A DNA stretch of 64,000 nt from Thalassotalea sp. HSM 43 (GTDB taxonomy: Bacteria; Pseudomonadota; Gammaproteobacteria; Enterobacterales; Alteromonadaceae), in NCBI RefSeq assembly GCF_004752005.1, contig NZ_CP038493.1, positions 1,760,302 through 1,824,301 of the forward strand. Reading direction: 5' to 3'. Under the pieces are notes generated by a model. That model was not told the origin of the DNA. It did no database searches and was given only the letters and a program-made list of their open reading frames with translations. Shown in pieces: positions 1 to 64,000 of this stretch. Numbering within the stretch: position 1 is the stretch's first letter; every line of letters begins with the position of its first letter. The translations under genes and the position numbers were made by a program.

Positions 1-953
1 TCACGAATCACGCGCCCTGTCATCCAGTCCATTTGTGCAATGGCATCACCTCGCACACCCATTGTACTTTTGTCTTTGAAGCGATCATTAGGCAGTCTTG
101 GTACATGAATATCGTGATATGACTTAAATAGGAAGAATGGTTGATCTTTATTGGCCTGCATAAACTCAATGGCTTTATCGGTAAATACCGTGGCAAAGTC
201 CTCATCTGTCCACAATGCTGACTCGCCACCAGCCATATGGCCAATACGACTCACGCCATTAACAATCGTCTCATTGTGCTGCTTGTCGGCGACATAACGC
301 AGTAATTCAGGGTTTTCATAACCGGTAGGGCGATCACCGACTTTTTTCTTATAACTGACCGTGATTGGATCATTTTTATCAAGATCGACTACGTGATGAT
401 TTTCAACGTAAACCGTTGGCACGCGATCACCGGTCGCAGGCAATAAGAAGCTGTAGTCAAAACCTATCTCTAATGGACCAGGTTTAATCGCTTCATTCCA
501 ATTAACGTTGCCATTGCCTAATCCTAAGTGCCATTTGCCCACCACTCCTGTGGTATAACCGGCTTTTTTCAACATAGACGCCAAGGTTGGTTTGCCAGGT
601 TGAATTAAGGCTGGAGCATCCCCTTTTAATATTTTTGCCTTGTTACGAAAGCCATGCTCACCGGTTAGCAGTGAATAACGAGACGGTGTACACGTTGCCG
701 CCGATGAATGGCCATCGGTAAAACGAATACCCTTATTGGCAATACGATCGATTTCTGGTGTTTGCACACCGCTAGCACCATAACTGCTTAAGTCACCGTA
801 GCCCAAGTCATCGATATAAAAAATTATCACGTTTGGCAGTCTTTTTTGCTCTTTGGCAACCACTTCTACTGGCTGCTCAACACTCGATTGACCACAACCA
901 AACAGCATCGCTGATGCGATAACTGTGGTGATAAGTTTAGTTGATTTGATCAT
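1..953 (-). CDS. S1 sulfatase, predicted lipoprotein, C-terminus off the window
   Basis: Predicted to hydrolyse a sulfate ester on a polysaccharide or oligosaccharide from the cell envelope. It starts at the ATG at 953-951 and is cut by the window edge after about 317 codons. The N-terminus has a hydrophobic stretch and a lipobox (MLFGC, Cys20). The metal-binding start of the sulfatase fold follows (FYIDDLGYGD, residues 45-54), then the formylglycine motif CTPSR at Cys88 in the usual context (S-R-Y-S-L-L-T-G), and VGKWHLG near residue 120. Seen: no frameshift in the parts translated by hand. Known: this motif is matured to formylglycine by FGE. Its ATG overlaps the stop of the upstream sulfatase (ATGA), so the two genes are probably translationally coupled. 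The S1 subfamily is not assigned. Confidence 0.9.
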   Translation of the reverse strand, partial: MIKSTKLITTVIASAMLFGCGQSSVEQPVEVVAKEQKRLPNVIIFYIDDLGYGDLSSYGASGVQTPEIDRIANKGIRFTDGHSSAATCTPSRYSLLTGEHGFRNKAKILKGDAPALIQPGKPTLASMLKKAGYTTGVVGKWHLGLGNGNVNWNEAIKPGPLEIGFDYSFLLPATGDRVPTVYVENHHVVDLDKNDPITVSYKKKVGDRPTGYENPELLRYVADKQHNETIVNGVSRIGHMAGGESALWTDEDFATVFTDKAIEFMQANKDQPFFLFKSYHDIHVPRLPNDRFKDKSTMGVRGDAIAQMDWMTGRVIR

Positions 954-2410
954 TTCTGTTTCGCCTTATTTTTATTCTTTTTTTTGTTCTTTTTCGATTT
1001 TTTCACCGATGTCGTTTTCGGCCAATGGTTTAGGCCAGGGAAGATCGCATCAATAAGTTGCGCTTCCCAAGCTTGATATTCTTTCTCTAAGGTTTGATAT
1101 TGCGCTGCCTTTTGTGGCAATAAATTATCCTGCTCTACAAAGTCATTTTGCATATCAAACAAGTAGTCGCCTTGCCTATCATGAACGATTTTATCGTCCC
1201 CTCGGCGCAACGCATGAGAATCGGTCTTGACATGACGCCAAAACAGTACATCATGCGGTTGGCCTTTTATATCACCCGTTAAGAACGGAATCAGGTCAAC
1301 ACCGTCTAAAGGTTTGTTGTCACTGGTATCAACATTGGCCTGTGATACGATAGTCGCCATAATATCTAATGAGCTAATCGGCTGGTGATAATCAACACCA
1401 GCAGGGATTTTTCCAGGCCAACGCATAGCAAATGGTACGCGAACGCCGCCTTCAAATAATAAGTTTTTATGACCGCGCAGCTCACCATTGTCTGAACCAT
1501 TTGTTTTTGCACCGCCGTTATCGGATAAGAACACCACCAAGGTATTGTCATCGATACCTTGCTGCTGCAATGTCTCCATAATTCGTCCAACACCATCGTC
1601 AACAGAGCTGATCATCGCCGCGTAAGTACGACGTTTTTTATCTTTTATGTGTTGATTACGATCCAGGTATTCTTGCGTTGCTTGCACTGGTGCATGCGGT
1701 GCGTTGTAGGCGACATATAAAAAGAACGGATTGTCTTTTTCACGCTTTATAAACTCAACCGCTTCATCAGACAATTCATCGGTTAAATACTTACTGATAT
1801 CTTCGCGAGTCTCATTGCGAAGTAATCGCGTTTTATACCAATCAAACTTGTTCTTAACATCACCAAGATCATTAATGGTTAACTCTTCAGGGAAGTAACG
1901 ATGACCGCCGGATAAAAAACCGTAGAAGAAATCAAAACCACGCTGATTCGGACGAAGATCAGGGTGTGTACCCATATGCCATTTACCTATAATGGCACTT
2001 TTATAACCCGCTGGCTGTAACACTTCAGCTATGTTTTTTTCAGACGTTGGAATGCCATTTTGTTCGACGCTAGGGTCAATGGTGGGGTTGATAGTAAACC
2101 CGAAACGACCTTGATAACGTCCCGTCAGTAAACCCGCTCGAGATGGTCCGCAGACAGGGAACGTTACATAACCATTGGTAAATCGTGTGCCTTGTGCAGC
2201 AATGTTATCGATATTTGGCGTTCGTATATCTGGCGAACCATTAAATCCGACATCGTTATAACCTTGGTCATCGGTAAGAATGATCACCAAATTAGGCTTA
2301 ACTGAATTGCCACTGACCTGCTCAGCCGTTAGCTTGCCACTAGCCCATGCTTGGCCTACCAACACGCTTGAGGCAGAGATAACCAGTAACATCGTTCTTA
2401 TAAACAACAT
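950..2410 (-). CDS. S1 sulfatase, S1_19-like, Lys/Asn-rich C-terminus
   Basis: Predicted exported sulfate-ester hydrolase of 486 residues. A Sec signal peptide covers about residues 1-24. The fold starts with IILTDDQGY, the formylglycine cysteine is Cys87 in CGPSR, and IGKWHMG and LSDNGG supply further active-site and metal-site motifs. The string GLLTGRYQGRFGF and the overall sequence are shared with the sulfatase at 18391-19845, so the two are close paralogues. The resemblance to SulfAtlas family S1_19, which includes carrageenan galactose-sulfate sulfatases, is from memory and moderate in certainty. The last about 17 residues are almost only Lys, Asn, Ala and Gln (KKSKKNKKKNKNKAKQK), an unusual basic tail. 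It is first in a two-gene unit with the next sulfatase. Confidence 0.93.
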   Translation of the reverse strand: MLFIRTMLLVISASSVLVGQAWASGKLTAEQVSGNSVKPNLVIILTDDQGYNDVGFNGSPDIRTPNIDNIAAQGTRFTNGYVTFPVCGPSRAGLLTGRYQGRFGFTINPTIDPSVEQNGIPTSEKNIAEVLQPAGYKSAIIGKWHMGTHPDLRPNQRGFDFFYGFLSGGHRYFPEELTINDLGDVKNKFDWYKTRLLRNETREDISKYLTDELSDEAVEFIKREKDNPFFLYVAYNAPHAPVQATQEYLDRNQHIKDKKRRTYAAMISSVDDGVGRIMETLQQQGIDDNTLVVFLSDNGGAKTNGSDNGELRGHKNLLFEGGVRVPFAMRWPGKIPAGVDYHQPISSLDIMATIVSQANVDTSDNKPLDGVDLIPFLTGDIKGQPHDVLFWRHVKTDSHALRRGDDKIVHDRQGDYLFDMQNDFVEQDNLLPQKAAQYQTLEKEYQAWEAQLIDAIFPGLNHWPKTTSVKKSKKNKKKNKNKAKQK

Positions 2411-2635
2411 ATCAATGCTTAACTTAATTATAATATAAATACTACATTATCACTTTGTCGATTCAAGCTCAATCATTGGCGTTATGATCGTTTACAAATT
2501 TTTGTAAATTTATTGTAAAGCCGATGTCATCAAGCGAAAACAACGAATCAGTAATTATTGTTGATAAAATCGACAAGCAATTAATTTTATATTATAAATA
2601 ATACCAAATAATAAAAATAGAGTTGAGAAACGCAT
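2411..2635. promoter_or_regulatory. Divergent promoter region, sulfatase pair / DUF1501-DUF1800 pair
   Basis: This 225-base AT-rich gap separates the leftward sulfatases from the rightward DUF1501 gene, so both promoters must lie here. The string ATATAAATACTA at 2433-2444 also occurs at 15806-15817 in the other divergent gap of the locus. Two TTGTAAA strings lie near 2500-2520. No clear -35/-10 pair or strong operator palindrome could be assigned. Confidence 0.45.
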
Positions 2636-4084
2636 ATGCCAGATAATAACAATAAATCACGCCGGCAGTTTTTAAAGCAAATATCAGCGCTATCTGCATC
2701 GATGGCGGGCGCTAGTGCTACCGGTTGGTCGCAGCTCGTACAAGCCAGCACATTGAGCGCAGAGCAACAAGACTTTAAAGCCTTAGTTTATGTTTTCCTT
2801 GCCGGTGGTAATGATAGCTTCAACACCTTGATCCCCCATGGCGACAGTGCGTTACGCCGCAATTATGAACACGGTCGTCGCAGCATAGCAATTGCCAACG
2901 AGCAATTACATCCGTTGCAATTGCAAGACACTGCTAATGTATATAACGATACCGAATACCAAGGGTTTGGCTTACATCCATCTTGTGGTGATTTGGCGAC
3001 CTTGTTTAATCAACAAGAAATGGCCTTTGTCTGTAATCTAGGTAACCTCGTAGAACCAACAAGTCGCGACGCAATTTTAGACAAAACCGCCAACTTACCA
3101 CCACAACTTTATTCACACAGCGATCAACAATTGCAGTTTCAAAGTGAGCCAGTGAAACCCTTTCGCCATGGCTGGGGTGGCCGTATGGCCGAGTTATTGC
3201 AAGACTACAACCAAAGTACCAATATATCGCCACTGATATCATTGTCAGGTTTAAACAGTTTTCAAGTAACCCGTAATGGGCAACCTTCTACCTATGCCAT
3301 GAACCATAACGGCGCAATCGCGTTAACGAAATACACGGGGAATCGAAAGTGGTTGGTCAATCAAAATTATCAACATGTGGATGAGTCATCGCATTTGATG
3401 ATGCAAAAATATCGCGATATTTTTTCATCAGCCCAACAAGCCGAAGTCATTGTCAATAGTACCTTTACTAGTGCTGCACAAAATGGTGTCGACTACGACG
3501 ATATATTTAGCAGCGCCGGCGCCAATGACAGTAAAATAGGCCAATCATTAAAAACCATCGCGAAAATGCTTGCGGGACGACAAGCACAAACCAATAATCG
3601 ACCGGTTTACTTTGTCGAAATGGGTGGTTTTGATACCCATCAAAACATTCTCATTAATCACCAAGCACTGCTAAAAGAATTAAACGACGCCTTACATGCA
3701 TTTCGCAATGCTTTAGTCGCCCAAGGCGACTTTGATAATACCTTGACCTTTATTGGCTCAGAATTTGGTCGAACCTTAACCCCAAATGGCAACGACGAAG
3801 GCACTGGCACCGATCACGCTTGGGGCGGACATGCCATGGTGCTTGGCGGTATGGTCGATGGCGGTAAATTGTACGGCAGCCATCCAGATTTAATGTTACG
3901 TCAGGGCTTGGATGCCAGTGATGGCCGCGGGCGCTGGATTCCGACCACTGCCACCACACAAGTGAACGCCATTATGGCCAATTGGCTTGGTGTCGAAAAG
4001 ATCGCCCTGCCATCGTTATTTCCAAGCATTAATAACTTTAGTGACCCATTTGCCAGTGCAGCAAATCTGGCATTTTTAAAGTAG
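2636..4084 (+). CDS. DUF1501 family protein, Tat-exported (pair 1)
   Basis: A 482-residue protein of the DUF1501 family, whose biochemical role is unknown. The N-terminus has a twin-arginine signal (SRRQFLKQ followed by an Ala/Ser-rich hydrophobic segment ending near residue 38), so export in a folded state is likely. Family landmarks are FLAGGNDSFNTL near residue 55, GGFDTHQN near 330, SEFGRT near 375 and GTDHAWGGHAMV near 390. Pfam places DUF1501 in the alkaline phosphatase-like clan, and these D/H/E motifs could be metal ligands; no CxPxR formylglycine motif is present. It sits 10 bases upstream of a DUF1800 lipoprotein, the usual partner of this family. A second, diverged pair lies at 25130-27642. 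Any role in polysaccharide use is inferred from context. Confidence 0.88.
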   Translation: MPDNNNKSRRQFLKQISALSASMAGASATGWSQLVQASTLSAEQQDFKALVYVFLAGGNDSFNTLIPHGDSALRRNYEHGRRSIAIANEQLHPLQLQDTANVYNDTEYQGFGLHPSCGDLATLFNQQEMAFVCNLGNLVEPTSRDAILDKTANLPPQLYSHSDQQLQFQSEPVKPFRHGWGGRMAELLQDYNQSTNISPLISLSGLNSFQVTRNGQPSTYAMNHNGAIALTKYTGNRKWLVNQNYQHVDESSHLMMQKYRDIFSSAQQAEVIVNSTFTSAAQNGVDYDDIFSSAGANDSKIGQSLKTIAKMLAGRQAQTNNRPVYFVEMGGFDTHQNILINHQALLKELNDALHAFRNALVAQGDFDNTLTFIGSEFGRTLTPNGNDEGTGTDHAWGGHAMVLGGMVDGGKLYGSHPDLMLRQGLDASDGRGRWIPTTATTQVNAIMANWLGVEKIALPSLFPSINNFSDPFASAANLAFLK

Positions 4085-4094
4085 AGGCAGAACA

Positions 4095-6719
4095 ATGAAG
4101 CATATTAAATCAAGCGTTGCAGTCGCTTTAACGATTCTGCTTAGTGCCTGTGGTGGCGGATCAGGCGGCTCCAAGAATGATCCTGTCGCTAAGTCTCCCG
4201 ATCCAACACCAAGCGTCAAAATCGAATCTCTGCTCAATCAAGCCGTGGAAGCAAATGGCCAGGTTGCCAAGTTTAAGATCAGCCGCGATAGCGGTACCGA
4301 GAGCCTAACAATTGGTTATCAGCTGACCGGTAATAGTGATATCACCCTAGGCTCTGCCAATACACAGGATTACAATCTAAAATATGCGGATGGCAGCGAT
4401 GTTGGCGCCAGTTTTGTCATAGAAGAGAATCAAAATTCACGCATTATCGAAGTTGTGCCAATTCAAGATGAACAGCATGAAGTTCCAGAAACATTGTCAG
4501 TAACGTTAACTCAAAATAGCCAATACATTCTTGGGCACAGCAACATCGACATACAGCTTATTGACGATCAAGACAGTGCCCAAAGCCGTAAAGTTTTCTA
4601 TGGTACCTTTAGACCACAAGGCGATGCACTTACCTCGGCGTCTGGTGTTCTAAGCTTTATTCTTGCCGGCGACAACTCACATGGCTATTTAAACTATTCC
4701 TTTTCAAATCTTAGCTCGGAGCAAACCGATCAACACATTCATGTTTCGCCTTCAGGTCAAGCAATAAAAGATATAGAGCCTTTTGGTAACGTAAGTAATC
4801 TTGAGTGGGATCTGTCCCCTGGCGGTATTTTTAAAACGCAACAGGAGATGTTAGACGCGTTATTTTCAGGCCTATTTTTCGTCAACATTCACAGCGCCAA
4901 TTATGCTCATGGCGAAATTACCGCCACGTTGCAATACGATGAAAATGTCGCCCCAGTGCAACAAGGTGAACTGACTAAAACCGATGTCGACCGTGACGTT
5001 GTACGGTTTTTAAATCAAGCCAGCTTTGGCGCAACACCTGAATCATATCAGCAACTTAGAGCGCAGATTAATGACGATGGCAGCAATCGAATAGCGATAT
5101 ACAATCAATGGATAGAACAACAAATTAATATCGATGCTAATTCCATGCTGGCATTAACAGAGCAGATTAAACCGCATTTTGCGCTTGGCAATAACGGCGA
5201 AGGAGAAGATGGTTGGAACATACGTCGTGATGCTTTTTGGAATATGGCGATTCATGGTAATGATCAGCTAAGGCAGCGTATGGCGTTTGCTTTAAGCCAA
5301 ATATTGGTGGTCAGTGATGAAACGCAAAAACTTAAAAACGCCTACAAGGGCACGGCAAATTATTGGGATTTATTAGCAAATCAGGCGTTTGGCCACTATA
5401 ACCAGCTATTAAAAGACGTCACCTTAAGCCCCATCATGGGTATCTGGCTGAGTCATTTACGCAACCAAAAACAAGATGCTGAAAATGGCTATTTCCCAGA
5501 TGAAAACTACGCCCGAGAAATCATGCAATTATTTAGTTTTGGCTTAGTTCATCGTAGTGCCAACGGGGCAGTCAAATTGGGCGCTGACAATTTACCTATG
5601 CAAACCTATGACAATGACACCATTCGTAATATGTCACGAGTTTTCACCGGCTTGTCCTTTAGCCATAAGCTTAGCGACGGTGTGAAAAAAGAGAACTATT
5701 GGTTTTTAACCGGAGACTGGGTGGCTGAGCAACAATACCGTTGGTTAGAGCCAATGAAATTTTTTAGTGAATTTCATGACTTCGAACAAAAGCAATTGTT
5801 TAGCGATAATGGCAACACCGTCATAATCGATGAGGGCGTCAATCATACCAGCCAAGCCGCTATGACCGAGTTAGACCAAACCATCAATGCGCTGGTTACT
5901 CATTCGTCAACAGCACCGTTTATTTCACGCCAACTGATTCAACGTTTGGTCACCTCAAATCCGAGTCCAGCCTATATTGAGCGTGTCGCCACCGCCTTTG
6001 CACAAAATGGCGATTTAAAGGCGACAGTGAAGGCAATTTTACTAGATCCTGAAGCGAGAAACCCACATGCGTTAAACTCAACAACATTTGGCAAAGTAAA
6101 AGAGCCTATATTGCACATGACAGCAATGATGCGGTTATTTAATGCCCGTTCGGGTATCCCCTTAAACGAGCAACAAAACGGCTTAAATTTAGCCGTTAGT
6201 GACGGCTATGCTAGTCACGCCAGCCTCTTACGTCTAGGCGATTTACCAATTGCACAACGAGCGCTAGGGGCAGCATCAGTGTTTAACTTTTACTTACCGG
6301 ACTATACACCGGCCGGCGAACTTGCCAGTCAGTCTTTGGTCGCGCCAGAGTTGCAACTGCAAACAGAGTCCCAGTTATACACCAATATTAATCTCTATTA
6401 TCAATTTATTTATTCGGGTTTGTCTCGCTGGCGTGTGGAAAACTTTACCAATTACAGCAAAGCGCAATTAAGTGTAAAGTTCGATGAGCAACACCTTGAA
6501 CAACTTTGGCAGTCAAGCAATGGCGATAACAGTAGTAAAGCGCAAGCATTAATCGATTATGCTGATTTTTACTTACTTGCTGGGCAATTGGCTGCCAATA
6601 ACGAGACACAAATCAGCGAGCAATTGGTTACTGCACTCGATGATTTAGCGCCAGAGTATCGATATAAATTACTGCTCTATGTGATCAGTGCGTCACCTCA
6701 GTTTATATTACAGCGATAA
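4095..6719 (+). CDS. DUF1800 lipoprotein with Calx-beta-like and CHRD domains (pair 1)
   Basis: An 874-residue envelope protein of unknown biochemical function. The signal peptide ends in a lipobox (LLSAC, Cys19) followed by a Gly-rich linker. Residues about 45-155 look like a Calx-beta domain, ending in acidic, calcium-binding-type text (DEQHEVPETLSVTL). Residues about 165-280 match the CHRD domain pattern (FYGTFRPQGD ... QHIHVSP ... NIHSANYAHGEI). The rest is a DUF1800 domain beginning at VVRFLNQASFGATPE, with DENYAREIMQLFSFGLV as its signature. It is tightly linked to the DUF1501 gene and probably forms an operon with it. The extra N-terminal domains, absent from the second DUF1800 protein at 26281-27642, may bind a partner or polymer outside the cell. 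Confidence 0.85.
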   Translation: MKHIKSSVAVALTILLSACGGGSGGSKNDPVAKSPDPTPSVKIESLLNQAVEANGQVAKFKISRDSGTESLTIGYQLTGNSDITLGSANTQDYNLKYADGSDVGASFVIEENQNSRIIEVVPIQDEQHEVPETLSVTLTQNSQYILGHSNIDIQLIDDQDSAQSRKVFYGTFRPQGDALTSASGVLSFILAGDNSHGYLNYSFSNLSSEQTDQHIHVSPSGQAIKDIEPFGNVSNLEWDLSPGGIFKTQQEMLDALFSGLFFVNIHSANYAHGEITATLQYDENVAPVQQGELTKTDVDRDVVRFLNQASFGATPESYQQLRAQINDDGSNRIAIYNQWIEQQINIDANSMLALTEQIKPHFALGNNGEGEDGWNIRRDAFWNMAIHGNDQLRQRMAFALSQILVVSDETQKLKNAYKGTANYWDLLANQAFGHYNQLLKDVTLSPIMGIWLSHLRNQKQDAENGYFPDENYAREIMQLFSFGLVHRSANGAVKLGADNLPMQTYDNDTIRNMSRVFTGLSFSHKLSDGVKKENYWFLTGDWVAEQQYRWLEPMKFFSEFHDFEQKQLFSDNGNTVIIDEGVNHTSQAAMTELDQTINALVTHSSTAPFISRQLIQRLVTSNPSPAYIERVATAFAQNGDLKATVKAILLDPEARNPHALNSTTFGKVKEPILHMTAMMRLFNARSGIPLNEQQNGLNLAVSDGYASHASLLRLGDLPIAQRALGAASVFNFYLPDYTPAGELASQSLVAPELQLQTESQLYTNINLYYQFIYSGLSRWRVENFTNYSKAQLSVKFDEQHLEQLWQSSNGDNSSKAQALIDYADFYLLAGQLAANNETQISEQLVTALDDLAPEYRYKLLLYVISASPQFILQR

Positions 6720-6723
6720 CAAA

Positions 6724-6743
6724 ATGGGCGCTTACGCGCCCAT
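6724..6743. terminator. Hairpin between convergent genes
   Basis: An 8-bp perfect GC-rich stem (ATGGGCGC / GCGCCCAT) with a TTAC loop lies between the convergent DUF1800 and Sel1 genes. AT-rich DNA flanks it on both sides, so it may stop transcription in both directions, though neither side has a long T run. Confidence 0.7.
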
Positions 6744-6768
6744 CAATTATTAACATTGTATGTTATGG

Positions 6769-8256
6769 CTATTCAACAATGGTAACCGTACCTGTAGAGG
6801 TCCAACTATCAAGCTCTCTTTGCCAAGCACTGACATCCCAGTTAAGTTCGTTACCTCTATCGATGGCGCTGCGTAAAAAATCAACGGTTTTAGATAACTG
6901 CCTTGGTTCCATTTTTAAGAAAGCCATCGCTTGGAGATAATGATACTGCGGGTAATTTTCGTGCGTTTCTTTTAACTGAACAAGCAAGTCTTGCGCTTTT
7001 GCAACATCAAATAAATGCTCTTCTGCGCTCAATAAGCGAATTTCTGCGAGATTAAGTTTGGCCGGCAAATGGCCTTTGCCTGCGGCAAGTTGCAACCAAA
7101 ATGTGGCTTTGTCTTTATCTTGTTCGAGCCATGGACTATTCAAAAACATTTTGCCTAATCGATATTGAGCCTGACTATGGTCCTGTTGAGCTGCCTGGTA
7201 AATCCAGTCAATGCCCTGTTCAACATTGGTTTGTTGGCTATATTGTCGAAAGCCGTATTCGTATTGCGCTGCAGGGAAACCATTGTGTGCAGCTTTAGCA
7301 AGATTTTCATCGATTTCTTTATTATCTTTTACCAACCAAGGAAAACTGGCTAAGGTCATCGCATAAACATATTGTTGCTGTGGGTCGGCACTGTCTTTGA
7401 ACTTATTATTTTGCAATCGGGTTCTGGTATAAAACATCTCAAATTCATTTCGAATGCGCAGTCTTGAGTAACCGGCGATGCCCATAAAAGAACGATGTAC
7501 AAAAGATGATGGCTGATCTGCAAAACTTGGTTTAGCCATACTATTCAACGATAAATCGTAAACCGCCGAACGTACATCACCACTGGCTTTAATTTCGGTA
7601 ATATTACGAATCGAACCATCGCGAGCAACATCGTACTCAACGATGAGAAAGTATGGCTCCATCACAAAAAAGTCTTCGACCTCACTGCCTGTGCTAACGC
7701 TTTCGGTCACCGGATCAAAATTATTGGCAAAAGGCGATAGCGCACCATCAAAGCCTAGGTCGGTAATAAGTTCGACGTCATCCAAGCTGTCGACACCAGC
7801 AAAGGTTACCGGGTTAGTCAACAGCGATTTATTTACCACAGGTCGATACGTGCGAAACAATAGCTCTTTATCCAACTTGCTAATAGACGACAGAATAAGC
7901 TTATTAATTTGTGTTTTCTCTTCTGCCTCGACATTGCCGAGCAAGCTTTTAACTATGTCAGCAGAATTAGCATAATTATTTTTCGCGGCCATGGTAAACC
8001 AAACCAAAGCTTTGACTTGATCGGCCTTTACTCCCAACCCTTTATAATGCATTACACCGAGTTGATAATAAGCGCGAGGTTCTTGTGCGTGTGCTGCATC
8101 TAAATATGAATCAAACGCCTGTAAATAGTTTTGCTGGCTAAAGTAGTCATCGGCAGTTTTAATTGCATTAGCAAAGCACAGACTGCTCAACAGTAAGCCG
8201 TTCATCGCTAATATTTTGCTTAACTTAGTTAACCTACTCATGGGCTTTATTCTCAT
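6769..8256 (-). CDS. Exported Sel1-repeat protein with a TonB-C-like middle segment
   Basis: A 495-residue protein of unknown function with a signal peptide (hydrophobic core LLLSSLCFANA, residues about 21-31). Sel1-type helical repeats lie at about residues 40-95 (AYYQLGVMHYKGLGV) and about 325-420 (AQYRLGKMFLNSPWLEQD). Between them, near residues 203-265, is a segment that resembles the C-terminal domain of energy-transducing TonB proteins (IVEYDVARDGSIRNITEIK). Sel1 repeats usually mediate protein contacts. A TonB-C-like piece in the periplasm might touch TonB receptors, but that is inference. The start could be Met1 or Met6; neither has a strong ribosome binding site. It lies downstream of the surface protein gene and is separated from it by a terminator. 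Confidence 0.75.
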   Translation of the reverse strand: MRIKPMSRLTKLSKILAMNGLLLSSLCFANAIKTADDYFSQQNYLQAFDSYLDAAHAQEPRAYYQLGVMHYKGLGVKADQVKALVWFTMAAKNNYANSADIVKSLLGNVEAEEKTQINKLILSSISKLDKELLFRTYRPVVNKSLLTNPVTFAGVDSLDDVELITDLGFDGALSPFANNFDPVTESVSTGSEVEDFFVMEPYFLIVEYDVARDGSIRNITEIKASGDVRSAVYDLSLNSMAKPSFADQPSSFVHRSFMGIAGYSRLRIRNEFEMFYTRTRLQNNKFKDSADPQQQYVYAMTLASFPWLVKDNKEIDENLAKAAHNGFPAAQYEYGFRQYSQQTNVEQGIDWIYQAAQQDHSQAQYRLGKMFLNSPWLEQDKDKATFWLQLAAGKGHLPAKLNLAEIRLLSAEEHLFDVAKAQDLLVQLKETHENYPQYHYLQAMAFLKMEPRQLSKTVDFLRSAIDRGNELNWDVSAWQRELDSWTSTGTVTIVE

Positions 8257-8303
8257 CCTTAATGTTGCGCAGTTATTGTCGTAATGTCATCGCTTTAAAT
8301 AAA

Positions 8304-8330
8304 AAAGGCTTCTCACGATGAGAAGCCTTT
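8304..8330 (-). terminator. Rho-independent terminator after the surface protein gene
   Basis: A perfect 12-bp inverted repeat (AAAGGCTTCTCA / TGAGAAGCCTTT) with a CGA loop. On the minus strand it is followed by a T run (the complement of AAATAAAAAA at 8297-8306). It lies 18 bases past the stop of the leftward 1246-codon gene, which fits its terminator. Confidence 0.9.
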
Positions 8331-8347
8331 CGATTTGGTTTAGATCA

Positions 8348-11300
8348 TTATTTAACGTTAAACAAACGTCTAGCGAATGTCATTCCAGACAAGAACAATA
8401 CCGCTAGGAAACCAAATGAACCATTATCAGGCTTCGGCTGTTCAGTTTTCTCAACATTAGCCTCAATGGTAAGTACTTCTGAAGTCCAAGGTATCATCTC
8501 ATTATTGTCATTAAGAATATACGAACCATCGTAATCACGTAGATAGTTGGTAACGGTTAATTCGAGCGTCAGAACCGCATCGGTATTGATCTCTGGCACA
8601 ACAAACGATGTGTTTGGCGACGTGGCATCATCAAAGGTAATTGGTACACCACCTTTCGCTTTCCACAGGTAACCTAGCTCACCGTCTTCACTATCAATAC
8701 TGTCTCTAGCATCAATGGTGACATATTCGCCTGCGGTTAAGGTCATTGAGGCAATTTGCGTCGCTTCAACCATACCATTCATGTTTGCTCGCGGAGTGAT
8801 GGTTGCTGGCGCATTGGTTATCTGCACGGCGTAGATTTCACTCGCGGTATTCATGCCATCATCTACCGTTAGCATAAGCTCAATATTGGCCGCTTCTGCA
8901 AGTTCAGCGGGAGCAACAAAACTAACACTACCACCCATATTTTCGGTGACTAAGTCTACAGGTATACCCGACACTTGACTCCAAGTATACGTTGCGTTGT
9001 CACTGCTCGGAATGGTTGCCATTGCATCAATAGTAACCAGCTGAGCTTCAACCACATCGTTACCACCTTTTGCCATCAATACTTTGATAGTTTTACGACT
9101 GTCTTTTGGATAACCATCGTTAACATCAAGCACACCATCGTTATCGTCATCATCATCTATCGTTGCGCTAGAACCTGTCATACACGCATCGTCACAGGTT
9201 TTCACATAATCATCAGGCATGCCGTCACCGTCGGTATCGGCTGCAACTGATGGGTCATTCGGGAAACCATCATTAATATCAATAACACCATCAGCATCAG
9301 TGTCGACACCGGTTGGTTGCTCTTGCAATGAATAATTATCTGTCCACATTCTTGAAGAGTCTAAATTGGTTAGCACTTCAGAATCTTCACCAACTGTGCG
9401 AACAAACACTTTAAATGATTGACTTACATCGATATCCATTGGCGCGACAAAATCTTGGCTTAGGGTTTTCCATGTGTAGGCAGATTCAGCTTGAGCATCT
9501 AAGGCTACAGACGTTGGCAATTCATCACCAATTTTGGTGTATACATAGGCTAACTGAACCGTTCCTTCTGCTGCCGCATCAATGGTAAGAGTATACGTTG
9601 CACCAGGCACAATACCTTCCACTTCTCGGTACAAACCATTGTAATGTCTTTCACGTTTATGGTTCATAAAGGCAACAACACCTTTACGGCCTTCAGGAGC
9701 TCGTACATCAAAGCCATTTTCAATTTGTGTACGCGTTTCATTAATGTAACGTGACCAACCTTTACCTGTTTGACCATGCGCAGGAATTTTTTCACCTTCT
9801 TCATCAAGCAATGCGGTGAAAATAGCGTTCGGCTCTTTGAAGCCGTAGTTACCGATACCCCAACCTTCTGTAATGAAGCCTGTCACACTTTCCATATCAC
9901 CGTCAGGGAAATATTCTAATGGATACTCTACAACTGGGTAGGTTTTCTTAACCGTTACTGGGATCTCATAAGTATCTGAACCCCCTGCAATCATATTACC
10001 TAGCTCGTCAGTAAGATAAGTACCATCGTAGTCACGTAAGTAATTGGTTACTGTTAATGAAAATACAACCGCGCTATCCGCTTTCACCAAAGGTACATAA
10101 AACGTTGGTGCAACCGCGCTATCATCACTAAACTGAATCGGTACACCGCCTGAGACTTTCCACTGATAACTTAGCATACCGTCATCACTATCGAATGAAC
10201 CAGAGCCATCGAGTTGGATTTTTTCGCCATAAGCAAGAACCATATTTTCGCTATCAAGCATGCCGGTCATGGTTGCCATAGCCGTGGCTATCGAAGGTGC
10301 ATTAGTTACGGTGACAGGGAAGGTTGCACTGTCACTATGAGCCGCACCAGTAACGGTCAATGAAACAACAATTTCTTCAGCTTGGCTGATCTCGGTCGGT
10401 GCCGTAAATGACACCATTTCGCCATCAGCACTAAGAGCTACCGGTAATCCAGATTCTTGGGCCCAAACATAGTTGGCAAGTTCACTGTTTGGAATTGACG
10501 GGCTGGCATCGATGGTAACCAATTCACCTTCAACCACAGCTAAAGACTCTTGGCTAAACGTCACCAAGACACTTTGTGTATTATCTAATGGATGTCCGTC
10601 ATTTACATCGAGAATACCGTCGTTATCATCATCATCATCGATTACCAAATCAGACGCTTCTTGGCAGGCAGTATCGCAGCCTTCGTTATAATCATCAGGC
10701 ATACCATCGCCATCGGTATCAACGCTTGCAGCAGGATCATTTGGGAACGGATCAGCTGAATCTGGAACACCATCGTCATCGGAATCCGCTAAAGATGGAG
10801 GGCCCATTAACGAGTAGTTATCGGTCCATAATAAAGAACGTTCGGTGACACTGATATCGCCTGTTGTTGTGTATGTATCACTCGGTGCGGTACTGATAAA
10901 AACTTTAAATTCTTTGCTGGTATCAACGTCTGCAGGTACGACAAAGTCGTCGCTAACATTCACCCAAGCACCATCTGAAACAACCATATTATCAAGCTGT
11001 ACAACGGTGACCTCTTCCATACCAACTTTAGTGTATGAATACCCCCAGCGAACTTTACCTTTGTGCGCTGCATCACCTGAAACGGTGTAACTTTGACCAG
11101 CTTGTATACCTTCGACAAGACGAGCTATACCAGCGGCATCGTTATTTCGGTTATGGTTACAAAAAGTCACCGCTAAACTATCGTTACCGGCAGGGATTGC
11201 TTCCGAGCCGGCAGCAGCTTTAACCGTTTGCGTTCGATTTTGATCGATAAAACGACACCAGCCTGATTTAAAGCCAGCGGTTTCCACTAAGTAAGCAGCG

Positions 11301-12088
11301 GTTGCACCATCTGATAATAATGGACCGTTGCCCCAACCACTGTTACCTGACGCAAAACCAGTCACACTTTCTAAATCTGCATCAGTGAAATATTCGACCG
11401 GTTGCGGGATAAACTCGATTTCATAGTTATCGGCCCATAAAAGTGAACGCTCGGTGACACTGATATCGCCTGTTGTTGTATATGTATCGCTTGGCGCGGT
11501 GTGGATAAAGGCAACAAAGTCTTTACTTGTATCAATATCATCAGGAACAGTGAAAGAGTCGCTAACCGACACCCAAGCACCATCTGACACCACGTGATTG
11601 GTCAGTGCTACTACGGTTCTGACATCTTCATTCAGTTTTACATAGGAAAAGCCCCAAACAACTTTACCTTTGGTTGCAGCGTCGGCTGTCACTTTATATG
11701 TTTTACCGGCGTCAACACCTTCAACAATTCGACCTATACCGGCTGCATCATTGTTACGGTTGTGATTACAAAACGCCGTGACATTACTGTCATTACCTGC
11801 TGGGATGGCTTCTGAACCCGCAGCAGCTTTCATGGTTTGAGTACGTGTTTTATCGATATAACGACACCAACCCGATTTAAAGCCTGCGGTTTCAACTAAA
11901 TAAGCCGCGGTTGCACCATCTGATAATAATGGACCATTGCCCCATCCACTATTGCCTGAAGCAAATCCAGTTACATTTTCTAAGTCTTCAGAGACAATGA
12001 TATTGTCATTGGCAAGTGTTGGAGTACTCGCAAAGAGTAACGTCGCAGTTATTGCTTTAGCAACCTTGGTTATTTTTAATTTGCTCAT
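8348..12088 (-). CDS. Modular surface protein: three CBM-like modules, TSP3 repeats, Ig/PKD-like domains, C-terminal sorting tail
   Basis: A 1246-residue exported protein, probably anchored at the outer surface to bind polysaccharide. Order of parts: signal peptide 1-26; jelly-roll-like modules at about 34-226 and 238-427, nearly identical to each other (both start VTGFASGNSGWGNGPLLSDG); thrombospondin type 3 calcium-binding repeats 434-503 (DTDGDGMPDD, DDDDDNDGILDVNDG); Ig/PKD-like domains 504-715; a third, diverged module 729-922; a second TSP3 block 928-996; a second Ig/PKD block 1000-1213; and a C-terminal GSFGFLAVLFLSG-type hydrophobic helix followed by ARR. That tail resembles GlyGly-CTERM/rhombosortase sorting signals. 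No catalytic motif was seen. The order shows duplication of a module-TSP3-PKD unit plus an extra module. It is transcribed alone, between two terminators. The function is inferred from the architecture. Confidence 0.8.
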   Translation of the reverse strand: MSKLKITKVAKAITATLLFASTPTLANDNIIVSEDLENVTGFASGNSGWGNGPLLSDGATAAYLVETAGFKSGWCRYIDKTRTQTMKAAAGSEAIPAGNDSNVTAFCNHNRNNDAAGIGRIVEGVDAGKTYKVTADAATKGKVVWGFSYVKLNEDVRTVVALTNHVVSDGAWVSVSDSFTVPDDIDTSKDFVAFIHTAPSDTYTTTGDISVTERSLLWADNYEIEFIPQPVEYFTDADLESVTGFASGNSGWGNGPLLSDGATAAYLVETAGFKSGWCRFIDQNRTQTVKAAAGSEAIPAGNDSLAVTFCNHNRNNDAAGIARLVEGIQAGQSYTVSGDAAHKGKVRWGYSYTKVGMEEVTVVQLDNMVVSDGAWVNVSDDFVVPADVDTSKEFKVFISTAPSDTYTTTGDISVTERSLLWTDNYSLMGPPSLADSDDDGVPDSADPFPNDPAASVDTDGDGMPDDYNEGCDTACQEASDLVIDDDDDNDGILDVNDGHPLDNTQSVLVTFSQESLAVVEGELVTIDASPSIPNSELANYVWAQESGLPVALSADGEMVSFTAPTEISQAEEIVVSLTVTGAAHSDSATFPVTVTNAPSIATAMATMTGMLDSENMVLAYGEKIQLDGSGSFDSDDGMLSYQWKVSGGVPIQFSDDSAVAPTFYVPLVKADSAVVFSLTVTNYLRDYDGTYLTDELGNMIAGGSDTYEIPVTVKKTYPVVEYPLEYFPDGDMESVTGFITEGWGIGNYGFKEPNAIFTALLDEEGEKIPAHGQTGKGWSRYINETRTQIENGFDVRAPEGRKGVVAFMNHKRERHYNGLYREVEGIVPGATYTLTIDAAAEGTVQLAYVYTKIGDELPTSVALDAQAESAYTWKTLSQDFVAPMDIDVSQSFKVFVRTVGEDSEVLTNLDSSRMWTDNYSLQEQPTGVDTDADGVIDINDGFPNDPSVAADTDGDGMPDDYVKTCDDACMTGSSATIDDDDDNDGVLDVNDGYPKDSRKTIKVLMAKGGNDVVEAQLVTIDAMATIPSSDNATYTWSQVSGIPVDLVTENMGGSVSFVAPAELAEAANIELMLTVDDGMNTASEIYAVQITNAPATITPRANMNGMVEATQIASMTLTAGEYVTIDARDSIDSEDGELGYLWKAKGGVPITFDDATSPNTSFVVPEINTDAVLTLELTVTNYLRDYDGSYILNDNNEMIPWTSEVLTIEANVEKTEQPKPDNGSFGFLAVLFLSGMTFARRLFNVK
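10808..11989 (-). repeat. Tandem intragenic duplication encoding two near-identical modules
   Basis: Two adjacent blocks of about 570 bases, at roughly 10808-11377 and 11411-11989, encode residues 238-427 and 34-226 of the surface protein. They are alike at DNA level over long stretches; for example the part encoding SDGATAAYLVETAGFKSGWC and the part encoding DTYTTTGDISVTERSLLW differ only at scattered bases. This points to a fairly recent tandem duplication, and the region could also misassemble. Confidence 0.85.
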
Positions 12089-12464
12089 AGTTTTCTCTTA
12101 TTATTTGATTGTTCCAACAAATGCTGTTTTGTTGCAAAAACTTTCTTTTTTATTAATTGAGCCCACGGAATTTTTTTCTATTATAGGGACCTTACCCTAA
12201 TGTACACCGTGTAAAGAATTTGTAAAGTATTTTATAGTATAAATCATAAAATAAATATTTTTTTAATATCAATGCGATCCACACGCAAAAAAAACACTAA
12301 CAAAAACAACAAAAACCATATAAACCAACTGACCCAGCGCTAACAAATTATTCTTTAAGAATCGTTAAGTTACATTTCACCAAAAAAAAAACATCAATCC
12401 CCATAAGGTTACTGATGCTTTTTTAGATAACTAAACGCCTTATTTGTATGACAATAGCCAACAA
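12089..12464. other. Intergenic region, promoter of the surface protein gene
   Basis: The 376-base AT-rich gap holds the leftward promoter of the surface protein gene near 12100-12260 and the terminator of the GH2 gene at its right end. The segment 12206-12260 contains repeated GTAAAG strings and TATAGTATAAAT, a plausible -10 area, but no promoter could be assigned with confidence. No coding sequence was seen. Confidence 0.5.
12382..12424 (-). terminator. Rho-independent terminator after the LacZ-type GH2 gene
   Basis: On the minus strand, a CATCA/TGATG stem (extended by an A/T outer stem with one mismatch and an imperfect inner CC/GG stem) is followed by ten T residues. It lies about 40 bases past the GH2 stop. 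Confidence 0.65.
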
Positions 12465-16041
<3,577 letters not shown>

Positions 16042-18300
16042 ATGACCAAACAAATTAATTTAATGGTGGCCTCGATGCTGATGTATAGCAGCATTGTTAA
16101 TGGCGCCACACAAATAGACATCAATGCCACAAGTATTAGCCATACAGTAAGTCCGCTCATTCAGGGCCAAGGGCTGGTTTATTCAGAAGAAGCGGATGTT
16201 ATTTACGCCGACGGTACGATGGCACAACTGTTTCAGGATGTTGGTGCCGGCTTTTTACGTTGGCCAGGTGGCACAGTAGCCACCATGTATCACTGGAATG
16301 ATTTAACTGGCGTAGGCTGGATTGATAAATGGGATCCTAATTACAACAGCAGCAATGATTCTGACCCTTCGGCCTATATGGATTTAGATGAGTACATTGC
16401 TTTGAGCCAAGCTGCTGACACAGAGCCTATGCTAGGCATTAATATGAGCTCAGGTATTGAATGGGATAGAGAAGCCGAAGCTTTGCAAGAAGCAAAAGAC
16501 ATGATCAGCTACTGTATCGCTCAAGGTTTTGATGTTAAATATTTCTACCTCGATAATGAGACTTATCATCACGGTAATGGCTATAACAAAGATAAAGACA
16601 ATGATGGTGAAGCATGGACACCGCAATTGTACGCCGAACAAATCAATATTTACGCCGCTGCTATCAAGTCCTTAGTGCCAGATGCGGTTTTAATTGCCAA
16701 TTGGACCGACAAAGTAAGAACCAATACCGCTGATTACACTACCATCATAAACGTCGCGGGCGATAACATTGATTATATTGATGTTCATTGGTACTGGAAG
16801 TGGGGAGTGTCAACCTGGGATGCGTGGAAAGCAAAAACGCCGATGGAAAACGAAACCGAATGGTACGACGGCGGTACCTTTATTGAAGAAATGCAATTTT
16901 TCGATTCGTTAACCACATCACTAGGCAAACCACACATTAAGCTTGCAGCATTGGAATGGAACATTGCACCAGGTGATCACAATACCAATCCTGAACACAC
17001 CCCGTTTAAAACGGCATTGATGGCATCCGAAATGCAAATGCAATTTATTCAAGGCGGATTGGATTTAGGGGCTATGTGGACGACGCAATGGCAAAATAGT
17101 TCTACCGCTGAGTTTCAATTTTTGGTTAATTCTGATGACGGTTACGCCCCTAGTCCTATGGCGCACGTGTTTGAGCTATATAAATACAGCTTAAACGGTC
17201 ACGTCGTCAGTACCAGCTCCACCGATGGACAAATAATGGCAACAACGGTGATCAAAGGCGATAAAGCCTATGTATATGTGCTGAGTAAACGAGATAACAG
17301 CGAGAATGCCGAGTTTAGCATCAGTGGTTATGATATTTTGTCCGTAGAAAGTGCCAAACGATTTACTGACCCGGGCGATGTGGTCAACATAGGTCTTTGG
17401 AACAATGCCAGTAATGGCAACTATATGGCCACCATATTAGCGAATACGTTAACCATGGTAGAATTCAATGTAGAGCCAGTAATTCCTGAAAACCTAATTA
17501 ATAACGGCGACTTTGAATCAGGCCTTAGCAATTGGACCACCTGGAATAACCCCACAACCTCTAATTCTGACGCATTTGCCGGTAGTGCATCCGCTAAGTT
17601 CATCGATAAAGGCTCTATCAATCAGGTTGTTAACGTCTTGCCATCGACAACCTATACGTTGTCAGCCTTTATGAAAAGCAGTGATAGCAGTCAAAGATTA
17701 GTACTTGGCGTTAACGATGGCGTCAGTAATGAAGGTTTAGCCAGCGTCGACTCGTATGACACCAGCTATACCTTTAAACACCTCACCTTTACCACAGATG
17801 CCAACACAACATCGGTAAAAGTATATGCCTGGCAGCCACCAAGCAATAACGCCTCAGCTTTTATTGATGAGATAAAATTGAAGCCATTTAACGTCAGTAT
17901 TGAAAATGGTGATTTTGAACAGGGACTAAGTTCATGGAATACATGGAATTCGGTCAATATTGATAGCTTACAGGCCTTTAATGGCGCTAACGCCTTACAA
18001 TTAGATGGCAATGCGTCGGCCAACCAGTTCATCGTGGTCAAACCAAATACTAGCTATACGGTTTCTGCTTACGCCAAGGTCGAAGACAGCAACAATGCCA
18101 AAGTGGTGTTTGGCGTCAAAGATGGCGTGACCAACAGCACCATCGATAAAGTAGATATTTACGATAGCAGTTATACCAAGCAGCAAATTACGTTTACCAC
18201 TGGCGCCACAACAGATACCTTAAAAATCTATTATTGGCGTCCACAAGCTGGTCAACAGGCTTCGTATCTTGATGACGTCAAGATAGTTGAAAATTTCTAG
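16042..18300 (+). CDS. Secreted clan GH-A glycosidase with two C-terminal CBM-like modules
   Basis: A 752-residue exported glycoside hydrolase (signal peptide 1-21). The catalytic part has clan GH-A features: FLRWPGGTVA near residue 72, the acid/base pair Asn172-Glu173 in YLDNETYHHG, and a nucleophile candidate Glu305 in LAALEWNIAPGDH. This places it nearest the GH51/GH39-like arabinofuranosidase fold, but no CAZy family could be named; GH86 hallmarks are absent. After a beta-sandwich, two tandem jelly-roll modules of CBM4/9-like type follow (about 485-617 and 621-752, opening NGDFESGLSNWTTWN and NGDFEQGLSSWNTWN). Two CBMs suggest action on an insoluble or long polymer, so this may be the endo-acting enzyme of the locus. 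It is first in an operon with a sulfatase and the GH116 gene. Confidence 0.82.
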   Translation: MTKQINLMVASMLMYSSIVNGATQIDINATSISHTVSPLIQGQGLVYSEEADVIYADGTMAQLFQDVGAGFLRWPGGTVATMYHWNDLTGVGWIDKWDPNYNSSNDSDPSAYMDLDEYIALSQAADTEPMLGINMSSGIEWDREAEALQEAKDMISYCIAQGFDVKYFYLDNETYHHGNGYNKDKDNDGEAWTPQLYAEQINIYAAAIKSLVPDAVLIANWTDKVRTNTADYTTIINVAGDNIDYIDVHWYWKWGVSTWDAWKAKTPMENETEWYDGGTFIEEMQFFDSLTTSLGKPHIKLAALEWNIAPGDHNTNPEHTPFKTALMASEMQMQFIQGGLDLGAMWTTQWQNSSTAEFQFLVNSDDGYAPSPMAHVFELYKYSLNGHVVSTSSTDGQIMATTVIKGDKAYVYVLSKRDNSENAEFSISGYDILSVESAKRFTDPGDVVNIGLWNNASNGNYMATILANTLTMVEFNVEPVIPENLINNGDFESGLSNWTTWNNPTTSNSDAFAGSASAKFIDKGSINQVVNVLPSTTYTLSAFMKSSDSSQRLVLGVNDGVSNEGLASVDSYDTSYTFKHLTFTTDANTTSVKVYAWQPPSNNASAFIDEIKLKPFNVSIENGDFEQGLSSWNTWNSVNIDSLQAFNGANALQLDGNASANQFIVVKPNTSYTVSAYAKVEDSNNAKVVFGVKDGVTNSTIDKVDIYDSSYTKQQITFTTGATTDTLKIYYWRPQAGQQASYLDDVKIVENF

Positions 18301-18333
18301 GTGACACTCACTAAGAGTATGAGCCTAATACAC

Positions 18334-18358
18334 TGAGGGGAGCTGCTTGCTCCCCTCA
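18334..18358 (+). terminator. Hairpin between the GH-A and sulfatase genes
   Basis: A perfect 10-bp GC-rich stem (TGAGGGGAGC / GCTCCCCTCA) with a TGCTT loop, starting 33 bases past the GH-A stop. Only a weak AT tail follows (ATAATTAAACCTTT). It may be a partial terminator or an mRNA-stabilising hairpin that lowers expression of the next two genes. Confidence 0.6.
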
Positions 18359-18390
18359 TAATTAAACCTTTAATAAGAATAATCTAACTA

Positions 18391-19845
18391 ATGAAAGCAA
18401 TAAAACCCTTCTTTATGGCGATTGCCTTTTTAGCGGCAAGCCAAGCAATTGCAGCGGACAAGCCCAATTTTATCGTTATATTAACCGATGATCAGGGCTA
18501 TGCAGATGTCGGCTTCAATGGCAGCAAAGACATTCGTACACCTAACATTGATCGCATAGCCAATGAAGGGACAAAATTCAACAATGGATACGTGACTTAC
18601 GCGGTTTGCGGGCCAAGTCGAGCCGGGTTACTGACCGGGCGATATCAAGGACGATTTGGCTTTGATCGCAACCCACACATGGATCCAAATGATATAAATG
18701 CCGGTGTGCCTCTGGAAGAAAAAATGATTTCAGAAGTATTAAATCCTGTTGGTTATACCTCCAGCATTATTGGTAAATGGCATATGGGCACCCATGAAAA
18801 ATTACGCCCCAATCAACGTGGTTTTGACCACTTTTACGGATTTCTATCAGGTGGTCACAGATATTTCCCTGAAGATTTGATTTATCAAGATGTGGAGCAA
18901 GGCTTAGCTCAAGAAAATCCCAAAAAGCGTTGGTTGTCTTGGTATTACACCAAGATTTTAGAGAACGAAAAAGTTGTTGAAACCGATGAATACCTCACCG
19001 ATGAATTATCCAACGAAGCGGTCGAATTTATTAAACGCGAACAAGATAATCCATTCTTTTTATACTTAGCCTACAACGCACCGCATGCGCCTATGCAAGC
19101 AACGCAAGAATTACTTGAGCGTAACAAACATATCCCTAAAGGTAAGCGACGCACCTATGCTGCTATGATAAGCGCCGTAGATGATGGCGTTGGTCGTATT
19201 CTCGATACGCTTGAACAACAAGGTATTGATGACAATACGCTAGTCATTTTTCTGTCTGACAATGGCGGACCGGAAACAAAAAATGGTTCCGATAACGGAC
19301 TGTTACGCGGCGCAAAAGGTGATTACTTTGAAGGCGGTATTCACGTGCCATTTGCCATGCGTTGGCCCGGTACGATTCCACAAGGACAAGTATATGAACA
19401 CCCGATTAGTTCACTGGATATCATGGCAACCTTTGCCGGTATAACAAACGCACCAATTGCCAAAGATAAGCCTCTAGACGGTGTTAACTTGCTGCCATAT
19501 CTAACCGGTGAAGATAAAAGTGCGCCTCATGACATCTTATTTTGGCGTAATTTTGACAAAGGCATCCTAGCCGCAAGACAGGGTAAAGACAAAACCATTT
19601 TATTTAAACGCAAGGATCAAAAGCACTTATATGATTTAGACAATGATTTATCTGAAACAACGAACTTATATAAATCGAATACCGATACATTTGATAAACA
19701 AAATGAAGAGATGCAAGAATGGGAGTCTGAGTTAGCTGAAAAGCCTGCTTTTAAAGGTTTGATTATTGCAAAAAAAGAAAATCAAAAACAAACTAAAGCG
19801 TATAAAGCTGAGCAAAATAAAAATAAACAAAAAGGCAGTAAATAG
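18391..19845 (+). CDS. S1 sulfatase, S1_19-like, Lys-rich C-terminus
   Basis: Predicted exported sulfate-ester hydrolase of 484 residues, a close paralogue of the sulfatase at 950-2410. The signal peptide covers residues 1-22. The formylglycine cysteine is Cys73 (VCGPSRAGLLTGRYQG), with ILTDDQGYADVGF before it and IGKWHMG, APHAP and FLSDNGGPE after it. The C-terminus is again basic and low in complexity (AEQNKNKQKGSK). The two paralogues differ most near residues 165-190 and in the substrate-side loop after the FGF motif, so they may act on different sulfate positions or oligosaccharide lengths. The stop TAG shares its G with the GTG start of the GH116 gene, so coupling is very tight. The subfamily name is a family resemblance, not a search result. 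Confidence 0.93.
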   Translation: MKAIKPFFMAIAFLAASQAIAADKPNFIVILTDDQGYADVGFNGSKDIRTPNIDRIANEGTKFNNGYVTYAVCGPSRAGLLTGRYQGRFGFDRNPHMDPNDINAGVPLEEKMISEVLNPVGYTSSIIGKWHMGTHEKLRPNQRGFDHFYGFLSGGHRYFPEDLIYQDVEQGLAQENPKKRWLSWYYTKILENEKVVETDEYLTDELSNEAVEFIKREQDNPFFLYLAYNAPHAPMQATQELLERNKHIPKGKRRTYAAMISAVDDGVGRILDTLEQQGIDDNTLVIFLSDNGGPETKNGSDNGLLRGAKGDYFEGGIHVPFAMRWPGTIPQGQVYEHPISSLDIMATFAGITNAPIAKDKPLDGVNLLPYLTGEDKSAPHDILFWRNFDKGILAARQGKDKTILFKRKDQKHLYDLDNDLSETTNLYKSNTDTFDKQNEEMQEWESELAEKPAFKGLIIAKKENQKQTKAYKAEQNKNKQKGSK

Positions 19846-22586
19846 TGCCTTGCAAGCCGGTAATTGAGCAACAAAATCGTTCTTGCTGTCAACCCAACAA
19901 CGGGGTAGACCTGCAACGTCGAACACTGTTAAAACGTGTTAGTGCCGGCGTCGCTGCCATGTCGACTGGTGTGTCGATGCCCATTATGGCAGGCCCTTTT
20001 AATAGCGATAATGAATCTAAAAATGATTCTGAAGGACCTATTCCTGTTGATAAGAAGCTTGACCAACAGTGGTTAAAAACACTTGTTGTACGAGGTAAGC
20101 CAACGACATATCGTGGTTGGCAACAATTGCAATATATCGGTATGCCCGTCAGTGGTATAGGGACTGGCACCGTGTATGTTGGCGGTGATGGCAAGCTGTG
20201 GGTATGGGATATTTTTAATGAAAACCATGAAGGCGTAGTACCGCAGACATTTCAACATTCCGAATTAAGAAATGAACATGGTGATAGTGACATTAAAGCG
20301 CGAAACGGTGCCAATTATATAAACCCTCCTGCACAAACAAGTCCGTGGCACTTTAATCAAGGGTTTGCCATCACGATTGCTCAACACGGAGAACAACTAA
20401 GACGAACCTTAGATAATAATGGTTTTAGTGATATCAACTTTACCGGGCAAATGCCAATAGCCGAGGTACAATATAATGACCGTTATGCCAATACGTCGGT
20501 TTCATTAGAGGCGATGACGCCTTTCATTCCACTGGATAGTAATCGTTCGAGTTACCCTGCGACAATTATGCGCTATAAGATCACAAATGAAAGTGACGCT
20601 CCGATCGATATAGCGTTTGAAGCCTGGTCTGAAAACCCCGTTTTGCAGGGACGCGCGAATCACTATCGTGCCGAACTGGTAGCCACTGAGTTTTCCGACA
20701 AAAACGGCGCAGGATTTATCTGTGGTTGCAATGGCCAAAATACCGCGGCGCAACACACCATTAGCACACGTGCCGATTATGGCTCGTTTGCCTTGTATTG
20801 CCTAAACCGCAATGCTCAAGTCCGTTTAGATAAACGTAATGAAAATGGCATTGCTATTCATCAGGTCGAATCAAAATTGACCTTGGCGCCAGGGCAGACA
20901 GAGCACGTGACATTTATTGTTGCCTGGCATTTTGCCAACCAAAAAGCGCTGTGGAAAAAGCAGCATAGACAACACAAGCGTTGGTATGCGTCTAAATACA
21001 GCGATGCAATGGCTGTTGCACTCGATGTTGCTCAATCATTTGACCAATTGTATCGTTTAACTAAATTGTGGCGAGATAATTGGTTTGCTTCTTCTTTACC
21101 ACACTGGCTACTTGAACGAACAATCATTCCAACCAATGCATTACAAACGAATACCTCATACCGATTAGATAACGGTCGTTTTTGGGCATGGGAGGGGATA
21201 GGCTGCTGCGCTGGCACCTGTGCTCATGTGTGGCATTACGCGCAAGCTGTGGGACGTTTGTTTCCCGATTTAGAGCGGGATTTGCGGGAGCGAACCGACT
21301 ACGGTATTGGCCAAAAAAGTAACGGCGCAATATCTTTTCGTGGCGAATATGGAGAAAAAGATGCCACCGATGGTCAAGCAGGCATAATTTTAAGAACCTA
21401 TCGTGAACATCAAATGAGTCGCGACAGTGCGTTTTTAAATCGCGTTTGGCCTAATGCCAAAAAAGCGATGCAATATCTCATTCTTGTTGATGCCAGAAAT
21501 GGCATGCCTGACGGGATCCCTCAAGGTGAACAACACAACACCTTAGATGCAGAATGGTACGGTAAAATCCCGGTGCACGGATCCTTGTATATCGCAGCGC
21601 TTAGAGCCTGTATTGAAATGGCCAGCATTGTTGGCGATGATGAGTTTAAGACCCTTTGTACGGGCATTTATACATTAGGCAAACGCAACATTATTAAATT
21701 ATTTAATGTTGAATATGGCTTTTTCACCCAACAAATTGATCCAAACCACACCAATGCCATAGGTATTGGCGATGGCTGCTATATTGACCAAGTCATGGGG
21801 CAATGGTGGGCTAGTCAGCTTAATCTTGGTCGACTCTACGACGGCGAGATTATAAGGGCTTCATTAAACAGTCTGTGGGATTATAACTTTTGCCCTGACG
21901 TTGGCCGGCTAAGGGACTCTATCGAAAATCCGAAAGCGAAAGGGCGAACATATGCGTTAGCCGGAGAAGCGGGTCTGGTGATGTGCACTTGGCCTAAAGG
22001 TGGACGAGCAGACGACTGGCAGCAGTATTGGCAATACGGTTACTTTAACGAGTGTATGACCGGTTTTGAATATCAAGTTGGCGGTCATATGATATGGGAG
22101 AGTGAGTATGACCCAGAGCTATTAACCAAAGGGCTGGCCATCACTCGCGCTGTCCACGACCGTTATCAGGGCGATAAAAGAAATCCGTTTAACGAAATAG
22201 AATGCTCCGATCATTACGCCAGAGCGATGGCTTCGTATGGGGTATTTTTAGCCGTATGCGGATTTGAATATGACGGACCAAAAAAACACATTGGATTCAA
22301 ACCAAGGCTAGACAACAAGGGTTATTTTAAAGCTGCTTTTACCAGTGCTGATGGTTGGGGAAACTTTGAATGCAAAGACAATTTGGTGCGATTAAGCATT
22401 CTCTATGGTGAGTTAGAACTAGCGACTTTATCGCTACGAATAAAAATTAAAGGTCTGTTAAAGCGCCACATAGAAACAGACTTTGGCGACGCGGTTGTCT
22501 CAACAAAAGGGGCCGATATTAATGTCCTATTTACGCAAAACATCATTGTTAAATCGGGGCAGGTCTTAACCTTTTCGCTTGTCTAA
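19845..22586 (+). CDS. GH116-like (GBA2/DUF608) glycosidase, Tat-exported
   Basis: A 913-residue protein of the GBA2/GH116 type, a family of beta-glucosidases, beta-xylosidases and related exo-enzymes. The start is the GTG at 19845, overlapping the previous stop (TAGTG). A twin-arginine signal (QRRTLLKR, then an Ala/Ser/Gly-rich stretch to about residue 50) indicates Tat export. The N-terminal beta-domain has GIGTGTVYVGGDGKLWVWD. In the alpha-barrel, the nucleophile candidate is Glu450 (FWAWEGIGCC) and the acid/base candidate is Asp568 (HNTLDAEWYG), followed by SLYIAALRACIEMA. The usual family text around the nucleophile is replaced by a Cys-rich GIGCCAGTC, so specificity may differ. Its place after the GH-A and S1 genes suggests it trims a desulfated product. 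The substrate is unknown. Confidence 0.85.
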   Translation: MPCKPVIEQQNRSCCQPNNGVDLQRRTLLKRVSAGVAAMSTGVSMPIMAGPFNSDNESKNDSEGPIPVDKKLDQQWLKTLVVRGKPTTYRGWQQLQYIGMPVSGIGTGTVYVGGDGKLWVWDIFNENHEGVVPQTFQHSELRNEHGDSDIKARNGANYINPPAQTSPWHFNQGFAITIAQHGEQLRRTLDNNGFSDINFTGQMPIAEVQYNDRYANTSVSLEAMTPFIPLDSNRSSYPATIMRYKITNESDAPIDIAFEAWSENPVLQGRANHYRAELVATEFSDKNGAGFICGCNGQNTAAQHTISTRADYGSFALYCLNRNAQVRLDKRNENGIAIHQVESKLTLAPGQTEHVTFIVAWHFANQKALWKKQHRQHKRWYASKYSDAMAVALDVAQSFDQLYRLTKLWRDNWFASSLPHWLLERTIIPTNALQTNTSYRLDNGRFWAWEGIGCCAGTCAHVWHYAQAVGRLFPDLERDLRERTDYGIGQKSNGAISFRGEYGEKDATDGQAGIILRTYREHQMSRDSAFLNRVWPNAKKAMQYLILVDARNGMPDGIPQGEQHNTLDAEWYGKIPVHGSLYIAALRACIEMASIVGDDEFKTLCTGIYTLGKRNIIKLFNVEYGFFTQQIDPNHTNAIGIGDGCYIDQVMGQWWASQLNLGRLYDGEIIRASLNSLWDYNFCPDVGRLRDSIENPKAKGRTYALAGEAGLVMCTWPKGGRADDWQQYWQYGYFNECMTGFEYQVGGHMIWESEYDPELLTKGLAITRAVHDRYQGDKRNPFNEIECSDHYARAMASYGVFLAVCGFEYDGPKKHIGFKPRLDNKGYFKAAFTSADGWGNFECKDNLVRLSILYGELELATLSLRIKIKGLLKRHIETDFGDAVVSTKGADINVLFTQNIIVKSGQVLTFSLV

Positions 22587-22597
22587 TCTGTACGTTA

Positions 22598-22653
22598 TTT
22601 TCATGGGGTCAGAACACTTGAAGACTTTTCATGGGGTCAGAACACTTGAAGAC
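22598..22653. repeat. Two perfect 28-bp tandem repeats
   Basis: The 28-base unit starting TTTTCATGGGGTCAGAAC and ending ACTTGAAGAC occurs twice head to tail, at 22598-22625 and 22626-22653, just after the GH116 stop. The GGGGTCAGA-type core resembles sequences that flank REP/IS200-like (RAYT) elements in gammaproteobacteria. No transposase gene is nearby, so this may be a remnant or a MITE-like end. Confidence 0.75.
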
Positions 22654-22776
22654 TAACAATGCGGTACGCTGTGTCAAGGCACCTCAGTAGTGGTTAGTAA
22701 GTCATAATCCCATCGTCCTGCAAAGGCTAATCTCACTGCATTGCGGAGTGACTGCATTTTGTGTTCATGTCTGTTT

Positions 22777-22813
22777 CGTCATATCCCCGTCAAAAACATA
22801 CGGGGATATGACG
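22777..22813. repeat. Perfect 14-bp inverted repeat (intergenic hairpin)
   Basis: Arms CGTCATATCCCCGT (22777-22790) and ACGGGGATATGACG (22800-22813) flank a 9-base loop, between the convergent GH116 and cytochrome genes. There is no good T run on either strand, so it is not a classic terminator. It could be a mobile-element end or a bidirectional transcription barrier. The rest of 22587-22881 holds no gene that I can see. Confidence 0.7.
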
Positions 22814-22881
22814 GTGCTCTCTTTTTGAGATTAACAGGGCCTTGCTTGCATTTATCTTATTGTTGATAAATTGACGAACAC

Positions 22882-25047
22882 CTACTGTCCTTGACTACGC
22901 AGTGAGTTATAAACTTTTTGGAAGTATTGCATGCTTTGCTGATCGTTAAGCTTGCGAGCATAGCTGACCCCTAATTCAAACAATTGCGGGTCATAATTAT
23001 ACTTGCGCAAGGTCGATTTTATTTGTCTTAAGGCTTTTTGTGTTTGTCCTAGCGAGTCTAACGTCAAAAAGTACACCAAGGCATATTGCGGATTGCTTGC
23101 TTCATATTTAATGGCTTTATTAAACGCTGACAAGGCCGACTGTTTGTTACCTGCACGAATTTGATGCATACCGAAACTGTAATTAAGTACGGCTGATGTT
23201 GGGTTTGTTTGCAGTCCTAGGCGATAGGTTGCTGTTTCCTGCTGCGCTTGCCCTGTGTTGCGGTACAGCTCAGCCAAGTTGACGTAAGCGGATTCAAAAT
23301 AGGGGTCGATGTTGATACTGTGTTGTAGCGACGCAATCGCTTGTTTATATTTGCCTTGATTGGTATCGAGTAAGCTTTGATTCAAATTTCCTTCACCTCG
23401 CCAAGCGCTCATCGCATTGGCGTGCAATAACTCTTGATAGGCTTTAACAAACACGGCGTTACTCTCCATCCCTGTCGCCACTAGATGCTCAGCAGCGGCG
23501 ACACGCACCGCTTTATATGCGTCGTTTAACAAGTCCTTATAAGCATGCAACCGGTCTTCAATAGCTAACAAGTTCCCCATTTTGGCTGTCGCTAAGCGCA
23601 GCAATGGTAGGTCGGAATTCAACCATGGCTGGATCATAGCGTCTGTTAACGGCTGCCCGGTATAACGCCAATGCATAATGGCACTGGCGCGTTTTATCTC
23701 GGCTAAGGTTGTATCATTTATCATCTGCAAATGTTGCTCAGCTGATACATATTGGCCTGCCATTAAGTGAATAAAATCTAGCTCACTCTGGCTTTGTGCC
23801 TGTGGCTTACCATGCAATTTAACAAGACTTTCTGCCGCCCATTTATTCGACTTGTCATCATGACAATTCTGACAGGCGCTTGGTATATCAAAGGTGTCCG
23901 CTAAATGTGGACGAGGAATGGAAAAACTGTGATCACGACGCTCGTCGACACCCATATAGGTGCGCTCAGGCATATGGCATTCAACGCATTGACTGCCGGC
24001 ACTGGTTAAGGCATGACCTGTATGTTTTTCCGATTGATAATTGTCACTGTTATGACATTGCAAACACAATCCATTATCTGGGATTTTAACCTTCATTGTG
24101 TGCTTGTCGTGGCAATCCAAACAATTCACACCGGCCTGATGCATTTTACTTTGTAGGAATGAACCGTAGACATAAACCTCTTCTTTAATTTGACCATCGT
24201 CAAAGTACAAAGGCTGCTCTAATAATGACGGGCTAAATTGATCGAGAAATGCGGTGCTAGCACTGATGCCATCGGTGAGTGGCGAACGCAATGAGTGACA
24301 AGCAAAACAACTGTCCATAAAAGCATTATCACGCTTATCACCGACCCATTTAGCAATCTTTTCACCGCGAGATAATTGCCAACCACCGACCAACTTATCT
24401 ACCGTAGCCAGAGACGGCTTTGAATGGTCATCAGCCATTTCACCGTGACATGACTGACATCCGACATTGATATTGTCCCAAGACGTATCAAATCTATCTT
24501 CAGCAGCATTATAATTGCGTTTTAAACCATCCGAGTGACAGTCAGCGCACATACCATTCCAATTTTGTAATGGTTGTCGCCAGTGCAAACGGTCTTGTGG
24601 CTTAATTTCTTCTTGTTGATAAATATGATACCAGCGCTGCCCCCCTTGATTTTCTGGACGCGTATCCCAGGCAAAGGGAACGATATGGTAACTTCCAGGT
24701 TTGGTTTGAACCAAATATTGCTGCAGTGGGTAATGACCGAAGGTATATTCTATTTGTAGCGATTGCGCTTTCTCACCGTAATCTATATCGAGCCAGTATT
24801 GGCTGTCGCCGCTAACGTTTTTGCGATAAAAGCGCGCCTTTTGGCCGTAATGCTCCACCTTAACATCATCAAAATTAGCCAACACGGATGTCGGGCTAGC
24901 CTTCGCCATCGCTTTGGCATGATCGGATTGTTGCCAGGCATTAGTCTGCTCACTGTGGCAGCTAACGCAGTTTTCAGGACTGGCAATGGATGGTAAAGAC
25001 TGCAGTGAAAACAACAGCAACGAAAGGGAAAATAGAATGCGTATCAT
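22882..25047 (-). CDS. Octahaem cytochrome c with HEAT-like and TPR regions
   Basis: A 721-residue exported electron-transfer protein. The signal peptide covers residues 1-22. Eight CXXCH haem c sites start at Cys 27, 167, 197, 247, 309, 328, 354 and 392; extra conserved histidines (for example SDHAKAMAKA and KHTGHALTSAG) could be distal ligands. Residues about 420-530 look like HEAT-type helices, and about 555-715 are TPR repeats (ASLQHSINIDPYFESAYVNLA). Multihaem-TPR cytochromes of this kind are widespread, but their partners are mostly unknown. It lies downstream of a DUF1501/DUF1800 pair, 83 bases past the DUF1501 stop, with a possible hairpin between. A redox link to those proteins is inferred from position only. 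Confidence 0.88.
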   Translation of the reverse strand: MIRILFSLSLLLFSLQSLPSIASPENCVSCHSEQTNAWQQSDHAKAMAKASPTSVLANFDDVKVEHYGQKARFYRKNVSGDSQYWLDIDYGEKAQSLQIEYTFGHYPLQQYLVQTKPGSYHIVPFAWDTRPENQGGQRWYHIYQQEEIKPQDRLHWRQPLQNWNGMCADCHSDGLKRNYNAAEDRFDTSWDNINVGCQSCHGEMADDHSKPSLATVDKLVGGWQLSRGEKIAKWVGDKRDNAFMDSCFACHSLRSPLTDGISASTAFLDQFSPSLLEQPLYFDDGQIKEEVYVYGSFLQSKMHQAGVNCLDCHDKHTMKVKIPDNGLCLQCHNSDNYQSEKHTGHALTSAGSQCVECHMPERTYMGVDERRDHSFSIPRPHLADTFDIPSACQNCHDDKSNKWAAESLVKLHGKPQAQSQSELDFIHLMAGQYVSAEQHLQMINDTTLAEIKRASAIMHWRYTGQPLTDAMIQPWLNSDLPLLRLATAKMGNLLAIEDRLHAYKDLLNDAYKAVRVAAAEHLVATGMESNAVFVKAYQELLHANAMSAWRGEGNLNQSLLDTNQGKYKQAIASLQHSINIDPYFESAYVNLAELYRNTGQAQQETATYRLGLQTNPTSAVLNYSFGMHQIRAGNKQSALSAFNKAIKYEASNPQYALVYFLTLDSLGQTQKALRQIKSTLRKYNYDPQLFELGVSYARKLNDQQSMQYFQKVYNSLRSQGQ

Positions 25048-25092
25048 AAAGGCGTAATTTTATTATTATTGAACGCTAAACCTAACAAAAAC

Positions 25093-25120
25093 GAGCAAAA
25101 AGTAAATAAACTATTTGCTC
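25093..25120 (-). terminator. Possible terminator after DUF1501 (pair 2)
   Basis: Arms GAGCAAA and TTTGCTC enclose a 14-base loop, and on the minus strand the stem is followed by GTTTTTGTT. It starts 10 bases past the DUF1501 stop. The stem is short, so it may only reduce read-through into the cytochrome gene. Confidence 0.45.
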
Positions 25121-25129
25121 ATTTTCCAA

Positions 25130-26272
25130 TTAGCTAACGATAGGGTGAGGATAAATTTGGCAATCAGGAAACACTTTAGCGATTTCTTGTTCACTCATTT
25201 GCCAGTGTTGTTGTAAAGCAGTTGCTATCCAAGAGAAAGTATTGGTGGTCGGCATTAAATCTCGTTGCTTAAACAATTGCTCTGGCGCCAGCCCAGGCCA
25301 CTGGCCTAAGATTTTGCCGCCAGAAACCGCACCACCAAGCAAAAACATCGCACCACCGGTACCATGGTCGGTACCACCAGTACCATTTTCCTTCACCGTT
25401 CGACCAAATTCTGTGGCGATAACAACCACAGTATCTTGCCATTGCTCGGCCAGTTCCGCCTGCAAAGCATCGATGCCTTTGTCGAGCTGCTCTAATTGAC
25501 GCTCGAGACGAAAAGCTTGATTATTGTGTGTGTCCCAGCCACCAAGCTGCAACATCGCACAGTCCGTCGAGCTGTCACTTTTTAACAATCGACCACAGGC
25601 TTTCGATAATTCGACAAAATGACTCTTTTTACTCGCCATATCGCCAGTGACCGCTTTGGTATCGATCGCTTCTTGCAATCGGCTCATTAACTGTTGGTCA
25701 TATTCATACAGCGACAAAAGTGCTTCATAAATATTCTCATCTGCGTCTTTAAGATTTGATGGGTACCATGTACTCACCTTGTCACTAGCTCGCATACTGA
25801 TCGGCACAGAATTGGCCACCGCTAAGCCCTTACTGTTTGGCTGAGTTGTTTGCTCGGTTAATGCCCGACCTAACCAACCAGTATCATGATCCATCGACGG
25901 CAAACCACTTTCCAGATAGTCTTGACCATCAAAATGCGAACGTCTTGGATACCCCGTGCCAACGGCAACCACGGGGATCAGTTGTTTTTGATGATACAAG
26001 CGATGAAAATTTTGCAAAGCAGGATGCAAAGCAAACTGCTCAGTCAGTACCAGTGGTTCGGCTTTAAAGCTTTTTGACAGCTTAGGTCTCAGCGCACTTA
26101 ACCGACTTTCTTGGGTTGGTATGACAGTATGCAATGAATCCATTGCGCCACGTAATACCACCCAAACAAATTTCTTGGTTTTGTTTTCAGCAAGGGCTTT
26201 ACTCAATGCAGGAGCTTGCAACATAAACAGTGATGCTGCCCCCATTGATTTAATAAATTGACGTCTATGCAT
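25130..26272 (-). CDS. DUF1501 family protein, Tat-exported (pair 2)
   Basis: A 380-residue DUF1501 protein, about 100 residues shorter than its paralogue at 2636-4084. The N-terminal MHRRQFIKSMGAAS and its hydrophobic continuation form a twin-arginine signal. Family landmarks are WVVLRGAMDSLHTVIP, QLGGWDTHNN near residue 243, ATEFGRTVKENG near 288 and GGTDHGTGGAMFLLGG near 300. The same D-T-H, E-F-G-R-T and T-D-H motifs appear in both paralogues, which suggests a conserved metal-type site in an alkaline-phosphatase-like fold. The reaction is unknown. It starts 9 bases after the DUF1800 stop and is surely cotranscribed with it. The DUF1800 partner has no export signal. Confidence 0.87.
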   Translation of the reverse strand: MHRRQFIKSMGAASLFMLQAPALSKALAENKTKKFVWVVLRGAMDSLHTVIPTQESRLSALRPKLSKSFKAEPLVLTEQFALHPALQNFHRLYHQKQLIPVVAVGTGYPRRSHFDGQDYLESGLPSMDHDTGWLGRALTEQTTQPNSKGLAVANSVPISMRASDKVSTWYPSNLKDADENIYEALLSLYEYDQQLMSRLQEAIDTKAVTGDMASKKSHFVELSKACGRLLKSDSSTDCAMLQLGGWDTHNNQAFRLERQLEQLDKGIDALQAELAEQWQDTVVVIATEFGRTVKENGTGGTDHGTGGAMFLLGGAVSGGKILGQWPGLAPEQLFKQRDLMPTTNTFSWIATALQQHWQMSEQEIAKVFPDCQIYPHPIVS

Positions 26273-26280
26273 ACAGCCTC

Positions 26281-27642
26281 CTAGCGTCGCATAAATTCAG
26301 GACTAAGCAGCGCTAATGCTAATGCTTGGTCTCGACTTTCAGAACGACTTACCATGTTATACGTAAGGGACGTGTTAGCCAGCGCCAAATTATTATTGAT
26401 GATATCCATCGCCGATACATCAACTTTGGCCACAAGCATGCTAACCCAATCAATTTTGGCCACCAACGCACTGCTACCATCCCAATCCGCTTGTTCATCA
26501 CTGTAGCCCGCCGGTGATCCTGCTTTAAACGGAAGCTGACCTAATTCACGCATGGTATAAGACAACTGTTTTTCTTTATACTGATTTAAGCCCAGTGTCC
26601 TCAACGTCGAGATCACATAATCTCTTGGCGTTTTAAATTTTTGGCGTTGTGGTTGCCAGCTATAATCTGAATCGATCATGGTCGCGACCACAGATTTTAT
26701 ATCGCCTCGACTTGCCATCCATGTATTGACCATGGCATCAACAAGTTTCGGCTCAGGCTTATCCATAATGAAATGTTTGACCATTTTGTGGCATATATAT
26801 TGGGCCGTAGTTGGGTGATTTGCTAAATCCTTTAGCATGGCTAAGCCCTGCTTTATACCTTGCTGTTTGTATGTTTTATCCAATAATCGACGGCTGCCTG
26901 GTTCATGGCCAAAGCTGCGAAATAAAAAGCCCGGCTGTTCATCACGCTGCACCGCGCCAACGCTCCAACCTGTTATGGCTTTGGCCAACTCAATGACATC
27001 TTGTTGATTGTATGGACCGTCAACACCTAAGGTGTGTAATTCTAAGATTTCACGTGCCAAGTTTTCATTGAGTCCTCGGCCTCTCTTGCCGGCTTGCGAA
27101 TTTTTGCCAAATGATTGTTCATTGTTTAAATAAATTAACATAGCAGGGTGCTGCACCACCGCAATCAACAGATCTTCAAAGCGACCGAACAAATTGTTGG
27201 CGATGGCTTCGCGCTCTAACGTCGGTGCCAGTATGAGCATCACAGGGCCTTGGCCCGTTACCGAAAAATGGTTTGAGAAAAAGTCAAGCAAGCGCCAGTT
27301 AATGGTATTGGTAGAGTGTACCGCACCAGTGATACTGCTGACCGACACTTTCTGAAAACTCTGTCGGCTCAGGCGCTGTCTTTGTTGGCGCAACTGTTTT
27401 AATTGCTCTTCGCTTTGCCCTGATTTTTTTGCTTGCCTGTATTGCTTAATCAATTCACCAGCTTTGCTCATCAAGGTATTCGAATCTGGTAATTCATCAT
27501 TAAAAACAACAGGAGTTAAGCCGTGCTTCAAATAGGCCTTTGGATTGCCGGCCGCTAACTGCAACTCTTCGCCGCTACCACCGTAGCCAAAGCGATTTAA
27601 TGCAATTGCCGCGTGTTGATGATTTTTAGCCATACTCTCCAT
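26281..27642 (-). CDS. DUF1800 family protein without an export signal (pair 2)
   Basis: A 453-residue protein that is almost only DUF1800 domain, starting at AAIALNRFGYGGSGEELQL. The family signature ENLAREILELHTLGV is near residue 194, and GFLFRSFGHEPGSRRLL and HPTTAQYICHKMVKHF follow. The function of the family is unknown. Unlike the pair-1 protein it has no lipobox, no hydrophobic signal and no extra domains; an in-frame stop lies about 27 bases upstream of the start, so no longer N-terminus is possible. Met4, preceded by GGAGAG, is an alternative start. Residues 63-83 are Lys/Arg/Gln-rich. It directly precedes the Tat-exported DUF1501 partner, so co-export as a folded complex is possible; this is inference. 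Confidence 0.85.
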   Translation of the reverse strand: MESMAKNHQHAAIALNRFGYGGSGEELQLAAGNPKAYLKHGLTPVVFNDELPDSNTLMSKAGELIKQYRQAKKSGQSEEQLKQLRQQRQRLSRQSFQKVSVSSITGAVHSTNTINWRLLDFFSNHFSVTGQGPVMLILAPTLEREAIANNLFGRFEDLLIAVVQHPAMLIYLNNEQSFGKNSQAGKRGRGLNENLAREILELHTLGVDGPYNQQDVIELAKAITGWSVGAVQRDEQPGFLFRSFGHEPGSRRLLDKTYKQQGIKQGLAMLKDLANHPTTAQYICHKMVKHFIMDKPEPKLVDAMVNTWMASRGDIKSVVATMIDSDYSWQPQRQKFKTPRDYVISTLRTLGLNQYKEKQLSYTMRELGQLPFKAGSPAGYSDEQADWDGSSALVAKIDWVSMLVAKVDVSAMDIINNNLALANTSLTYNMVSRSESRDQALALALLSPEFMRR

Positions 27643-27723
27643 ACCATTATTTTTTTGCTTAACTTAACATTAACAAGTCATCGGTATTCAGCCACTGACT
27701 TTACACTTCTTTACCAAGGCTTG

Positions 27724-29175
27724 TTACGGCCTATTCCAGTTTACCTTGCTTAGTTTTTGCAAAAAGTTTTGAATCATCTCTTTATGGGCTGGATCGCCAG
27801 CCAAGTTATGCCATTCATTAGGATCTTGCAGTAAGTCGTATAACTCATGCTTGCCACTATCAACTTTGGTAAAACGATACTTCTCGGTGACCAATCCATG
27901 GGTACCTTTTGCAGCGGTATAGACGACATTGTCCCAAGCAACATGTTCGCCTTGCAACAAAGGGACTAAGCTTCTGCCATGTAAGTTTATAGTTTTGTTT
28001 GGAGTGCTGTTTGTCAGTTCCATTATCGTTGGATACAGATCGATATTTTGCACCAAGGTGTCAACCACTATGCCTGCTTTACTATTTTGCGTTTTAATCA
28101 TAAGTGGGCTACGCAAAGCAATATGAAATGGCGTGTTTTTACGCCATAAACCGTGATCTGTTAAATGATAACCGTGATCGCCCCAAACAATGATAATGGT
28201 ATTGTCATACAGGTCTTCATCTTTTAATGTCTGAATGATTTTACCCATTTGCGCATCAGCATAGCTGGTGCTGGCCATATAACCTCTGATAAGTTGTTGC
28301 GCAGTATTATCATCCACACCTTCGTTCCAACCAAAGTCGCGTGTTTTACTTTTGTACTTTGCGTTATCAAAAGCCTCTGGAGCACCAATAGGGTAAGGTG
28401 CCAGTTTGCCTGCATCTTGCGGATACATATCGAAGTATTTCTTCGGAGCAACCCAAGGCATATGTGGGCGTGAAAAGCCGGCTGAAATCATAAAGGGTTT
28501 ACTTTTATCACGTTTATTAACGATTAAATCGATAACCGAGCTCGCAGTTTGACCGTCGATAAGCAAGTCGTCAGGGCCGTCCACAGAGGCATACATCAAC
28601 GAGCCAGGGCCTGCCCCCTTGTCTTTATAAATTTTTATCTGATCTTGGCGACCGCCAATGTCGACGATTTTACTTTCTATATTAGGGCCGCCATCTTTGT
28701 ATTTCCCTTGCCAAAATTTACCAGCAATATCCCAAGACTTTTTCTCGCTACCAGGTACTTTGCCATGGTAGAGCTTACCTCGAGTTGCTGTCCAATAGCC
28801 GTTGTCTCTTAATACTCTTGGCCATGTCGTTTGCGCCTTGATCAGGTTCTGATGTTTGTTGTTTTTCCAATCCCCCTGCAAATCAAAACGCACACCGGTA
28901 AGCATCGCCGCGCGCGATGGGTTGCACAAAGGATAGTTAACGTAGGCACGATCAAATCTGACTGCATCTTGCGCAAACGCATCCAAGTTTGGCGTAATAG
29001 GTTCGGGTTCATTGTAGGCGCCAATAAGAGGCCGTAAGTCATCAAAAGCAATAAACAGAATATTGGGTTGTGTTTGCTTGCTCTCGGTGCTGGTCTCTGA
29101 AGCTTGCACGCTACCCCCTATGGCTATACTGCAACAGATGCTGAGGGTAAGTAATGTTTGCATAAAACTGTTCAT
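27724..29175 (-). CDS. S1 sulfatase, iduronate-2-sulfatase-like (S1_7-like)
   Basis: Predicted exported sulfate-ester hydrolase of 483 residues. The signal peptide covers about residues 1-25. The fold begins NILFIAFDDLRPLIGAY, with the formylglycine cysteine Cys84 in YPLCNPSRAAMLTG. GFSRPHMPWVAPKKY and IIVWGDHGYHLTDHG give further active-site His/Asp residues. The DDLRP opening and CNPSR motif are typical of the iduronate-2-sulfatase-like group (SulfAtlas S1_7), which also includes algal-galactan sulfatases; assignment is by resemblance only. It follows the sulfatase at 29187 by 11 bases in the same operon and precedes the DUF1800 gene. It is clearly diverged from the other sulfatases here, so a different sulfate position is likely. 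Confidence 0.92.
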   Translation of the reverse strand: MNSFMQTLLTLSICCSIAIGGSVQASETSTESKQTQPNILFIAFDDLRPLIGAYNEPEPITPNLDAFAQDAVRFDRAYVNYPLCNPSRAAMLTGVRFDLQGDWKNNKHQNLIKAQTTWPRVLRDNGYWTATRGKLYHGKVPGSEKKSWDIAGKFWQGKYKDGGPNIESKIVDIGGRQDQIKIYKDKGAGPGSLMYASVDGPDDLLIDGQTASSVIDLIVNKRDKSKPFMISAGFSRPHMPWVAPKKYFDMYPQDAGKLAPYPIGAPEAFDNAKYKSKTRDFGWNEGVDDNTAQQLIRGYMASTSYADAQMGKIIQTLKDEDLYDNTIIIVWGDHGYHLTDHGLWRKNTPFHIALRSPLMIKTQNSKAGIVVDTLVQNIDLYPTIMELTNSTPNKTINLHGRSLVPLLQGEHVAWDNVVYTAAKGTHGLVTEKYRFTKVDSGKHELYDLLQDPNEWHNLAGDPAHKEMIQNFLQKLSKVNWNRP

Positions 29176-29186
29176 AACGCGCCCTG

Positions 29187-31121
29187 TTATACCTTGATTT
29201 TTCCGCTGATATACAACCAGCGCTCATATATCCAAGAATCGATTTTAAAGCTATCGCTGCCACGAACAGGAGGCTTTAACGTCATCGATGTCGGGACAGT
29301 AAACGTTTCGCCGGTTTGCTCAAAAACAAAAGCGGCAATATTTAGCAGTTCAACCTGTACCAATGGGTTTGGCTCGTGGCTGATCAATTTTGTTAGCTCA
29401 CTGACAGAATCCACTTGTTGTTGTAGAGTGAGAAATTCAATCGCACGGGCTTTTATTAAAACATGCGATGAATTTGTCAACACGTGTTGTACTAAGGTAG
29501 TTTGTTCAGAAGCTTGAGAGCCAAAAGAGCTAAGACTGATAAGACTCCAAATCTTTTGCGCATCAGTGCCGGTGTTTAGGTAATTAACGAGTTTGGCTTG
29601 CACGTCTTTGTATGGCTGTAATTGCAAATCGGCAATGGCGATAAGCTGTTCAATGTTCGGCTGTTGCGCCTGCCCCCATTCAAAGGCCTTGCCTTTACTT
29701 TGTGCTAACCACATCGATTCTGGTAAAAAACCCAAATCAGGCAAGTTTATCAATCTGTGCCGTAATTTCGTTCGCATCGCCAGCAAGGTATTTTGGTAGG
29801 CTTCATCGGTCGCCAGATTATTGGTTTCATAAGGGTCGGCTTCAATATCGTATAATGACTCTGTGCCCGACAACTCAAAAAACGCGCTTTGCGCAGCATT
29901 TAATTTACCTTCGCGATACAGTTGCTTCCATTGTTTAAAGGCGTGTTGTCGATAACGATAATAGGCATACAAACTGTCGCTGTAATACGGTTGATAATGG
30001 CGAATGTATTTATATTTACCAATACGGATTGAACGCACTAAGTCAGATTTTTCATCAAAACGATCAGCGTGTGAAAACGTATTGTTACGTTTATTTAGTT
30101 GCTGCAAACTGAGATCTTTCGCTAAAAAAGATTGACCGTCCATTTGCTTTTCTGCATCTAAACCCGCCAGTGATAACATGGTCGGGGCAAAATCGATAAA
30201 ACTAACAAAGCCGTCAACTCGAGTGTTTTCGCTCGCTAAACCCTTGCCAACTAAATACTTAAAGTTTTCCGGTACTCGTACCACTAAAGGTACATGCAAA
30301 CCACGGTCAAAAAGATATCCCTTACTACCGGGCAACACGCCGCCATGATCACCGAAATAGAAAATAAAAGTGTTTTCCAATTCTCCGTCTTGTTCAAGTT
30401 GTTTAATGACCGCGCCCATTTGCGCATCTGCGGTTTTATGGTTATCTAATGTGCGAGCCATAGTGTATCTAAACAACTCGGTATCTGGGTAGATTGGCGC
30501 TAAGCGGACCTGTTTTGGATCGTGTTTGGTCTTGCGGTTTTGTACTTGGCCTTTATTAAAGTGCAGCTTACCTTCATGGGTAATTCCAAAGGTTTGCACA
30601 TGAAAAAATGACTGTTCCGGTTGACGATTTCGCCAGCTTGCTGTTTTTGATGACTCATCCCACAGCTTATCCTGTGCGATAAAATTGTAATCGGTTTTAG
30701 CACGGTTTGTGGTGTAGTAGCCCGCATCTCGTAGTAATTCATTAAAGGTTTTAAAACCCTGCGGTAACGATACCTCTTGATAACCACGATGATGCAAGGT
30801 ACCAAGTTTCGGCCCATAAATGCCAGTTGCCAATGTTGTTCGTGCCGTTGAGCACACCGGTGCATTGGAAAACGCATTATTAAAGGTCAAGCCTTGTGAC
30901 GCAAGCTTTTCCACCGTCGGCATACTGGTTCCGGCATCATCGTAAAGCTTTAAGTAATGCTTAGAGTTATCTTCGGTAATAAGCCAAAGGATATTTGGCT
31001 TTTTTTCTGGTTTGCTTTGTGCAACTGTTGATTCGGCATGCACAAGACCGGCACTAAGTGCGCTACTCAGTACTAACGAGACTGTTAGAAACTTTGCTAT
31101 CAATAAGTTAAATCTATTCAC
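29187..31121 (-). CDS. Sulfatase with a non-canonical CSTAR formylglycine motif, HEAT-like C-terminus
   Basis: Predicted exported sulfatase of 644 residues, starting at the GTG at 31121. The signal peptide covers about residues 1-29. The fold starts PNILWLITEDNSKHYL, so the second metal aspartate of the usual DD pair is replaced (E-D-N). The modification motif is Cys90 in APVCSTARTTLATG: threonine stands where proline or alanine is usual in CxPxR/CxAxR. YFGDHGGVLPGSKGY and RVPLVVRVPE-type text show the rest of the site is kept. After the sulfatase domain, about residues 500-620 look like HEAT-type helices (IWSLISLSSFGSQ, LIKARAIEFLTLQQ). It lies between the GH2 and S1_7-like genes of the operon, with 17- and 11-base gaps. 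The enzyme is likely active, but its maturation and substrate are uncertain. Confidence 0.88.
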   Translation of the reverse strand: MNRFNLLIAKFLTVSLVLSSALSAGLVHAESTVAQSKPEKKPNILWLITEDNSKHYLKLYDDAGTSMPTVEKLASQGLTFNNAFSNAPVCSTARTTLATGIYGPKLGTLHHRGYQEVSLPQGFKTFNELLRDAGYYTTNRAKTDYNFIAQDKLWDESSKTASWRNRQPEQSFFHVQTFGITHEGKLHFNKGQVQNRKTKHDPKQVRLAPIYPDTELFRYTMARTLDNHKTADAQMGAVIKQLEQDGELENTFIFYFGDHGGVLPGSKGYLFDRGLHVPLVVRVPENFKYLVGKGLASENTRVDGFVSFIDFAPTMLSLAGLDAEKQMDGQSFLAKDLSLQQLNKRNNTFSHADRFDEKSDLVRSIRIGKYKYIRHYQPYYSDSLYAYYRYRQHAFKQWKQLYREGKLNAAQSAFFELSGTESLYDIEADPYETNNLATDEAYQNTLLAMRTKLRHRLINLPDLGFLPESMWLAQSKGKAFEWGQAQQPNIEQLIAIADLQLQPYKDVQAKLVNYLNTGTDAQKIWSLISLSSFGSQASEQTTLVQHVLTNSSHVLIKARAIEFLTLQQQVDSVSELTKLISHEPNPLVQVELLNIAAFVFEQTGETFTVPTSMTLKPPVRGSDSFKIDSWIYERWLYISGKIKV

Positions 31122-31138
31122 CGTACCTGCCTTGCTGA

Positions 31139-33622
31139 TTATTGAGCTTGTATGCGAATAGGATTCGCCGTTAATTCTTTGCTGAATGCACTCACTGTAA
31201 TGTCACCGCTTTGCCCTTGTTTACTGCGAATAACTAACAAGGCTTTACCATTAAAAGCGCGGCGGTAGTTAGCAATAAACGGCTCCGTTGTTGCAGAGTC
31301 ACCATTACCTACAGCAGCAATGGTTGCTGGGCCATCAACTTTAAAGTGAATTAAGTTATCTGCATCAGGCACTAAATTACCATTGGCATCGACAACATCG
31401 ACGGTAATAAACGATAAATCATCACCATCGGCGTCAATCACCACTCGATCGGCGCTGAGCACAACATTCGATGCAGGACCTGCCGTATGAATCTGTTTTT
31501 CCGCCACCATTTTGCCTTGGCTGTAGGCAACCACTCTAATATCGCCAGGCTGATATTCGACTTGCCACTGCAAACGATACGGTGAATCAAAATATTGCAT
31601 TTGCTTTTGATAACGTAAACTCACTGGAATGCGTACCGTATCGACACCTTTTACCTTCTTGCCCATAGACTTGCCATTGACAAATAATTCAACTTCTTCG
31701 GCGTTGCTATAGGCGACAACGGGGATAGTTTCGCCAATTCGATTTGGCCAATTCCAGTGTGGTAATACATGAACCATTGGGGTTTGTGTCCATTGGCTTT
31801 GATACATGTAAAACCTGTCTTTAGCAAAGCCCGCTAAATCGACCGCACCAAATGATGAACTGCGCGCTGGCCAATCTTGGTTCCAATAAAACTTATCACC
31901 ATGATCACGACCGCCATAAGGAGTAGGCTCGCCAATATAGTCAAAACCGGTCCAAATATACTCGCCCATAACCGATGGGTTTTGAGCTAAATAGTGCCAT
32001 TCAATGTCAGGAATATAAGCCCAATATGGAGCGTAATTATCGTAGCTTGAAACGTATTTAGTTGGGTGTTTTTCGATAGGTTTTACCGGGAAATGATATT
32101 CGCCACGGGTACTCACAACAGAAGAGGTTTCAGTACCTAACACGGGTTTACCTTGATATAGATCGATGATATCAGCGTATTCAGTTGCCTTGTAATTTAA
32201 GCCAACGATATCAATTTCTTCGGCAATTTTGCTTTTCACAAAATGCGGATAGTCACTTAATCCTGCCGTCACCAAGCGTGTCGGATCGGCTTTTTTAACA
32301 ATGTTGGTTAACCGCTTAGCATATTTCCAACCGTCTTTTTTCTTTTGCTCATAGATTTCATTGCCTATGCTCCACATAATTACCGACGGGTTATTGCGAT
32401 GGATTTTTACCATGTCGGTTAAATCGCGTTCTGACCATTGGTTATAGTATTTATGGTAGCCATTAACCACCGTTGCTTTCGGCTTTTTCCAGGTATCAAA
32501 CGCTTCGACTTGCAGCAAAATTCCCATTTTATCCGCTAGCTCGACCAATTCTGGTGATGGTGGGTTATGAGCTGTACGCACCGAGTTTACACCCATGTTT
32601 TGCATAATCTGCAATTTACGTTCAATTGCTCTGGTATTGGCAACAGCACCTAATGGGCCATTATCATGATGCAAGCATACCCCTTGAATTTGCACTCGAC
32701 GGCCGTTTAACCAAAAGCCATCGTCAGCTTTAAATTCGATAGTGCGAATGCCTAGCGGATTAAGCTCTGAATCAACCACCTCCCCCTTATTTAACAAGCT
32801 TGTTTTTACTTGATAACGGTATGGGTTTTCGACATCCCAACGAATCGGCTTGTCGATATTTAAGCTAAGCTCAGTAACACCATTGGTGGTAATACTGGAT
32901 AATTTTTTGACCTTTTTACTGACGATTACGCCCTTGGCATTGAGTATTTCAACAGCAAGTTTTAGATCCTCGTTTTCGCCATGAACATGGGTCGAAATAA
33001 CGACACTGGCTTGTTCATCGCTGACCTTAGGCGTGCTTATTTGTGTTGACCATTGTTCGATGTGATCAGGGTTATTAAATTCAATCCAAGTATTGCGGTA
33101 TATTCCAGAGCCTGAATACCAACGAGCAGCATAATTTTCTGGCGCAACTTTAACCGCAACAACGTTTTCTTTACCTGGAGCATTTAGATGCTCACTGATT
33201 TCGTAATTAAAGCCGATATAGCCAAATGGACGTTTGCCAACCAAGGTGCCGTTGACAAAAACTTCACTATTGGCCATTACACCATCAAATGTTAAGTGAA
33301 CTAACTTGCCTTTGGCCTGCTCCGGCAGGGTAAATGATTTGCGATACCACGCTGTACCAAAAACCGGTAAGCCACCATTACGAGCGCTGTATTTCTTGGA
33401 AAACGGTCCTTCGATGGCCCAGTCGTGAGGCAAATCTAAAACACGCCATTGTGCATCGTTAAAATCACTTTGATGTGCGCCTTCAATGTCGCCTTTGGCA
33501 AACTGCCATTGCGCATTAAAGCTTTGTTTATCTAATGAATAGCTAAGGGTATTGGCCATTGATGATAATGACATCAAAGCGGCACTTAGCAAGACAAATG
33601 GTTTAAACATGGTTTTCATCAT
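31139..33622 (-). CDS. GH2 beta-galactosidase-like enzyme, exported
   Basis: An 827-residue GH2 glycosidase for terminal beta-galactose-type residues, acting in the periplasm or outside. The signal peptide covers residues 1-24. The sugar-binding domain (LPHDWAIEGPF, TFDGVMANSEVFVNG, WYSGSGIYRNTW), an immunoglobulin-like domain and the TIM barrel (VRTAHNPPSPELVELADKMG) are in normal order. The acid/base is Glu422 in WSIGNEIYE and the nucleophile is Glu498 in VLGTETSSVVSTRG. After the barrel come a DUF4982-like beta-domain and a C-terminal Ig-like domain with VDVVDANGNLVPDADN, as in many Bacteroidetes and marine GH2 enzymes. It is 3 bases from the upstream sulfatase gene and is a paralogue of the GH2 at 38824-41319. 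The exact glycosidic specificity is unknown. Confidence 0.92.
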   Translation of the reverse strand: MMKTMFKPFVLLSAALMSLSSMANTLSYSLDKQSFNAQWQFAKGDIEGAHQSDFNDAQWRVLDLPHDWAIEGPFSKKYSARNGGLPVFGTAWYRKSFTLPEQAKGKLVHLTFDGVMANSEVFVNGTLVGKRPFGYIGFNYEISEHLNAPGKENVVAVKVAPENYAARWYSGSGIYRNTWIEFNNPDHIEQWSTQISTPKVSDEQASVVISTHVHGENEDLKLAVEILNAKGVIVSKKVKKLSSITTNGVTELSLNIDKPIRWDVENPYRYQVKTSLLNKGEVVDSELNPLGIRTIEFKADDGFWLNGRRVQIQGVCLHHDNGPLGAVANTRAIERKLQIMQNMGVNSVRTAHNPPSPELVELADKMGILLQVEAFDTWKKPKATVVNGYHKYYNQWSERDLTDMVKIHRNNPSVIMWSIGNEIYEQKKKDGWKYAKRLTNIVKKADPTRLVTAGLSDYPHFVKSKIAEEIDIVGLNYKATEYADIIDLYQGKPVLGTETSSVVSTRGEYHFPVKPIEKHPTKYVSSYDNYAPYWAYIPDIEWHYLAQNPSVMGEYIWTGFDYIGEPTPYGGRDHGDKFYWNQDWPARSSSFGAVDLAGFAKDRFYMYQSQWTQTPMVHVLPHWNWPNRIGETIPVVAYSNAEEVELFVNGKSMGKKVKGVDTVRIPVSLRYQKQMQYFDSPYRLQWQVEYQPGDIRVVAYSQGKMVAEKQIHTAGPASNVVLSADRVVIDADGDDLSFITVDVVDANGNLVPDADNLIHFKVDGPATIAAVGNGDSATTEPFIANYRRAFNGKALLVIRSKQGQSGDITVSAFSKELTANPIRIQAQ

Positions 33623-33625
33623 TGA

Positions 33626-35119
33626 TTAGCTCTTATTGTTTTTATTTTTCTTTTTCCAAGGATTTGGCAGCTTTTTCAAGGTAAACTCTGGGTGCGGTGT
33701 ACGAGATGCCTCAATTTGTTTGGCCAATTGGGTGACGATGTCAGGGTGCTGCTTAGCGATATTGTTTGTCTCACCAATATCCTTGGCAAGATTATAAAGC
33801 TCTAACGGTTTATTATAACGCTTTACTAACTTCCAATCGCCATGCCTAATGGCTTGCAGTGGGCCTTCACGCTCATTAAACTCCCAGTACAAGTAATCAT
33901 GCTGCAGCTGTTTGCCATCACCTAACAAGGTATTGGCCATAGAAATACCATCGTTTTTAGGGCACTGTTTAGCACCCGCGAAATCGCAAAATGTCGACAT
34001 CATGTCCCACATTGCCGACACGTGATCAGACTCACTATTGGCGGCAATTTTTCCAGGCCAACGGGCGATAAATGGCACCCGAATACCGCCTTCGTATAAA
34101 TCACGTTTACGACCTTTTAACGCTCCGTTACTGTCGAAAAAACCCCGATCGTATTCATGACCATTATCACTGCTAAAGATAACCAGTGTGTTATTAGCCA
34201 AGCCATGCTGTTCTAGGGTTTGCATTAATTTGCCAATATCATCATCCATGCGCGATATCATCCCTGCGTAAGTGGTGTTGCCTTCGGCATCATTGCGATA
34301 GTGGCCTTGGGTATCCATTTCACGTTTTGGCCAACCTAGATCTAAATACTGCTGTTTAGAGTCTTCTGGCACCGTAAGTGCTAAATGAGGAATGGTGTAC
34401 GAAAGGTAGAGAAAAAATGGTTGCTCAGCGTCTTGTTGCGCAACATATTCAAGCGCTTTATCAGTGAATAAGTCGTGAATATAGACCCCTTCATTATTTA
34501 AGTAGTCGTTGTCTTCAAGAACAAAAGGTTGGTTGTTTTCAAATAAACGATGCCAGTAATAATGATGCGCATCTAAATGTGCTTTTAGACCATAAAAGTA
34601 ATCGAAACCTTGCTGATTTGGCATCGCTGGTAAATGCGCATTATTGTCCTCTTTGGCTTCCGATAAACCCCACTTACCGATCACCGCGGTTTTATAACCG
34701 TTATCTTTAAGCATTTCGGCAATAGTGATGTCTTGCGGCTTTAGATCAACCGGCGTACCACTATTAGTCCATGCTGGATTGCCACGAATAGGACTGTGTC
34801 CCGTATGCAACCCCGTGAGTAAGCTGGCACGAGAAGGTCCACACACCGTTGATCCAGCATAATGCTGGGTAAAGCGCATGCCTTGATGCGCTAATGCATC
34901 CAAATTTGGTGTTTTGGTTTTGCGTTGACCGTAGGAGCCGAGATCACCATAGCCCATATCATCAGCAAGAATGTAGATGATATTGGGAGGAGTTGCTGAC
35001 GTTGCATTTTCTCTCGAATCGCTTGTCGGTTGTTCAGCAACACAGCCAGTGCAAACAGTAACAAGGCTAAGTTGTGCTAAAGTCATTATTGCTTTTCTGG
35101 TTAGCATTTTCATAATCAA
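33626..35119 (-). CDS. S1 sulfatase, predicted lipoprotein, basic C-terminus
   Basis: Predicted envelope sulfatase of 497 residues. The N-terminus is hydrophobic and ends VCTGC (Cys26), a non-ideal lipobox with Cys at -3. The fold begins NIIYILADDMGYGDLGSYG, the formylglycine cysteine is Cys93 in STVCGPSRASLLTG, and VIGKWGL, YTIPHLAL and IFSSDNGHEYDRGFF give the other active-site motifs. The C-terminal tail is basic (PWKKKNKNNKS). It is a paralogue of the sulfatase at 37229-38812 (same TQHYAGSTVC text), and each is beside a GH2 gene, suggesting duplication of an S1-GH2 module. Probably cotranscribed with the GH2 gene 3 bases downstream. A 151-base gap with a hairpin separates it from the GH-A gene upstream. 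Confidence 0.92.
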   Translation of the reverse strand: MIMKMLTRKAIMTLAQLSLVTVCTGCVAEQPTSDSRENATSATPPNIIYILADDMGYGDLGSYGQRKTKTPNLDALAHQGMRFTQHYAGSTVCGPSRASLLTGLHTGHSPIRGNPAWTNSGTPVDLKPQDITIAEMLKDNGYKTAVIGKWGLSEAKEDNNAHLPAMPNQQGFDYFYGLKAHLDAHHYYWHRLFENNQPFVLEDNDYLNNEGVYIHDLFTDKALEYVAQQDAEQPFFLYLSYTIPHLALTVPEDSKQQYLDLGWPKREMDTQGHYRNDAEGNTTYAGMISRMDDDIGKLMQTLEQHGLANNTLVIFSSDNGHEYDRGFFDSNGALKGRKRDLYEGGIRVPFIARWPGKIAANSESDHVSAMWDMMSTFCDFAGAKQCPKNDGISMANTLLGDGKQLQHDYLYWEFNEREGPLQAIRHGDWKLVKRYNKPLELYNLAKDIGETNNIAKQHPDIVTQLAKQIEASRTPHPEFTLKKLPNPWKKKNKNNKS

Positions 35120-35235
35120 CCAAGGTTTTAATTTTTATTGTATGAATTATATGATAAATAAAAGTGGCCGTGAAATACAGAATATTTACGATTAATTTAC
35201 TTAAACTAAATAATGCCAGAAAATGAAAGAAACAG

Positions 35236-35258
35236 CAGCCTGATCGAGTGTCAGGCTG
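35236..35258 (-). terminator. Hairpin after the GH-A gene at 35271-37202
   Basis: A perfect 8-bp stem (CAGCCTGA / TCAGGCTG) with a 7-base loop, followed on the minus strand by CTGTTTCTTTCATTTT. It lies 12 bases past the GH-A stop and may terminate or attenuate before the next sulfatase gene. Confidence 0.6.
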
Positions 35259-35270
35259 GTCGGTAGCAGC

Positions 35271-37202
35271 TTATTGTGCCTTAAGCTTTATGATGGTTAG
35301 CGATAGTGGTGATAGTTGCATCTGCAACTGCTGGCGATTACTCAGTTTTTTATCACCTTTAAGCTCATCAAAATATACTGTCGGGAACTCATCTTCAGGA
35401 TGTTCGCCGGTATACACCCATTGCTGAAATTGACCGTCGTGATTGAAATCAGTTAAATCTATTTGCACAGCTTCAGCGTGGTAATTTTTATTAATTAAGG
35501 CGATAGACATTTGGCTTTTATCCTTAGACAGCGTCGCATAACTGCGCACAAAGCCATGTTTTTCCGGCAATTGTATAACCTCAGATAAACTGTGATTATT
35601 GATGAGTTTAATCACTTCGCCAATCGGCGTAAGCGTATTCTCTGCAGTGTTATTCAATGAGTTTGCTAGCAAGCCATGAAAACCACCAAACTCACCGTCC
35701 CAAGAACTGTGCGTATTCCAATGAATCATATGGCTGACATTTTTAAAGTTATGCGTGGTTAACGTCATCTCAGCAAACAGCAAAGACTTCCAAAGATCAT
35801 TCGCATAATTCATGCCTTGATCGATATGAGCCTCGTCAGCATTAGCATACAATTTGGGCTTTTTGTCTAAGTCGACGATGTTAAATTGCTCGCCCTTATT
35901 GGCCTTGCTGGCCGACAAATTAAAGCGGTTGTTGTCGTAATTAAACGCGATAAAACGATTAGCAAATGCCACTGACTTAACTCGATAATGCTCTTTGCCG
36001 GCTTTTATAATTTGAAAACGTGCTTTGTCGCTGAAAGTCTCAGCAATCTGCAACTCACTGTCGGCATTTTCGCCCGCCGTAATAAAACAGCCATCACATC
36101 CATAAGGACGTAAGACAAAATCGCCATCTTTCAACAGCTTAATATGAATCGCATGATTATTAATGCCCTTGCCCCAGTATTTGGTAACAAAGGTTTTGTC
36201 TGCACTCAATATCATCGACGCGTTACTGTTTTTCTGTGCCGATCGAAATAAGGCATAACCTTTTGGCTTGCTTTCAGGATAGTCGCCACCGGTGACACCA
36301 TACTCAGTAATGATCAGCGGTACCTGTTTGTGATGTGTACTGTTGTCTGCGTAGCGTTGCAGTTTATCAATTTTGCTGGTTATCTTGCCGTTGTAATTGC
36401 GCCATCTGAGATATGATTCAGACCAAGCACGGCCAAATAAGTATTGATGCGGTGATAAAAAATCGATGTATTGACCGATATCTTCATTATTGAGCGCTTC
36501 GGCTATCCAATTGCTGCGGCCATCTTCGCCAAAACCGATGTGGATACTCGGGTCAACTTGCTTCATCGCCTGAGCAATTTCAACAAAGTGTTTAAAGTAG
36601 GTGCTTTTATCGACATGCATGGCAACTTCATTGCCCAATTGCCAGTATTTGATATTGTAATTTCGGGTAATATTAGCGTAGCGAACCCATTCAATGGCGT
36701 GCTGTTTCAAGTCATCAAAATCAACGACGCTGTCGCTTTTTTGCCAGCCCAGCATATTAACCATGACCAACGGCTCTATTTGTAAAGACTGGCAATAGCG
36801 CACAAACTCGTCGAAATCGAGCGACTTTTTAAAATATCCTTTATCATCAACCGCCCAAGGATAATTTCCAGGGGCCGTACCGCGACTGACGACTCTTGGT
36901 GTTAAGCCGTCAGCGCCATCGTTAAATGGTGCATCTGTGAATAGATAATTATCCGCTAAATGGCCATAAGGAAAACGCAGCATACCAAGTTTCATCTCGC
37001 CAATGCGCTGTTGCATGCTCACTTTACGTGGCCAATGTGTATCTGAACTCATTAAAAAGTTTACATTCTCACCTACCAGAGGTTGCTGCAAACTTTTGAC
37101 GATTTTTGTCGTGTTAATTTCGATACGTTGTTTGCCAACACTTGCCGTACTATGGCCTGCCACAAACAACAACACCAGAGGTAACAAGCGTAACTGCTTC
37201 AT
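35271..37202 (-). CDS. Clan GH-A glycosidase with an inserted beta-trefoil-like domain
   Basis: A 643-residue exported glycosidase (signal peptide about 1-21). The barrel shows GMLRFPYGHLADN near residue 73, the acid/base pair Asn191-Glu192 in YWQLGNEVAMH, SPHQYLFG near 250 and a nucleophile candidate Glu300 in LIITEYGVTGGD. Between this strand-7 motif and the probable strand 8 (VSHMIHWNTHSSWDGEFGG, about 489-507) sits an extra domain of about 130 residues. It has fascin/ricin-like beta-trefoil text: DFVLRPYGCDGCFITAGEN, HYRVKSVAFANRFIAFNYD and FNLSASKANKGEQFNIVDL. After strand 8 comes a C-terminal beta-sandwich. The fold is nearest GH51/GH39-like enzymes, but no CAZy family can be named. It lies in the main operon between two sulfatases. 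The insert may bind sugar beside the active site. Confidence 0.8.
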   Translation of the reverse strand: MKQLRLLPLVLLFVAGHSTASVGKQRIEINTTKIVKSLQQPLVGENVNFLMSSDTHWPRKVSMQQRIGEMKLGMLRFPYGHLADNYLFTDAPFNDGADGLTPRVVSRGTAPGNYPWAVDDKGYFKKSLDFDEFVRYCQSLQIEPLVMVNMLGWQKSDSVVDFDDLKQHAIEWVRYANITRNYNIKYWQLGNEVAMHVDKSTYFKHFVEIAQAMKQVDPSIHIGFGEDGRSNWIAEALNNEDIGQYIDFLSPHQYLFGRAWSESYLRWRNYNGKITSKIDKLQRYADNSTHHKQVPLIITEYGVTGGDYPESKPKGYALFRSAQKNSNASMILSADKTFVTKYWGKGINNHAIHIKLLKDGDFVLRPYGCDGCFITAGENADSELQIAETFSDKARFQIIKAGKEHYRVKSVAFANRFIAFNYDNNRFNLSASKANKGEQFNIVDLDKKPKLYANADEAHIDQGMNYANDLWKSLLFAEMTLTTHNFKNVSHMIHWNTHSSWDGEFGGFHGLLANSLNNTAENTLTPIGEVIKLINNHSLSEVIQLPEKHGFVRSYATLSKDKSQMSIALINKNYHAEAVQIDLTDFNHDGQFQQWVYTGEHPEDEFPTVYFDELKGDKKLSNRQQLQMQLSPLSLTIIKLKAQ

Positions 37203-37228
37203 CTAAGTCTCCACTGTAAAAAATGTCG

Positions 37229-38812
37229 TTAATGCTTATCTGGCCAATAGTCAAAATTCCAACTATCAATGTCGGCGTGCGTACGAGAGTTGTCCATCAG
37301 CTCAACCATATGCTTGGCAAGCTCAGGAAAAATATCGGCGACGTCTGTGGACTCTTGATGATCGACACTCAAGTTATATAGCTCGACCGGTGGATTGGTT
37401 CTAAATTTCTCATTATAACGACGCACCGCTTTCCATTGACCTTCATTGTTATCAAAACGAATGGCCTGAGCGTGTTCGCCATTATTATTATGAAACTCCC
37501 AGTATAAGTGCTGATGTTTAGCCTGCTTATCGCTCGCCAACAGGGTTGGCAAAAAAGAAATACCATCAATATTATCCGGCAATGTAGCGCCACCGACTTC
37601 GGCGATGGTTGGCATCACGTCCCAAAACGCCGATAAATGATTTGATTGACTGTTAGCGGCTATTTTTCCAGGCCACCATGCAATGGTTGGCATACGAATG
37701 CCACCCTCATATAAATCACGTTTATAGCCTCGATATGGACCATTGCTATCAAAAAAGGTCAGATCAGCACCACCTTCCCATGAAGGACCATTATCGCTAC
37801 TAAAAATGACTAAAGTATTGTCGGCCAGGTTCAACTGTTCTAGCTTGCGCATCACCTTGCCAATAGAGCGATCTAAATGAGTGATCATCGCAGCTCGGGT
37901 GGCTTTGGGTTGCAACACCGGCATGTATCTTTGCTCACCACCAACATTTGGTGTTTCCTCAAAATGCTGATACGCGGCGATCTCTTCCTTGGGCGCTTGC
38001 AATGCCGCATGTGGTGCAGCAAAAGACAGGTATAAGAAAAACGGATTATGTTGATTCTCATCTATATATCGTAGCGCATCATCCGCTAAGCGCTGCTGCG
38101 CAAAATCATCACGCTGATAAGGTTTGTAGCTTTGTGGATCATTGATATCCGCACCTTCAGGCAACGCTTGATGGGTATCTAGATATTCATTATCTAGGGC
38201 AAACCATTGTTCGTTTTTCCATAGATGTGTTGGGTAGTGATTGTGCGCCTGCTTTTGATCTAAATAGCCGAAGAAGTAATCGAAGCCTTGTTTATTCGGG
38301 GTGCCATAAGAACCTGGTCCGCCTAAGCCCCACTTACCTATCAGCGCCGTTTCATAACCGGCTTGTTGCATCATAGTACCGATAGTATCTGTACCTGGAC
38401 GCAACGGCATCTGGCCGAATTCTTCTTCGTCTAAAAAAGTGCCTAATTCATAATTACCGCGAATCTGGACTGTTCCTGGATGCTTACCCGTAACCAATGA
38501 CGCTCGAGACGGTGCGCAAACAGTGCTGCCGGCATAGTGCTGAGTTAGGCGCATACCTTGTTCAGCCATTGCATCTAGGCTTGGTGTCTTGATATGTTTT
38601 TGGCCAAAGGCACCGATATCACCGTAACCCAAATCATCGACCAAAATATAAATAATATTAGGGCGATTATCGTCACGTTGCGGCTGTGATTCATGCACGC
38701 TATTGGCACTATCGGCAAGATTCTCGGGTTGCGATTGTTTACAACCAATAGCAAGCACAGAGACAGCCAATAAAGGTAATATTTTGCTCGTATAAGTGTT
38801 CGTCATAGTCAT
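37229..38812 (-). CDS. S1 sulfatase, predicted lipoprotein
   Basis: Predicted envelope sulfatase of 527 residues. The signal ends in a good lipobox (LAIGC, Cys24). The fold begins NIIYILVDDLGYGDIGAFG; the formylglycine cysteine is Cys99 in STVCAPSRASLVTG. LIGKWGLGGPGSYG, LSFAAPHAALQAP and IFSSDNGPSWEGGAD follow in order, and LYEGGIRMPTIAWWPGKI precedes the C-terminal subdomain. It is a paralogue of the sulfatase at 33626-35119 but has longer loops and lacks the basic tail. It starts 11 bases after the GH2 gene at 38824, with which it is surely cotranscribed, and is followed by the GH-A gene after 26 bases. The sulfate position cut is unknown. Confidence 0.92.
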   Translation of the reverse strand: MTMTNTYTSKILPLLAVSVLAIGCKQSQPENLADSANSVHESQPQRDDNRPNIIYILVDDLGYGDIGAFGQKHIKTPSLDAMAEQGMRLTQHYAGSTVCAPSRASLVTGKHPGTVQIRGNYELGTFLDEEEFGQMPLRPGTDTIGTMMQQAGYETALIGKWGLGGPGSYGTPNKQGFDYFFGYLDQKQAHNHYPTHLWKNEQWFALDNEYLDTHQALPEGADINDPQSYKPYQRDDFAQQRLADDALRYIDENQHNPFFLYLSFAAPHAALQAPKEEIAAYQHFEETPNVGGEQRYMPVLQPKATRAAMITHLDRSIGKVMRKLEQLNLADNTLVIFSSDNGPSWEGGADLTFFDSNGPYRGYKRDLYEGGIRMPTIAWWPGKIAANSQSNHLSAFWDVMPTIAEVGGATLPDNIDGISFLPTLLASDKQAKHQHLYWEFHNNNGEHAQAIRFDNNEGQWKAVRRYNEKFRTNPPVELYNLSVDHQESTDVADIFPELAKHMVELMDNSRTHADIDSWNFDYWPDKH

Positions 38813-38823
38813 GCTCCAGATTA

Positions 38824-41319
38824 TTACTGCGCGTTAATAAGCAGTGATGTCGGTGCGAGTCCCTCACCTTTAATAGTGACCGTAATAGGCCCTGCTGTAT
38901 CCGTCGCTTGCAGCAACGCCAGAGCTTTGCCCATAAACGCCTTACGATTAGCAACTTTATGCGGCTCAAGATCGAGAATATCGCCATTTTCAACACCAAT
39001 CAGCTTACCCGGTCCGGATACATCAATATAAAGGCGATTATTGGCTTCCGGGACCATATGGCCATTTTTATCAACGACATCCAGAGTCAGGTGAACCACA
39101 TCGGTTTGATTGGCGTTGATCTGGGTTTTATCCGCAGTAATTGCTACCGAATAGGCTTGCTGCGCCGTATGCACTGATTTTGTCACCACTGTTTTGCCAT
39201 TTTTCTTAGCGTGGACAGTTAACTCACCAGGTTGATATGGCACAAGCCAAACCAATTGCATGTCATCTGTCATCGCTTTCTCACCTAAAGATTTGCCGTT
39301 TAAAAACAGTTCGGCAGACGGTAGATTGGTGTAGACAACCACAGGAATTTGCATTCCTTCTTTACCATGGTGGCTCCAATGTGGATCGAGATGCACCATT
39401 GGCTCTTTACTCCACTGGCTCTGGTAAAGATAATAAGGACCTTTGGCAAAGCCGGCTAAATCAAGTACACCGAAGTTCGCCGTTCTTGCTGGCCAGCCGA
39501 ACGATTCACCTAAGTAATCAAAGGCTGTCCAACGGAAAGTGCCTAGCATGTACGGCAGATCGCGAGCGATTTTAATTTCCTCACGAATAGGCATTCGTAC
39601 AACAGAGTTATCAAACGACGAACCATATGCACCATCAATACCCGGAAATACTTCTTGTTCGGTTAAATCAGGGATGTCATAGACTTTGTTTTTGATATTT
39701 TGCCAGATCTTTTTCGGACCCGCTGTAGAGCGTACTTCCCATGGCGCAGGAAAATCTCTAACTCGGTAGCTGGTTTTACTACGATAAATACCGCGAGTGT
39801 GTATGGTATGCGTCATTTCCGTACCAATCACTGGCGTATCAGGATTTTTCTTATGAAACTTCTCTATTGCGCCTTTGAATTCGCCATGACCATTAAAGCC
39901 AGCGATGGTTAAATAGCCTCCTGCGTAACCACGACCTTGAGTTACCGGACGGGTATCATCCAATGTTAAGGCAAATTCAACCAGCGTTTTTTGCTGCTCA
40001 GGAGTGTAGTTTGGCACTTCGTTGCCAACGCTCCACATAATGACACTCGGGTGATTACGATCACGACGCATAAAGTCGGTGAGATCGCGTTGCCACCACT
40101 GCTCAAAGTACAAGCCGTAATCATATTTAGCCTTTGCATCCCACCAGCCATCAAACGCTTCATTCATCAACATAAAGCCCATTTCATCAGCCATTTGGTA
40201 AAACTCAGGAGCAAATGGATTATGCGTGGTTCGAATGGCATTAACGCCCATATCTTTTAATGTTTGCATACGTCTGCGCAATACATCGTCAGGTACCGCA
40301 GCACCAACAGGACCGGCATCATGGTGCATACTTATGCCCTTTAATATTGTCTCATGGCCATTAAGTAAGAAACCTTTTTCGGCACTGAATTCGAGTGAAC
40401 GAAAACCGGTTGTCGTTTGGTAGTGGTCGATGATGGTGTCACCTTGCTGTAGTACACTTTTGATGGTGTAAAGATAAGGCGAATCTGGAGACCAAAGCTG
40501 TGGCTTGTTGAGCAACAGTTGTTGTTCAACCGGCTCTATTTGCCCGGCAATGATTTGCACCTCAGTTTGCACCTGCTCAACTACGTTACCCTGCTGGTCA
40601 ATCACTTGATTGCGTAGCGTTAATTGAGCATCACGTTTATCTAAATTGGCAATTTCCGTACGAATTTTCACATCGGCCTGCTGTTCATTGACCTTGTCGG
40701 CTCGCACGAACGTGCCACTGTATGGGATATGTTGCTTGTTCGTCGTCGTTAACCAAACATGACGGTATATACCTGAACCGGTATACCAACGACCACTAGG
40801 CGCTCTGCTGTTATCTACACGAACAGCGATCACATTATTACCTTGATGCAGGTGCTCGGTGATGTCGTAACTGAAACTGATATAACCGTAGGGACGTTTA
40901 CCTACCAATTTGCCATTAACCCACACCTCAGAATTCATATAAACACCATCAAATTCGATGAATACATGTTTATTATGCCAATTTGGTTGATAGCTAATAT
41001 GCTTACGGTACCAGCCCGTTCCCGTCGGTAGGAATCCTCCAGCGATGCCTGCTGGATTTTCTTGGTCGTATTCGCCCTCAATGCTCCAATCATGAGGTAA
41101 ATTAAGCGTTCGCCAATCATTGTCATCAAATGCCGCATGTTTCGCTGCGGCGTCATCGCCCAGTTTGAATTGCCAGTCAAAATCAATATTTATGCGAGTT
41201 CGAGGCGCTTCTGGTTCAACCTGAGCAATGGCTGTGTCGTTGCAGGCGCTCAGTGATGAAAGCATGGTAAAGGTTATACAAATTACCCACAGAGGCCATT
41301 TAACAAGAGTGTGCATCAT
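38824..41319 (-). CDS. GH2 beta-galactosidase-like enzyme, predicted lipoprotein
   Basis: An 831-residue GH2 glycosidase anchored by a lipobox (SLSAC, Cys26). Domain order matches the paralogue at 31139: sugar-binding domain (LPHDWSIEGEY, EFDGVYMNSEVWVNG, WYTGSGIYRHVW), Ig-like domain, and TIM barrel (IRTTHNPFAPEFYQMADEMG). The acid/base is Glu434 in WSVGNEVPNY and the nucleophile is Glu501 in VIGTEMTHTIHTRG. A DUF4982-like domain and a C-terminal Ig-like domain (LDVVDKNGHMVPEANN) follow. An insert with DIPDLTEQEVFPGIDGAYG between nucleophile and strand 8 may shape the substrate pocket. It is the first enzyme gene after the TonB receptor, 126 bases downstream, with two hairpins in the gap. 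Likely acts on galactan oligosaccharides at the outer or inner membrane surface. Confidence 0.92.
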   Translation of the reverse strand: MMHTLVKWPLWVICITFTMLSSLSACNDTAIAQVEPEAPRTRINIDFDWQFKLGDDAAAKHAAFDDNDWRTLNLPHDWSIEGEYDQENPAGIAGGFLPTGTGWYRKHISYQPNWHNKHVFIEFDGVYMNSEVWVNGKLVGKRPYGYISFSYDITEHLHQGNNVIAVRVDNSRAPSGRWYTGSGIYRHVWLTTTNKQHIPYSGTFVRADKVNEQQADVKIRTEIANLDKRDAQLTLRNQVIDQQGNVVEQVQTEVQIIAGQIEPVEQQLLLNKPQLWSPDSPYLYTIKSVLQQGDTIIDHYQTTTGFRSLEFSAEKGFLLNGHETILKGISMHHDAGPVGAAVPDDVLRRRMQTLKDMGVNAIRTTHNPFAPEFYQMADEMGFMLMNEAFDGWWDAKAKYDYGLYFEQWWQRDLTDFMRRDRNHPSVIMWSVGNEVPNYTPEQQKTLVEFALTLDDTRPVTQGRGYAGGYLTIAGFNGHGEFKGAIEKFHKKNPDTPVIGTEMTHTIHTRGIYRSKTSYRVRDFPAPWEVRSTAGPKKIWQNIKNKVYDIPDLTEQEVFPGIDGAYGSSFDNSVVRMPIREEIKIARDLPYMLGTFRWTAFDYLGESFGWPARTANFGVLDLAGFAKGPYYLYQSQWSKEPMVHLDPHWSHHGKEGMQIPVVVYTNLPSAELFLNGKSLGEKAMTDDMQLVWLVPYQPGELTVHAKKNGKTVVTKSVHTAQQAYSVAITADKTQINANQTDVVHLTLDVVDKNGHMVPEANNRLYIDVSGPGKLIGVENGDILDLEPHKVANRKAFMGKALALLQATDTAGPITVTIKGEGLAPTSLLINAQ

Positions 41320-41354
41320 TGTGTGAAATCCTAAGGTTTATGCAAAACTAAAAA

Positions 41355-41395
41355 AAAAGATTGATAGGCCATGTATGCAGCGTTATCAATCTTTT
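41355..41395 (-). terminator. Terminator/attenuator between the TonB receptor and GH2 genes
   Basis: A perfect 12-bp stem (AAAAGATTGATA / TATCAATCTTTT) with a 17-base loop. On the minus strand it is followed by T residues (complement of the A run at 41350-41358). It would let the receptor gene be expressed more highly than the enzyme genes behind it. Confidence 0.75.
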
Positions 41396-41406
41396 CTATA
41401 TAATTT

Positions 41407-41437
41407 GCCGCTTAACATGATACGCAGGTTAAGCGGC
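41407..41437 (-). other. Hairpin just after the TonB receptor stop codon
   Basis: A perfect 10-bp GC-rich stem (GCCGCTTAAC / GTTAAGCGGC) with an 11-base loop, 8 bases past the receptor stop and 11 bases before the T-run hairpin. It has no T run of its own and may protect the receptor mRNA 3' end. Confidence 0.6.
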
Positions 41438-41445
41438 GAGGGAGA

Positions 41446-44418
41446 TTAGAAATTTAAGCGCACACCTGCATAATAGGTGACACCGCGATGCTGTTGTTCC
41501 CAGATGAAATCTTTATGCGCCACACCGACCTTATCGTTTGAAAGGTTGCCCTTTGTGGTCGTTTCGTCTAGCAAGTTTGCACCTTGGGCAAAGAACTGCA
41601 CATATTTGTTTACTCTGTACTTGATGTTCAGACTTAAGTTTTCACTTGGCCAACTTACGGCGTAGTTCTGACCATCTCTGGTCGCTTGATACTCTTGTTG
41701 ATTAAAGTTCAAACGCGCTGAGAAGCTTTTACCATAGTCATAGGTCAGGGCGATATTGTAGGTACTATCGATCCAACCAACAGGTTGATAGTAAATTTCC
41801 GTAGGTCGACTTAACGGTGTATCACCAGGCGAACGATTGTTGTAATCTTGGTGCGCATCGTGATAGAAGTCCATGTAGTTACCTGATAGTGCAAAGCCTT
41901 TCAAGTAATCGGTGAATTTGCCCAAGTTTTGACGGAATGAAAATTCGACACCATAAACATGGCCACCATCAGCCTTCACCTCAGAGGTTACAGGTAAAGC
42001 AAGTGGGTTACCATCGGCATCGGTAACACCTTCCGCTGGAATATAGGTCGCGCCTTGCTCATAAATACCGTCAAGATCTTTGTAGAAACCTGCTAGAGAG
42101 TAGTAATCCCACTTGGTTGGGTAGTATTCAATCGATATATCACCCTGAGTCGAAACAATAGGATCCAGATAAGGGTTACCGGCTTTACCTAGAGGTTTAC
42201 TATCAGCTGGTGCGTTTTCATCAAAGTTATTGTCTTTCAGATCGACACTTGAGTTTATCTCACCAAGGCTCGGTTTAATGACCGCTTTACCTGCACCTAT
42301 ACGAATGACAACGTCATCGATAAGGCGTAAGTTAACGTTTAATGTCGGTAACACTTCACTATAATCATGCTTTTCGGTTGCCCATTCTAGGTCACCGATG
42401 ATTAGTTCAAATTCGTTTAAATTCTCATCAACAGGGGTTAGGTAAAACGGACTTTGCCAACTTGATGATTCCAATTCTGTTTCAAAGTAACGAACACCAA
42501 TGATACCGTCATACCAGTCACCAGCGAAGCTAGCTTGCACATAAACAGCCGTTGTGTTTTCTTCGATTTCATAACTAGACAACTTATCAGCATCATCTAA
42601 GTATCTTTCTGGGAACAAACTCGATTTTGCGTTCAAGATATCTTTAGGGTTGAAATAGAAAAACTCATCATAACCATTAATCTTATCAAGTTTTTGATAT
42701 GGGTTATTGGTTAACGAGGTATTTAGCGCATGGAAGTCGACATCACTGATTTGTGCCCAAGTATTGGCCCAATCTTCATCGGAAATCCAGTCTTGACCAT
42801 CTTTCGATTTGCGAGAGTTTTTGGCTTCATAAACTTCTCCGTCATCTTTAAAGTCTTTAGTATTCTCAGAATAACGTGCACCGAATTTAAGCTGGTGAAC
42901 AATACCAAAATCGGTATCCATGATGATATCAAACTTGACCGCTTTTACTTCACTATCCATGGTATTGTGACCATTGGTTAGCTTCTCAAAAGTAAATAAG
43001 TCTGGATTGTTTAGTTCTTGGGTTAATTTACTGCGATCTAACTCATAGGTTTCTGGGTTAAAGGCACTGCCATCAGTATCGCTGCCTAAATAAGAGAAAC
43101 CATATTCATCATTATAATGATCCCACTCGAGGTAATGGTTCATATTGGCACCGTATTTACCATTACCGGTGCGCCATCCCCAGACGCGATCAGCTGTTGA
43201 TTTAGCAATATCAAAATTAATACGCAAATCGTCAGTGATATCGTATTTAACGTTAACACCGAACACTTCCGTTTCATCTTCGTTTAAGGCGTTGGTTTCC
43301 CACTTACCAATGCTATTTACACTTGAGATACCACTCATAACATAGTGATTATCTGGGTTAATATCGGCAAGAGCAGGATCAACATGAGAGATACCACTGG
43401 TCAAACCCCAGTGACTCATAACCGCTTGATCCATTTCATATTCATACTTAGACGTTAAGTAATCGATGCTAATAAGCAGGTCATCATTCGGAGCGTATTG
43501 CAACGCACCAAATACCGCCGTTTGTTTTTCATCAAAAATTTTTGAACTTAGGGTTGATGCTGGGTTAGCAATTTCATCATTAACACCATCACCGTTCCAG
43601 TCCGTTGTCCAACCTAAATTCTGTAATACTGCCGCATTTTTAATGCCTTCGATAAAACGCGTATCATCACGATATGAACCACCAACAGATACCGCTAGGT
43701 TATCATTTAAATGCTGGCTTATTAGGCCACTGAAATGACGACCATATTTATCACTGTCGGTAAGCTCTTTTAATAAACTGTGATCTTCATTGCTGGTTAA
43801 ATCATCGTGCAAATCATTGGTGTTGATCGTTCCAGAGAGTGTTCTGATATTACGATTGACTTCCAGTGGCTTGAAGGTTTCCATGTTTACATGACCAGAA
43901 ATACCACCTTCTAGAGCGTCGGCTCGAGCCGTTTTATAAACTTGCGCCTTTCGAATACTTGCTGACGGGAATAAGCTTAAGTTGACCGAACGAGAACCAA
44001 ATGAACTGACAATTTCACGATCGTTTAAGGTAGTCAGAGTGTACGCACCACCCATACCACGCACAGAGATAGTATTGCTTCGACCATTGTCTTGGTTACC
44101 TGTTACACCGGTTAGTCGCTCAAGAGATTCGGCGATACTTTGATCAGGTAAGGCACCAACTTCTTCTGCAGATAAGTTATCTGAGATGGTATCGGCAAAC
44201 TTTTTCATATTGATGGCTGCAACTTCACTCGATCGCATACCACCAACAGTAATGACTTCGATTTCGTCTTCTTTAATAGCTTGTTCTTTCGCTTCAGCTT
44301 TTTCTTTTGCTGTTTGCGCTTCCGGTGCTGTCTCTTCTTCTGCAAACGCATAAGAAGTAATTGGCGCCTGAATCGCCATAGCTGCAAGCAAGGCTAAGCT
44401 TATTTTGGACTTTCTCAT
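41446..44418 (-). CDS. TonB-dependent receptor, TonB-Xanth-Caul type
   Basis: An outer-membrane beta-barrel that would import oligosaccharides from the polymer degraded here, powered by TonB-ExbBD (not in this window). With the ATG at 44418 it has 990 residues; an in-frame GTG 11 codons upstream is less likely because the ATG gives a normal signal peptide (SLALLAAMAIQAPITSYAFA) and has the purine-rich GGGCGGGG 5 bases before it. A Lys/Glu-rich linker leads to the TonB box-like IEVITVGGMRSS and a plug domain (LPDQSIAESLERLTGV, SVRGMGG). The barrel ends in aromatic RGVTYYAGVRLNF, the outer-membrane insertion signature. No SusD partner is present, as expected for Proteobacteria. It is the promoter-proximal gene of the long minus-strand run. 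Confidence 0.93.
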   Translation of the reverse strand: MRKSKISLALLAAMAIQAPITSYAFAEEETAPEAQTAKEKAEAKEQAIKEDEIEVITVGGMRSSEVAAINMKKFADTISDNLSAEEVGALPDQSIAESLERLTGVTGNQDNGRSNTISVRGMGGAYTLTTLNDREIVSSFGSRSVNLSLFPSASIRKAQVYKTARADALEGGISGHVNMETFKPLEVNRNIRTLSGTINTNDLHDDLTSNEDHSLLKELTDSDKYGRHFSGLISQHLNDNLAVSVGGSYRDDTRFIEGIKNAAVLQNLGWTTDWNGDGVNDEIANPASTLSSKIFDEKQTAVFGALQYAPNDDLLISIDYLTSKYEYEMDQAVMSHWGLTSGISHVDPALADINPDNHYVMSGISSVNSIGKWETNALNEDETEVFGVNVKYDITDDLRINFDIAKSTADRVWGWRTGNGKYGANMNHYLEWDHYNDEYGFSYLGSDTDGSAFNPETYELDRSKLTQELNNPDLFTFEKLTNGHNTMDSEVKAVKFDIIMDTDFGIVHQLKFGARYSENTKDFKDDGEVYEAKNSRKSKDGQDWISDEDWANTWAQISDVDFHALNTSLTNNPYQKLDKINGYDEFFYFNPKDILNAKSSLFPERYLDDADKLSSYEIEENTTAVYVQASFAGDWYDGIIGVRYFETELESSSWQSPFYLTPVDENLNEFELIIGDLEWATEKHDYSEVLPTLNVNLRLIDDVVIRIGAGKAVIKPSLGEINSSVDLKDNNFDENAPADSKPLGKAGNPYLDPIVSTQGDISIEYYPTKWDYYSLAGFYKDLDGIYEQGATYIPAEGVTDADGNPLALPVTSEVKADGGHVYGVEFSFRQNLGKFTDYLKGFALSGNYMDFYHDAHQDYNNRSPGDTPLSRPTEIYYQPVGWIDSTYNIALTYDYGKSFSARLNFNQQEYQATRDGQNYAVSWPSENLSLNIKYRVNKYVQFFAQGANLLDETTTKGNLSNDKVGVAHKDFIWEQQHRGVTYYAGVRLNF

Positions 44419-44709
44419 TGTTTCCCCGCCCTTGAATACTTCAAGTGTCACTTGTTATTTTTTGATTGTTATTGTTATCGTTAAACATCGTTATCTCGAA
44501 GATTACTTATCAACGCATAAGTAACAGAGAGAACAACCATTAACCAAAACGTTAACATAGGGTTAAATACGAATCAACATTTATGTTACATATATTATAA
44601 ATAAGAAAGTATTGTGTTTAATGAAATATCACCGAAACAAGCGAAAGCTCTATTTTTAAAGGTCTAGGTGGATTTATAGCGGCAATTTGGTTTTCAAGGA
44701 CGTTCATAT

Positions 44710-44736
44710 ATATAATCATATTTAATATGATTATAT
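44710..44736. promoter_or_regulatory. Palindrome with 12-bp arms, possible operator
   Basis: Arms ATATAATCATAT and ATATGATTATAT are separated by TTA. The symmetry is perfect and the site is about 290 bases upstream of the receptor start, next to a second palindrome. It could bind a dimeric regulator. Confidence 0.5.
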
Positions 44737-44757
44737 CGATATCGACTATTGTTATAG

Positions 44758-44777
44758 TTATTGGTTTAAACCAATAA
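44758..44777. promoter_or_regulatory. 20-bp perfect palindrome, candidate GntR/FCD operator
   Basis: The site reads TTATTGGTTTAAACCAATAA. FCD-type GntR regulators often bind TGGT-n-ACCA half-sites; the spacer here is four bases, where two or three is more usual. It lies between the receptor and the DgoR-like regulator gene, so that regulator is the obvious candidate. Binding is inferred. Confidence 0.55.
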
Positions 44778-44852
44778 TAAAGGCCAATACATCGTCAACA
44801 CTGCGCACTATGGATGTGCTGGATGGGCAGTATTAACAAAAGCTCAGAAGAT

Positions 44853-44884
44853 GCTGTTCGATAGAAACTTGACTATCGAACAGC
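44853..44884 (-). terminator. Hairpin after the DgoR-like regulator gene
   Basis: A perfect 12-bp stem (GCTGTTCGATAG / CTATCGAACAGC) with an 8-base loop, starting 14 bases past the regulator stop on the minus strand. The following T content is modest (CTTCTGAGCTTTTG). It probably ends the regulator transcript ahead of the receptor promoter. Confidence 0.65.
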
Positions 44885-44898
44885 TGGGCAAAAACGCT

Positions 44899-45591
44899 TT
44901 AGTTTAGGTTTTTCTCTATCAAGGCTAATGACTCATCAAGAATCTCTTTCACCGCATCGTGTGCTTTAACCGGATTTCTCGATTTAATGGTGTCCAATAT
45001 ATAAGCGTGTTTTTCAACGTCACCGGATTCACCTTTGGCGGCATTAGTATAACGAATACTTACTTTTAACGCGGTCGCAATAAAGTCGGTAAGCTGGACG
45101 ATAAATGGGTTACCACTGGCACGCAAAACAGAGGTATGAAACTCAATATCAGAATCTAAGATATCATCTAAGCCTTGCTCCGCTGCTTTCATTCTTTCAA
45201 GCGCTTTTTCAATCATTTCCAACTGTTCAAACGTGGCATTCGTCGATGCCAGAGCTGCAGCTTGCGGTTCAATAGCCGCACGAACTTCGGTAAACGATTT
45301 CAGTAATTGCAAAGATGGGTTACTGCTTAATATCCATTCCAATACATCTGGATCAAACATGTTCCAGTTGGTTTCAGAGAGAACATGAATACCCTTTTTA
45401 GGTCTTGATGCAATTAAGCCTTTTGCTGATAGCATTTTTACCGCTTCACGTGTCGCGCTGCGAGAAACATCAAATTGCTCACAAAGTTCAGCTTCCGTCG
45501 GTAAACCGTCTCCAGGCTTGTATTGTCCGGTAACAATTGCTTTACCTAAATCATGGGTTAACTGATAGGTTAGATTGTGTTTTTGTGCCAT
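44899..45591 (-). CDS. GntR family regulator, FadR/FCD subfamily, DgoR-like
   Basis: A 230-residue one-component transcription factor. The N-terminal winged helix (GQYKPGDGLPTEAELCEQF, SRSATREAVKMLSAKGLI, residues about 22-65) binds DNA. The C-terminal helical FCD domain (about 85-220) has the Asp/His set expected for a metal-bound acid ligand (DSDIEFHTSVLRASGNPF and KHAYILDTI). The text NWNMFDPDVLEWIL after the wing is characteristic of DgoR, the E. coli galactonate-operon repressor, so a galactose-derived sugar acid is a fair guess for the ligand. It lies between the receptor operon and the divergent galETK operon and could control either, using the palindromes at 44710-44777 or 45693-45706. 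Regulation is inferred. Confidence 0.88.
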   Translation of the reverse strand: MAQKHNLTYQLTHDLGKAIVTGQYKPGDGLPTEAELCEQFDVSRSATREAVKMLSAKGLIASRPKKGIHVLSETNWNMFDPDVLEWILSSNPSLQLLKSFTEVRAAIEPQAAALASTNATFEQLEMIEKALERMKAAEQGLDDILDSDIEFHTSVLRASGNPFIVQLTDFIATALKVSIRYTNAAKGESGDVEKHAYILDTIKSRNPVKAHDAVKEILDESLALIEKNLN

Positions 45592-45692
45592 GTTTCCCTC
45601 AAAAGATTAGGTTAATGTCTGCTATCTGTATTTTAATCATATAATAAGTAACTATGGCCTTAAATAGCAACCATTTAGTGAGGCAATTAACC

Positions 45693-45706
45693 ACCTATAT
45701 ATAGGT
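45693..45706. promoter_or_regulatory. 14-bp palindrome upstream of galE and the regulator
   Basis: The site ACCTATATATAGGT lies in the divergent gap, about 100 bases from the regulator start and 175 bases from galE. It may be an autoregulatory operator, though AT-rich symmetry can also arise by chance. The rest of 45592-45879 is AT-rich and must hold both promoters. Confidence 0.4.
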
Positions 45707-45879
45707 ATTTTTAAAACAAGCGCGATTCTACTGATTTTTTCGCTTAGCTTAGGCAATTTTTATAACTAAGAAACAAAGAGCTACGACAATTATCATTAAA
45801 TTGTCATAAATCTTCTTGCACAAGCCTTTAATAATATTTATCATACAAATAAAGGTCTTGTAATAATTAGAATAACAAT

Positions 45880-46887
45880 ATGAAAGTTCTTGTTACCGGT
45901 GGTCTAGGTTACATTGGCAGTCACACATGTATCGCGTTGCACAATGCCGGTATAACGCCAGTCATCCTTGATAATCTCAGCAACTCAAGCATCAATGTAT
46001 TACAACAGTTGCACAAAATTTGTGGTCAAACGTTCAGCTTCATTGAAGGTGATATTCGTGATCAACATCAACTCGAACAGATCTTTAAACAACAGTCATT
46101 CGACGCAGTATTTCATTTTGCAGCGCTTAAAGCGGTAGGTGAATCTTGCCAGCAACCACGTCGTTATTATGAAAATAATGTCTGCGGCACGGTTACCCTG
46201 CTCGACGCAATGTATAACAATGATGTTACGCGCATTATTTTCAGTTCTTCTGCAACCGTATATGGTGAACCGCAGTATTTACCGATTGATGAACAGCATC
46301 CTATCTCGGCCACTAACCCATACGGCTGGAGCAAAGTTATGGTCGAGCAAATACTCGCGGATAACTGTCAATCAGACTCGCAGCAACTGGCGATTAGCTT
46401 GCGCTATTTTAATCCCGTTGGCGCACACTCTAGTGGTCTTTTAGGGGAAAGCCCTAACGGCATCCCAAACAACTTAATGCCTTACATCGCACAAACCGCG
46501 GTTGGTAAGCGCGACAAAGTCAGTGTTTTTGGTGACGATTATGACACCAATGATGGTACCGGTGTGCGAGATTACATTCATGTTATGGATTTGGCGGAAG
46601 GTCATGTTGCGGCATTTACTAATCACCAACAAGATTCAGGCTTTTTAGCCTATAATTTGGGTACAGGACAAGGATACTCTGTGCTGGAAATCATCGCTGC
46701 ATTTTCCAAGGCATCCGGTCAGCAAATTCCCTTTCAGATGGCCCCTCGCAGACAAGGCGATATAGCCTGTAATTATGCTGATGCTAATTTAGCCAAGGCC
46801 AAACTTGGCTGGCAAACCAAATTAACCATTAACGATATGACACGCGATACCTGGCGTTGGCAGCAAAACTACCCTCAAGGACTGTAA
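45880..46887 (+). CDS. galE: UDP-glucose 4-epimerase
   Basis: Interconverts UDP-galactose and UDP-glucose in the cytoplasm, the last part of the Leloir cycle. It has 335 residues, the normal length. The NAD-binding Rossmann motif is TGGLGYIGSHT at residues 6-16, and the catalytic Ser-Tyr-Lys set is seen in FSSSATVYG and NPYGWSKVMVEQ. YFNPVGAHSSG and GVRDYIHVMDLAEGHV are further family signatures. It is first in a galE-galT-galK operon; galT follows after 15 bases. Placement beside the sulfated-galactan locus fits use of the released D-galactose. Confidence 0.96.
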   Translation: MKVLVTGGLGYIGSHTCIALHNAGITPVILDNLSNSSINVLQQLHKICGQTFSFIEGDIRDQHQLEQIFKQQSFDAVFHFAALKAVGESCQQPRRYYENNVCGTVTLLDAMYNNDVTRIIFSSSATVYGEPQYLPIDEQHPISATNPYGWSKVMVEQILADNCQSDSQQLAISLRYFNPVGAHSSGLLGESPNGIPNNLMPYIAQTAVGKRDKVSVFGDDYDTNDGTGVRDYIHVMDLAEGHVAAFTNHQQDSGFLAYNLGTGQGYSVLEIIAAFSKASGQQIPFQMAPRRQGDIACNYADANLAKAKLGWQTKLTINDMTRDTWRWQQNYPQGL

Positions 46888-46902
46888 CAAGAGCACAACA
46901 GT

Positions 46903-47940
46903 ATGAGTCAATTAGAATTTACCCACAGACGTAAGAACCCATTAACTGGAGATTGGGTGTTGGTATCACCGCACCGTAACAATCGTCCATGGTCAGGTGC
47001 CACAGAAAACAGCACTGATCTGCAACTACCCGTTTACGATGAGGCGTGCCCTCTTTGTCCTGGTAATCAGCGAGCTAATGACGTTGTTAACCCAGATTAT
47101 GATAGCACCTTTGTTTTTGTGAACGATTTTGGCGCTCTAGTGAGTGACAATGACAATCGCGTCGAACAATCAGCAAATAATTTCATCGAGGCTGATGTCG
47201 CAACGGGCGAATGTCGAGTGATCTGCTTTTCCGCGGATCATAATAAAACATTACCGGAGCTATCTACCTCTGACATTTCACAAGTCATTGAAACCTGGCA
47301 ACAAAACTTTGTTGAACTATCACAAACGTATCGATGTGTGCACATCTTTGAAAACAAAGGCGAGGTCATGGGTTGTTCACAGCCTCATCCACATGGACAA
47401 ATATGGGCACACAACCACTTGTCTTCAGAGATCGCTGTAGAAGAACAAAACCTGCGCCACTACCAACAGCAAAATTCAACAAATTTGCTCGGCGATTACG
47501 TTGACTATGAAATAGAACAAAATGAACGCGTTGTATTTTGCAATGAACATTGGCTTGTTGTGGTTCCTTATTGGGCGGCATGGCCTTTTGAAACATTATT
47601 GCTTGCCCGGGATGACGTTCGCCATATGGGGCAGCTCAATCAAGCGCAAAAAGACGCATTGGCTGATGCTTTAAAAGTACTCACCACAAAATACGACAAT
47701 GTATTTAATTGCAGTTTCCCGTATTCTATGGGTTGGCATGGTGCACCGAGTGATCTTGATGATGACAGCCATTGGCGACTGCATGCGCATTTTTACCCGC
47801 CATTATTGCGTTCAGCAACGGTGAAAAAGCATATGGTTGGCTACGAGATGTTGGCAGAAAGTCAACGCGATCTTACCGCAGAAAAAGCTGCAGACATACT
47901 TAATGCTGCTGCAAGCATGCACTATAAACAAGGAGTGTAA
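46903..47940 (+). CDS. galT: Galactose-1-phosphate uridylyltransferase
   Basis: Transfers UMP from UDP-glucose to galactose 1-phosphate in the Leloir pathway. It has 345 residues. The N-terminus is RRKNPLTGDWVLVSPHRNNR; the zinc-type CPLCPG motif is near residue 50. The catalytic HPHGQ, whose second His forms the uridylyl intermediate, is in MGCSQPHPHGQIWA near residue 162. The C-terminal domain has WHGAPSDLDDDSHWRLHAHF. It ends 2 bases before galK, so coupling is tight. It is of the E. coli type rather than the short archaeal type. Confidence 0.96.
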   Translation: MSQLEFTHRRKNPLTGDWVLVSPHRNNRPWSGATENSTDLQLPVYDEACPLCPGNQRANDVVNPDYDSTFVFVNDFGALVSDNDNRVEQSANNFIEADVATGECRVICFSADHNKTLPELSTSDISQVIETWQQNFVELSQTYRCVHIFENKGEVMGCSQPHPHGQIWAHNHLSSEIAVEEQNLRHYQQQNSTNLLGDYVDYEIEQNERVVFCNEHWLVVVPYWAAWPFETLLLARDDVRHMGQLNQAQKDALADALKVLTTKYDNVFNCSFPYSMGWHGAPSDLDDDSHWRLHAHFYPPLLRSATVKKHMVGYEMLAESQRDLTAEKAADILNAAASMHYKQGV

Positions 47941-47942
47941 TC

Positions 47943-49091
47943 ATGACGCAATCATTATCGGTGCTGTTTGAAGAAATATATCAAGCACCCGCACAAGCGT
48001 TATCCTCAGCACCAGGAAGAGTCAATATTATCGGTGAGCATACTGATTACAGTGAAGGGTTTGTCTTACCTTGCTCACTGGAATTTTGTACCAAAGTATT
48101 GTATCGCAAGCGTAACGATACTTTGGTGACCGTGCATTCAACCCAATATCCAGGCGAACATGACAGGTTTGATGTCTCTGCAGACATCAGCCAAGGCGAT
48201 TCACAATGGGGCAATTATATTAGAGCCATGGCTTTTGTATTAAAACGCCAAGGCCATCAACTGAGCGGTGTTGATGTTTTGATTGACTCTGATGTGCCAC
48301 AAGGCAGTGGCTTATCATCATCTGCAGCACTGGAAGTGGCTATTGGTGGTATGTTTAATGACACGGCTAAATTAAATTTAAGCACCGAAGATATTGCTCT
48401 ACTTGGTCAACAAGCTGAAAATGACTTTATGGATTGTCAATGCGGCATCATGGATCAGATGATCTCCGCCAAAGGCGAACCGGGCTGTGCCCTAAAAATT
48501 GATTGTCGCGATTTATCAACTCAGTCTGTGCGTATTCCAGACGATCTAAACTTGGTCATTATCAATTCCAACTACCCGCGTAAGTTAGTAGATAGCGAAT
48601 ACAACCAACGACGCATAGATTGTGAAAGTGCAGCGCAAAAGATGAATATCAAATCGCTTCGTGATGCAAATCTGGATATTTTGCAACAATTTAAAACCGC
48701 TTTAACAGATGATGAATATCGTCGTGCCCGCCATGTAATTACCGAAAACCAGCGCGTTATTAGCGCCATTGATGCGCTAGCCAGCAATGACTTAGAAAAG
48801 CTCGGTGATTTAATGCAGGCATCCCATGAGTCGTTGCGCAATGATTTTGAAGTAACCGTTGCAGCTACCGATGGCATTGTCGATATCATCAAGGGTGCAC
48901 TTGCCGATAAAGCGGCTGTGCGCATGACCGGAGGCGGTTTTGGTGGTGCGGTTGTCTGTTTATGTCGGGCTGAAGATGTCGCGACCGTGAAACGTGCCAT
49001 TGAGCAACACTATCACGCACAATTTGATCTAATCGCCGATATCTATGACTGTCGCGCAGGCAGTGGTTTGGAAATCCTACCCGTTGCTTAG
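47943..49091 (+). CDS. galK: Galactokinase
   Basis: Phosphorylates D-galactose to galactose 1-phosphate with ATP. It has 382 residues, GHMP kinase fold. The sugar-binding signature GRVNIIGEHTDYSEGFVLP is near residue 25; the ATP-binding GSGLSSSAALEVAIG is near 120; the catalytic Asp lies in DCQCGIMDQMISAKG; and the C-terminal GHMP motif is RMTGGGFGGAVVCL. It is last in galETK and is followed by a terminator. No aldose epimerase gene (galM) is linked in this window. Confidence 0.96.
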   Translation: MTQSLSVLFEEIYQAPAQALSSAPGRVNIIGEHTDYSEGFVLPCSLEFCTKVLYRKRNDTLVTVHSTQYPGEHDRFDVSADISQGDSQWGNYIRAMAFVLKRQGHQLSGVDVLIDSDVPQGSGLSSSAALEVAIGGMFNDTAKLNLSTEDIALLGQQAENDFMDCQCGIMDQMISAKGEPGCALKIDCRDLSTQSVRIPDDLNLVIINSNYPRKLVDSEYNQRRIDCESAAQKMNIKSLRDANLDILQQFKTALTDDEYRRARHVITENQRVISAIDALASNDLEKLGDLMQASHESLRNDFEVTVAATDGIVDIIKGALADKAAVRMTGGGFGGAVVCLCRAEDVATVKRAIEQHYHAQFDLIADIYDCRAGSGLEILPVA

Positions 49092-49126
49092 CCGGTAATT
49101 TTACGCACCTCATCGAACGATCACTA

Positions 49127-49149
49127 AAGGCCCAATCACATTGGGCCTT
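49127..49149 (+). terminator. Terminator after galK
   Basis: A perfect 9-bp stem (AAGGCCCAA / TTGGGCCTT) with a TCACA loop, followed by ATTTC, 36 bases past the galK stop. The stem is strong but the T tail is short. Confidence 0.75.
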
Positions 49150-49245
49150 ATTTCTGCACATAGATAACACTCAATAACTTTGAAATGGTTGGCGAATCAC
49201 AGCAATTCGAATATGATGAGGTATCTTTACAAACGCTACACTTTT

Positions 49246-49920
49246 ATGTCTGAAACTCTACGCCCAATCAACAAAAAAGTTGAACAAAAACAACAATGCC
49301 ATATTATTTTGGCCGGTAATTTGGTTGCCAAGCCAGAAATTCGCTATCGTGCTAATCCCGTGGTGCCGGTTGCCGAATTTGTGATTGCCACCAATCACTC
49401 TTGGTTTGATAAGAAAACCAACAGTTATAAAGACTGGACCAGTTATCATGCCTGTCACTTTGAAGGCCAACATGTTGAAGACCAGTTCCTTTATGCGGGT
49501 AAAGGTCAGTTGGTGTTAATTCACGGCGCACTGGCGACCAGCAGCAAACGAGAAAAAGACTTTGTGCAAGTTGAGTCGTTATCGCTACTTGGCCACGGCG
49601 TGCACAATGGTATAAACCAAATCATTTGTAATGCTACCTTAGCCAGCGAAGTAAAATTGGTAAAAACCGAGAACAATGCCACCTTGGCAGAATTTAGCGT
49701 AAGCATTAATGAACCAGGCTTTGTTGAGTCAGATCATCACTTTAATGGCCAACGCATTGAGCGTTTGGTGCATTTGTGGGGTAAAGCCGCGGATTATTTT
49801 TATAATAAGTCCGTGCTTGGTCAACAATTACTGATTGAAGGCAGCTTAAGTTATGTCGCCAATAATAAGCGCCAACAATTTATTGAGGCAAAAAAAGTCA
49901 TTATTTGCCCAGATAAATAA
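49246..49920 (+). CDS. Tandem OB-fold, SSB-like protein
   Basis: A protein of about 224 residues made of two single-stranded-DNA-binding-type OB domains. The first covers about residues 14-115 (CHIILAGNLVAKPEIRYR, VAEFVIATNHSWFD, ACHFEGQHVED) and the second about 122-222 (INQIICNATLASEVKLVKT, LAEFSVSINEPGF, RIERLVHLWGKAADY). Each has the strand pattern of SSB/PriB proteins. The acidic DDDIPF-like tail of replicative SSB is absent, so it is probably not the main SSB. It could serve replication restart, recombination or a nucleic-acid-uptake role; nothing local decides this. The start is uncertain: ATG codons at 49180, 49213 and 49246 are in frame and none has a clear ribosome binding site. The last begins 13 residues before the first domain. 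The nuclease gene follows after 9 bases. Confidence 0.7.
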   Translation: MSETLRPINKKVEQKQQCHIILAGNLVAKPEIRYRANPVVPVAEFVIATNHSWFDKKTNSYKDWTSYHACHFEGQHVEDQFLYAGKGQLVLIHGALATSSKREKDFVQVESLSLLGHGVHNGINQIICNATLASEVKLVKTENNATLAEFSVSINEPGFVESDHHFNGQRIERLVHLWGKAADYFYNKSVLGQQLLIEGSLSYVANNKRQQFIEAKKVIICPDK

Positions 49921-49929
49921 CCGCCAGTC

Positions 49930-50361
49930 ATGCAATTAAACACTCTCTGCGCCCTAGTTTTCGGCTTGTTCTGTGTCAGTGCTTTTGGCAAAGATTATGG
50001 CAGCATTACCTCGGTGGTGGTTGCCAGCGTTTACGATGGTGACACCTTTCGCGTTAATATCGACAATTGGCCCAGTGTGATTGGTGAAAATACGCCAGTT
50101 CGCGTCAAAGGCGTTGATACCCCAGAATTAAGAGCAAAATGTGCGGCTGAAAAACAAAAAGCCAAACTTGCAAAGCAATTTACGTCACAGCTATTGGAAA
50201 ACAGCAACAAAGTGGAATTACGTAATATACAACGCGGTAAATACTTTCGCTTATTGGCTGATGTCTACGTCGATGGCCACAACTTAGCTGAACTGCTGAT
50301 TAACGCCGGCCATGGTTATTCCTATGCCGGTGGTAAACGCAGGTCATGGTGTGAGCTGTGA
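49930..50361 (+). CDS. Exported thermonuclease (SNase) family protein
   Basis: A 143-residue single-domain staphylococcal-nuclease-type phosphodiesterase. The signal peptide covers residues 1-20. The calcium/active-site motif VYDGDTFRVN is near residue 35; Arg58 and Glu66 in VRVKGVDTPELRAKC and Arg107 in YFRLLADVYV match the catalytic Arg-Glu-Arg set of the family. It would cut DNA or RNA in the periplasm or medium. Two cysteines (Cys71 and one near the C-terminus in RRSWCEL) could form a disulfide. Its stop overlaps the GTG start of the TVP38 gene. Confidence 0.9.
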   Translation: MQLNTLCALVFGLFCVSAFGKDYGSITSVVVASVYDGDTFRVNIDNWPSVIGENTPVRVKGVDTPELRAKCAAEKQKAKLAKQFTSQLLENSNKVELRNIQRGKYFRLLADVYVDGHNLAELLINAGHGYSYAGGKRRSWCEL

Positions 50362-51041
50362 GTCATTTTTATCAACGTCACAAGGCACTGATCAAACTGA
50401 TACTGATCTTTTTGCTGATCAGTGCAGCTCTAGCTGGCAGTTTTCATGTGCTCGGCGTGTTTGACCATTTCAATCAACAGTGGGTCGATACCACGATACG
50501 TAATCAAGGCGCGCAGGGCGTGTTCTATTTTATCGCCGTGGTTGCCTTGGCGATAGCTGTTAGCCTGCCAAGACAAGTCGCTGCATTCGCCGCAGGCTAT
50601 GCCTTTGGTTTTGTATACGGCACCTTAATTGCGACCTTTGCCGCCGCCATTGGCTGTGCTCTTACCTACAGTTTTGCGCGTTTTATTATTGCTGAAAAAA
50701 TACGAGCAAGGTTTAGCGATAAAGTGGCCTTGGTCAACAATTTTCTCAGTCGCGATACCTTTGAAAAAACCTTTATTATTCGTTTGATACCCGCCGGTAA
50801 TAACTTTTTACTCAACCTTAGTGCTGGCATTGCCCATATTCATGCTGGACGTTTTATTGGCGCCTCTTACTTAGGGTACTTTCCGCAAATGGCGATTTTT
50901 GCGTTGGCAGGCAGCGGTGTGCAACTGATGTCATTTTGGCAAATCGGTGCCAGCATAGTACTCAGCATCATTGCCACCTTATTGAGCCTGAGGTTATATC
51001 GTCGTTATCAACAGGAGTTGGCCAACAAACGTTATTACTAA
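50358..51041 (+). CDS. TVP38/TMEM64 (DedA-like) inner-membrane protein
   Basis: A 227-residue membrane protein of the VTT/SNARE-associated family, thought to move lipids across membranes. It starts at a GTG (50358) that overlaps the stop of the nuclease gene (GTGA). Hydrophobic segments lie at about 12-32, 50-75, 80-108, 150-175 and 190-215. The family core is visible: AAGYAFGFVYGTLIATFAAA with ALTYSFARF after it, then RLIPAGNNFLLNLSAGIA. The physiological role is unknown here. It is the last gene before a bidirectional terminator. Confidence 0.88.
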   Translation: MSHFYQRHKALIKLILIFLLISAALAGSFHVLGVFDHFNQQWVDTTIRNQGAQGVFYFIAVVALAIAVSLPRQVAAFAAGYAFGFVYGTLIATFAAAIGCALTYSFARFIIAEKIRARFSDKVALVNNFLSRDTFEKTFIIRLIPAGNNFLLNLSAGIAHIHAGRFIGASYLGYFPQMAIFALAGSGVQLMSFWQIGASIVLSIIATLLSLRLYRRYQQELANKRYY

Positions 51042-51115
51042 CATGGTATTAATAGCGCGGTATTACGAAGAAAGAATTTCGAGGTTAATTGCCATTCGGG
51101 TAGTGATATCAAGGC

Positions 51116-51149
51116 AATAAAAAAGGCTCCTTTAAGAGCCTTTTTTATT
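51116..51149. terminator. Bidirectional terminator, TVP38 / dsbA
   Basis: A perfect 14-bp stem (AATAAAAAAGGCTC / GAGCCTTTTTTATT) with loop CTTTAA lies between convergent genes. It gives a T run on both strands, so it serves both. Confidence 0.9.
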
Positions 51150-51161
51150 AGTGAATCAATC

Positions 51162-51800
51162 TTATGACTTCAATGTCAGAAGATACAAAACGATGTTCTT
51201 ATAATCGTTTAGGAAGTCGCCACGATCTAGCTCGCTGGCATTCACTCGGTATTTACCATTAACGATAATGGTTGGAACACCGGTAAGTGCACCGTTTTTG
51301 GTGTACTGTTCTTGCAGCTTTTTCATATGCTTGGCTTTTGAATTCACGCCAAAACTTTTCATTAGCTTATCAAATTGCTCACCATCAACACCTTGCTTGG
51401 TAAACAGTTCACGCAATTCAGCTTGTGATGCTAACGGCTTGCGTTGTTTTTGAATCGCATCAAAAATCGCCGCAATCAAGGTTTCTTCTTGTGGTAATTG
51501 TTGTGCCACAATCATTGACTTGGTGATTTCAAATTGTACTTGCGGGCTTGCTGCACGCATAAAGTCAACGTGGTTCTTTTCGAAAGTAGCACCTTCTGGC
51601 AATGATTTAGCCAAATCTTTCATGAACGGTTCGAAGCTCAAACAGTGCGGGCAGTAGAAAGAGAAGAATTCACGCACTTCTGGTTTTGCCGTTAACGTTT
51701 CGCCAACCACGGTGTAGTGTTTGCCTTCTTGGTAGTCTTTTGCACAAGCAGCTAGTGGCAGCATTAATGCCAGCACAAAGATACTAAATAATTTTTTCAT
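51162..51800 (-). CDS. dsbA: DsbA-type thiol:disulfide oxidoreductase
   Basis: Introduces disulfides into exported proteins in the periplasm. It has 212 residues with a signal peptide and a thioredoxin fold with helical insert. The active site is Cys50-Pro-His-Cys53 in FFSFYCPHCLSFEPF, as in E. coli DsbA, and the cis-proline loop is LTGVPTIIVNGKYRV. The signal region ends LPLAACAKDY, which can be read as a lipobox (LAAC) or as signal peptidase I cleavage after ACA; DsbA is normally soluble. It lies just downstream of srkA, the same order as in E. coli. Confidence 0.93.
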   Translation of the reverse strand: MKKLFSIFVLALMLPLAACAKDYQEGKHYTVVGETLTAKPEVREFFSFYCPHCLSFEPFMKDLAKSLPEGATFEKNHVDFMRAASPQVQFEITKSMIVAQQLPQEETLIAAIFDAIQKQRKPLASQAELRELFTKQGVDGEQFDKLMKSFGVNSKAKHMKKLQEQYTKNGALTGVPTIIVNGKYRVNASELDRGDFLNDYKNIVLYLLTLKS

Positions 51801-51827
51801 CTTTTAAAGATTCCTTTAGAGTTATTG

Positions 51828-52798
51828 CTATAGACCTTGATTCAAGCTTAGCACGGGTTCCTGCATAGTAGCATATTGCTCTTTGAGCATAAGTATTTGC
51901 TGTTCCCAGTATTTCTCGGTGTTAAACCAAGGGAAATTACGAGGAAATGCCGGATCTTGCCAGCGCTTGGTTAGCCAAGCCATATAGTTTATCAATCGCA
52001 TTGAACGCAATGATTCTAACAATGAAAGCTCGCTATGTTCAAATGAAAAAAACTCTTCATAGCCCATTAGCAAGGTATCGAGTTGTAACAATTTATTTTG
52101 TCGGTCGCCGCTGAGCATCATCCACAAGTCCTGAATTGCAGGCCCAGTGCGACAGTCATCAAGGTCAACAAAGTGCGGTCCGGCATCGGTCCATAAGATA
52201 TTACCGGCGTGACAATCACCGTGCAGACGAATTTGTTTGCCAGGCTTATATTGCCCTAAAGTCAGTTCAATCACTTGGTCAAGAACGGTAATTGCAGCCC
52301 CCGCGAAATGTCTGCGGTCTTGATAATGTCTCGCGCTTGCAGTAAATATTCATCGCTATTAATGGCTGGACGATGGAGAAACGGCTTGCGATTACCAATG
52401 GCGTGCATGCGACCAACAAAGCGTCCCATCCATTCCAACTGATCAAGATTATCCACTTCAAATATGCGCCCGCCTCGGCACGGAAACACCGCAAAGCAAA
52501 AGCCTTTATAGTGAAACACAGATTCGCCATCACGTTGCAACGGCGCAACCAAAGGCACTTCTTCATGCTCCAGCTCCAAGGCAAAGTCATGCTCTTCTTG
52601 GATTTGCGCCAAGTTCCAACGCTGCGGTCGATAAAACTTGGTAACGTATTTTACTTTGTCGTCATCGTGAAATTGATAGACACGATTTTCATAGCTATTA
52701 AGTGCTAATAGCCCGGAAGCCACATAAAATCCGTGGGCTTCCAACGCGTCGAGAATAAACTCAGGGGATAGTTCCTGAAAACTGAAATCTGCCATCAA
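51828..52798 (-). pseudogene. srkA: Stress response kinase A, broken by a one-base frameshift
   Basis: SrkA (YihE) is a cytoplasmic Ser/Thr kinase of the aminoglycoside-kinase fold. Here it is in two pieces. The first, 52798-52271, gives residues 1-175 (SYENRVYQFHDDDKVKYVTK, FAVFPCRGGRIFEVDNLDQ) and stops after PFLTK. The second, from 52274 to 51828, carries the catalytic LHGDCHAGNILW and FVDLDDCRTGPAIQDLWM. Together they match the full family length of about 325 residues. The frame breaks near 52279-52280: adding one G (TTG-GAC instead of TTGACC) would read FLDQVIEL straight through. This may be a true inactivating deletion or a sequence error. It lies 5 bases after ccoG and upstream of dsbA. 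Confidence 0.88.
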
Positions 52799-52803
52799 TA
52801 CCG

Positions 52804-54249
52804 TTATCGTTTGTTAAAAAACACACTGGATTGGCGAATCATAACATCTTCATCATCAGGTTGAACCTGTTTCACCACAAAAGATATATCGGTTTGAAAT
52901 TCCTGCAAATCGTATGGGTCGACAGCAATAGAGATGGTTATTGTATCTATGGTCGCGGCCTTAACACTTACCGTGCTTTGTCCTTGCCACTGATGATTTT
53001 GCAACCCTTCAACCGTGAGTTGATAGGTCGAATCAATTTGCGACTTGTTAAGGATTTTCAGGGTGTATACGTTTTCTATTAAACCATCGATATTTTCTCT
53101 CGATAAGGCATTACGATCACGAATGATATCGAGTTGCAATGGCACTCGAGTCGCTAAATCGGCAACAAAAAAGCCACACATCACCAATAAAACCACCGCA
53201 TACATATACAATTTAGGTCTGAGGATATGGACGATTTTGCCCTTTAATGCGGTTTCTGTGGTGTAGCTAATAAGCCCAGGTTTGTACTTCATGCGCTGCA
53301 TCACACCGTCACAGGCGTCAACGCAGGCACCACAGTTGATGCACTCATATTGTAAGCCGTTACGAATATCAATGCCGGTTGGGCACACCTCAACACACAG
53401 GTTACAGTCGATGCAATCGCCTAAGCCCAACTCTTGCGGGTTGGCTTTTCGAGGTCTTGGACCACGAGATTCACCGCGCTTGGTATCATAGGAAACGGTC
53501 AGGGTGTCTTCGTCAAACATCGCTGATTGAAAGCGAGAATACGGACACATATGCAAACACATCACTTCACGCATCCAGCCAGCATTACCATAGGTACAGA
53601 AGGTGAAAAACAAGATCACCGTCGTTGCGGTAAGTGATGCGTTAAACGTGACAAAATCAACCACCAATTGCTGCATCGGCGTGAAATAACCAACAAAGGT
53701 TATGGCGGTAAGTAACGAGAAAAAGATCCAACAACTGTGCTTGGCAGCTTTACGCCAAAATTTGTCGATGTCTAACGGTTTTTGATCGAGTTTTTTGCGC
53801 TTGTTGGCGGAACCCTCGAATTTTTCTTCAAACCAAATAAAGATAAAGGTCCAGACGGTTTGTGGACATAAATAACCACACCACACCCGACCGAGGAAGG
53901 TGGTGACAAAAAACAAGCTAAAGGCGCCAATAATAAATAACCAAGCCAATAACGTCAGATCTTGTGGCCATAAGGTTAAGGCAAATATATTAAAGCGCTG
54001 TTCACCAATATCGAATAAAACCGCTTGCTGACCATTGTAAGAAATCCACGGAATCGCCGCGAACAAAGCCAAAAAGAACAAGTTCATCTTGCGACGTAAG
54101 CGCTGAAATAAGCCTTCAACTTTACGCACATATATTTGGTCGCGAGGTTTGTATTGCTGAACATCTGCCGCTTTGGGCTTATGAACTTTGATCTCTTTTA
54201 CCGGAATCACCTTGCGGGATGCTTGATTCGGCTTGTTTTCTGAGGTCAT
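52804..54249 (-). CDS. ccoG: Cytochrome c oxidase accessory protein CcoG (FixG/RdxA)
   Basis: An inner-membrane iron-sulfur protein needed to supply copper to cbb3-type cytochrome oxidase. It has 481 residues. Membrane segments are seen at about residues 57-77, 105-130, 175-195, 205-225 and 350-370. WCGYLCPQTVWTFIF and MCLHMCPYSRFQS carry membrane-side Cys pairs. The two 4Fe-4S sites are CIDCNLCVEVCPTG and CINCGACVDACDG. A C-terminal Ig-like periplasmic domain follows. The ccoNOPQ genes are not in the window. No convincing FNR box was found upstream. Confidence 0.95.
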   Translation of the reverse strand: MTSENKPNQASRKVIPVKEIKVHKPKAADVQQYKPRDQIYVRKVEGLFQRLRRKMNLFFLALFAAIPWISYNGQQAVLFDIGEQRFNIFALTLWPQDLTLLAWLFIIGAFSLFFVTTFLGRVWCGYLCPQTVWTFIFIWFEEKFEGSANKRKKLDQKPLDIDKFWRKAAKHSCWIFFSLLTAITFVGYFTPMQQLVVDFVTFNASLTATTVILFFTFCTYGNAGWMREVMCLHMCPYSRFQSAMFDEDTLTVSYDTKRGESRGPRPRKANPQELGLGDCIDCNLCVEVCPTGIDIRNGLQYECINCGACVDACDGVMQRMKYKPGLISYTTETALKGKIVHILRPKLYMYAVVLLVMCGFFVADLATRVPLQLDIIRDRNALSRENIDGLIENVYTLKILNKSQIDSTYQLTVEGLQNHQWQGQSTVSVKAATIDTITISIAVDPYDLQEFQTDISFVVKQVQPDDEDVMIRQSSVFFNKR

Positions 54250-54498
54250 AATTTATTCCGAAGTGCTAGTCTCGAACATACAAATGTGTATAATCTGAAC
54301 TAGGGTCTGGCGCTTTTTATTGTAACTTGTGTTAATTATATCAACCAAATCGCGCTAAAGTATGATTTAGATTAACTTTTTTGCTGTTTTTAACAAAAAG
54401 TTAACGGCTAAAAAATAGCCCCTAGTAATACATCTTGTATAGTATGGACCACATATAGCATTTGCGGTTGCTATTAAAACAACAATAAGTGAACAACT

Positions 54499-54855
54499 AT
54501 GTTTAAAAAAATTTTGGTTATTATTGTCGCTGCTGCCGTTTATTTGCACTTCTATCCTAATGCAGAACTAACGGCGTGGTATAACGAACAAATTGGCAGC
54601 GCTAAACAAAACTTTAGTGAAATTGCCGATACGAAAGCTCGCGTTGCACCGAGTAAAATCCTTACGGTGTTGCAACCGGAGTTTAAAAAATACTCTAAGC
54701 GAGAAGTGGCTTATGTTGAATCCATTGCCGCCAGTCGTGATGATCTTCGCCTGTTTTATGATGAGTATTGCCCTAACCTGAAGACCAATACCAGGTTGCG
54801 CCGCGCGTATTTGCAACAAGTTTGCGATACCGTTGATCAGTACCGCATTCTCTAA
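54499..54855 (+). CDS. Small membrane-anchored protein of unknown function
   Basis: A 118-residue protein. Residues 4-19 form a hydrophobic N-terminal anchor or signal (ILVIIVAAAVYLHFYP); the rest is hydrophilic and helical, so it is probably periplasmic. It has just two cysteines, Cys91 and Cys109, near the C-terminus (DEYCPNL, QQVCDTV), which could form a disulfide. I do not recognise a named family. It stands alone between ccoG, divergent on the left, and the convergent MaoP gene. Confidence 0.65.
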   Translation: MFKKILVIIVAAAVYLHFYPNAELTAWYNEQIGSAKQNFSEIADTKARVAPSKILTVLQPEFKKYSKREVAYVESIAASRDDLRLFYDEYCPNLKTNTRLRRAYLQQVCDTVDQYRIL

Positions 54856-54882
54856 CCCATATAGCGCAGAGATTAAATCGAT

Positions 54883-54906
54883 AAAAGCCAGCAACTGCTG
54901 GCTTTT
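54883..54906. terminator. Bidirectional terminator, small protein / MaoP
   Basis: Arms AAAAGCCAGC and GCTGGCTTTT enclose an AACT loop, with a T run on the plus strand and A run on the left. It lies between convergent genes. Confidence 0.88.
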
Positions 54907-54918
54907 TTAATGACTGAA

Positions 54919-55260
54919 TTACACTGTCTCGACTTCGTAACGGTAGGACAGTTCGATGCGCTTACCACCGGTACTGACCGTATAGGCTCTGCGCGTACTC
55001 GACACCGCCGCTTGGTATTTGCGCCATAGACCCGCCATAGCATGCAGGTTAGCTAACGGTTGCTGTAGTGCTTTGATAAAGTCAACTTCATCATCGTTTA
55101 TCGGCAGTAACGTGCCGGCGACTAAAGCCTGTAATGTGGCACCATAACGATGCAAAGTATCCACTTCGCGTTTGTTAAAAAAACCACTGCGGGCTAAGCC
55201 ACGGCTAAAGTTAATATCGTCGTAAAACGGTCTACAACCTGGGCGAATTTGCGTATCCAT
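54919..55260 (-). CDS. maoP: MaoP/DUF413 family protein
   Basis: A 113-residue cytoplasmic protein of the DUF413 family. In E. coli MaoP (YifE) helps organise the Ori macrodomain together with the maoS site. The start is the ATG at 55260, since GGAGG lies 5 bases before it; a TTG four codons upstream overlaps that site and is rejected. The family pattern is RPFYDDINFSRGLARSGFF followed by NKREVDTLHRYGATL and, at the C-terminus, RRAYTVSTGGKRIEL. Whether a maoS-like site exists here was not determined. The name is transferred by family resemblance. Confidence 0.82.
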   Translation of the reverse strand: MDTQIRPGCRPFYDDINFSRGLARSGFFNKREVDTLHRYGATLQALVAGTLLPINDDEVDFIKALQQPLANLHAMAGLWRKYQAAVSSTRRAYTVSTGGKRIELSYRYEVETV

Positions 55261-55361
55261 AAAAACCTCCAAATCTGTTATTGAAGGTTATAACTAAGGC
55301 GTGTGACAGTTCGATGACGATATCGTAAAACTTCTATGTCACAGGCCTTAATACACGCTGG

Positions 55362-56762
55362 TTATCGGTTGTTGCCTAAATCTTGTAGCACTTTAGCAAA
55401 AGCATCGGCAATCGCAGCTTGCTGCTGATGTTGACCGTTTTTGATCTGCCATTGACCGTTGACCATTACATCCTGAATTGGGTTATCTTGGCTGGCAAAG
55501 ATCATACTATCTAATAGATGCTTATTGGCATTTGCAAACAATCGATTACGGCTTTCATCGAGAACCAATAAGTCGGCCTGCTTGCCTATCGCCAATTCAC
55601 CACAATTACTGTTGGTCGACATAGCACCAGCCTTAGTGGTGTGATGCCATAAATATTGACCAACAGAAGCGGTGGTATTATCCGCTAAAATCGCCCGTTG
55701 TTGGCGCACCAGACGTTGTGCGTATTCCAATAAACGCAGCTCTTCAATTGCCGAGACACTGATGTGGCTGTCGGATCCAATAGCCACTTGACCACCTTTG
55801 GCCATAAATTCCGTTGTTGGGAAAATACCGTCACCAAGATTGGCTTCTGTGGTTGGGCAAATGCCTGCCACCGCACCGCTGTCGATAATTCCTTGCAGTT
55901 CGCTGTCATCGATATGAGTCGCGTGAATCAAACACCAGTGTTGGTCAAGTTGCATGTTATCCAATAACCATTGCACCGGGCGTTTGCCGTAATGGGCAAT
56001 ACTGTCATTGACTTCTTTTTGCTGCTCACTGATGTGAATATGTATTGGTGCTTTGCTATCTAAACCGCGCACATGACTCACCGCGGCTTGTAACGATGGC
56101 TTGTCTACGGCTCTTAATGAATGCGGCGCAATACCAACGTTGGCATTTTTATGGTGTTCAGTTAACGCAAAACATTCGCTCACCAATTGATTGAATTGCT
56201 CGACATCATTAATAAAACGTTTTTGCCCTGCATTGGCGGGCAATGGCCCAAAACCACTAAAGCGATACAATACTGGCAGCATGGTTAAACCAATGCCTGA
56301 CTCATTGGCGGCACTGAAAATAGCCTTGGCCATCATCGATAGCTGCGGGTAGTTATCGCCATCATGCTGATGGTGTAAGTAATGGAATTCAGCGACTCGG
56401 GTATAACCGGCTTTAAGCATTTCAATATACAATTGTGTGGCAATCACTTGCGCCTGTTCTGAGCTTATCGCATCGAGAAATTGGTACATGATATTACGCC
56501 ATGTCCAAAAGCTGTCATTACCTTCTGAGCCTTGCTCAGAAAAGCCAGCAAAACCACGTTGGAATGCATGTGAGTGGCAGTTGACCATACCTGGAATAAC
56601 GGGACCGGTGGCAATTTCGGCACCATCGAGCTGGCCATCAATGATATCGCTGATCACACCATCTTCAATAACCAAGGTCTTATTTTGATGCCATTGGCTG
56701 TGCTCGCCATGACTCAATAATATATTTTCTGCGAATAGTTTTGTCATTTCAGTATCCAACAT
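55362..56762 (-). CDS. hutF: Formimidoylglutamate deiminase
   Basis: Converts N-formimidoyl-L-glutamate to N-formyl-L-glutamate and ammonia in the two-step branch of histidine degradation. It has 466 residues and the amidohydrolase fold. The zinc motif is HSHAFQRG near residue 64, with IGIAPHSLRAV-type text near 213 (NVGIAPHSLRAVDKP), HIHISEQ near 244, LIHATHID near 280 and IGSDSHISVS near 325. The start could be Met1 (56762) or Met6 (56747). The next gene upstream, hutG, gives the following enzyme, so the two form a short operon. hutH, hutU and hutI are not in the window. Confidence 0.92.
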   Translation of the reverse strand: MLDTEMTKLFAENILLSHGEHSQWHQNKTLVIEDGVISDIIDGQLDGAEIATGPVIPGMVNCHSHAFQRGFAGFSEQGSEGNDSFWTWRNIMYQFLDAISSEQAQVIATQLYIEMLKAGYTRVAEFHYLHHQHDGDNYPQLSMMAKAIFSAANESGIGLTMLPVLYRFSGFGPLPANAGQKRFINDVEQFNQLVSECFALTEHHKNANVGIAPHSLRAVDKPSLQAAVSHVRGLDSKAPIHIHISEQQKEVNDSIAHYGKRPVQWLLDNMQLDQHWCLIHATHIDDSELQGIIDSGAVAGICPTTEANLGDGIFPTTEFMAKGGQVAIGSDSHISVSAIEELRLLEYAQRLVRQQRAILADNTTASVGQYLWHHTTKAGAMSTNSNCGELAIGKQADLLVLDESRNRLFANANKHLLDSMIFASQDNPIQDVMVNGQWQIKNGQHQQQAAIADAFAKVLQDLGNNR

Positions 56763-56768
56763 ACAAGG

Positions 56769-57557
56769 TTATTGCTGAGCAAATTCAATAAGTTGTTTAA
56801 CTAAGTTGTGCAACTTAGGTTTTACCGCATCGGCTTTTTGCTGATCGTAGTCAAGCGTGTCTTCATCAAGATAGGTGCGTTGTGATAACTCCAACTGCAA
56901 GGTATGAATATTGGCATCTGGCTTGGCGTAAGCGCGGGTAATATAGCCACCTTTAAAGCGACCATTCGACACTTGGCTGTACGGTGCAAAATCTAGCTGT
57001 TCAATTGCGTGCAACATTTCGGCGGCACAACTTTCGCCGCTGTTGTTACCAAAATTAAAGTCCGGTAACTGGCCATCAAAAAAGCGAGGTACAACCGAAG
57101 CAATAGAGTGCGCTTCGAGCATCACCGCTTTACCGAAACGTTGTTTGATTTGCGCTAAGGTGTCGCTGATTGCTTGATGGTACGGCTGCCAATAAAGGTC
57201 AACACGGCGATCGATTTCTTGTTGATCAGGTTTTTTGCCTGCTAGGTACAATGACTCTGATTTAAAAGAGCTGGTTGGACAGAGTTCGGTCGTATCGGCG
57301 CCAGGGTATAAACTCACGCCACTTGGGTCGCGGTTTAGGTCAATCACATAGCGATTGTATTTCGGCATTAAAATATAGGCACCCATGGCTTTCGCAAAAT
57401 CATACAGTCTATCGAGGTACCAGTCGGTGTCTTCTACCTTGCCAGCGACATCGGTCATAACCGCCTTAATATCTTCTGGGATCTCAGTACCATTATGTGG
57501 CATCGAGATTAATAAAGGTAAGCTTCCTTCGATTAACGTATAACTTGCTTGACTCAT
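56769..57557 (-). CDS. hutG: N-formylglutamate deformylase
   Basis: Hydrolyses N-formyl-L-glutamate to glutamate and formate, the step after HutF. With the ATG at 57557 it has 262 residues; GAGGGG lies 4 bases before that codon, and a 40-codon in-frame extension upstream does not look like family sequence. Motifs are LPLLISMPHNGTEIP near the N-terminus, DTDWYLDRLYDFA, RYVIDLNRDPSG and MLEAHSIASVVPRFFDG. The C-terminus has LQLELSQRTYLDED. It lies just upstream of hutF and is divergent from the DeoR-type regulator at 57796. Confidence 0.92.
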   Translation of the reverse strand: MSQASYTLIEGSLPLLISMPHNGTEIPEDIKAVMTDVAGKVEDTDWYLDRLYDFAKAMGAYILMPKYNRYVIDLNRDPSGVSLYPGADTTELCPTSSFKSESLYLAGKKPDQQEIDRRVDLYWQPYHQAISDTLAQIKQRFGKAVMLEAHSIASVVPRFFDGQLPDFNFGNNSGESCAAEMLHAIEQLDFAPYSQVSNGRFKGGYITRAYAKPDANIHTLQLELSQRTYLDEDTLDYDQQKADAVKPKLHNLVKQLIEFAQQ

Positions 57558-57730
57558 AGTTCCCCTCATTGGCTTGCTAATGCTGATCGATTGACCAAAG
57601 TCACGAATACCGTGGCACCAGCAGCTTGTATATACAATTAAATTTTTGGCGGCTAAATGTAGCATTTTTGCCATCAATAGGCAAAAAAACCGTAGATAAT
57701 TTGCGTTTTCATGAATGTTTTGTTTTAATT

Positions 57731-57753
57731 ACGAAAGTTTCGAAACGAAAGTT
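57731..57753. promoter_or_regulatory. Direct repeats ACGAAAGTT, possible DeoR-family operator
   Basis: The 9-base unit ACGAAAGTT occurs at 57731-57739 and 57745-57753, 14 bases apart, with TTTCG between the copies forming CGAAAGTTTCG. DeoR-family proteins often bind repeated or inverted CGAAA/TTTCG-type elements. The site is 43 bases upstream of the DeoR-type gene, so autoregulation is likely. Confidence 0.5.
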
Positions 57754-57795
57754 ACGAGTCCGATATAAAACCAATAATCACAACTAACGAAACTT

Positions 57796-58566
57796 ATGTC
57801 TAAACGAAATACGCAGCTTCGCCGCCATACCATCCTTAGTCAGCTCAATGATTTGGGTGAGGTCAGTGTTGACCAACTTGCCGAACAATTTCAAACCTCA
57901 GAAGTGACCATACGCAAGGATTTGTCAGCGCTTGAGCAAAGCGGTTTGTTACTGCGCCGCTATGGCGGTGCAATCCCATTGCCAGCTGAAATCACCTCCG
58001 CCGAGCATAATGATAAGGTGTCACGGCAAAAGCAGGCCATTGGTAAGCAAGCAGCACAGCTAATCAAAGATCATAATCGCATCATTATTGATAGCGGTCG
58101 TACTACAGCAGCGATGATAAAACTACTGAGCAATAAGAAAGGCTTGGTGGTGATGACCAATTCGCTCAGTGTTGCCAATCAATTAAATGAACTTGAAAGT
58201 GAGCCGACGTTATTGATGACCGGAGGCACATGGGATTCCAGTTCAGAAGCGTTTCAAGGGCAAATTGCCGAACAAGTATTGCGCTCTTATGACTTCGACC
58301 AATTGTTTATTGGCGCCGATGGTATCGACATTGACCGTGGTACCACGACGTTTAACGAACTTATCGGTTTATCGCGGGTAATGAGTGATTCAGCAAGAGA
58401 AGTGATTGTGATGGTTGAGTCAGAAAAAATCGGTCGCCGTATTCCCAACCTTGAACTTTCGTGGAATTGCGTCAATACCTTAATTACTGATGACAATTTG
58501 TCTGAGCAAGTGAAACAACAAATACAAGCACAAGGCATTAACGTGATTTGTGCACCAATAGAATAA
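57796..58566 (+). CDS. DeoR family transcriptional regulator
   Basis: A 256-residue sugar-phosphate-responsive regulator. The N-terminal DeoR helix-turn-helix is VSVDQLAEQFQTSEVTIRKD with RRYGGAIPLP after it. The C-terminal DeoRC domain has IDSGRTTAAMIKLL, MTNSLSVANQL, LMTGGTW and LFIGADGIDIDRG, the pattern that holds a phosphorylated sugar. It lies 15 bases upstream of glmS, so it probably controls amino-sugar synthesis in response to a hexosamine phosphate; such DeoR-glmS pairs are common in gammaproteobacteria. The ligand is inferred. Confidence 0.88.
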   Translation: MSKRNTQLRRHTILSQLNDLGEVSVDQLAEQFQTSEVTIRKDLSALEQSGLLLRRYGGAIPLPAEITSAEHNDKVSRQKQAIGKQAAQLIKDHNRIIIDSGRTTAAMIKLLSNKKGLVVMTNSLSVANQLNELESEPTLLMTGGTWDSSSEAFQGQIAEQVLRSYDFDQLFIGADGIDIDRGTTTFNELIGLSRVMSDSAREVIVMVESEKIGRRIPNLELSWNCVNTLITDDNLSEQVKQQIQAQGINVICAPIE

Positions 58567-58581
58567 CAAGCAGGTATTATT

Positions 58582-60411
58582 ATGTGTGGAATTGTAGGTG
58601 CAGTAGCACAACGTGATGTAGCAGATATCTTAGTAGAAGGTCTACGTCGTTTAGAATATCGTGGATATGATTCAGCCGGTGTGGCGATCATAGACAGTAA
58701 CAATAATTTGGGTCGCGTTCGTCGCCTCGGTAAAGTGCAAGAGCTTGCCAATGCGCTTGTTGAAACCCCTGCCACAGGTGGTGTCGGTATTGCCCATACT
58801 CGCTGGGCAACCCATGGCGTACCAAGTGAAAATAATGCCCACCCGCATGTCTCTGAACAGATTGCCGTGGTGCACAACGGCATCATCGAAAATCATCAAG
58901 AGTTACGTGACAAGCTGCAAGGCCTTGGCTATGTATTCACCTCAGAAACCGATACCGAAGTCATCGCCCATTTGGTACATCACGAATTGCAAACAAGCAA
59001 CAGCTTAGTTGAAGCGGTGCAAAAAAGTGTTAAGCAATTTGAAGGTGCTTACGGCACAGTGATCATGGACAGCAATGATACCGAGCGTTTGGTTGTCGCC
59101 CGTTCTGGTAGCCCATTGGTTATCGGTTATGGCTTAGGTGAAAACTTCCTTGCCTCTGACATGATGGCATTATTGCCAGTAACCCGTAGATTCGCGTTTT
59201 TAGAAGAAGGCGATGTTGCTGAGATCACCCGTTTTGAAGTCAATATTTTTGACCAACAAGGCAATCCGGTCGAACGTGAAGCGACCGAAGCCAGTGTCAG
59301 TCATGACGCCGGTGATAAAGGTGAATACCGCCACTACATGCTGAAAGAAATTTACGAACAGCCAACCGCAATCCGTAATTCACTAGCCAATCGTTTTAAA
59401 GATCAAAGCATAGATATCAATGCTTTTGGTGATAACGCCGAATTGATATTCAAAGACATTGAACATGTACAAATCATTGCCTGTGGTACCTCATATCATT
59501 CAGGTATGGTCGCGCGTTACTGGCTGGAAGAACACGCCGGTGTCAGCTGTAACGTCGAAATCGCCTCAGAGTTTCGATACCGCAAATCTTTCGTCCCTAA
59601 AAATGCCTTATTGGTTACCATCTCACAATCTGGTGAAACCGCTGATACCTTAGCGGCATTAAGATTAGGTAAAGAGCTTGGCTATAAAGCCTCACTAACC
59701 ATCTGTAATGTGCCGGGGTCGTCTTTGGTGCGCGAATCAGATTTGGCCTTTATGACCAAAGCCGGTGCGGAAATTGGTGTAGCATCAACCAAAGCCTTTA
59801 CCACTCAGTTGGTTGGCTTGATGATGATGACGCTAGCTCTCGGTAAGTACAAAGGTATGAGTGAAGACAAGCAAGCCAGCTTGGTTTCAGCCTTGATGTC
59901 AGTGCCCGCTAAAATTGATGAAGTATTATCATTAGCGGATGAAATCGAAGATCTTGCCGAAGATTTTGCCGACAAGCATCACTCTTTATTCCTTGGCCGC
60001 GGTGATGAATACCCGATTGCCATGGAAGGGGCGTTAAAACTAAAAGAAATTTCATACATTCACGCAGAAGCTTATGCGGCAGGTGAATTAAAACACGGTC
60101 CATTAGCGCTTATCGATGCCGATATGCCGGTTATTGTTGTTGCACCGAAGAACGATTTGATTGAGAAATTAAAATCAAATGTTGAAGAAGTACGTGCTCG
60201 TGGTGGCTTGATGTATGTATTCGCGGATGTCGATGCACAATTTGAATCAGACGACACCATGAAGGTAATCAACGTGCCACATTGTGATGATGTCATTGCG
60301 CCAATCATCTACACCTTGCCACTGCAATTATTGTCATATTATGTGGCAATCATTAAAGGTACCGACGTTGACCAACCGCGAAATCTTGCGAAATCAGTAA
60401 CGGTTGAATAG
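58582..60411 (+). CDS. glmS: Glutamine-fructose-6-phosphate aminotransferase
   Basis: Makes glucosamine 6-phosphate from fructose 6-phosphate and glutamine, the entry to peptidoglycan and LPS amino sugars. It has 609 residues. The N-terminal glutaminase begins [12 protein letters not shown], with catalytic Cys1 after Met removal, and has [13 protein letters not shown] and HTRWATHG. Two SIS domains follow ([51 protein letters not shown]), and the C-terminus ends [11 protein letters not shown] as in the family. It follows the DeoR gene by 15 bases. No glmS ribozyme-like sequence was looked for successfully; the gap is too short for one. Confidence 0.97.
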
Positions 60412-60462
60412 TGGATTAACGCATGCAAAAACGTGTGACTGATAAATAGCAATGAAACCTAT

Positions 60463-60493
60463 AAAGCGACTTACTCTTTTGAGTGGTCGCTTT
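60463..60493 (+). terminator. Terminator after glmS
   Basis: Outer stem AAAGCGAC / GTCGCTTT and inner stem ACTC / GAGT with a TTTT loop, followed by TTTTTATT. It lies about 50 bases past the glmS stop. Confidence 0.88.
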
Positions 60494-60627
60494 TTTTATT
60501 AGTATATTTATTAGATTCAGTCTTAGGATATTTCATCTAATTAGGGTAATCGATATATCGAGTCCACTTTGATGTTTACCTAGCCAAGAGCTGTTTTAGC
60601 TAGCCAGCAAACACCAATAAAAGCTGA

Positions 60628-61929
60628 CTATTTAGGGAAAACCAATACGCCCTCACGCACCCTTTGCGGGTGATCTCCAACATCTATACGAGCAACTTCG
60701 GCTGCGTCTTGATAACTTATCACCGATACTTGATCTGTTTCGCTCCAAGAAACAAAACAGTGTGAGCCTGTCTTATCTGTTACTACCCAGTATGGCTTTT
60801 TGCCTAATCCGTCCAAGATCTGATACTGCTCAGACTGAATATCTACAATGGCAACATAGTCGTCCATGGTTCCTGCGACACAAAGCGTTTTATCATCGGC
60901 GCTTATCGCAATGCCGTGATGCGCCGAATCGTTGACGTATTTAGTTTTCGGGGCTGTTGTTACCTTTGGTAAGTCTATTTTGCGTGTTATTTTGCCCGTG
61001 GGTAAATGGTATTCCACAAAGCCATGTAAGAAAGACAATTGAAAGTAAAAATATTCTTCATCGCTGGTGTGCGCCATTGGGCGAACAGCAGGGCTGATGT
61101 GTTCTAAGCCTACCGCATCTAATTTGTCTCTCATGTCGAACTTTTCAACGATAGTGTAGTTGGTTGTTTCTACCACCTGTACAACACGTTTACCTTTGAG
61201 CAGGCCACCGCCATCGAAATCTAAAGGAGAGAAAACATTACCGATACTGGCGTGGAACAGGTGCTTGCCATCTTTGGAGTATATGTTTTCATGCGGTGAG
61301 TCGCCGCTAGGAAACTGAGCATGTTCTACACCCGTTTCAACATCGATAATATGCACCAAATCTCCCGTTGAAGCTGACACGGCAACGTATTTGCCATCAG
61401 GAGAAATTGCCATGTGATCGGAACGAAAGCCTGCAACAGGGAATCGCCAAACAACCTCGCCAGTCAAGGAATCTATGGCAACGACATCGGCGAAACTAGG
61501 GCGAGACACGATGATCTTGCGACCATCATTTGAGCTATACATATCATCAACAAATTGATCATTGCCTTCACCAACAAGCTCTCGAATACCGATATATAAC
61601 ATGCGCTCAATAAACTGAGAGCGTACTTCTTTTAAGCGCTCCAATTTATCGGGAATACCATCAATTACGCCAATTTTGCGATAGCCATCCAACGCAATGA
61701 CCGTAATACTGCCTTGCCAGTTGTTACCGACAAATATGACGTTGACCAAATCATTGTCATTAACGGTTAAATCCGACGCCGTTGTGTGCCATCTCGACAA
61801 TGGCCTAGTTTCTGATTCAGCTTGTTCTATCAGTGTGTCTAAAGCTGAAATAGATACATATTGAATAATGCCAATCAGTACGACGAACAATGTCAGCACG
61901 CCAATAAATATGTTACGGATGATTTTCAA
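60628..61929 (-). CDS. Membrane-anchored YncE-like beta-propeller protein
   Basis: A 433-residue protein with an N-terminal membrane segment (residues 7-27, FIGVLTLFVVLIGIIQYVS) and a periplasmic seven-bladed beta-propeller of the YncE/cytochrome D1 type. Blade-like repeats are seen: NVIFVGNNWQGSITVIALDG, SRPSFADVVAIDSLTGEVV, AISPDGKYVAVSASTGDLVH, GIAISADDKTLCVAGTMDDY and SWSETDQVSVISYQDAAEV. No haem or catalytic motif was found, so it is likely a binding or scaffold protein; its partner is unknown. It is alone in its transcription unit as far as can be seen. Confidence 0.75.
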   Translation of the reverse strand: MKIIRNIFIGVLTLFVVLIGIIQYVSISALDTLIEQAESETRPLSRWHTTASDLTVNDNDLVNVIFVGNNWQGSITVIALDGYRKIGVIDGIPDKLERLKEVRSQFIERMLYIGIRELVGEGNDQFVDDMYSSNDGRKIIVSRPSFADVVAIDSLTGEVVWRFPVAGFRSDHMAISPDGKYVAVSASTGDLVHIIDVETGVEHAQFPSGDSPHENIYSKDGKHLFHASIGNVFSPLDFDGGGLLKGKRVVQVVETTNYTIVEKFDMRDKLDAVGLEHISPAVRPMAHTSDEEYFYFQLSFLHGFVEYHLPTGKITRKIDLPKVTTAPKTKYVNDSAHHGIAISADDKTLCVAGTMDDYVAIVDIQSEQYQILDGLGKKPYWVVTDKTGSHCFVSWSETDQVSVISYQDAAEVARIDVGDHPQRVREGVLVFPK

Positions 61930-62231
61930 AATTGTGAACCTGTTGTTATTAAAACTGCCGCCCGATGAGACAGTAACTAATCGAAGTATTAAAGCGAATA
62001 TTTAACATTTTATCCACAAGATTAATGCAATTAGAGACATCTCTGCCCCAATTTATCATAACTTGCTATTATTCTCATTCGAGCTGGCTAAACAATGACT
62101 AATTTCTTGTGCGACGTCTATCCCGCCAATGGTTGCAAACCATAATTTAACTTATAGAAATACCAAGGCTAAACAAAAAGGGACCACGATAATCGTCGGT
62201 CCCTTTTTATTGTCGTAATTACATGTTTTGA
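61930..62231. other. Intergenic region with the yghU terminator
   Basis: A 302-base AT-rich gap. It must hold the leftward promoter of the beta-propeller gene near its left end and holds the strong terminator of yghU at 62175-62208. No gene or repeat was seen in the middle part. Confidence 0.6.
62175..62208 (-). terminator. Terminator after yghU
   Basis: Outer stem AAAAAGGGACC / GGTCCCTTTTT with an inner ACGA/TCGT stem and a one-base bulge. The A run on the left gives T residues on the minus strand, and it starts 24 bases past the yghU stop. Confidence 0.9.
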
Positions 62232-63086
62232 CTACGGCGCTTTAGGCACCTTAGCAAAATCACTGGCGTCATGGCGTTCTGGCAACTGCTCATGAGGCTC
62301 TCCCCAGTCACGGTTAACAATTTTACCGCGCTTAACCGTTTCGCGTTCTGCGAGTTCTTCTGCCCAGCGCACCAAGTGTGTATAGCTTTTCACATCAAGG
62401 TATTCAGCCGCATCGTACAATAGACCTAAGACTAAACCACCGTACCAAGGGAATATCGCCATATCAGCAATGGTGTATTGATCACCACACATGTAATGAT
62501 TGTTGGCCAGATGAATATCAAGCACATCAAGCTGGCGTTTGGTTTCCATAGCGAAACGTTCGATTGGGTATTCAAACTTTTCTGGTGCATAGGCATAAAA
62601 ATGACCAAAGCCACCACCTAAATACGGGCCACTGCCCATTTGCCAAAATAGCCAGTTCATACATTGCGCCCGTTTTGCTGGGTCTTTCGGTACAAATTCA
62701 CCGAATTTATCCGCCAGATACAGCAAGATAGACCCAGATTCGAATACATTTATCTCTTGCTCACCACTGCGATCGACCAGCGCCGGTATTTTCGAATTTG
62801 GGTTCACCGCGACAAAGCCAGAAGAGAACTGGTCACTATCAAGGATTTTAATGATGTGCGCATCATACTCGGCTTCTTTAATGCCTTTGGCCAATAGCTC
62901 TTCAAGCAAGATGGTAACTTTCACCCCATTTGGCGTTGCTAATGAATACAATTGCAACGGGTGTTTACCAACTGGCAATTGCTTTTCATGCGTCGCGCCA
63001 GCGATAGGGCGATTAATACTGGCAAATTGGCCACCATTGCCTTGTTTCCAAGTCCACACTTTTTCCGGTTGATAACCTTCGCTCAT
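62232..63086 (-). CDS. yghU: Glutathione transferase-like disulfide reductase YghU
   Basis: A 284-residue cytoplasmic protein of the Nu-class glutathione transferase group, which in E. coli (YghU) reduces disulfides and peroxides with two bound glutathiones. The sequence follows E. coli YghU closely: YQPEKVWTWKQGNGGQF at the start, HPLQLYSLATPNGVKVT, NPNSKIPALVDRSG, VFESGSILLYLADKFG and MNWLFWQMGSGPYLGGGFGH. The C-terminus ends near ERHDASDFAKV. Its ATG overlaps the gluconokinase stop by one base (TAATG), so the genes are coupled. Confidence 0.93.
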   Translation of the reverse strand: MSEGYQPEKVWTWKQGNGGQFASINRPIAGATHEKQLPVGKHPLQLYSLATPNGVKVTILLEELLAKGIKEAEYDAHIIKILDSDQFSSGFVAVNPNSKIPALVDRSGEQEINVFESGSILLYLADKFGEFVPKDPAKRAQCMNWLFWQMGSGPYLGGGFGHFYAYAPEKFEYPIERFAMETKRQLDVLDIHLANNHYMCGDQYTIADMAIFPWYGGLVLGLLYDAAEYLDVKSYTHLVRWAEELAERETVKRGKIVNRDWGEPHEQLPERHDASDFAKVPKAP

Positions 63087-63604
63087 TACGATTCCTTATG
63101 CTTGTTAGTTAGCTGCTGCAGGCATTTGTCGACCACCTGCTCAATGCTGCAATCAATATCGACAATAAAGACATCGCCTTCATCATCAGGTCTTTGCAAT
63201 ATCGCAAATTGACTGGCCAGCATGGTATCTTTCATAAAATGATTGTGACGTTGCTGCATGCGTGTTTCGATCAATGACTGATCGCCATCAAGATAGATAA
63301 ACTGCAATCCCAGGGCACCTTCACGCAACATATTGCGATAAGATTTTTTTAGCGCAGAGCAAACCACAACACCACTTTGCTGCTGTTGCTGCCAAGTGCG
63401 CAGCAAAGCATTAATACTTTCAAGCCAAGGTTTGCGATCACTGTCGCTCAGTGCTTGGCCAGACGCCATTTTGTCGATGTTGCTTTGCGGATGCAGATCG
63501 TCACCATCAACAAACTTAGAACCGAGTTTTACGGCAATACTTTCACCAATAGTGGATTTACCACTACCCGATACGCCCATAACCACAATAACTTTCGCCG
63601 CCAA
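63086..63604 (-). CDS. gntK: Gluconokinase
   Basis: Phosphorylates D-gluconate to 6-phosphogluconate with ATP, feeding the Entner-Doudoroff or pentose phosphate route. It has 172 residues, typical of the short GntK/IdnK family. The P-loop is MGVSGSGKSTIGESIA near residue 9; KFVDGDDLHPQSNIDKMASG binds the sugar acid; and VVCSALKKSYRNMLREG and DGDQSLIETRMQQR are family signatures. It sits between the oxidoreductase gene and yghU, all on the minus strand. The symbol could equally be idnK. Confidence 0.92.
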   Translation of the reverse strand: MAAKVIVVMGVSGSGKSTIGESIAVKLGSKFVDGDDLHPQSNIDKMASGQALSDSDRKPWLESINALLRTWQQQQQSGVVVCSALKKSYRNMLREGALGLQFIYLDGDQSLIETRMQQRHNHFMKDTMLASQFAILQRPDDEGDVFIVDIDCSIEQVVDKCLQQLTNKHKES

Positions 63605-63617
63605 ATCGCTCTCCTAG

Positions 63618-64000
63618 CTACGACACATAAATCGTATTGCCACTATCACTGGCTTTTATCGCCGCTTCAATGATTTTAATCACTTGCCATGCTGACTCTG
63701 CACTAACTGGCGGGGCGTGCTGTTTTTGCAGTGCTAGCAAAAGCTGCTGATAAAACGCCAAATAGTTGCCTTGTTGCAAGGCCACCTGCTCATCACCGGC
63801 AACCGTTGATAAAGTCGCAAATCGTTCGGTATCATTGCCTAATGCCGTGACTGCCACACCCTGTGCTAACTGCTCTTCTTGATTATCAAGACCATAGATA
63901 TTTAGGCTGCCTTTATCGCCTTGCAGATTAAAACGGTGATTTTTGCCCGCATTAAAAGGGCTAGAGCCAAGCTGCACTTCAAGCTCGGGGTAATGCAAGG
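63618..64000 (-). CDS. Gfo/Idh/MocA family oxidoreductase, C-terminal part only
   Basis: The visible 127 or so residues are the C-terminus of an NAD(P)-dependent sugar or inositol dehydrogenase; the N-terminal Rossmann domain lies beyond the right window edge. The stretch HRFNLQGDKGSLNIYGLDNQ followed by EEQLAQGVAV matches the C-terminal domain of the IolX/YdgJ-type group, and the end SAWQVIKIIEAAIKASDSG is the usual last helix. It is 13 bases upstream of gntK and probably in the same operon. The substrate is unknown. Confidence 0.8.
   Translation of the reverse strand, partial: LHYPELEVQLGSSPFNAGKNHRFNLQGDKGSLNIYGLDNQEEQLAQGVAVTALGNDTERFATLSTVAGDEQVALQQGNYLAFYQQLLLALQKQHAPPVSAESAWQVIKIIEAAIKASDSGNTIYVS

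Follow-up and report, generated by a model that had tools for sequence, protein, structure and literature searches.

A DUF1501-DUF1800 gene pair and an octahaem cytochrome beside sulfatases in Thalassotalea sp. HSM 43: a possible Tat-exported enzyme with a redox partner

The gene row and its transcription

The window analysed here is a stretch of 64,000 nucleotides of the genome of Thalassotalea sp. HSM 43 (contig NZ_CP038493.1, positions 1,760,302 to 1,824,301). On its minus strand, open reading frames and Pfam matches place three genes one behind the other, as the original prediction had read them: a DUF1800 protein of the compact type A (26281..27642, 453 aa; PF08811, 356.1 bits), a DUF1501 protein (25130..26272, 380 aa; PF07394, 132.7 bits) and an octahaem c-type cytochrome with C-terminal TPR repeats, here CYT8 (22882..25047, 721 aa; Pfam matches). 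The two sulfatases said to precede them are also there, immediately upstream of DUF1800 and likewise on the minus strand, at 27724-29175 and 29187-31121 (together 27724-31121; PF00884, 142.8 and 128.9 bits). The true start of DUF1800 is perhaps the ATG at 27633, which follows a GGAGAG.

The three genes had been taken for a single operon. DUF1800 and DUF1501 are separated by 8 nt; for the cytochrome the single-operon reading is doubtful, because the 82-nt gap between DUF1501 and the cytochrome contains a terminator-like hairpin (25088..25125, minus strand) with 16-nt arms that are 88% complementary and 6 nt between them. Its 3' arm runs into a T-run, and its folding energy is -20 kcal/mol (z -3.15 and -3.55 against shuffled sequences, of which 2 and 0 of 200 fold equally well). 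The corresponding gaps of the relatives L047 and L050 also fold clearly better than their shuffles, and that of L051 shows no unusual folding (z -1.2); for L049 and L051 the folding covered part of the gap. Although a consensus terminator scan does not have the hairpin among its matches (nine terminators against 6.9 in shuffles, thus no excess), the cytochrome is probably made from a transcript separate from that of DUF1800 and DUF1501.

A second pair, not mentioned in the original prediction, lies in the same island on the plus strand and in reversed gene order: a type C DUF1501 with an RR motif in the alignment (2636..4084, 482 aa; PF07394, 130.6 bits) and a type C DUF1800 with a CHRD domain (4095..6719, 874 aa; PF08811, 243.5 bits; CHRD, 37.5 bits). 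The two pairs, which share this one island, account for all DUF1501 (two) and DUF1800 (two) genes of the genome.

Folds, motifs and export signals

DUF1501 matches PF07394 over nearly its full length (profile positions 2-388 of 390; cut-off 27 bits). It begins with MHRRQFIK, in which the twin-arginine RRQFIK and the hydrophobic stretch behind it constitute the Tat-type signal that had been predicted. The twin arginine is present in 24 of 24 aligned proteins, and RR precedes the domain in 112 of 114 homologues, 106 of which also have the hydrophobic residue and the h-region. The D-T-H, E-F-G-R-T and T-D-H motifs named earlier are all found, as GGWDTH, TEFGRT and GTDHG. Likewise, the reported lack of a formylglycine cysteine is confirmed, as the translation contains no CxPSR-like motif; nor does it match PF00884. 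Alignments of 24 and 53 sequences give D45, S112, H113, D247, H249, E288, R291, N296, D302 and H303 as conserved, and the candidate ligand residues are invariant or nearly so.

The structure model of DUF1501 (pLDDT 93.3) gave 104 Foldseek matches in the PDB at E <= 0.001. The best 50 of these (E 1e-5 to 3e-4) belong to the alkaline-phosphatase superfamily by title, apart from 2zkt and 5i5d, which we take to be members, and the matches listed comprise phosphatases, phosphotransferases and sulfatases. DUF1501 is therefore predicted to adopt a fold of the alkaline-phosphatase superfamily in which ligand-like residues are conserved, in agreement with the clan assignment made earlier. With YejM/PbgA, LtaS, sulfatases and alkaline phosphatase it shares the predicted fold and colinear conserved Asp, Ser and His residues. 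It differs from them in its low scores (TM 0.25-0.47 in the best 50 of 104 matches) and in its own motifs GGWDTH, EFGRT and GTDHG. At the sequence level, a comparison with the PDB returned no member of the superfamily, the only matches being weak ones to other kinds of protein (best E 0.036), and profile comparisons with phosphatases and sulfatases were weak too (probabilities 8-20%). In these alignments D45 and H249 fall on what we presume to be phosphatase ligands, and the Asp-His pair is placed differently against phosphatase and sulfatase. The original prediction had made a conserved metal site the touchstone of DUF1501; since ligand-like residues are conserved within this fold, that expectation is not refuted, the metal site itself being a candidate one.

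DUF1800 matches PF08811 from position 2 to the last of its 419 (cut-off 26.1 bits) and is predicted by AlphaFold2 to be all-helical (pLDDT 95.5, pTM 0.94). A search of the PDB with this model returned no fold match at E <= 0.001 (best E 0.8), and the one match at this threshold among viral models was a phage DUF1800. The N-terminus of the type A protein of the window has no signal peptide, and a signal-like stretch occurs in 0 of 25 gammaproteobacterial and 2 of 70 other type A ORFs. For types B and C the figure is 14 of 17, and 13 of the 17 have a lipobox-like match. The missing signal suggests that type A DUF1800 could be exported by hitchhiking on DUF1501 through the Tat system. No haem or other redox motif is recognisable in either protein of the type A pair, and the DUF1800 translation has no CXXCH.

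The cytochrome, in turn, bears out the predicted eight haem motifs and TPR repeats by motif count and Pfam. Its CXXCH motifs stand at positions 27, 167, 197, 247, 309, 328, 354 and 392, it matches Cytochrome_C554/C7/c3 and TPR families, and its N-terminus is Sec-like. It resembles multihaem TPR cytochromes of the Cytochrome_C554/C7 type in having eight CXXCH motifs together with TPR repeats, and it scores under the cut-off of each NCBIfam model listed. All 47 matches to solved structures align best within the TPR part.

Occurrence of the pair, the cytochrome and sulfatases

The grouping of DUF1800 with DUF1501 is not due to chance, and the two were rightly predicted to form a unit: they adjoin in 34 of 35 loci of relatives (the exception, L066, has no DUF1501) and in 79 of 80 named loci from other Proteobacteria (L095 is cut by a contig edge). 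Apart from the pair itself, no neighbour family recurs in more than nine of the compared loci of relatives, and the ten ORFs scanned beside three type B pairs (L059, L060 and L064) include no pilin-like protein. The survey of the 80 named loci covered close neighbours and cytochromes with at least four CXXCH motifs, and found neither a sulfatase nor such a cytochrome in the flanks. The pair thus stands alone there and is not tied to polysaccharide loci as such, and a general role in electron transfer does not follow from these loci.

The association with the octahaem cytochrome is seen at the level of genomes. Counting broken or split copies, orthologues of the cytochrome occur in 14 of 59 and 68 of 295 relatives. 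Among the 295 genomes of the window's family, 40 of the 51 with the pair also have it, against 28 of the 244 others; by genus, this is true of 15 of the 17 pair-bearing genera (52 genera in all). Shuffling within genera gave 28.2 expected co-occurrences, and none of 20,000 shuffles reached the observed 40; shuffling within strata of genus and sulfatase number gave 32.9 (p 2e-4). Genus and sulfatase strata were the controls, and thresholds were chosen after the lists had been seen. The predicted tie between pair and cytochrome is therefore upheld genome-wide. Physical linkage is found in fewer cases, the two lying within 5 kb of each other in 15 of the 40 genomes. Each also occurs alone: 28 of the 68 genomes with the cytochrome lack a type A pair, and 11 of the 51 with the pair lack the cytochrome. 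In the relative G007 the remnant of a DUF1800 gene lies next to the cytochrome gene and both are broken, and in another (G011) the pair is open and the cytochrome broken. That the two tend to co-occur in marine relatives even when their genes are far apart hints at a redox-coupled enzyme for the breakdown of algal sugars.

Sulfatases had been expected to accompany the pair, and within the family they do so by number: at least 20 candidates are present in 23 of 51 genomes with the pair and in 10 of 244 others, and this richness holds within genera. These are first-look candidate counts, used because the scored search gave at most seven sulfatases per genome; in the window's genome 24 of 27 candidates were confirmed. 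Thirty-nine genomes had no sulfatase match. One of them, G264, which has the pair and a known genus, was entered as zero; the other 38 counted as zero overall and were excluded when testing within genera. Across the 80 named loci the expectation fails, and sulfatase linkage as a general cause of the grouping was rejected on that count. In relatives of the window, a sulfatase lies within about 10 kb of an intact type A pair in 5 of 16 genomes (at most 1.7 expected; P 0.016 if the cases are independent), but by layout the five represent three independent sites (P 0.23).

In another gammaproteobacterial family (f50), a PSCyt2-PSD1 protein takes the place of DUF1800. Its gene immediately precedes that of a DUF1501 with RR in seven of seven places (six genomes), the protein has a CARCH haem motif in all seven, and one or more genes for small haem proteins follow. 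A survey of 398 Pseudomonadota genomes found PSD1 in one. The arrangement shared by the window's pair and the PSCyt2-PSD1 systems of f50, planctomycetes and verrucomicrobia is a partner directly upstream of RR-bearing DUF1501 and the involvement of c-type haem; the haem motif lies inside the PSCyt2-PSD1 partner, whereas type A DUF1800 has none. Homology of DUF1800 to DUF1549-DUF1553 had been suspected from a likeness of motifs, and remains a lead because profile comparisons gave no support: hhalign against PSCyt2-PSD1 reached local P of 0.09-0.4, and one of 58 DUF1800 members matches PSD1, weakly (E 0.19). In published work, sulfatases of Verrucomicrobia are noted as often lying near PSCyt genes, for which a carbohydrate role is suggested (PMC5615132), and a redox role is suggested for PSD1/PSC2 proteins (PMC2754498).

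Possible functions of the pair

In the parts of the literature found under these names and DUF1553, no function is shown for DUF1501 or DUF1800. The explanation we favour, tentatively and with somewhat less than even confidence, is a Tat-exported metalloenzyme heterodimer of DUF1501 and DUF1800 that is redox-coupled to the octahaem cytochrome and acts on sugars from algal polysaccharides. The two proteins would form one exported two-subunit enzyme. DUF1501 would fold in the cytoplasm, load a metal in its alkaline-phosphatase-like site and carry the Tat signal, and the signal-less type A DUF1800 would leave with it. In the Alteromonadaceae-like family, the periplasmic octahaem TPR cytochrome, made from its own transcript and often encoded elsewhere in the genome, would serve as electron partner. 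The set may act on sugars or their derivatives after sulfatases and glycosidases have done their part, and not on sulfate esters. Of the exported enzyme and electron-transfer complex that was originally proposed to act on the polysaccharide or its sulfate groups, the Tat signal, the paired unit and the tie to the cytochrome are retained, and the action on sulfate is given up.

The pair could also be a non-redox, Tat-exported metallohydrolase or transferase of the phosphatase or phosphodiesterase kind, serving a house function; the cytochrome and sulfatases would then be only fellow travellers in marine polysaccharide degraders. The fold neighbours of DUF1501 speak for this, as do the many soil and plant-associated Proteobacteria in which the pair has neither a sulfatase nor a cytochrome of at least four haems in the examined flanks. 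The same is true of the varied neighbours of the cytochrome where it lies away from the pair, among them a dehydrogenase, a mandelate-racemase-like protein and other catabolic genes. Against this somewhat unlikely account stand the association of pair and cytochrome, which survives within genera and within sulfatase strata, and the haem proteins that flank DUF1501 in f50 too. Quite improbable is a role in building or anchoring an envelope polysaccharide. It is prompted by a report of chitin synthase, DUF1800 and DUF1501 genes as co-oriented and co-transferred in Brenneria, Pectobacterium, Dickeya and Agrobacterium vitis (PMC5122149), and by the listing of adjacent DUF1501 and glycosyltransferase genes for Dickeya fangzhongdai (PMC6329079). 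The chitin-synthase pairs resemble the one in the window in that both families score above cut-off, are adjacent and include the Tat motif of DUF1501. The window's pair, in contrast, sits with an octahaem cytochrome in an island of algal-polysaccharide type; the 20 window proteins scanned include no chitin synthase, and in the compared loci no neighbour family other than the pair recurs widely. A non-formylglycine sulfatase acting on the polysaccharide's sulfate groups, the strong form of the original prediction, is very unlikely: the common superfamily, the adjacent sulfatases, the sulfatase-rich genomes and the five close cases favour it, but DUF1501 lacks the formylglycine motif and any PF00884 match, none of the 80 related pairs has a sulfatase in the examined flanks, and the close cases shrink to three sites.

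Beyond the heterodimer proposed for the window, a broader and rather speculative reading, unlikely as it stands, is that DUF1501 with its partner, either DUF1800 or the haem-bearing PSCyt2-PSD1, is the core of a so far unrecognised class of periplasmic oxidoreductases, exported by Tat, that act on sugars and glycan fragments and pass electrons to c-type cytochromes. In such enzymes a metal domain like that of alkaline phosphatase would be joined by an all-helical subunit without a significant match in the PDB. One lineage would have the haem inside the partner, another in a separate octahaem TPR protein whose gene is often unlinked.

Both DUF families are widespread. The genome-level link to the cytochrome, the signal-less DUF1800 and the PSCyt2-PSD1 parallel together yield a testable proposal for them, namely a metalloenzyme heterodimer that is exported by Tat hitchhiking and has a cytochrome as its partner. 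The proposal would also be relevant to the question of why planctomycetes and verrucomicrobia have many PSCyt genes, often near sulfatases.

The DUF1501–DUF1800 unit and its predicted export

The three open reading frames of the original prediction, all on the minus strand, are present and belong to the families named, namely a compact (type A) DUF1800 gene (26281–27642), a DUF1501 gene (25130–26272) and a c-type cytochrome gene (22882–25047) whose product carries both the eight CXXCH motifs and the TPR repeats ascribed to it. They are surrounded by an island of sulfatases, GH2-type enzymes, a GH116-type protein and a TonB-dependent receptor. The GH116-type protein (19845–22586) may be a further Tat substrate, because RRTLLK precedes a hydrophobic stretch in its N-terminal region. 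A second pair (2636–6719) is of type C, with a CHRD domain in its DUF1800 and the gene order reversed; the 4.01 Mb genome holds only these two pairs.

DUF1501 and DUF1800 are one unit. DUF1800 was found in 32 of 59 relatives (window genome included), and DUF1501 adjoins it in 34 of 35 relative loci, which comprise every DUF1800 place except those of the window genome and a broken copy in genome G007; L066 is the sole exception. In a profile search of named genomes, whose best 80 of at least 592 loci were taken (L074 and L081 duplicate L044 and L048), DUF1800 immediately precedes DUF1501 in 79, the remaining locus being truncated at a contig edge; the hosts include Bradyrhizobium, Burkholderia, Sphingomonas, Endozoicomonas and Halomonas. 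DUF1501 was also matched by 53 plasmid records, and in the two inspected (Acidisarcina, Agarilytica) DUF1800 is the preceding gene. The pairing has already been published (PMC5122149). Giant forms of DUF1800 occur as well: a 1399 aa protein with fn3- and transthyretin-like matches (locus L045, 9382–13581) and open frames of 1299–1758 aa in six other genomes.

A twin arginine is present in 112 of 114 DUF1501 homologues and strictly Tat-like in 106, both duplicate loci being included in all export-signal counts; the two homologues lacking it are a cut sequence (L095) and a partial frame (L137). Type A DUF1800 begins near its domain start, and a signal-like stretch was detected in none of 25 gammaproteobacterial and 2 of 70 other frames, both with doubtful long N-termini. 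Among type B and C proteins it occurs in 14 of 17, with two slightly below threshold and one (L063) without any. The simplest reading of these sequences is that type A DUF1800 would be exported folded, bound to DUF1501.

The octahaem cytochrome as a proposed third partner

DUF1800 and DUF1501 are spaced by 8 nt, and the gap between DUF1501 and the cytochrome gene holds a strong hairpin in the window. Compared with shuffled sequences, this gap folds far better in L047 and L050 (z −4.3 and −4.6), is intermediate in L042, L046 and L049 (z −2.2 to −2.7) and is not unusual in L051; no sequence conservation was seen across the loci compared. The cytochrome is likely its own transcription unit.

Of the 59 relatives, 14 have a cytochrome orthologue (48% identity or more), and each of these also has type A DUF1800, as a broken copy in G007; the orthologue is split in G018 and broken in G007 and G011, and three further genomes have type A DUF1800 without it. 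Across 295 genomes of the family, with broken and partial copies included and cut-offs chosen after viewing the lists (at least 44% for the cytochrome, the next lower being 38%, and at least 41% for DUF1800), type A is found in 51 and the cytochrome in 68: 40 have both, 11 only type A and 28 only the cytochrome. The corresponding numbers of genera, out of 52, are 17, 19 and 15 with both. When the type A label was permuted inside each genus, a test informative for 125 genomes in 13 genera, 28.2 joint genomes were expected against the 40 observed, a value reached in 0 of 20,000 shuffles; stratification by genus and sulfatase number raised the expectation to 32.9 (p 2e-4). By their coordinates, pair and cytochrome lie at most 5 kb apart in 15 of the 40 genomes. 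In G007, of the same genus, a DUF1800 remnant adjoins the cytochrome (contig C112, 36325–39606), with in-frame stops in both.

Twenty additional cytochrome loci away from the pair were inspected, 13 from pair-less genomes and seven from genomes with the pair elsewhere. Seven contain a sulfatase, which is the next gene in three (L190, L195, L196), and in L182, L184 and L197 the cytochrome is near dehydrogenase-, mandelate-racemase-, histidinol-dehydrogenase- or FAA-hydrolase-type genes. In L195 a MauG-type dihaem peroxidase gene (7496–9133) adjoins the cytochrome, with two sulfatases on the opposite side. In the window genome, a distant paralogue of the cytochrome (36%) lies next to a sodium/glutamate symporter.

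A parallel is offered by PSCyt2-PSD1 (DUF1549-DUF1553). A PSD1 search of 398 Pseudomonadota genomes yielded one positive, and that genome's gammaproteobacterial family has seven genes in 6 of 150 genomes (L205, L212–L216). Each of the seven encodes a CARCH motif and immediately precedes a DUF1501 gene with twin arginine, and in G659 Pfam matches confirm the family assignments. The next gene in all six genomes encodes a small protein with one CXXCH and no Pfam match; it is followed in five by genes for peroxiredoxin-like, cytochrome c4-like and SMP-30-like proteins and for cytochrome c'; these four were not seen in the sixth (G759), and the run is shorter in L215. Thus, c-type haem appears beside DUF1501 in two different settings. 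In Verrucomicrobia, sulfatases near PSCyt genes and a proposed carbohydrate role are described in PMC5615132.

Sulfatases and polysaccharide loci

The expected association of the pair with sulfatases and multihaem cytochromes was not seen beside the named loci and held at the level of genomes within the window's family. In the flanks of the 80 named loci (between <0.1 and 10 kb on each side), neither a match to a profile built from six window sulfatases nor a gene with at least four CXXCH was found; therefore, the pair is not inherently linked to polysaccharide loci. Among the 295 family genomes, the median number of sulfatase candidates is 19 with type A and 6 in the others, and at least 20 candidates occur in 23 of 51 versus 10 of 244; the rank test within genera gave a value reached in 0 of 20,000 shuffles. 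Full counts in 20 genomes were 2–69 in the 16 with an intact pair, 0–1 in three pair-less genomes of the same genus and 13 in G007, whose copies are broken.

Physical proximity is weaker than this genome-level tie. In 5 of the 16 intact-pair genomes a sulfatase is no more than about 10 kb away from the pair (expected at most 1.7, P 0.016), and these cases represent three sites by layout (one shared by L046 and L047, another by L040 and L043; P 0.23). In L046 and its mirror image L047 the sulfatases are on the DUF1800 side, accompanied in L046 by GH10- and fucosidase-type genes, while L042 and L049, which hold both the pair and the cytochrome, show no sulfatase in 20 kb. Four of six type C loci (window, L068, L070, L072) have a sulfatase in the stretch examined; L069 and L071 have none there. 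Action of the pair on sulfate groups, one option of the original prediction, is unlikely.

Predicted structures and overall reading

The DUF1501 model (pLDDT 93.3) was built from 53 sequences, two from the window and 51 from the 80 loci after removal of near-duplicates and two cut loci. Structurally it resembles members of the alkaline-phosphatase superfamily, among them YejM/PbgA, LtaS, sulfatases and phosphatases, with 104 PDB matches at E ≤ 0.001 and TM 0.25–0.47 among the 50 matches listed. R3, R4, D45, S112, H113, D247, H249, R291, N296 and H303 are invariant in 24 of 24 diverse sequences and D302 is kept in at least 90% of them; the set of 53 shows no variation at E288 or D302. The profile alignment with the relatives' alkaline phosphatases is colinear but weak (E 0.002–0.005, probability 8–13%), and in it D45 and H249 fall on what we take to be phosphatase ligand positions. 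A similarly weak alignment with sulfatases places TEFGR opposite the DHG motif (E 0.001, probability 20%). The DUF1800 model (58 sequences, pLDDT 95.5) is all-helical; it found nothing in the PDB at E ≤ 0.001 (best E 0.8), and the sequence search gave no match at E ≤ 1. A DUF1800 family protein of an uncultured phage (BFVD A0A6J5M749) matches the window DUF1800 structurally (E 8e-10).

The DUF1501–DUF1800 pair is known; its proposed third partner, the cytochrome, and its context are new. Our best bet, offered tentatively and with a mechanism that we infer, is that the pair could be a redox-coupled periplasmic sugar enzyme.
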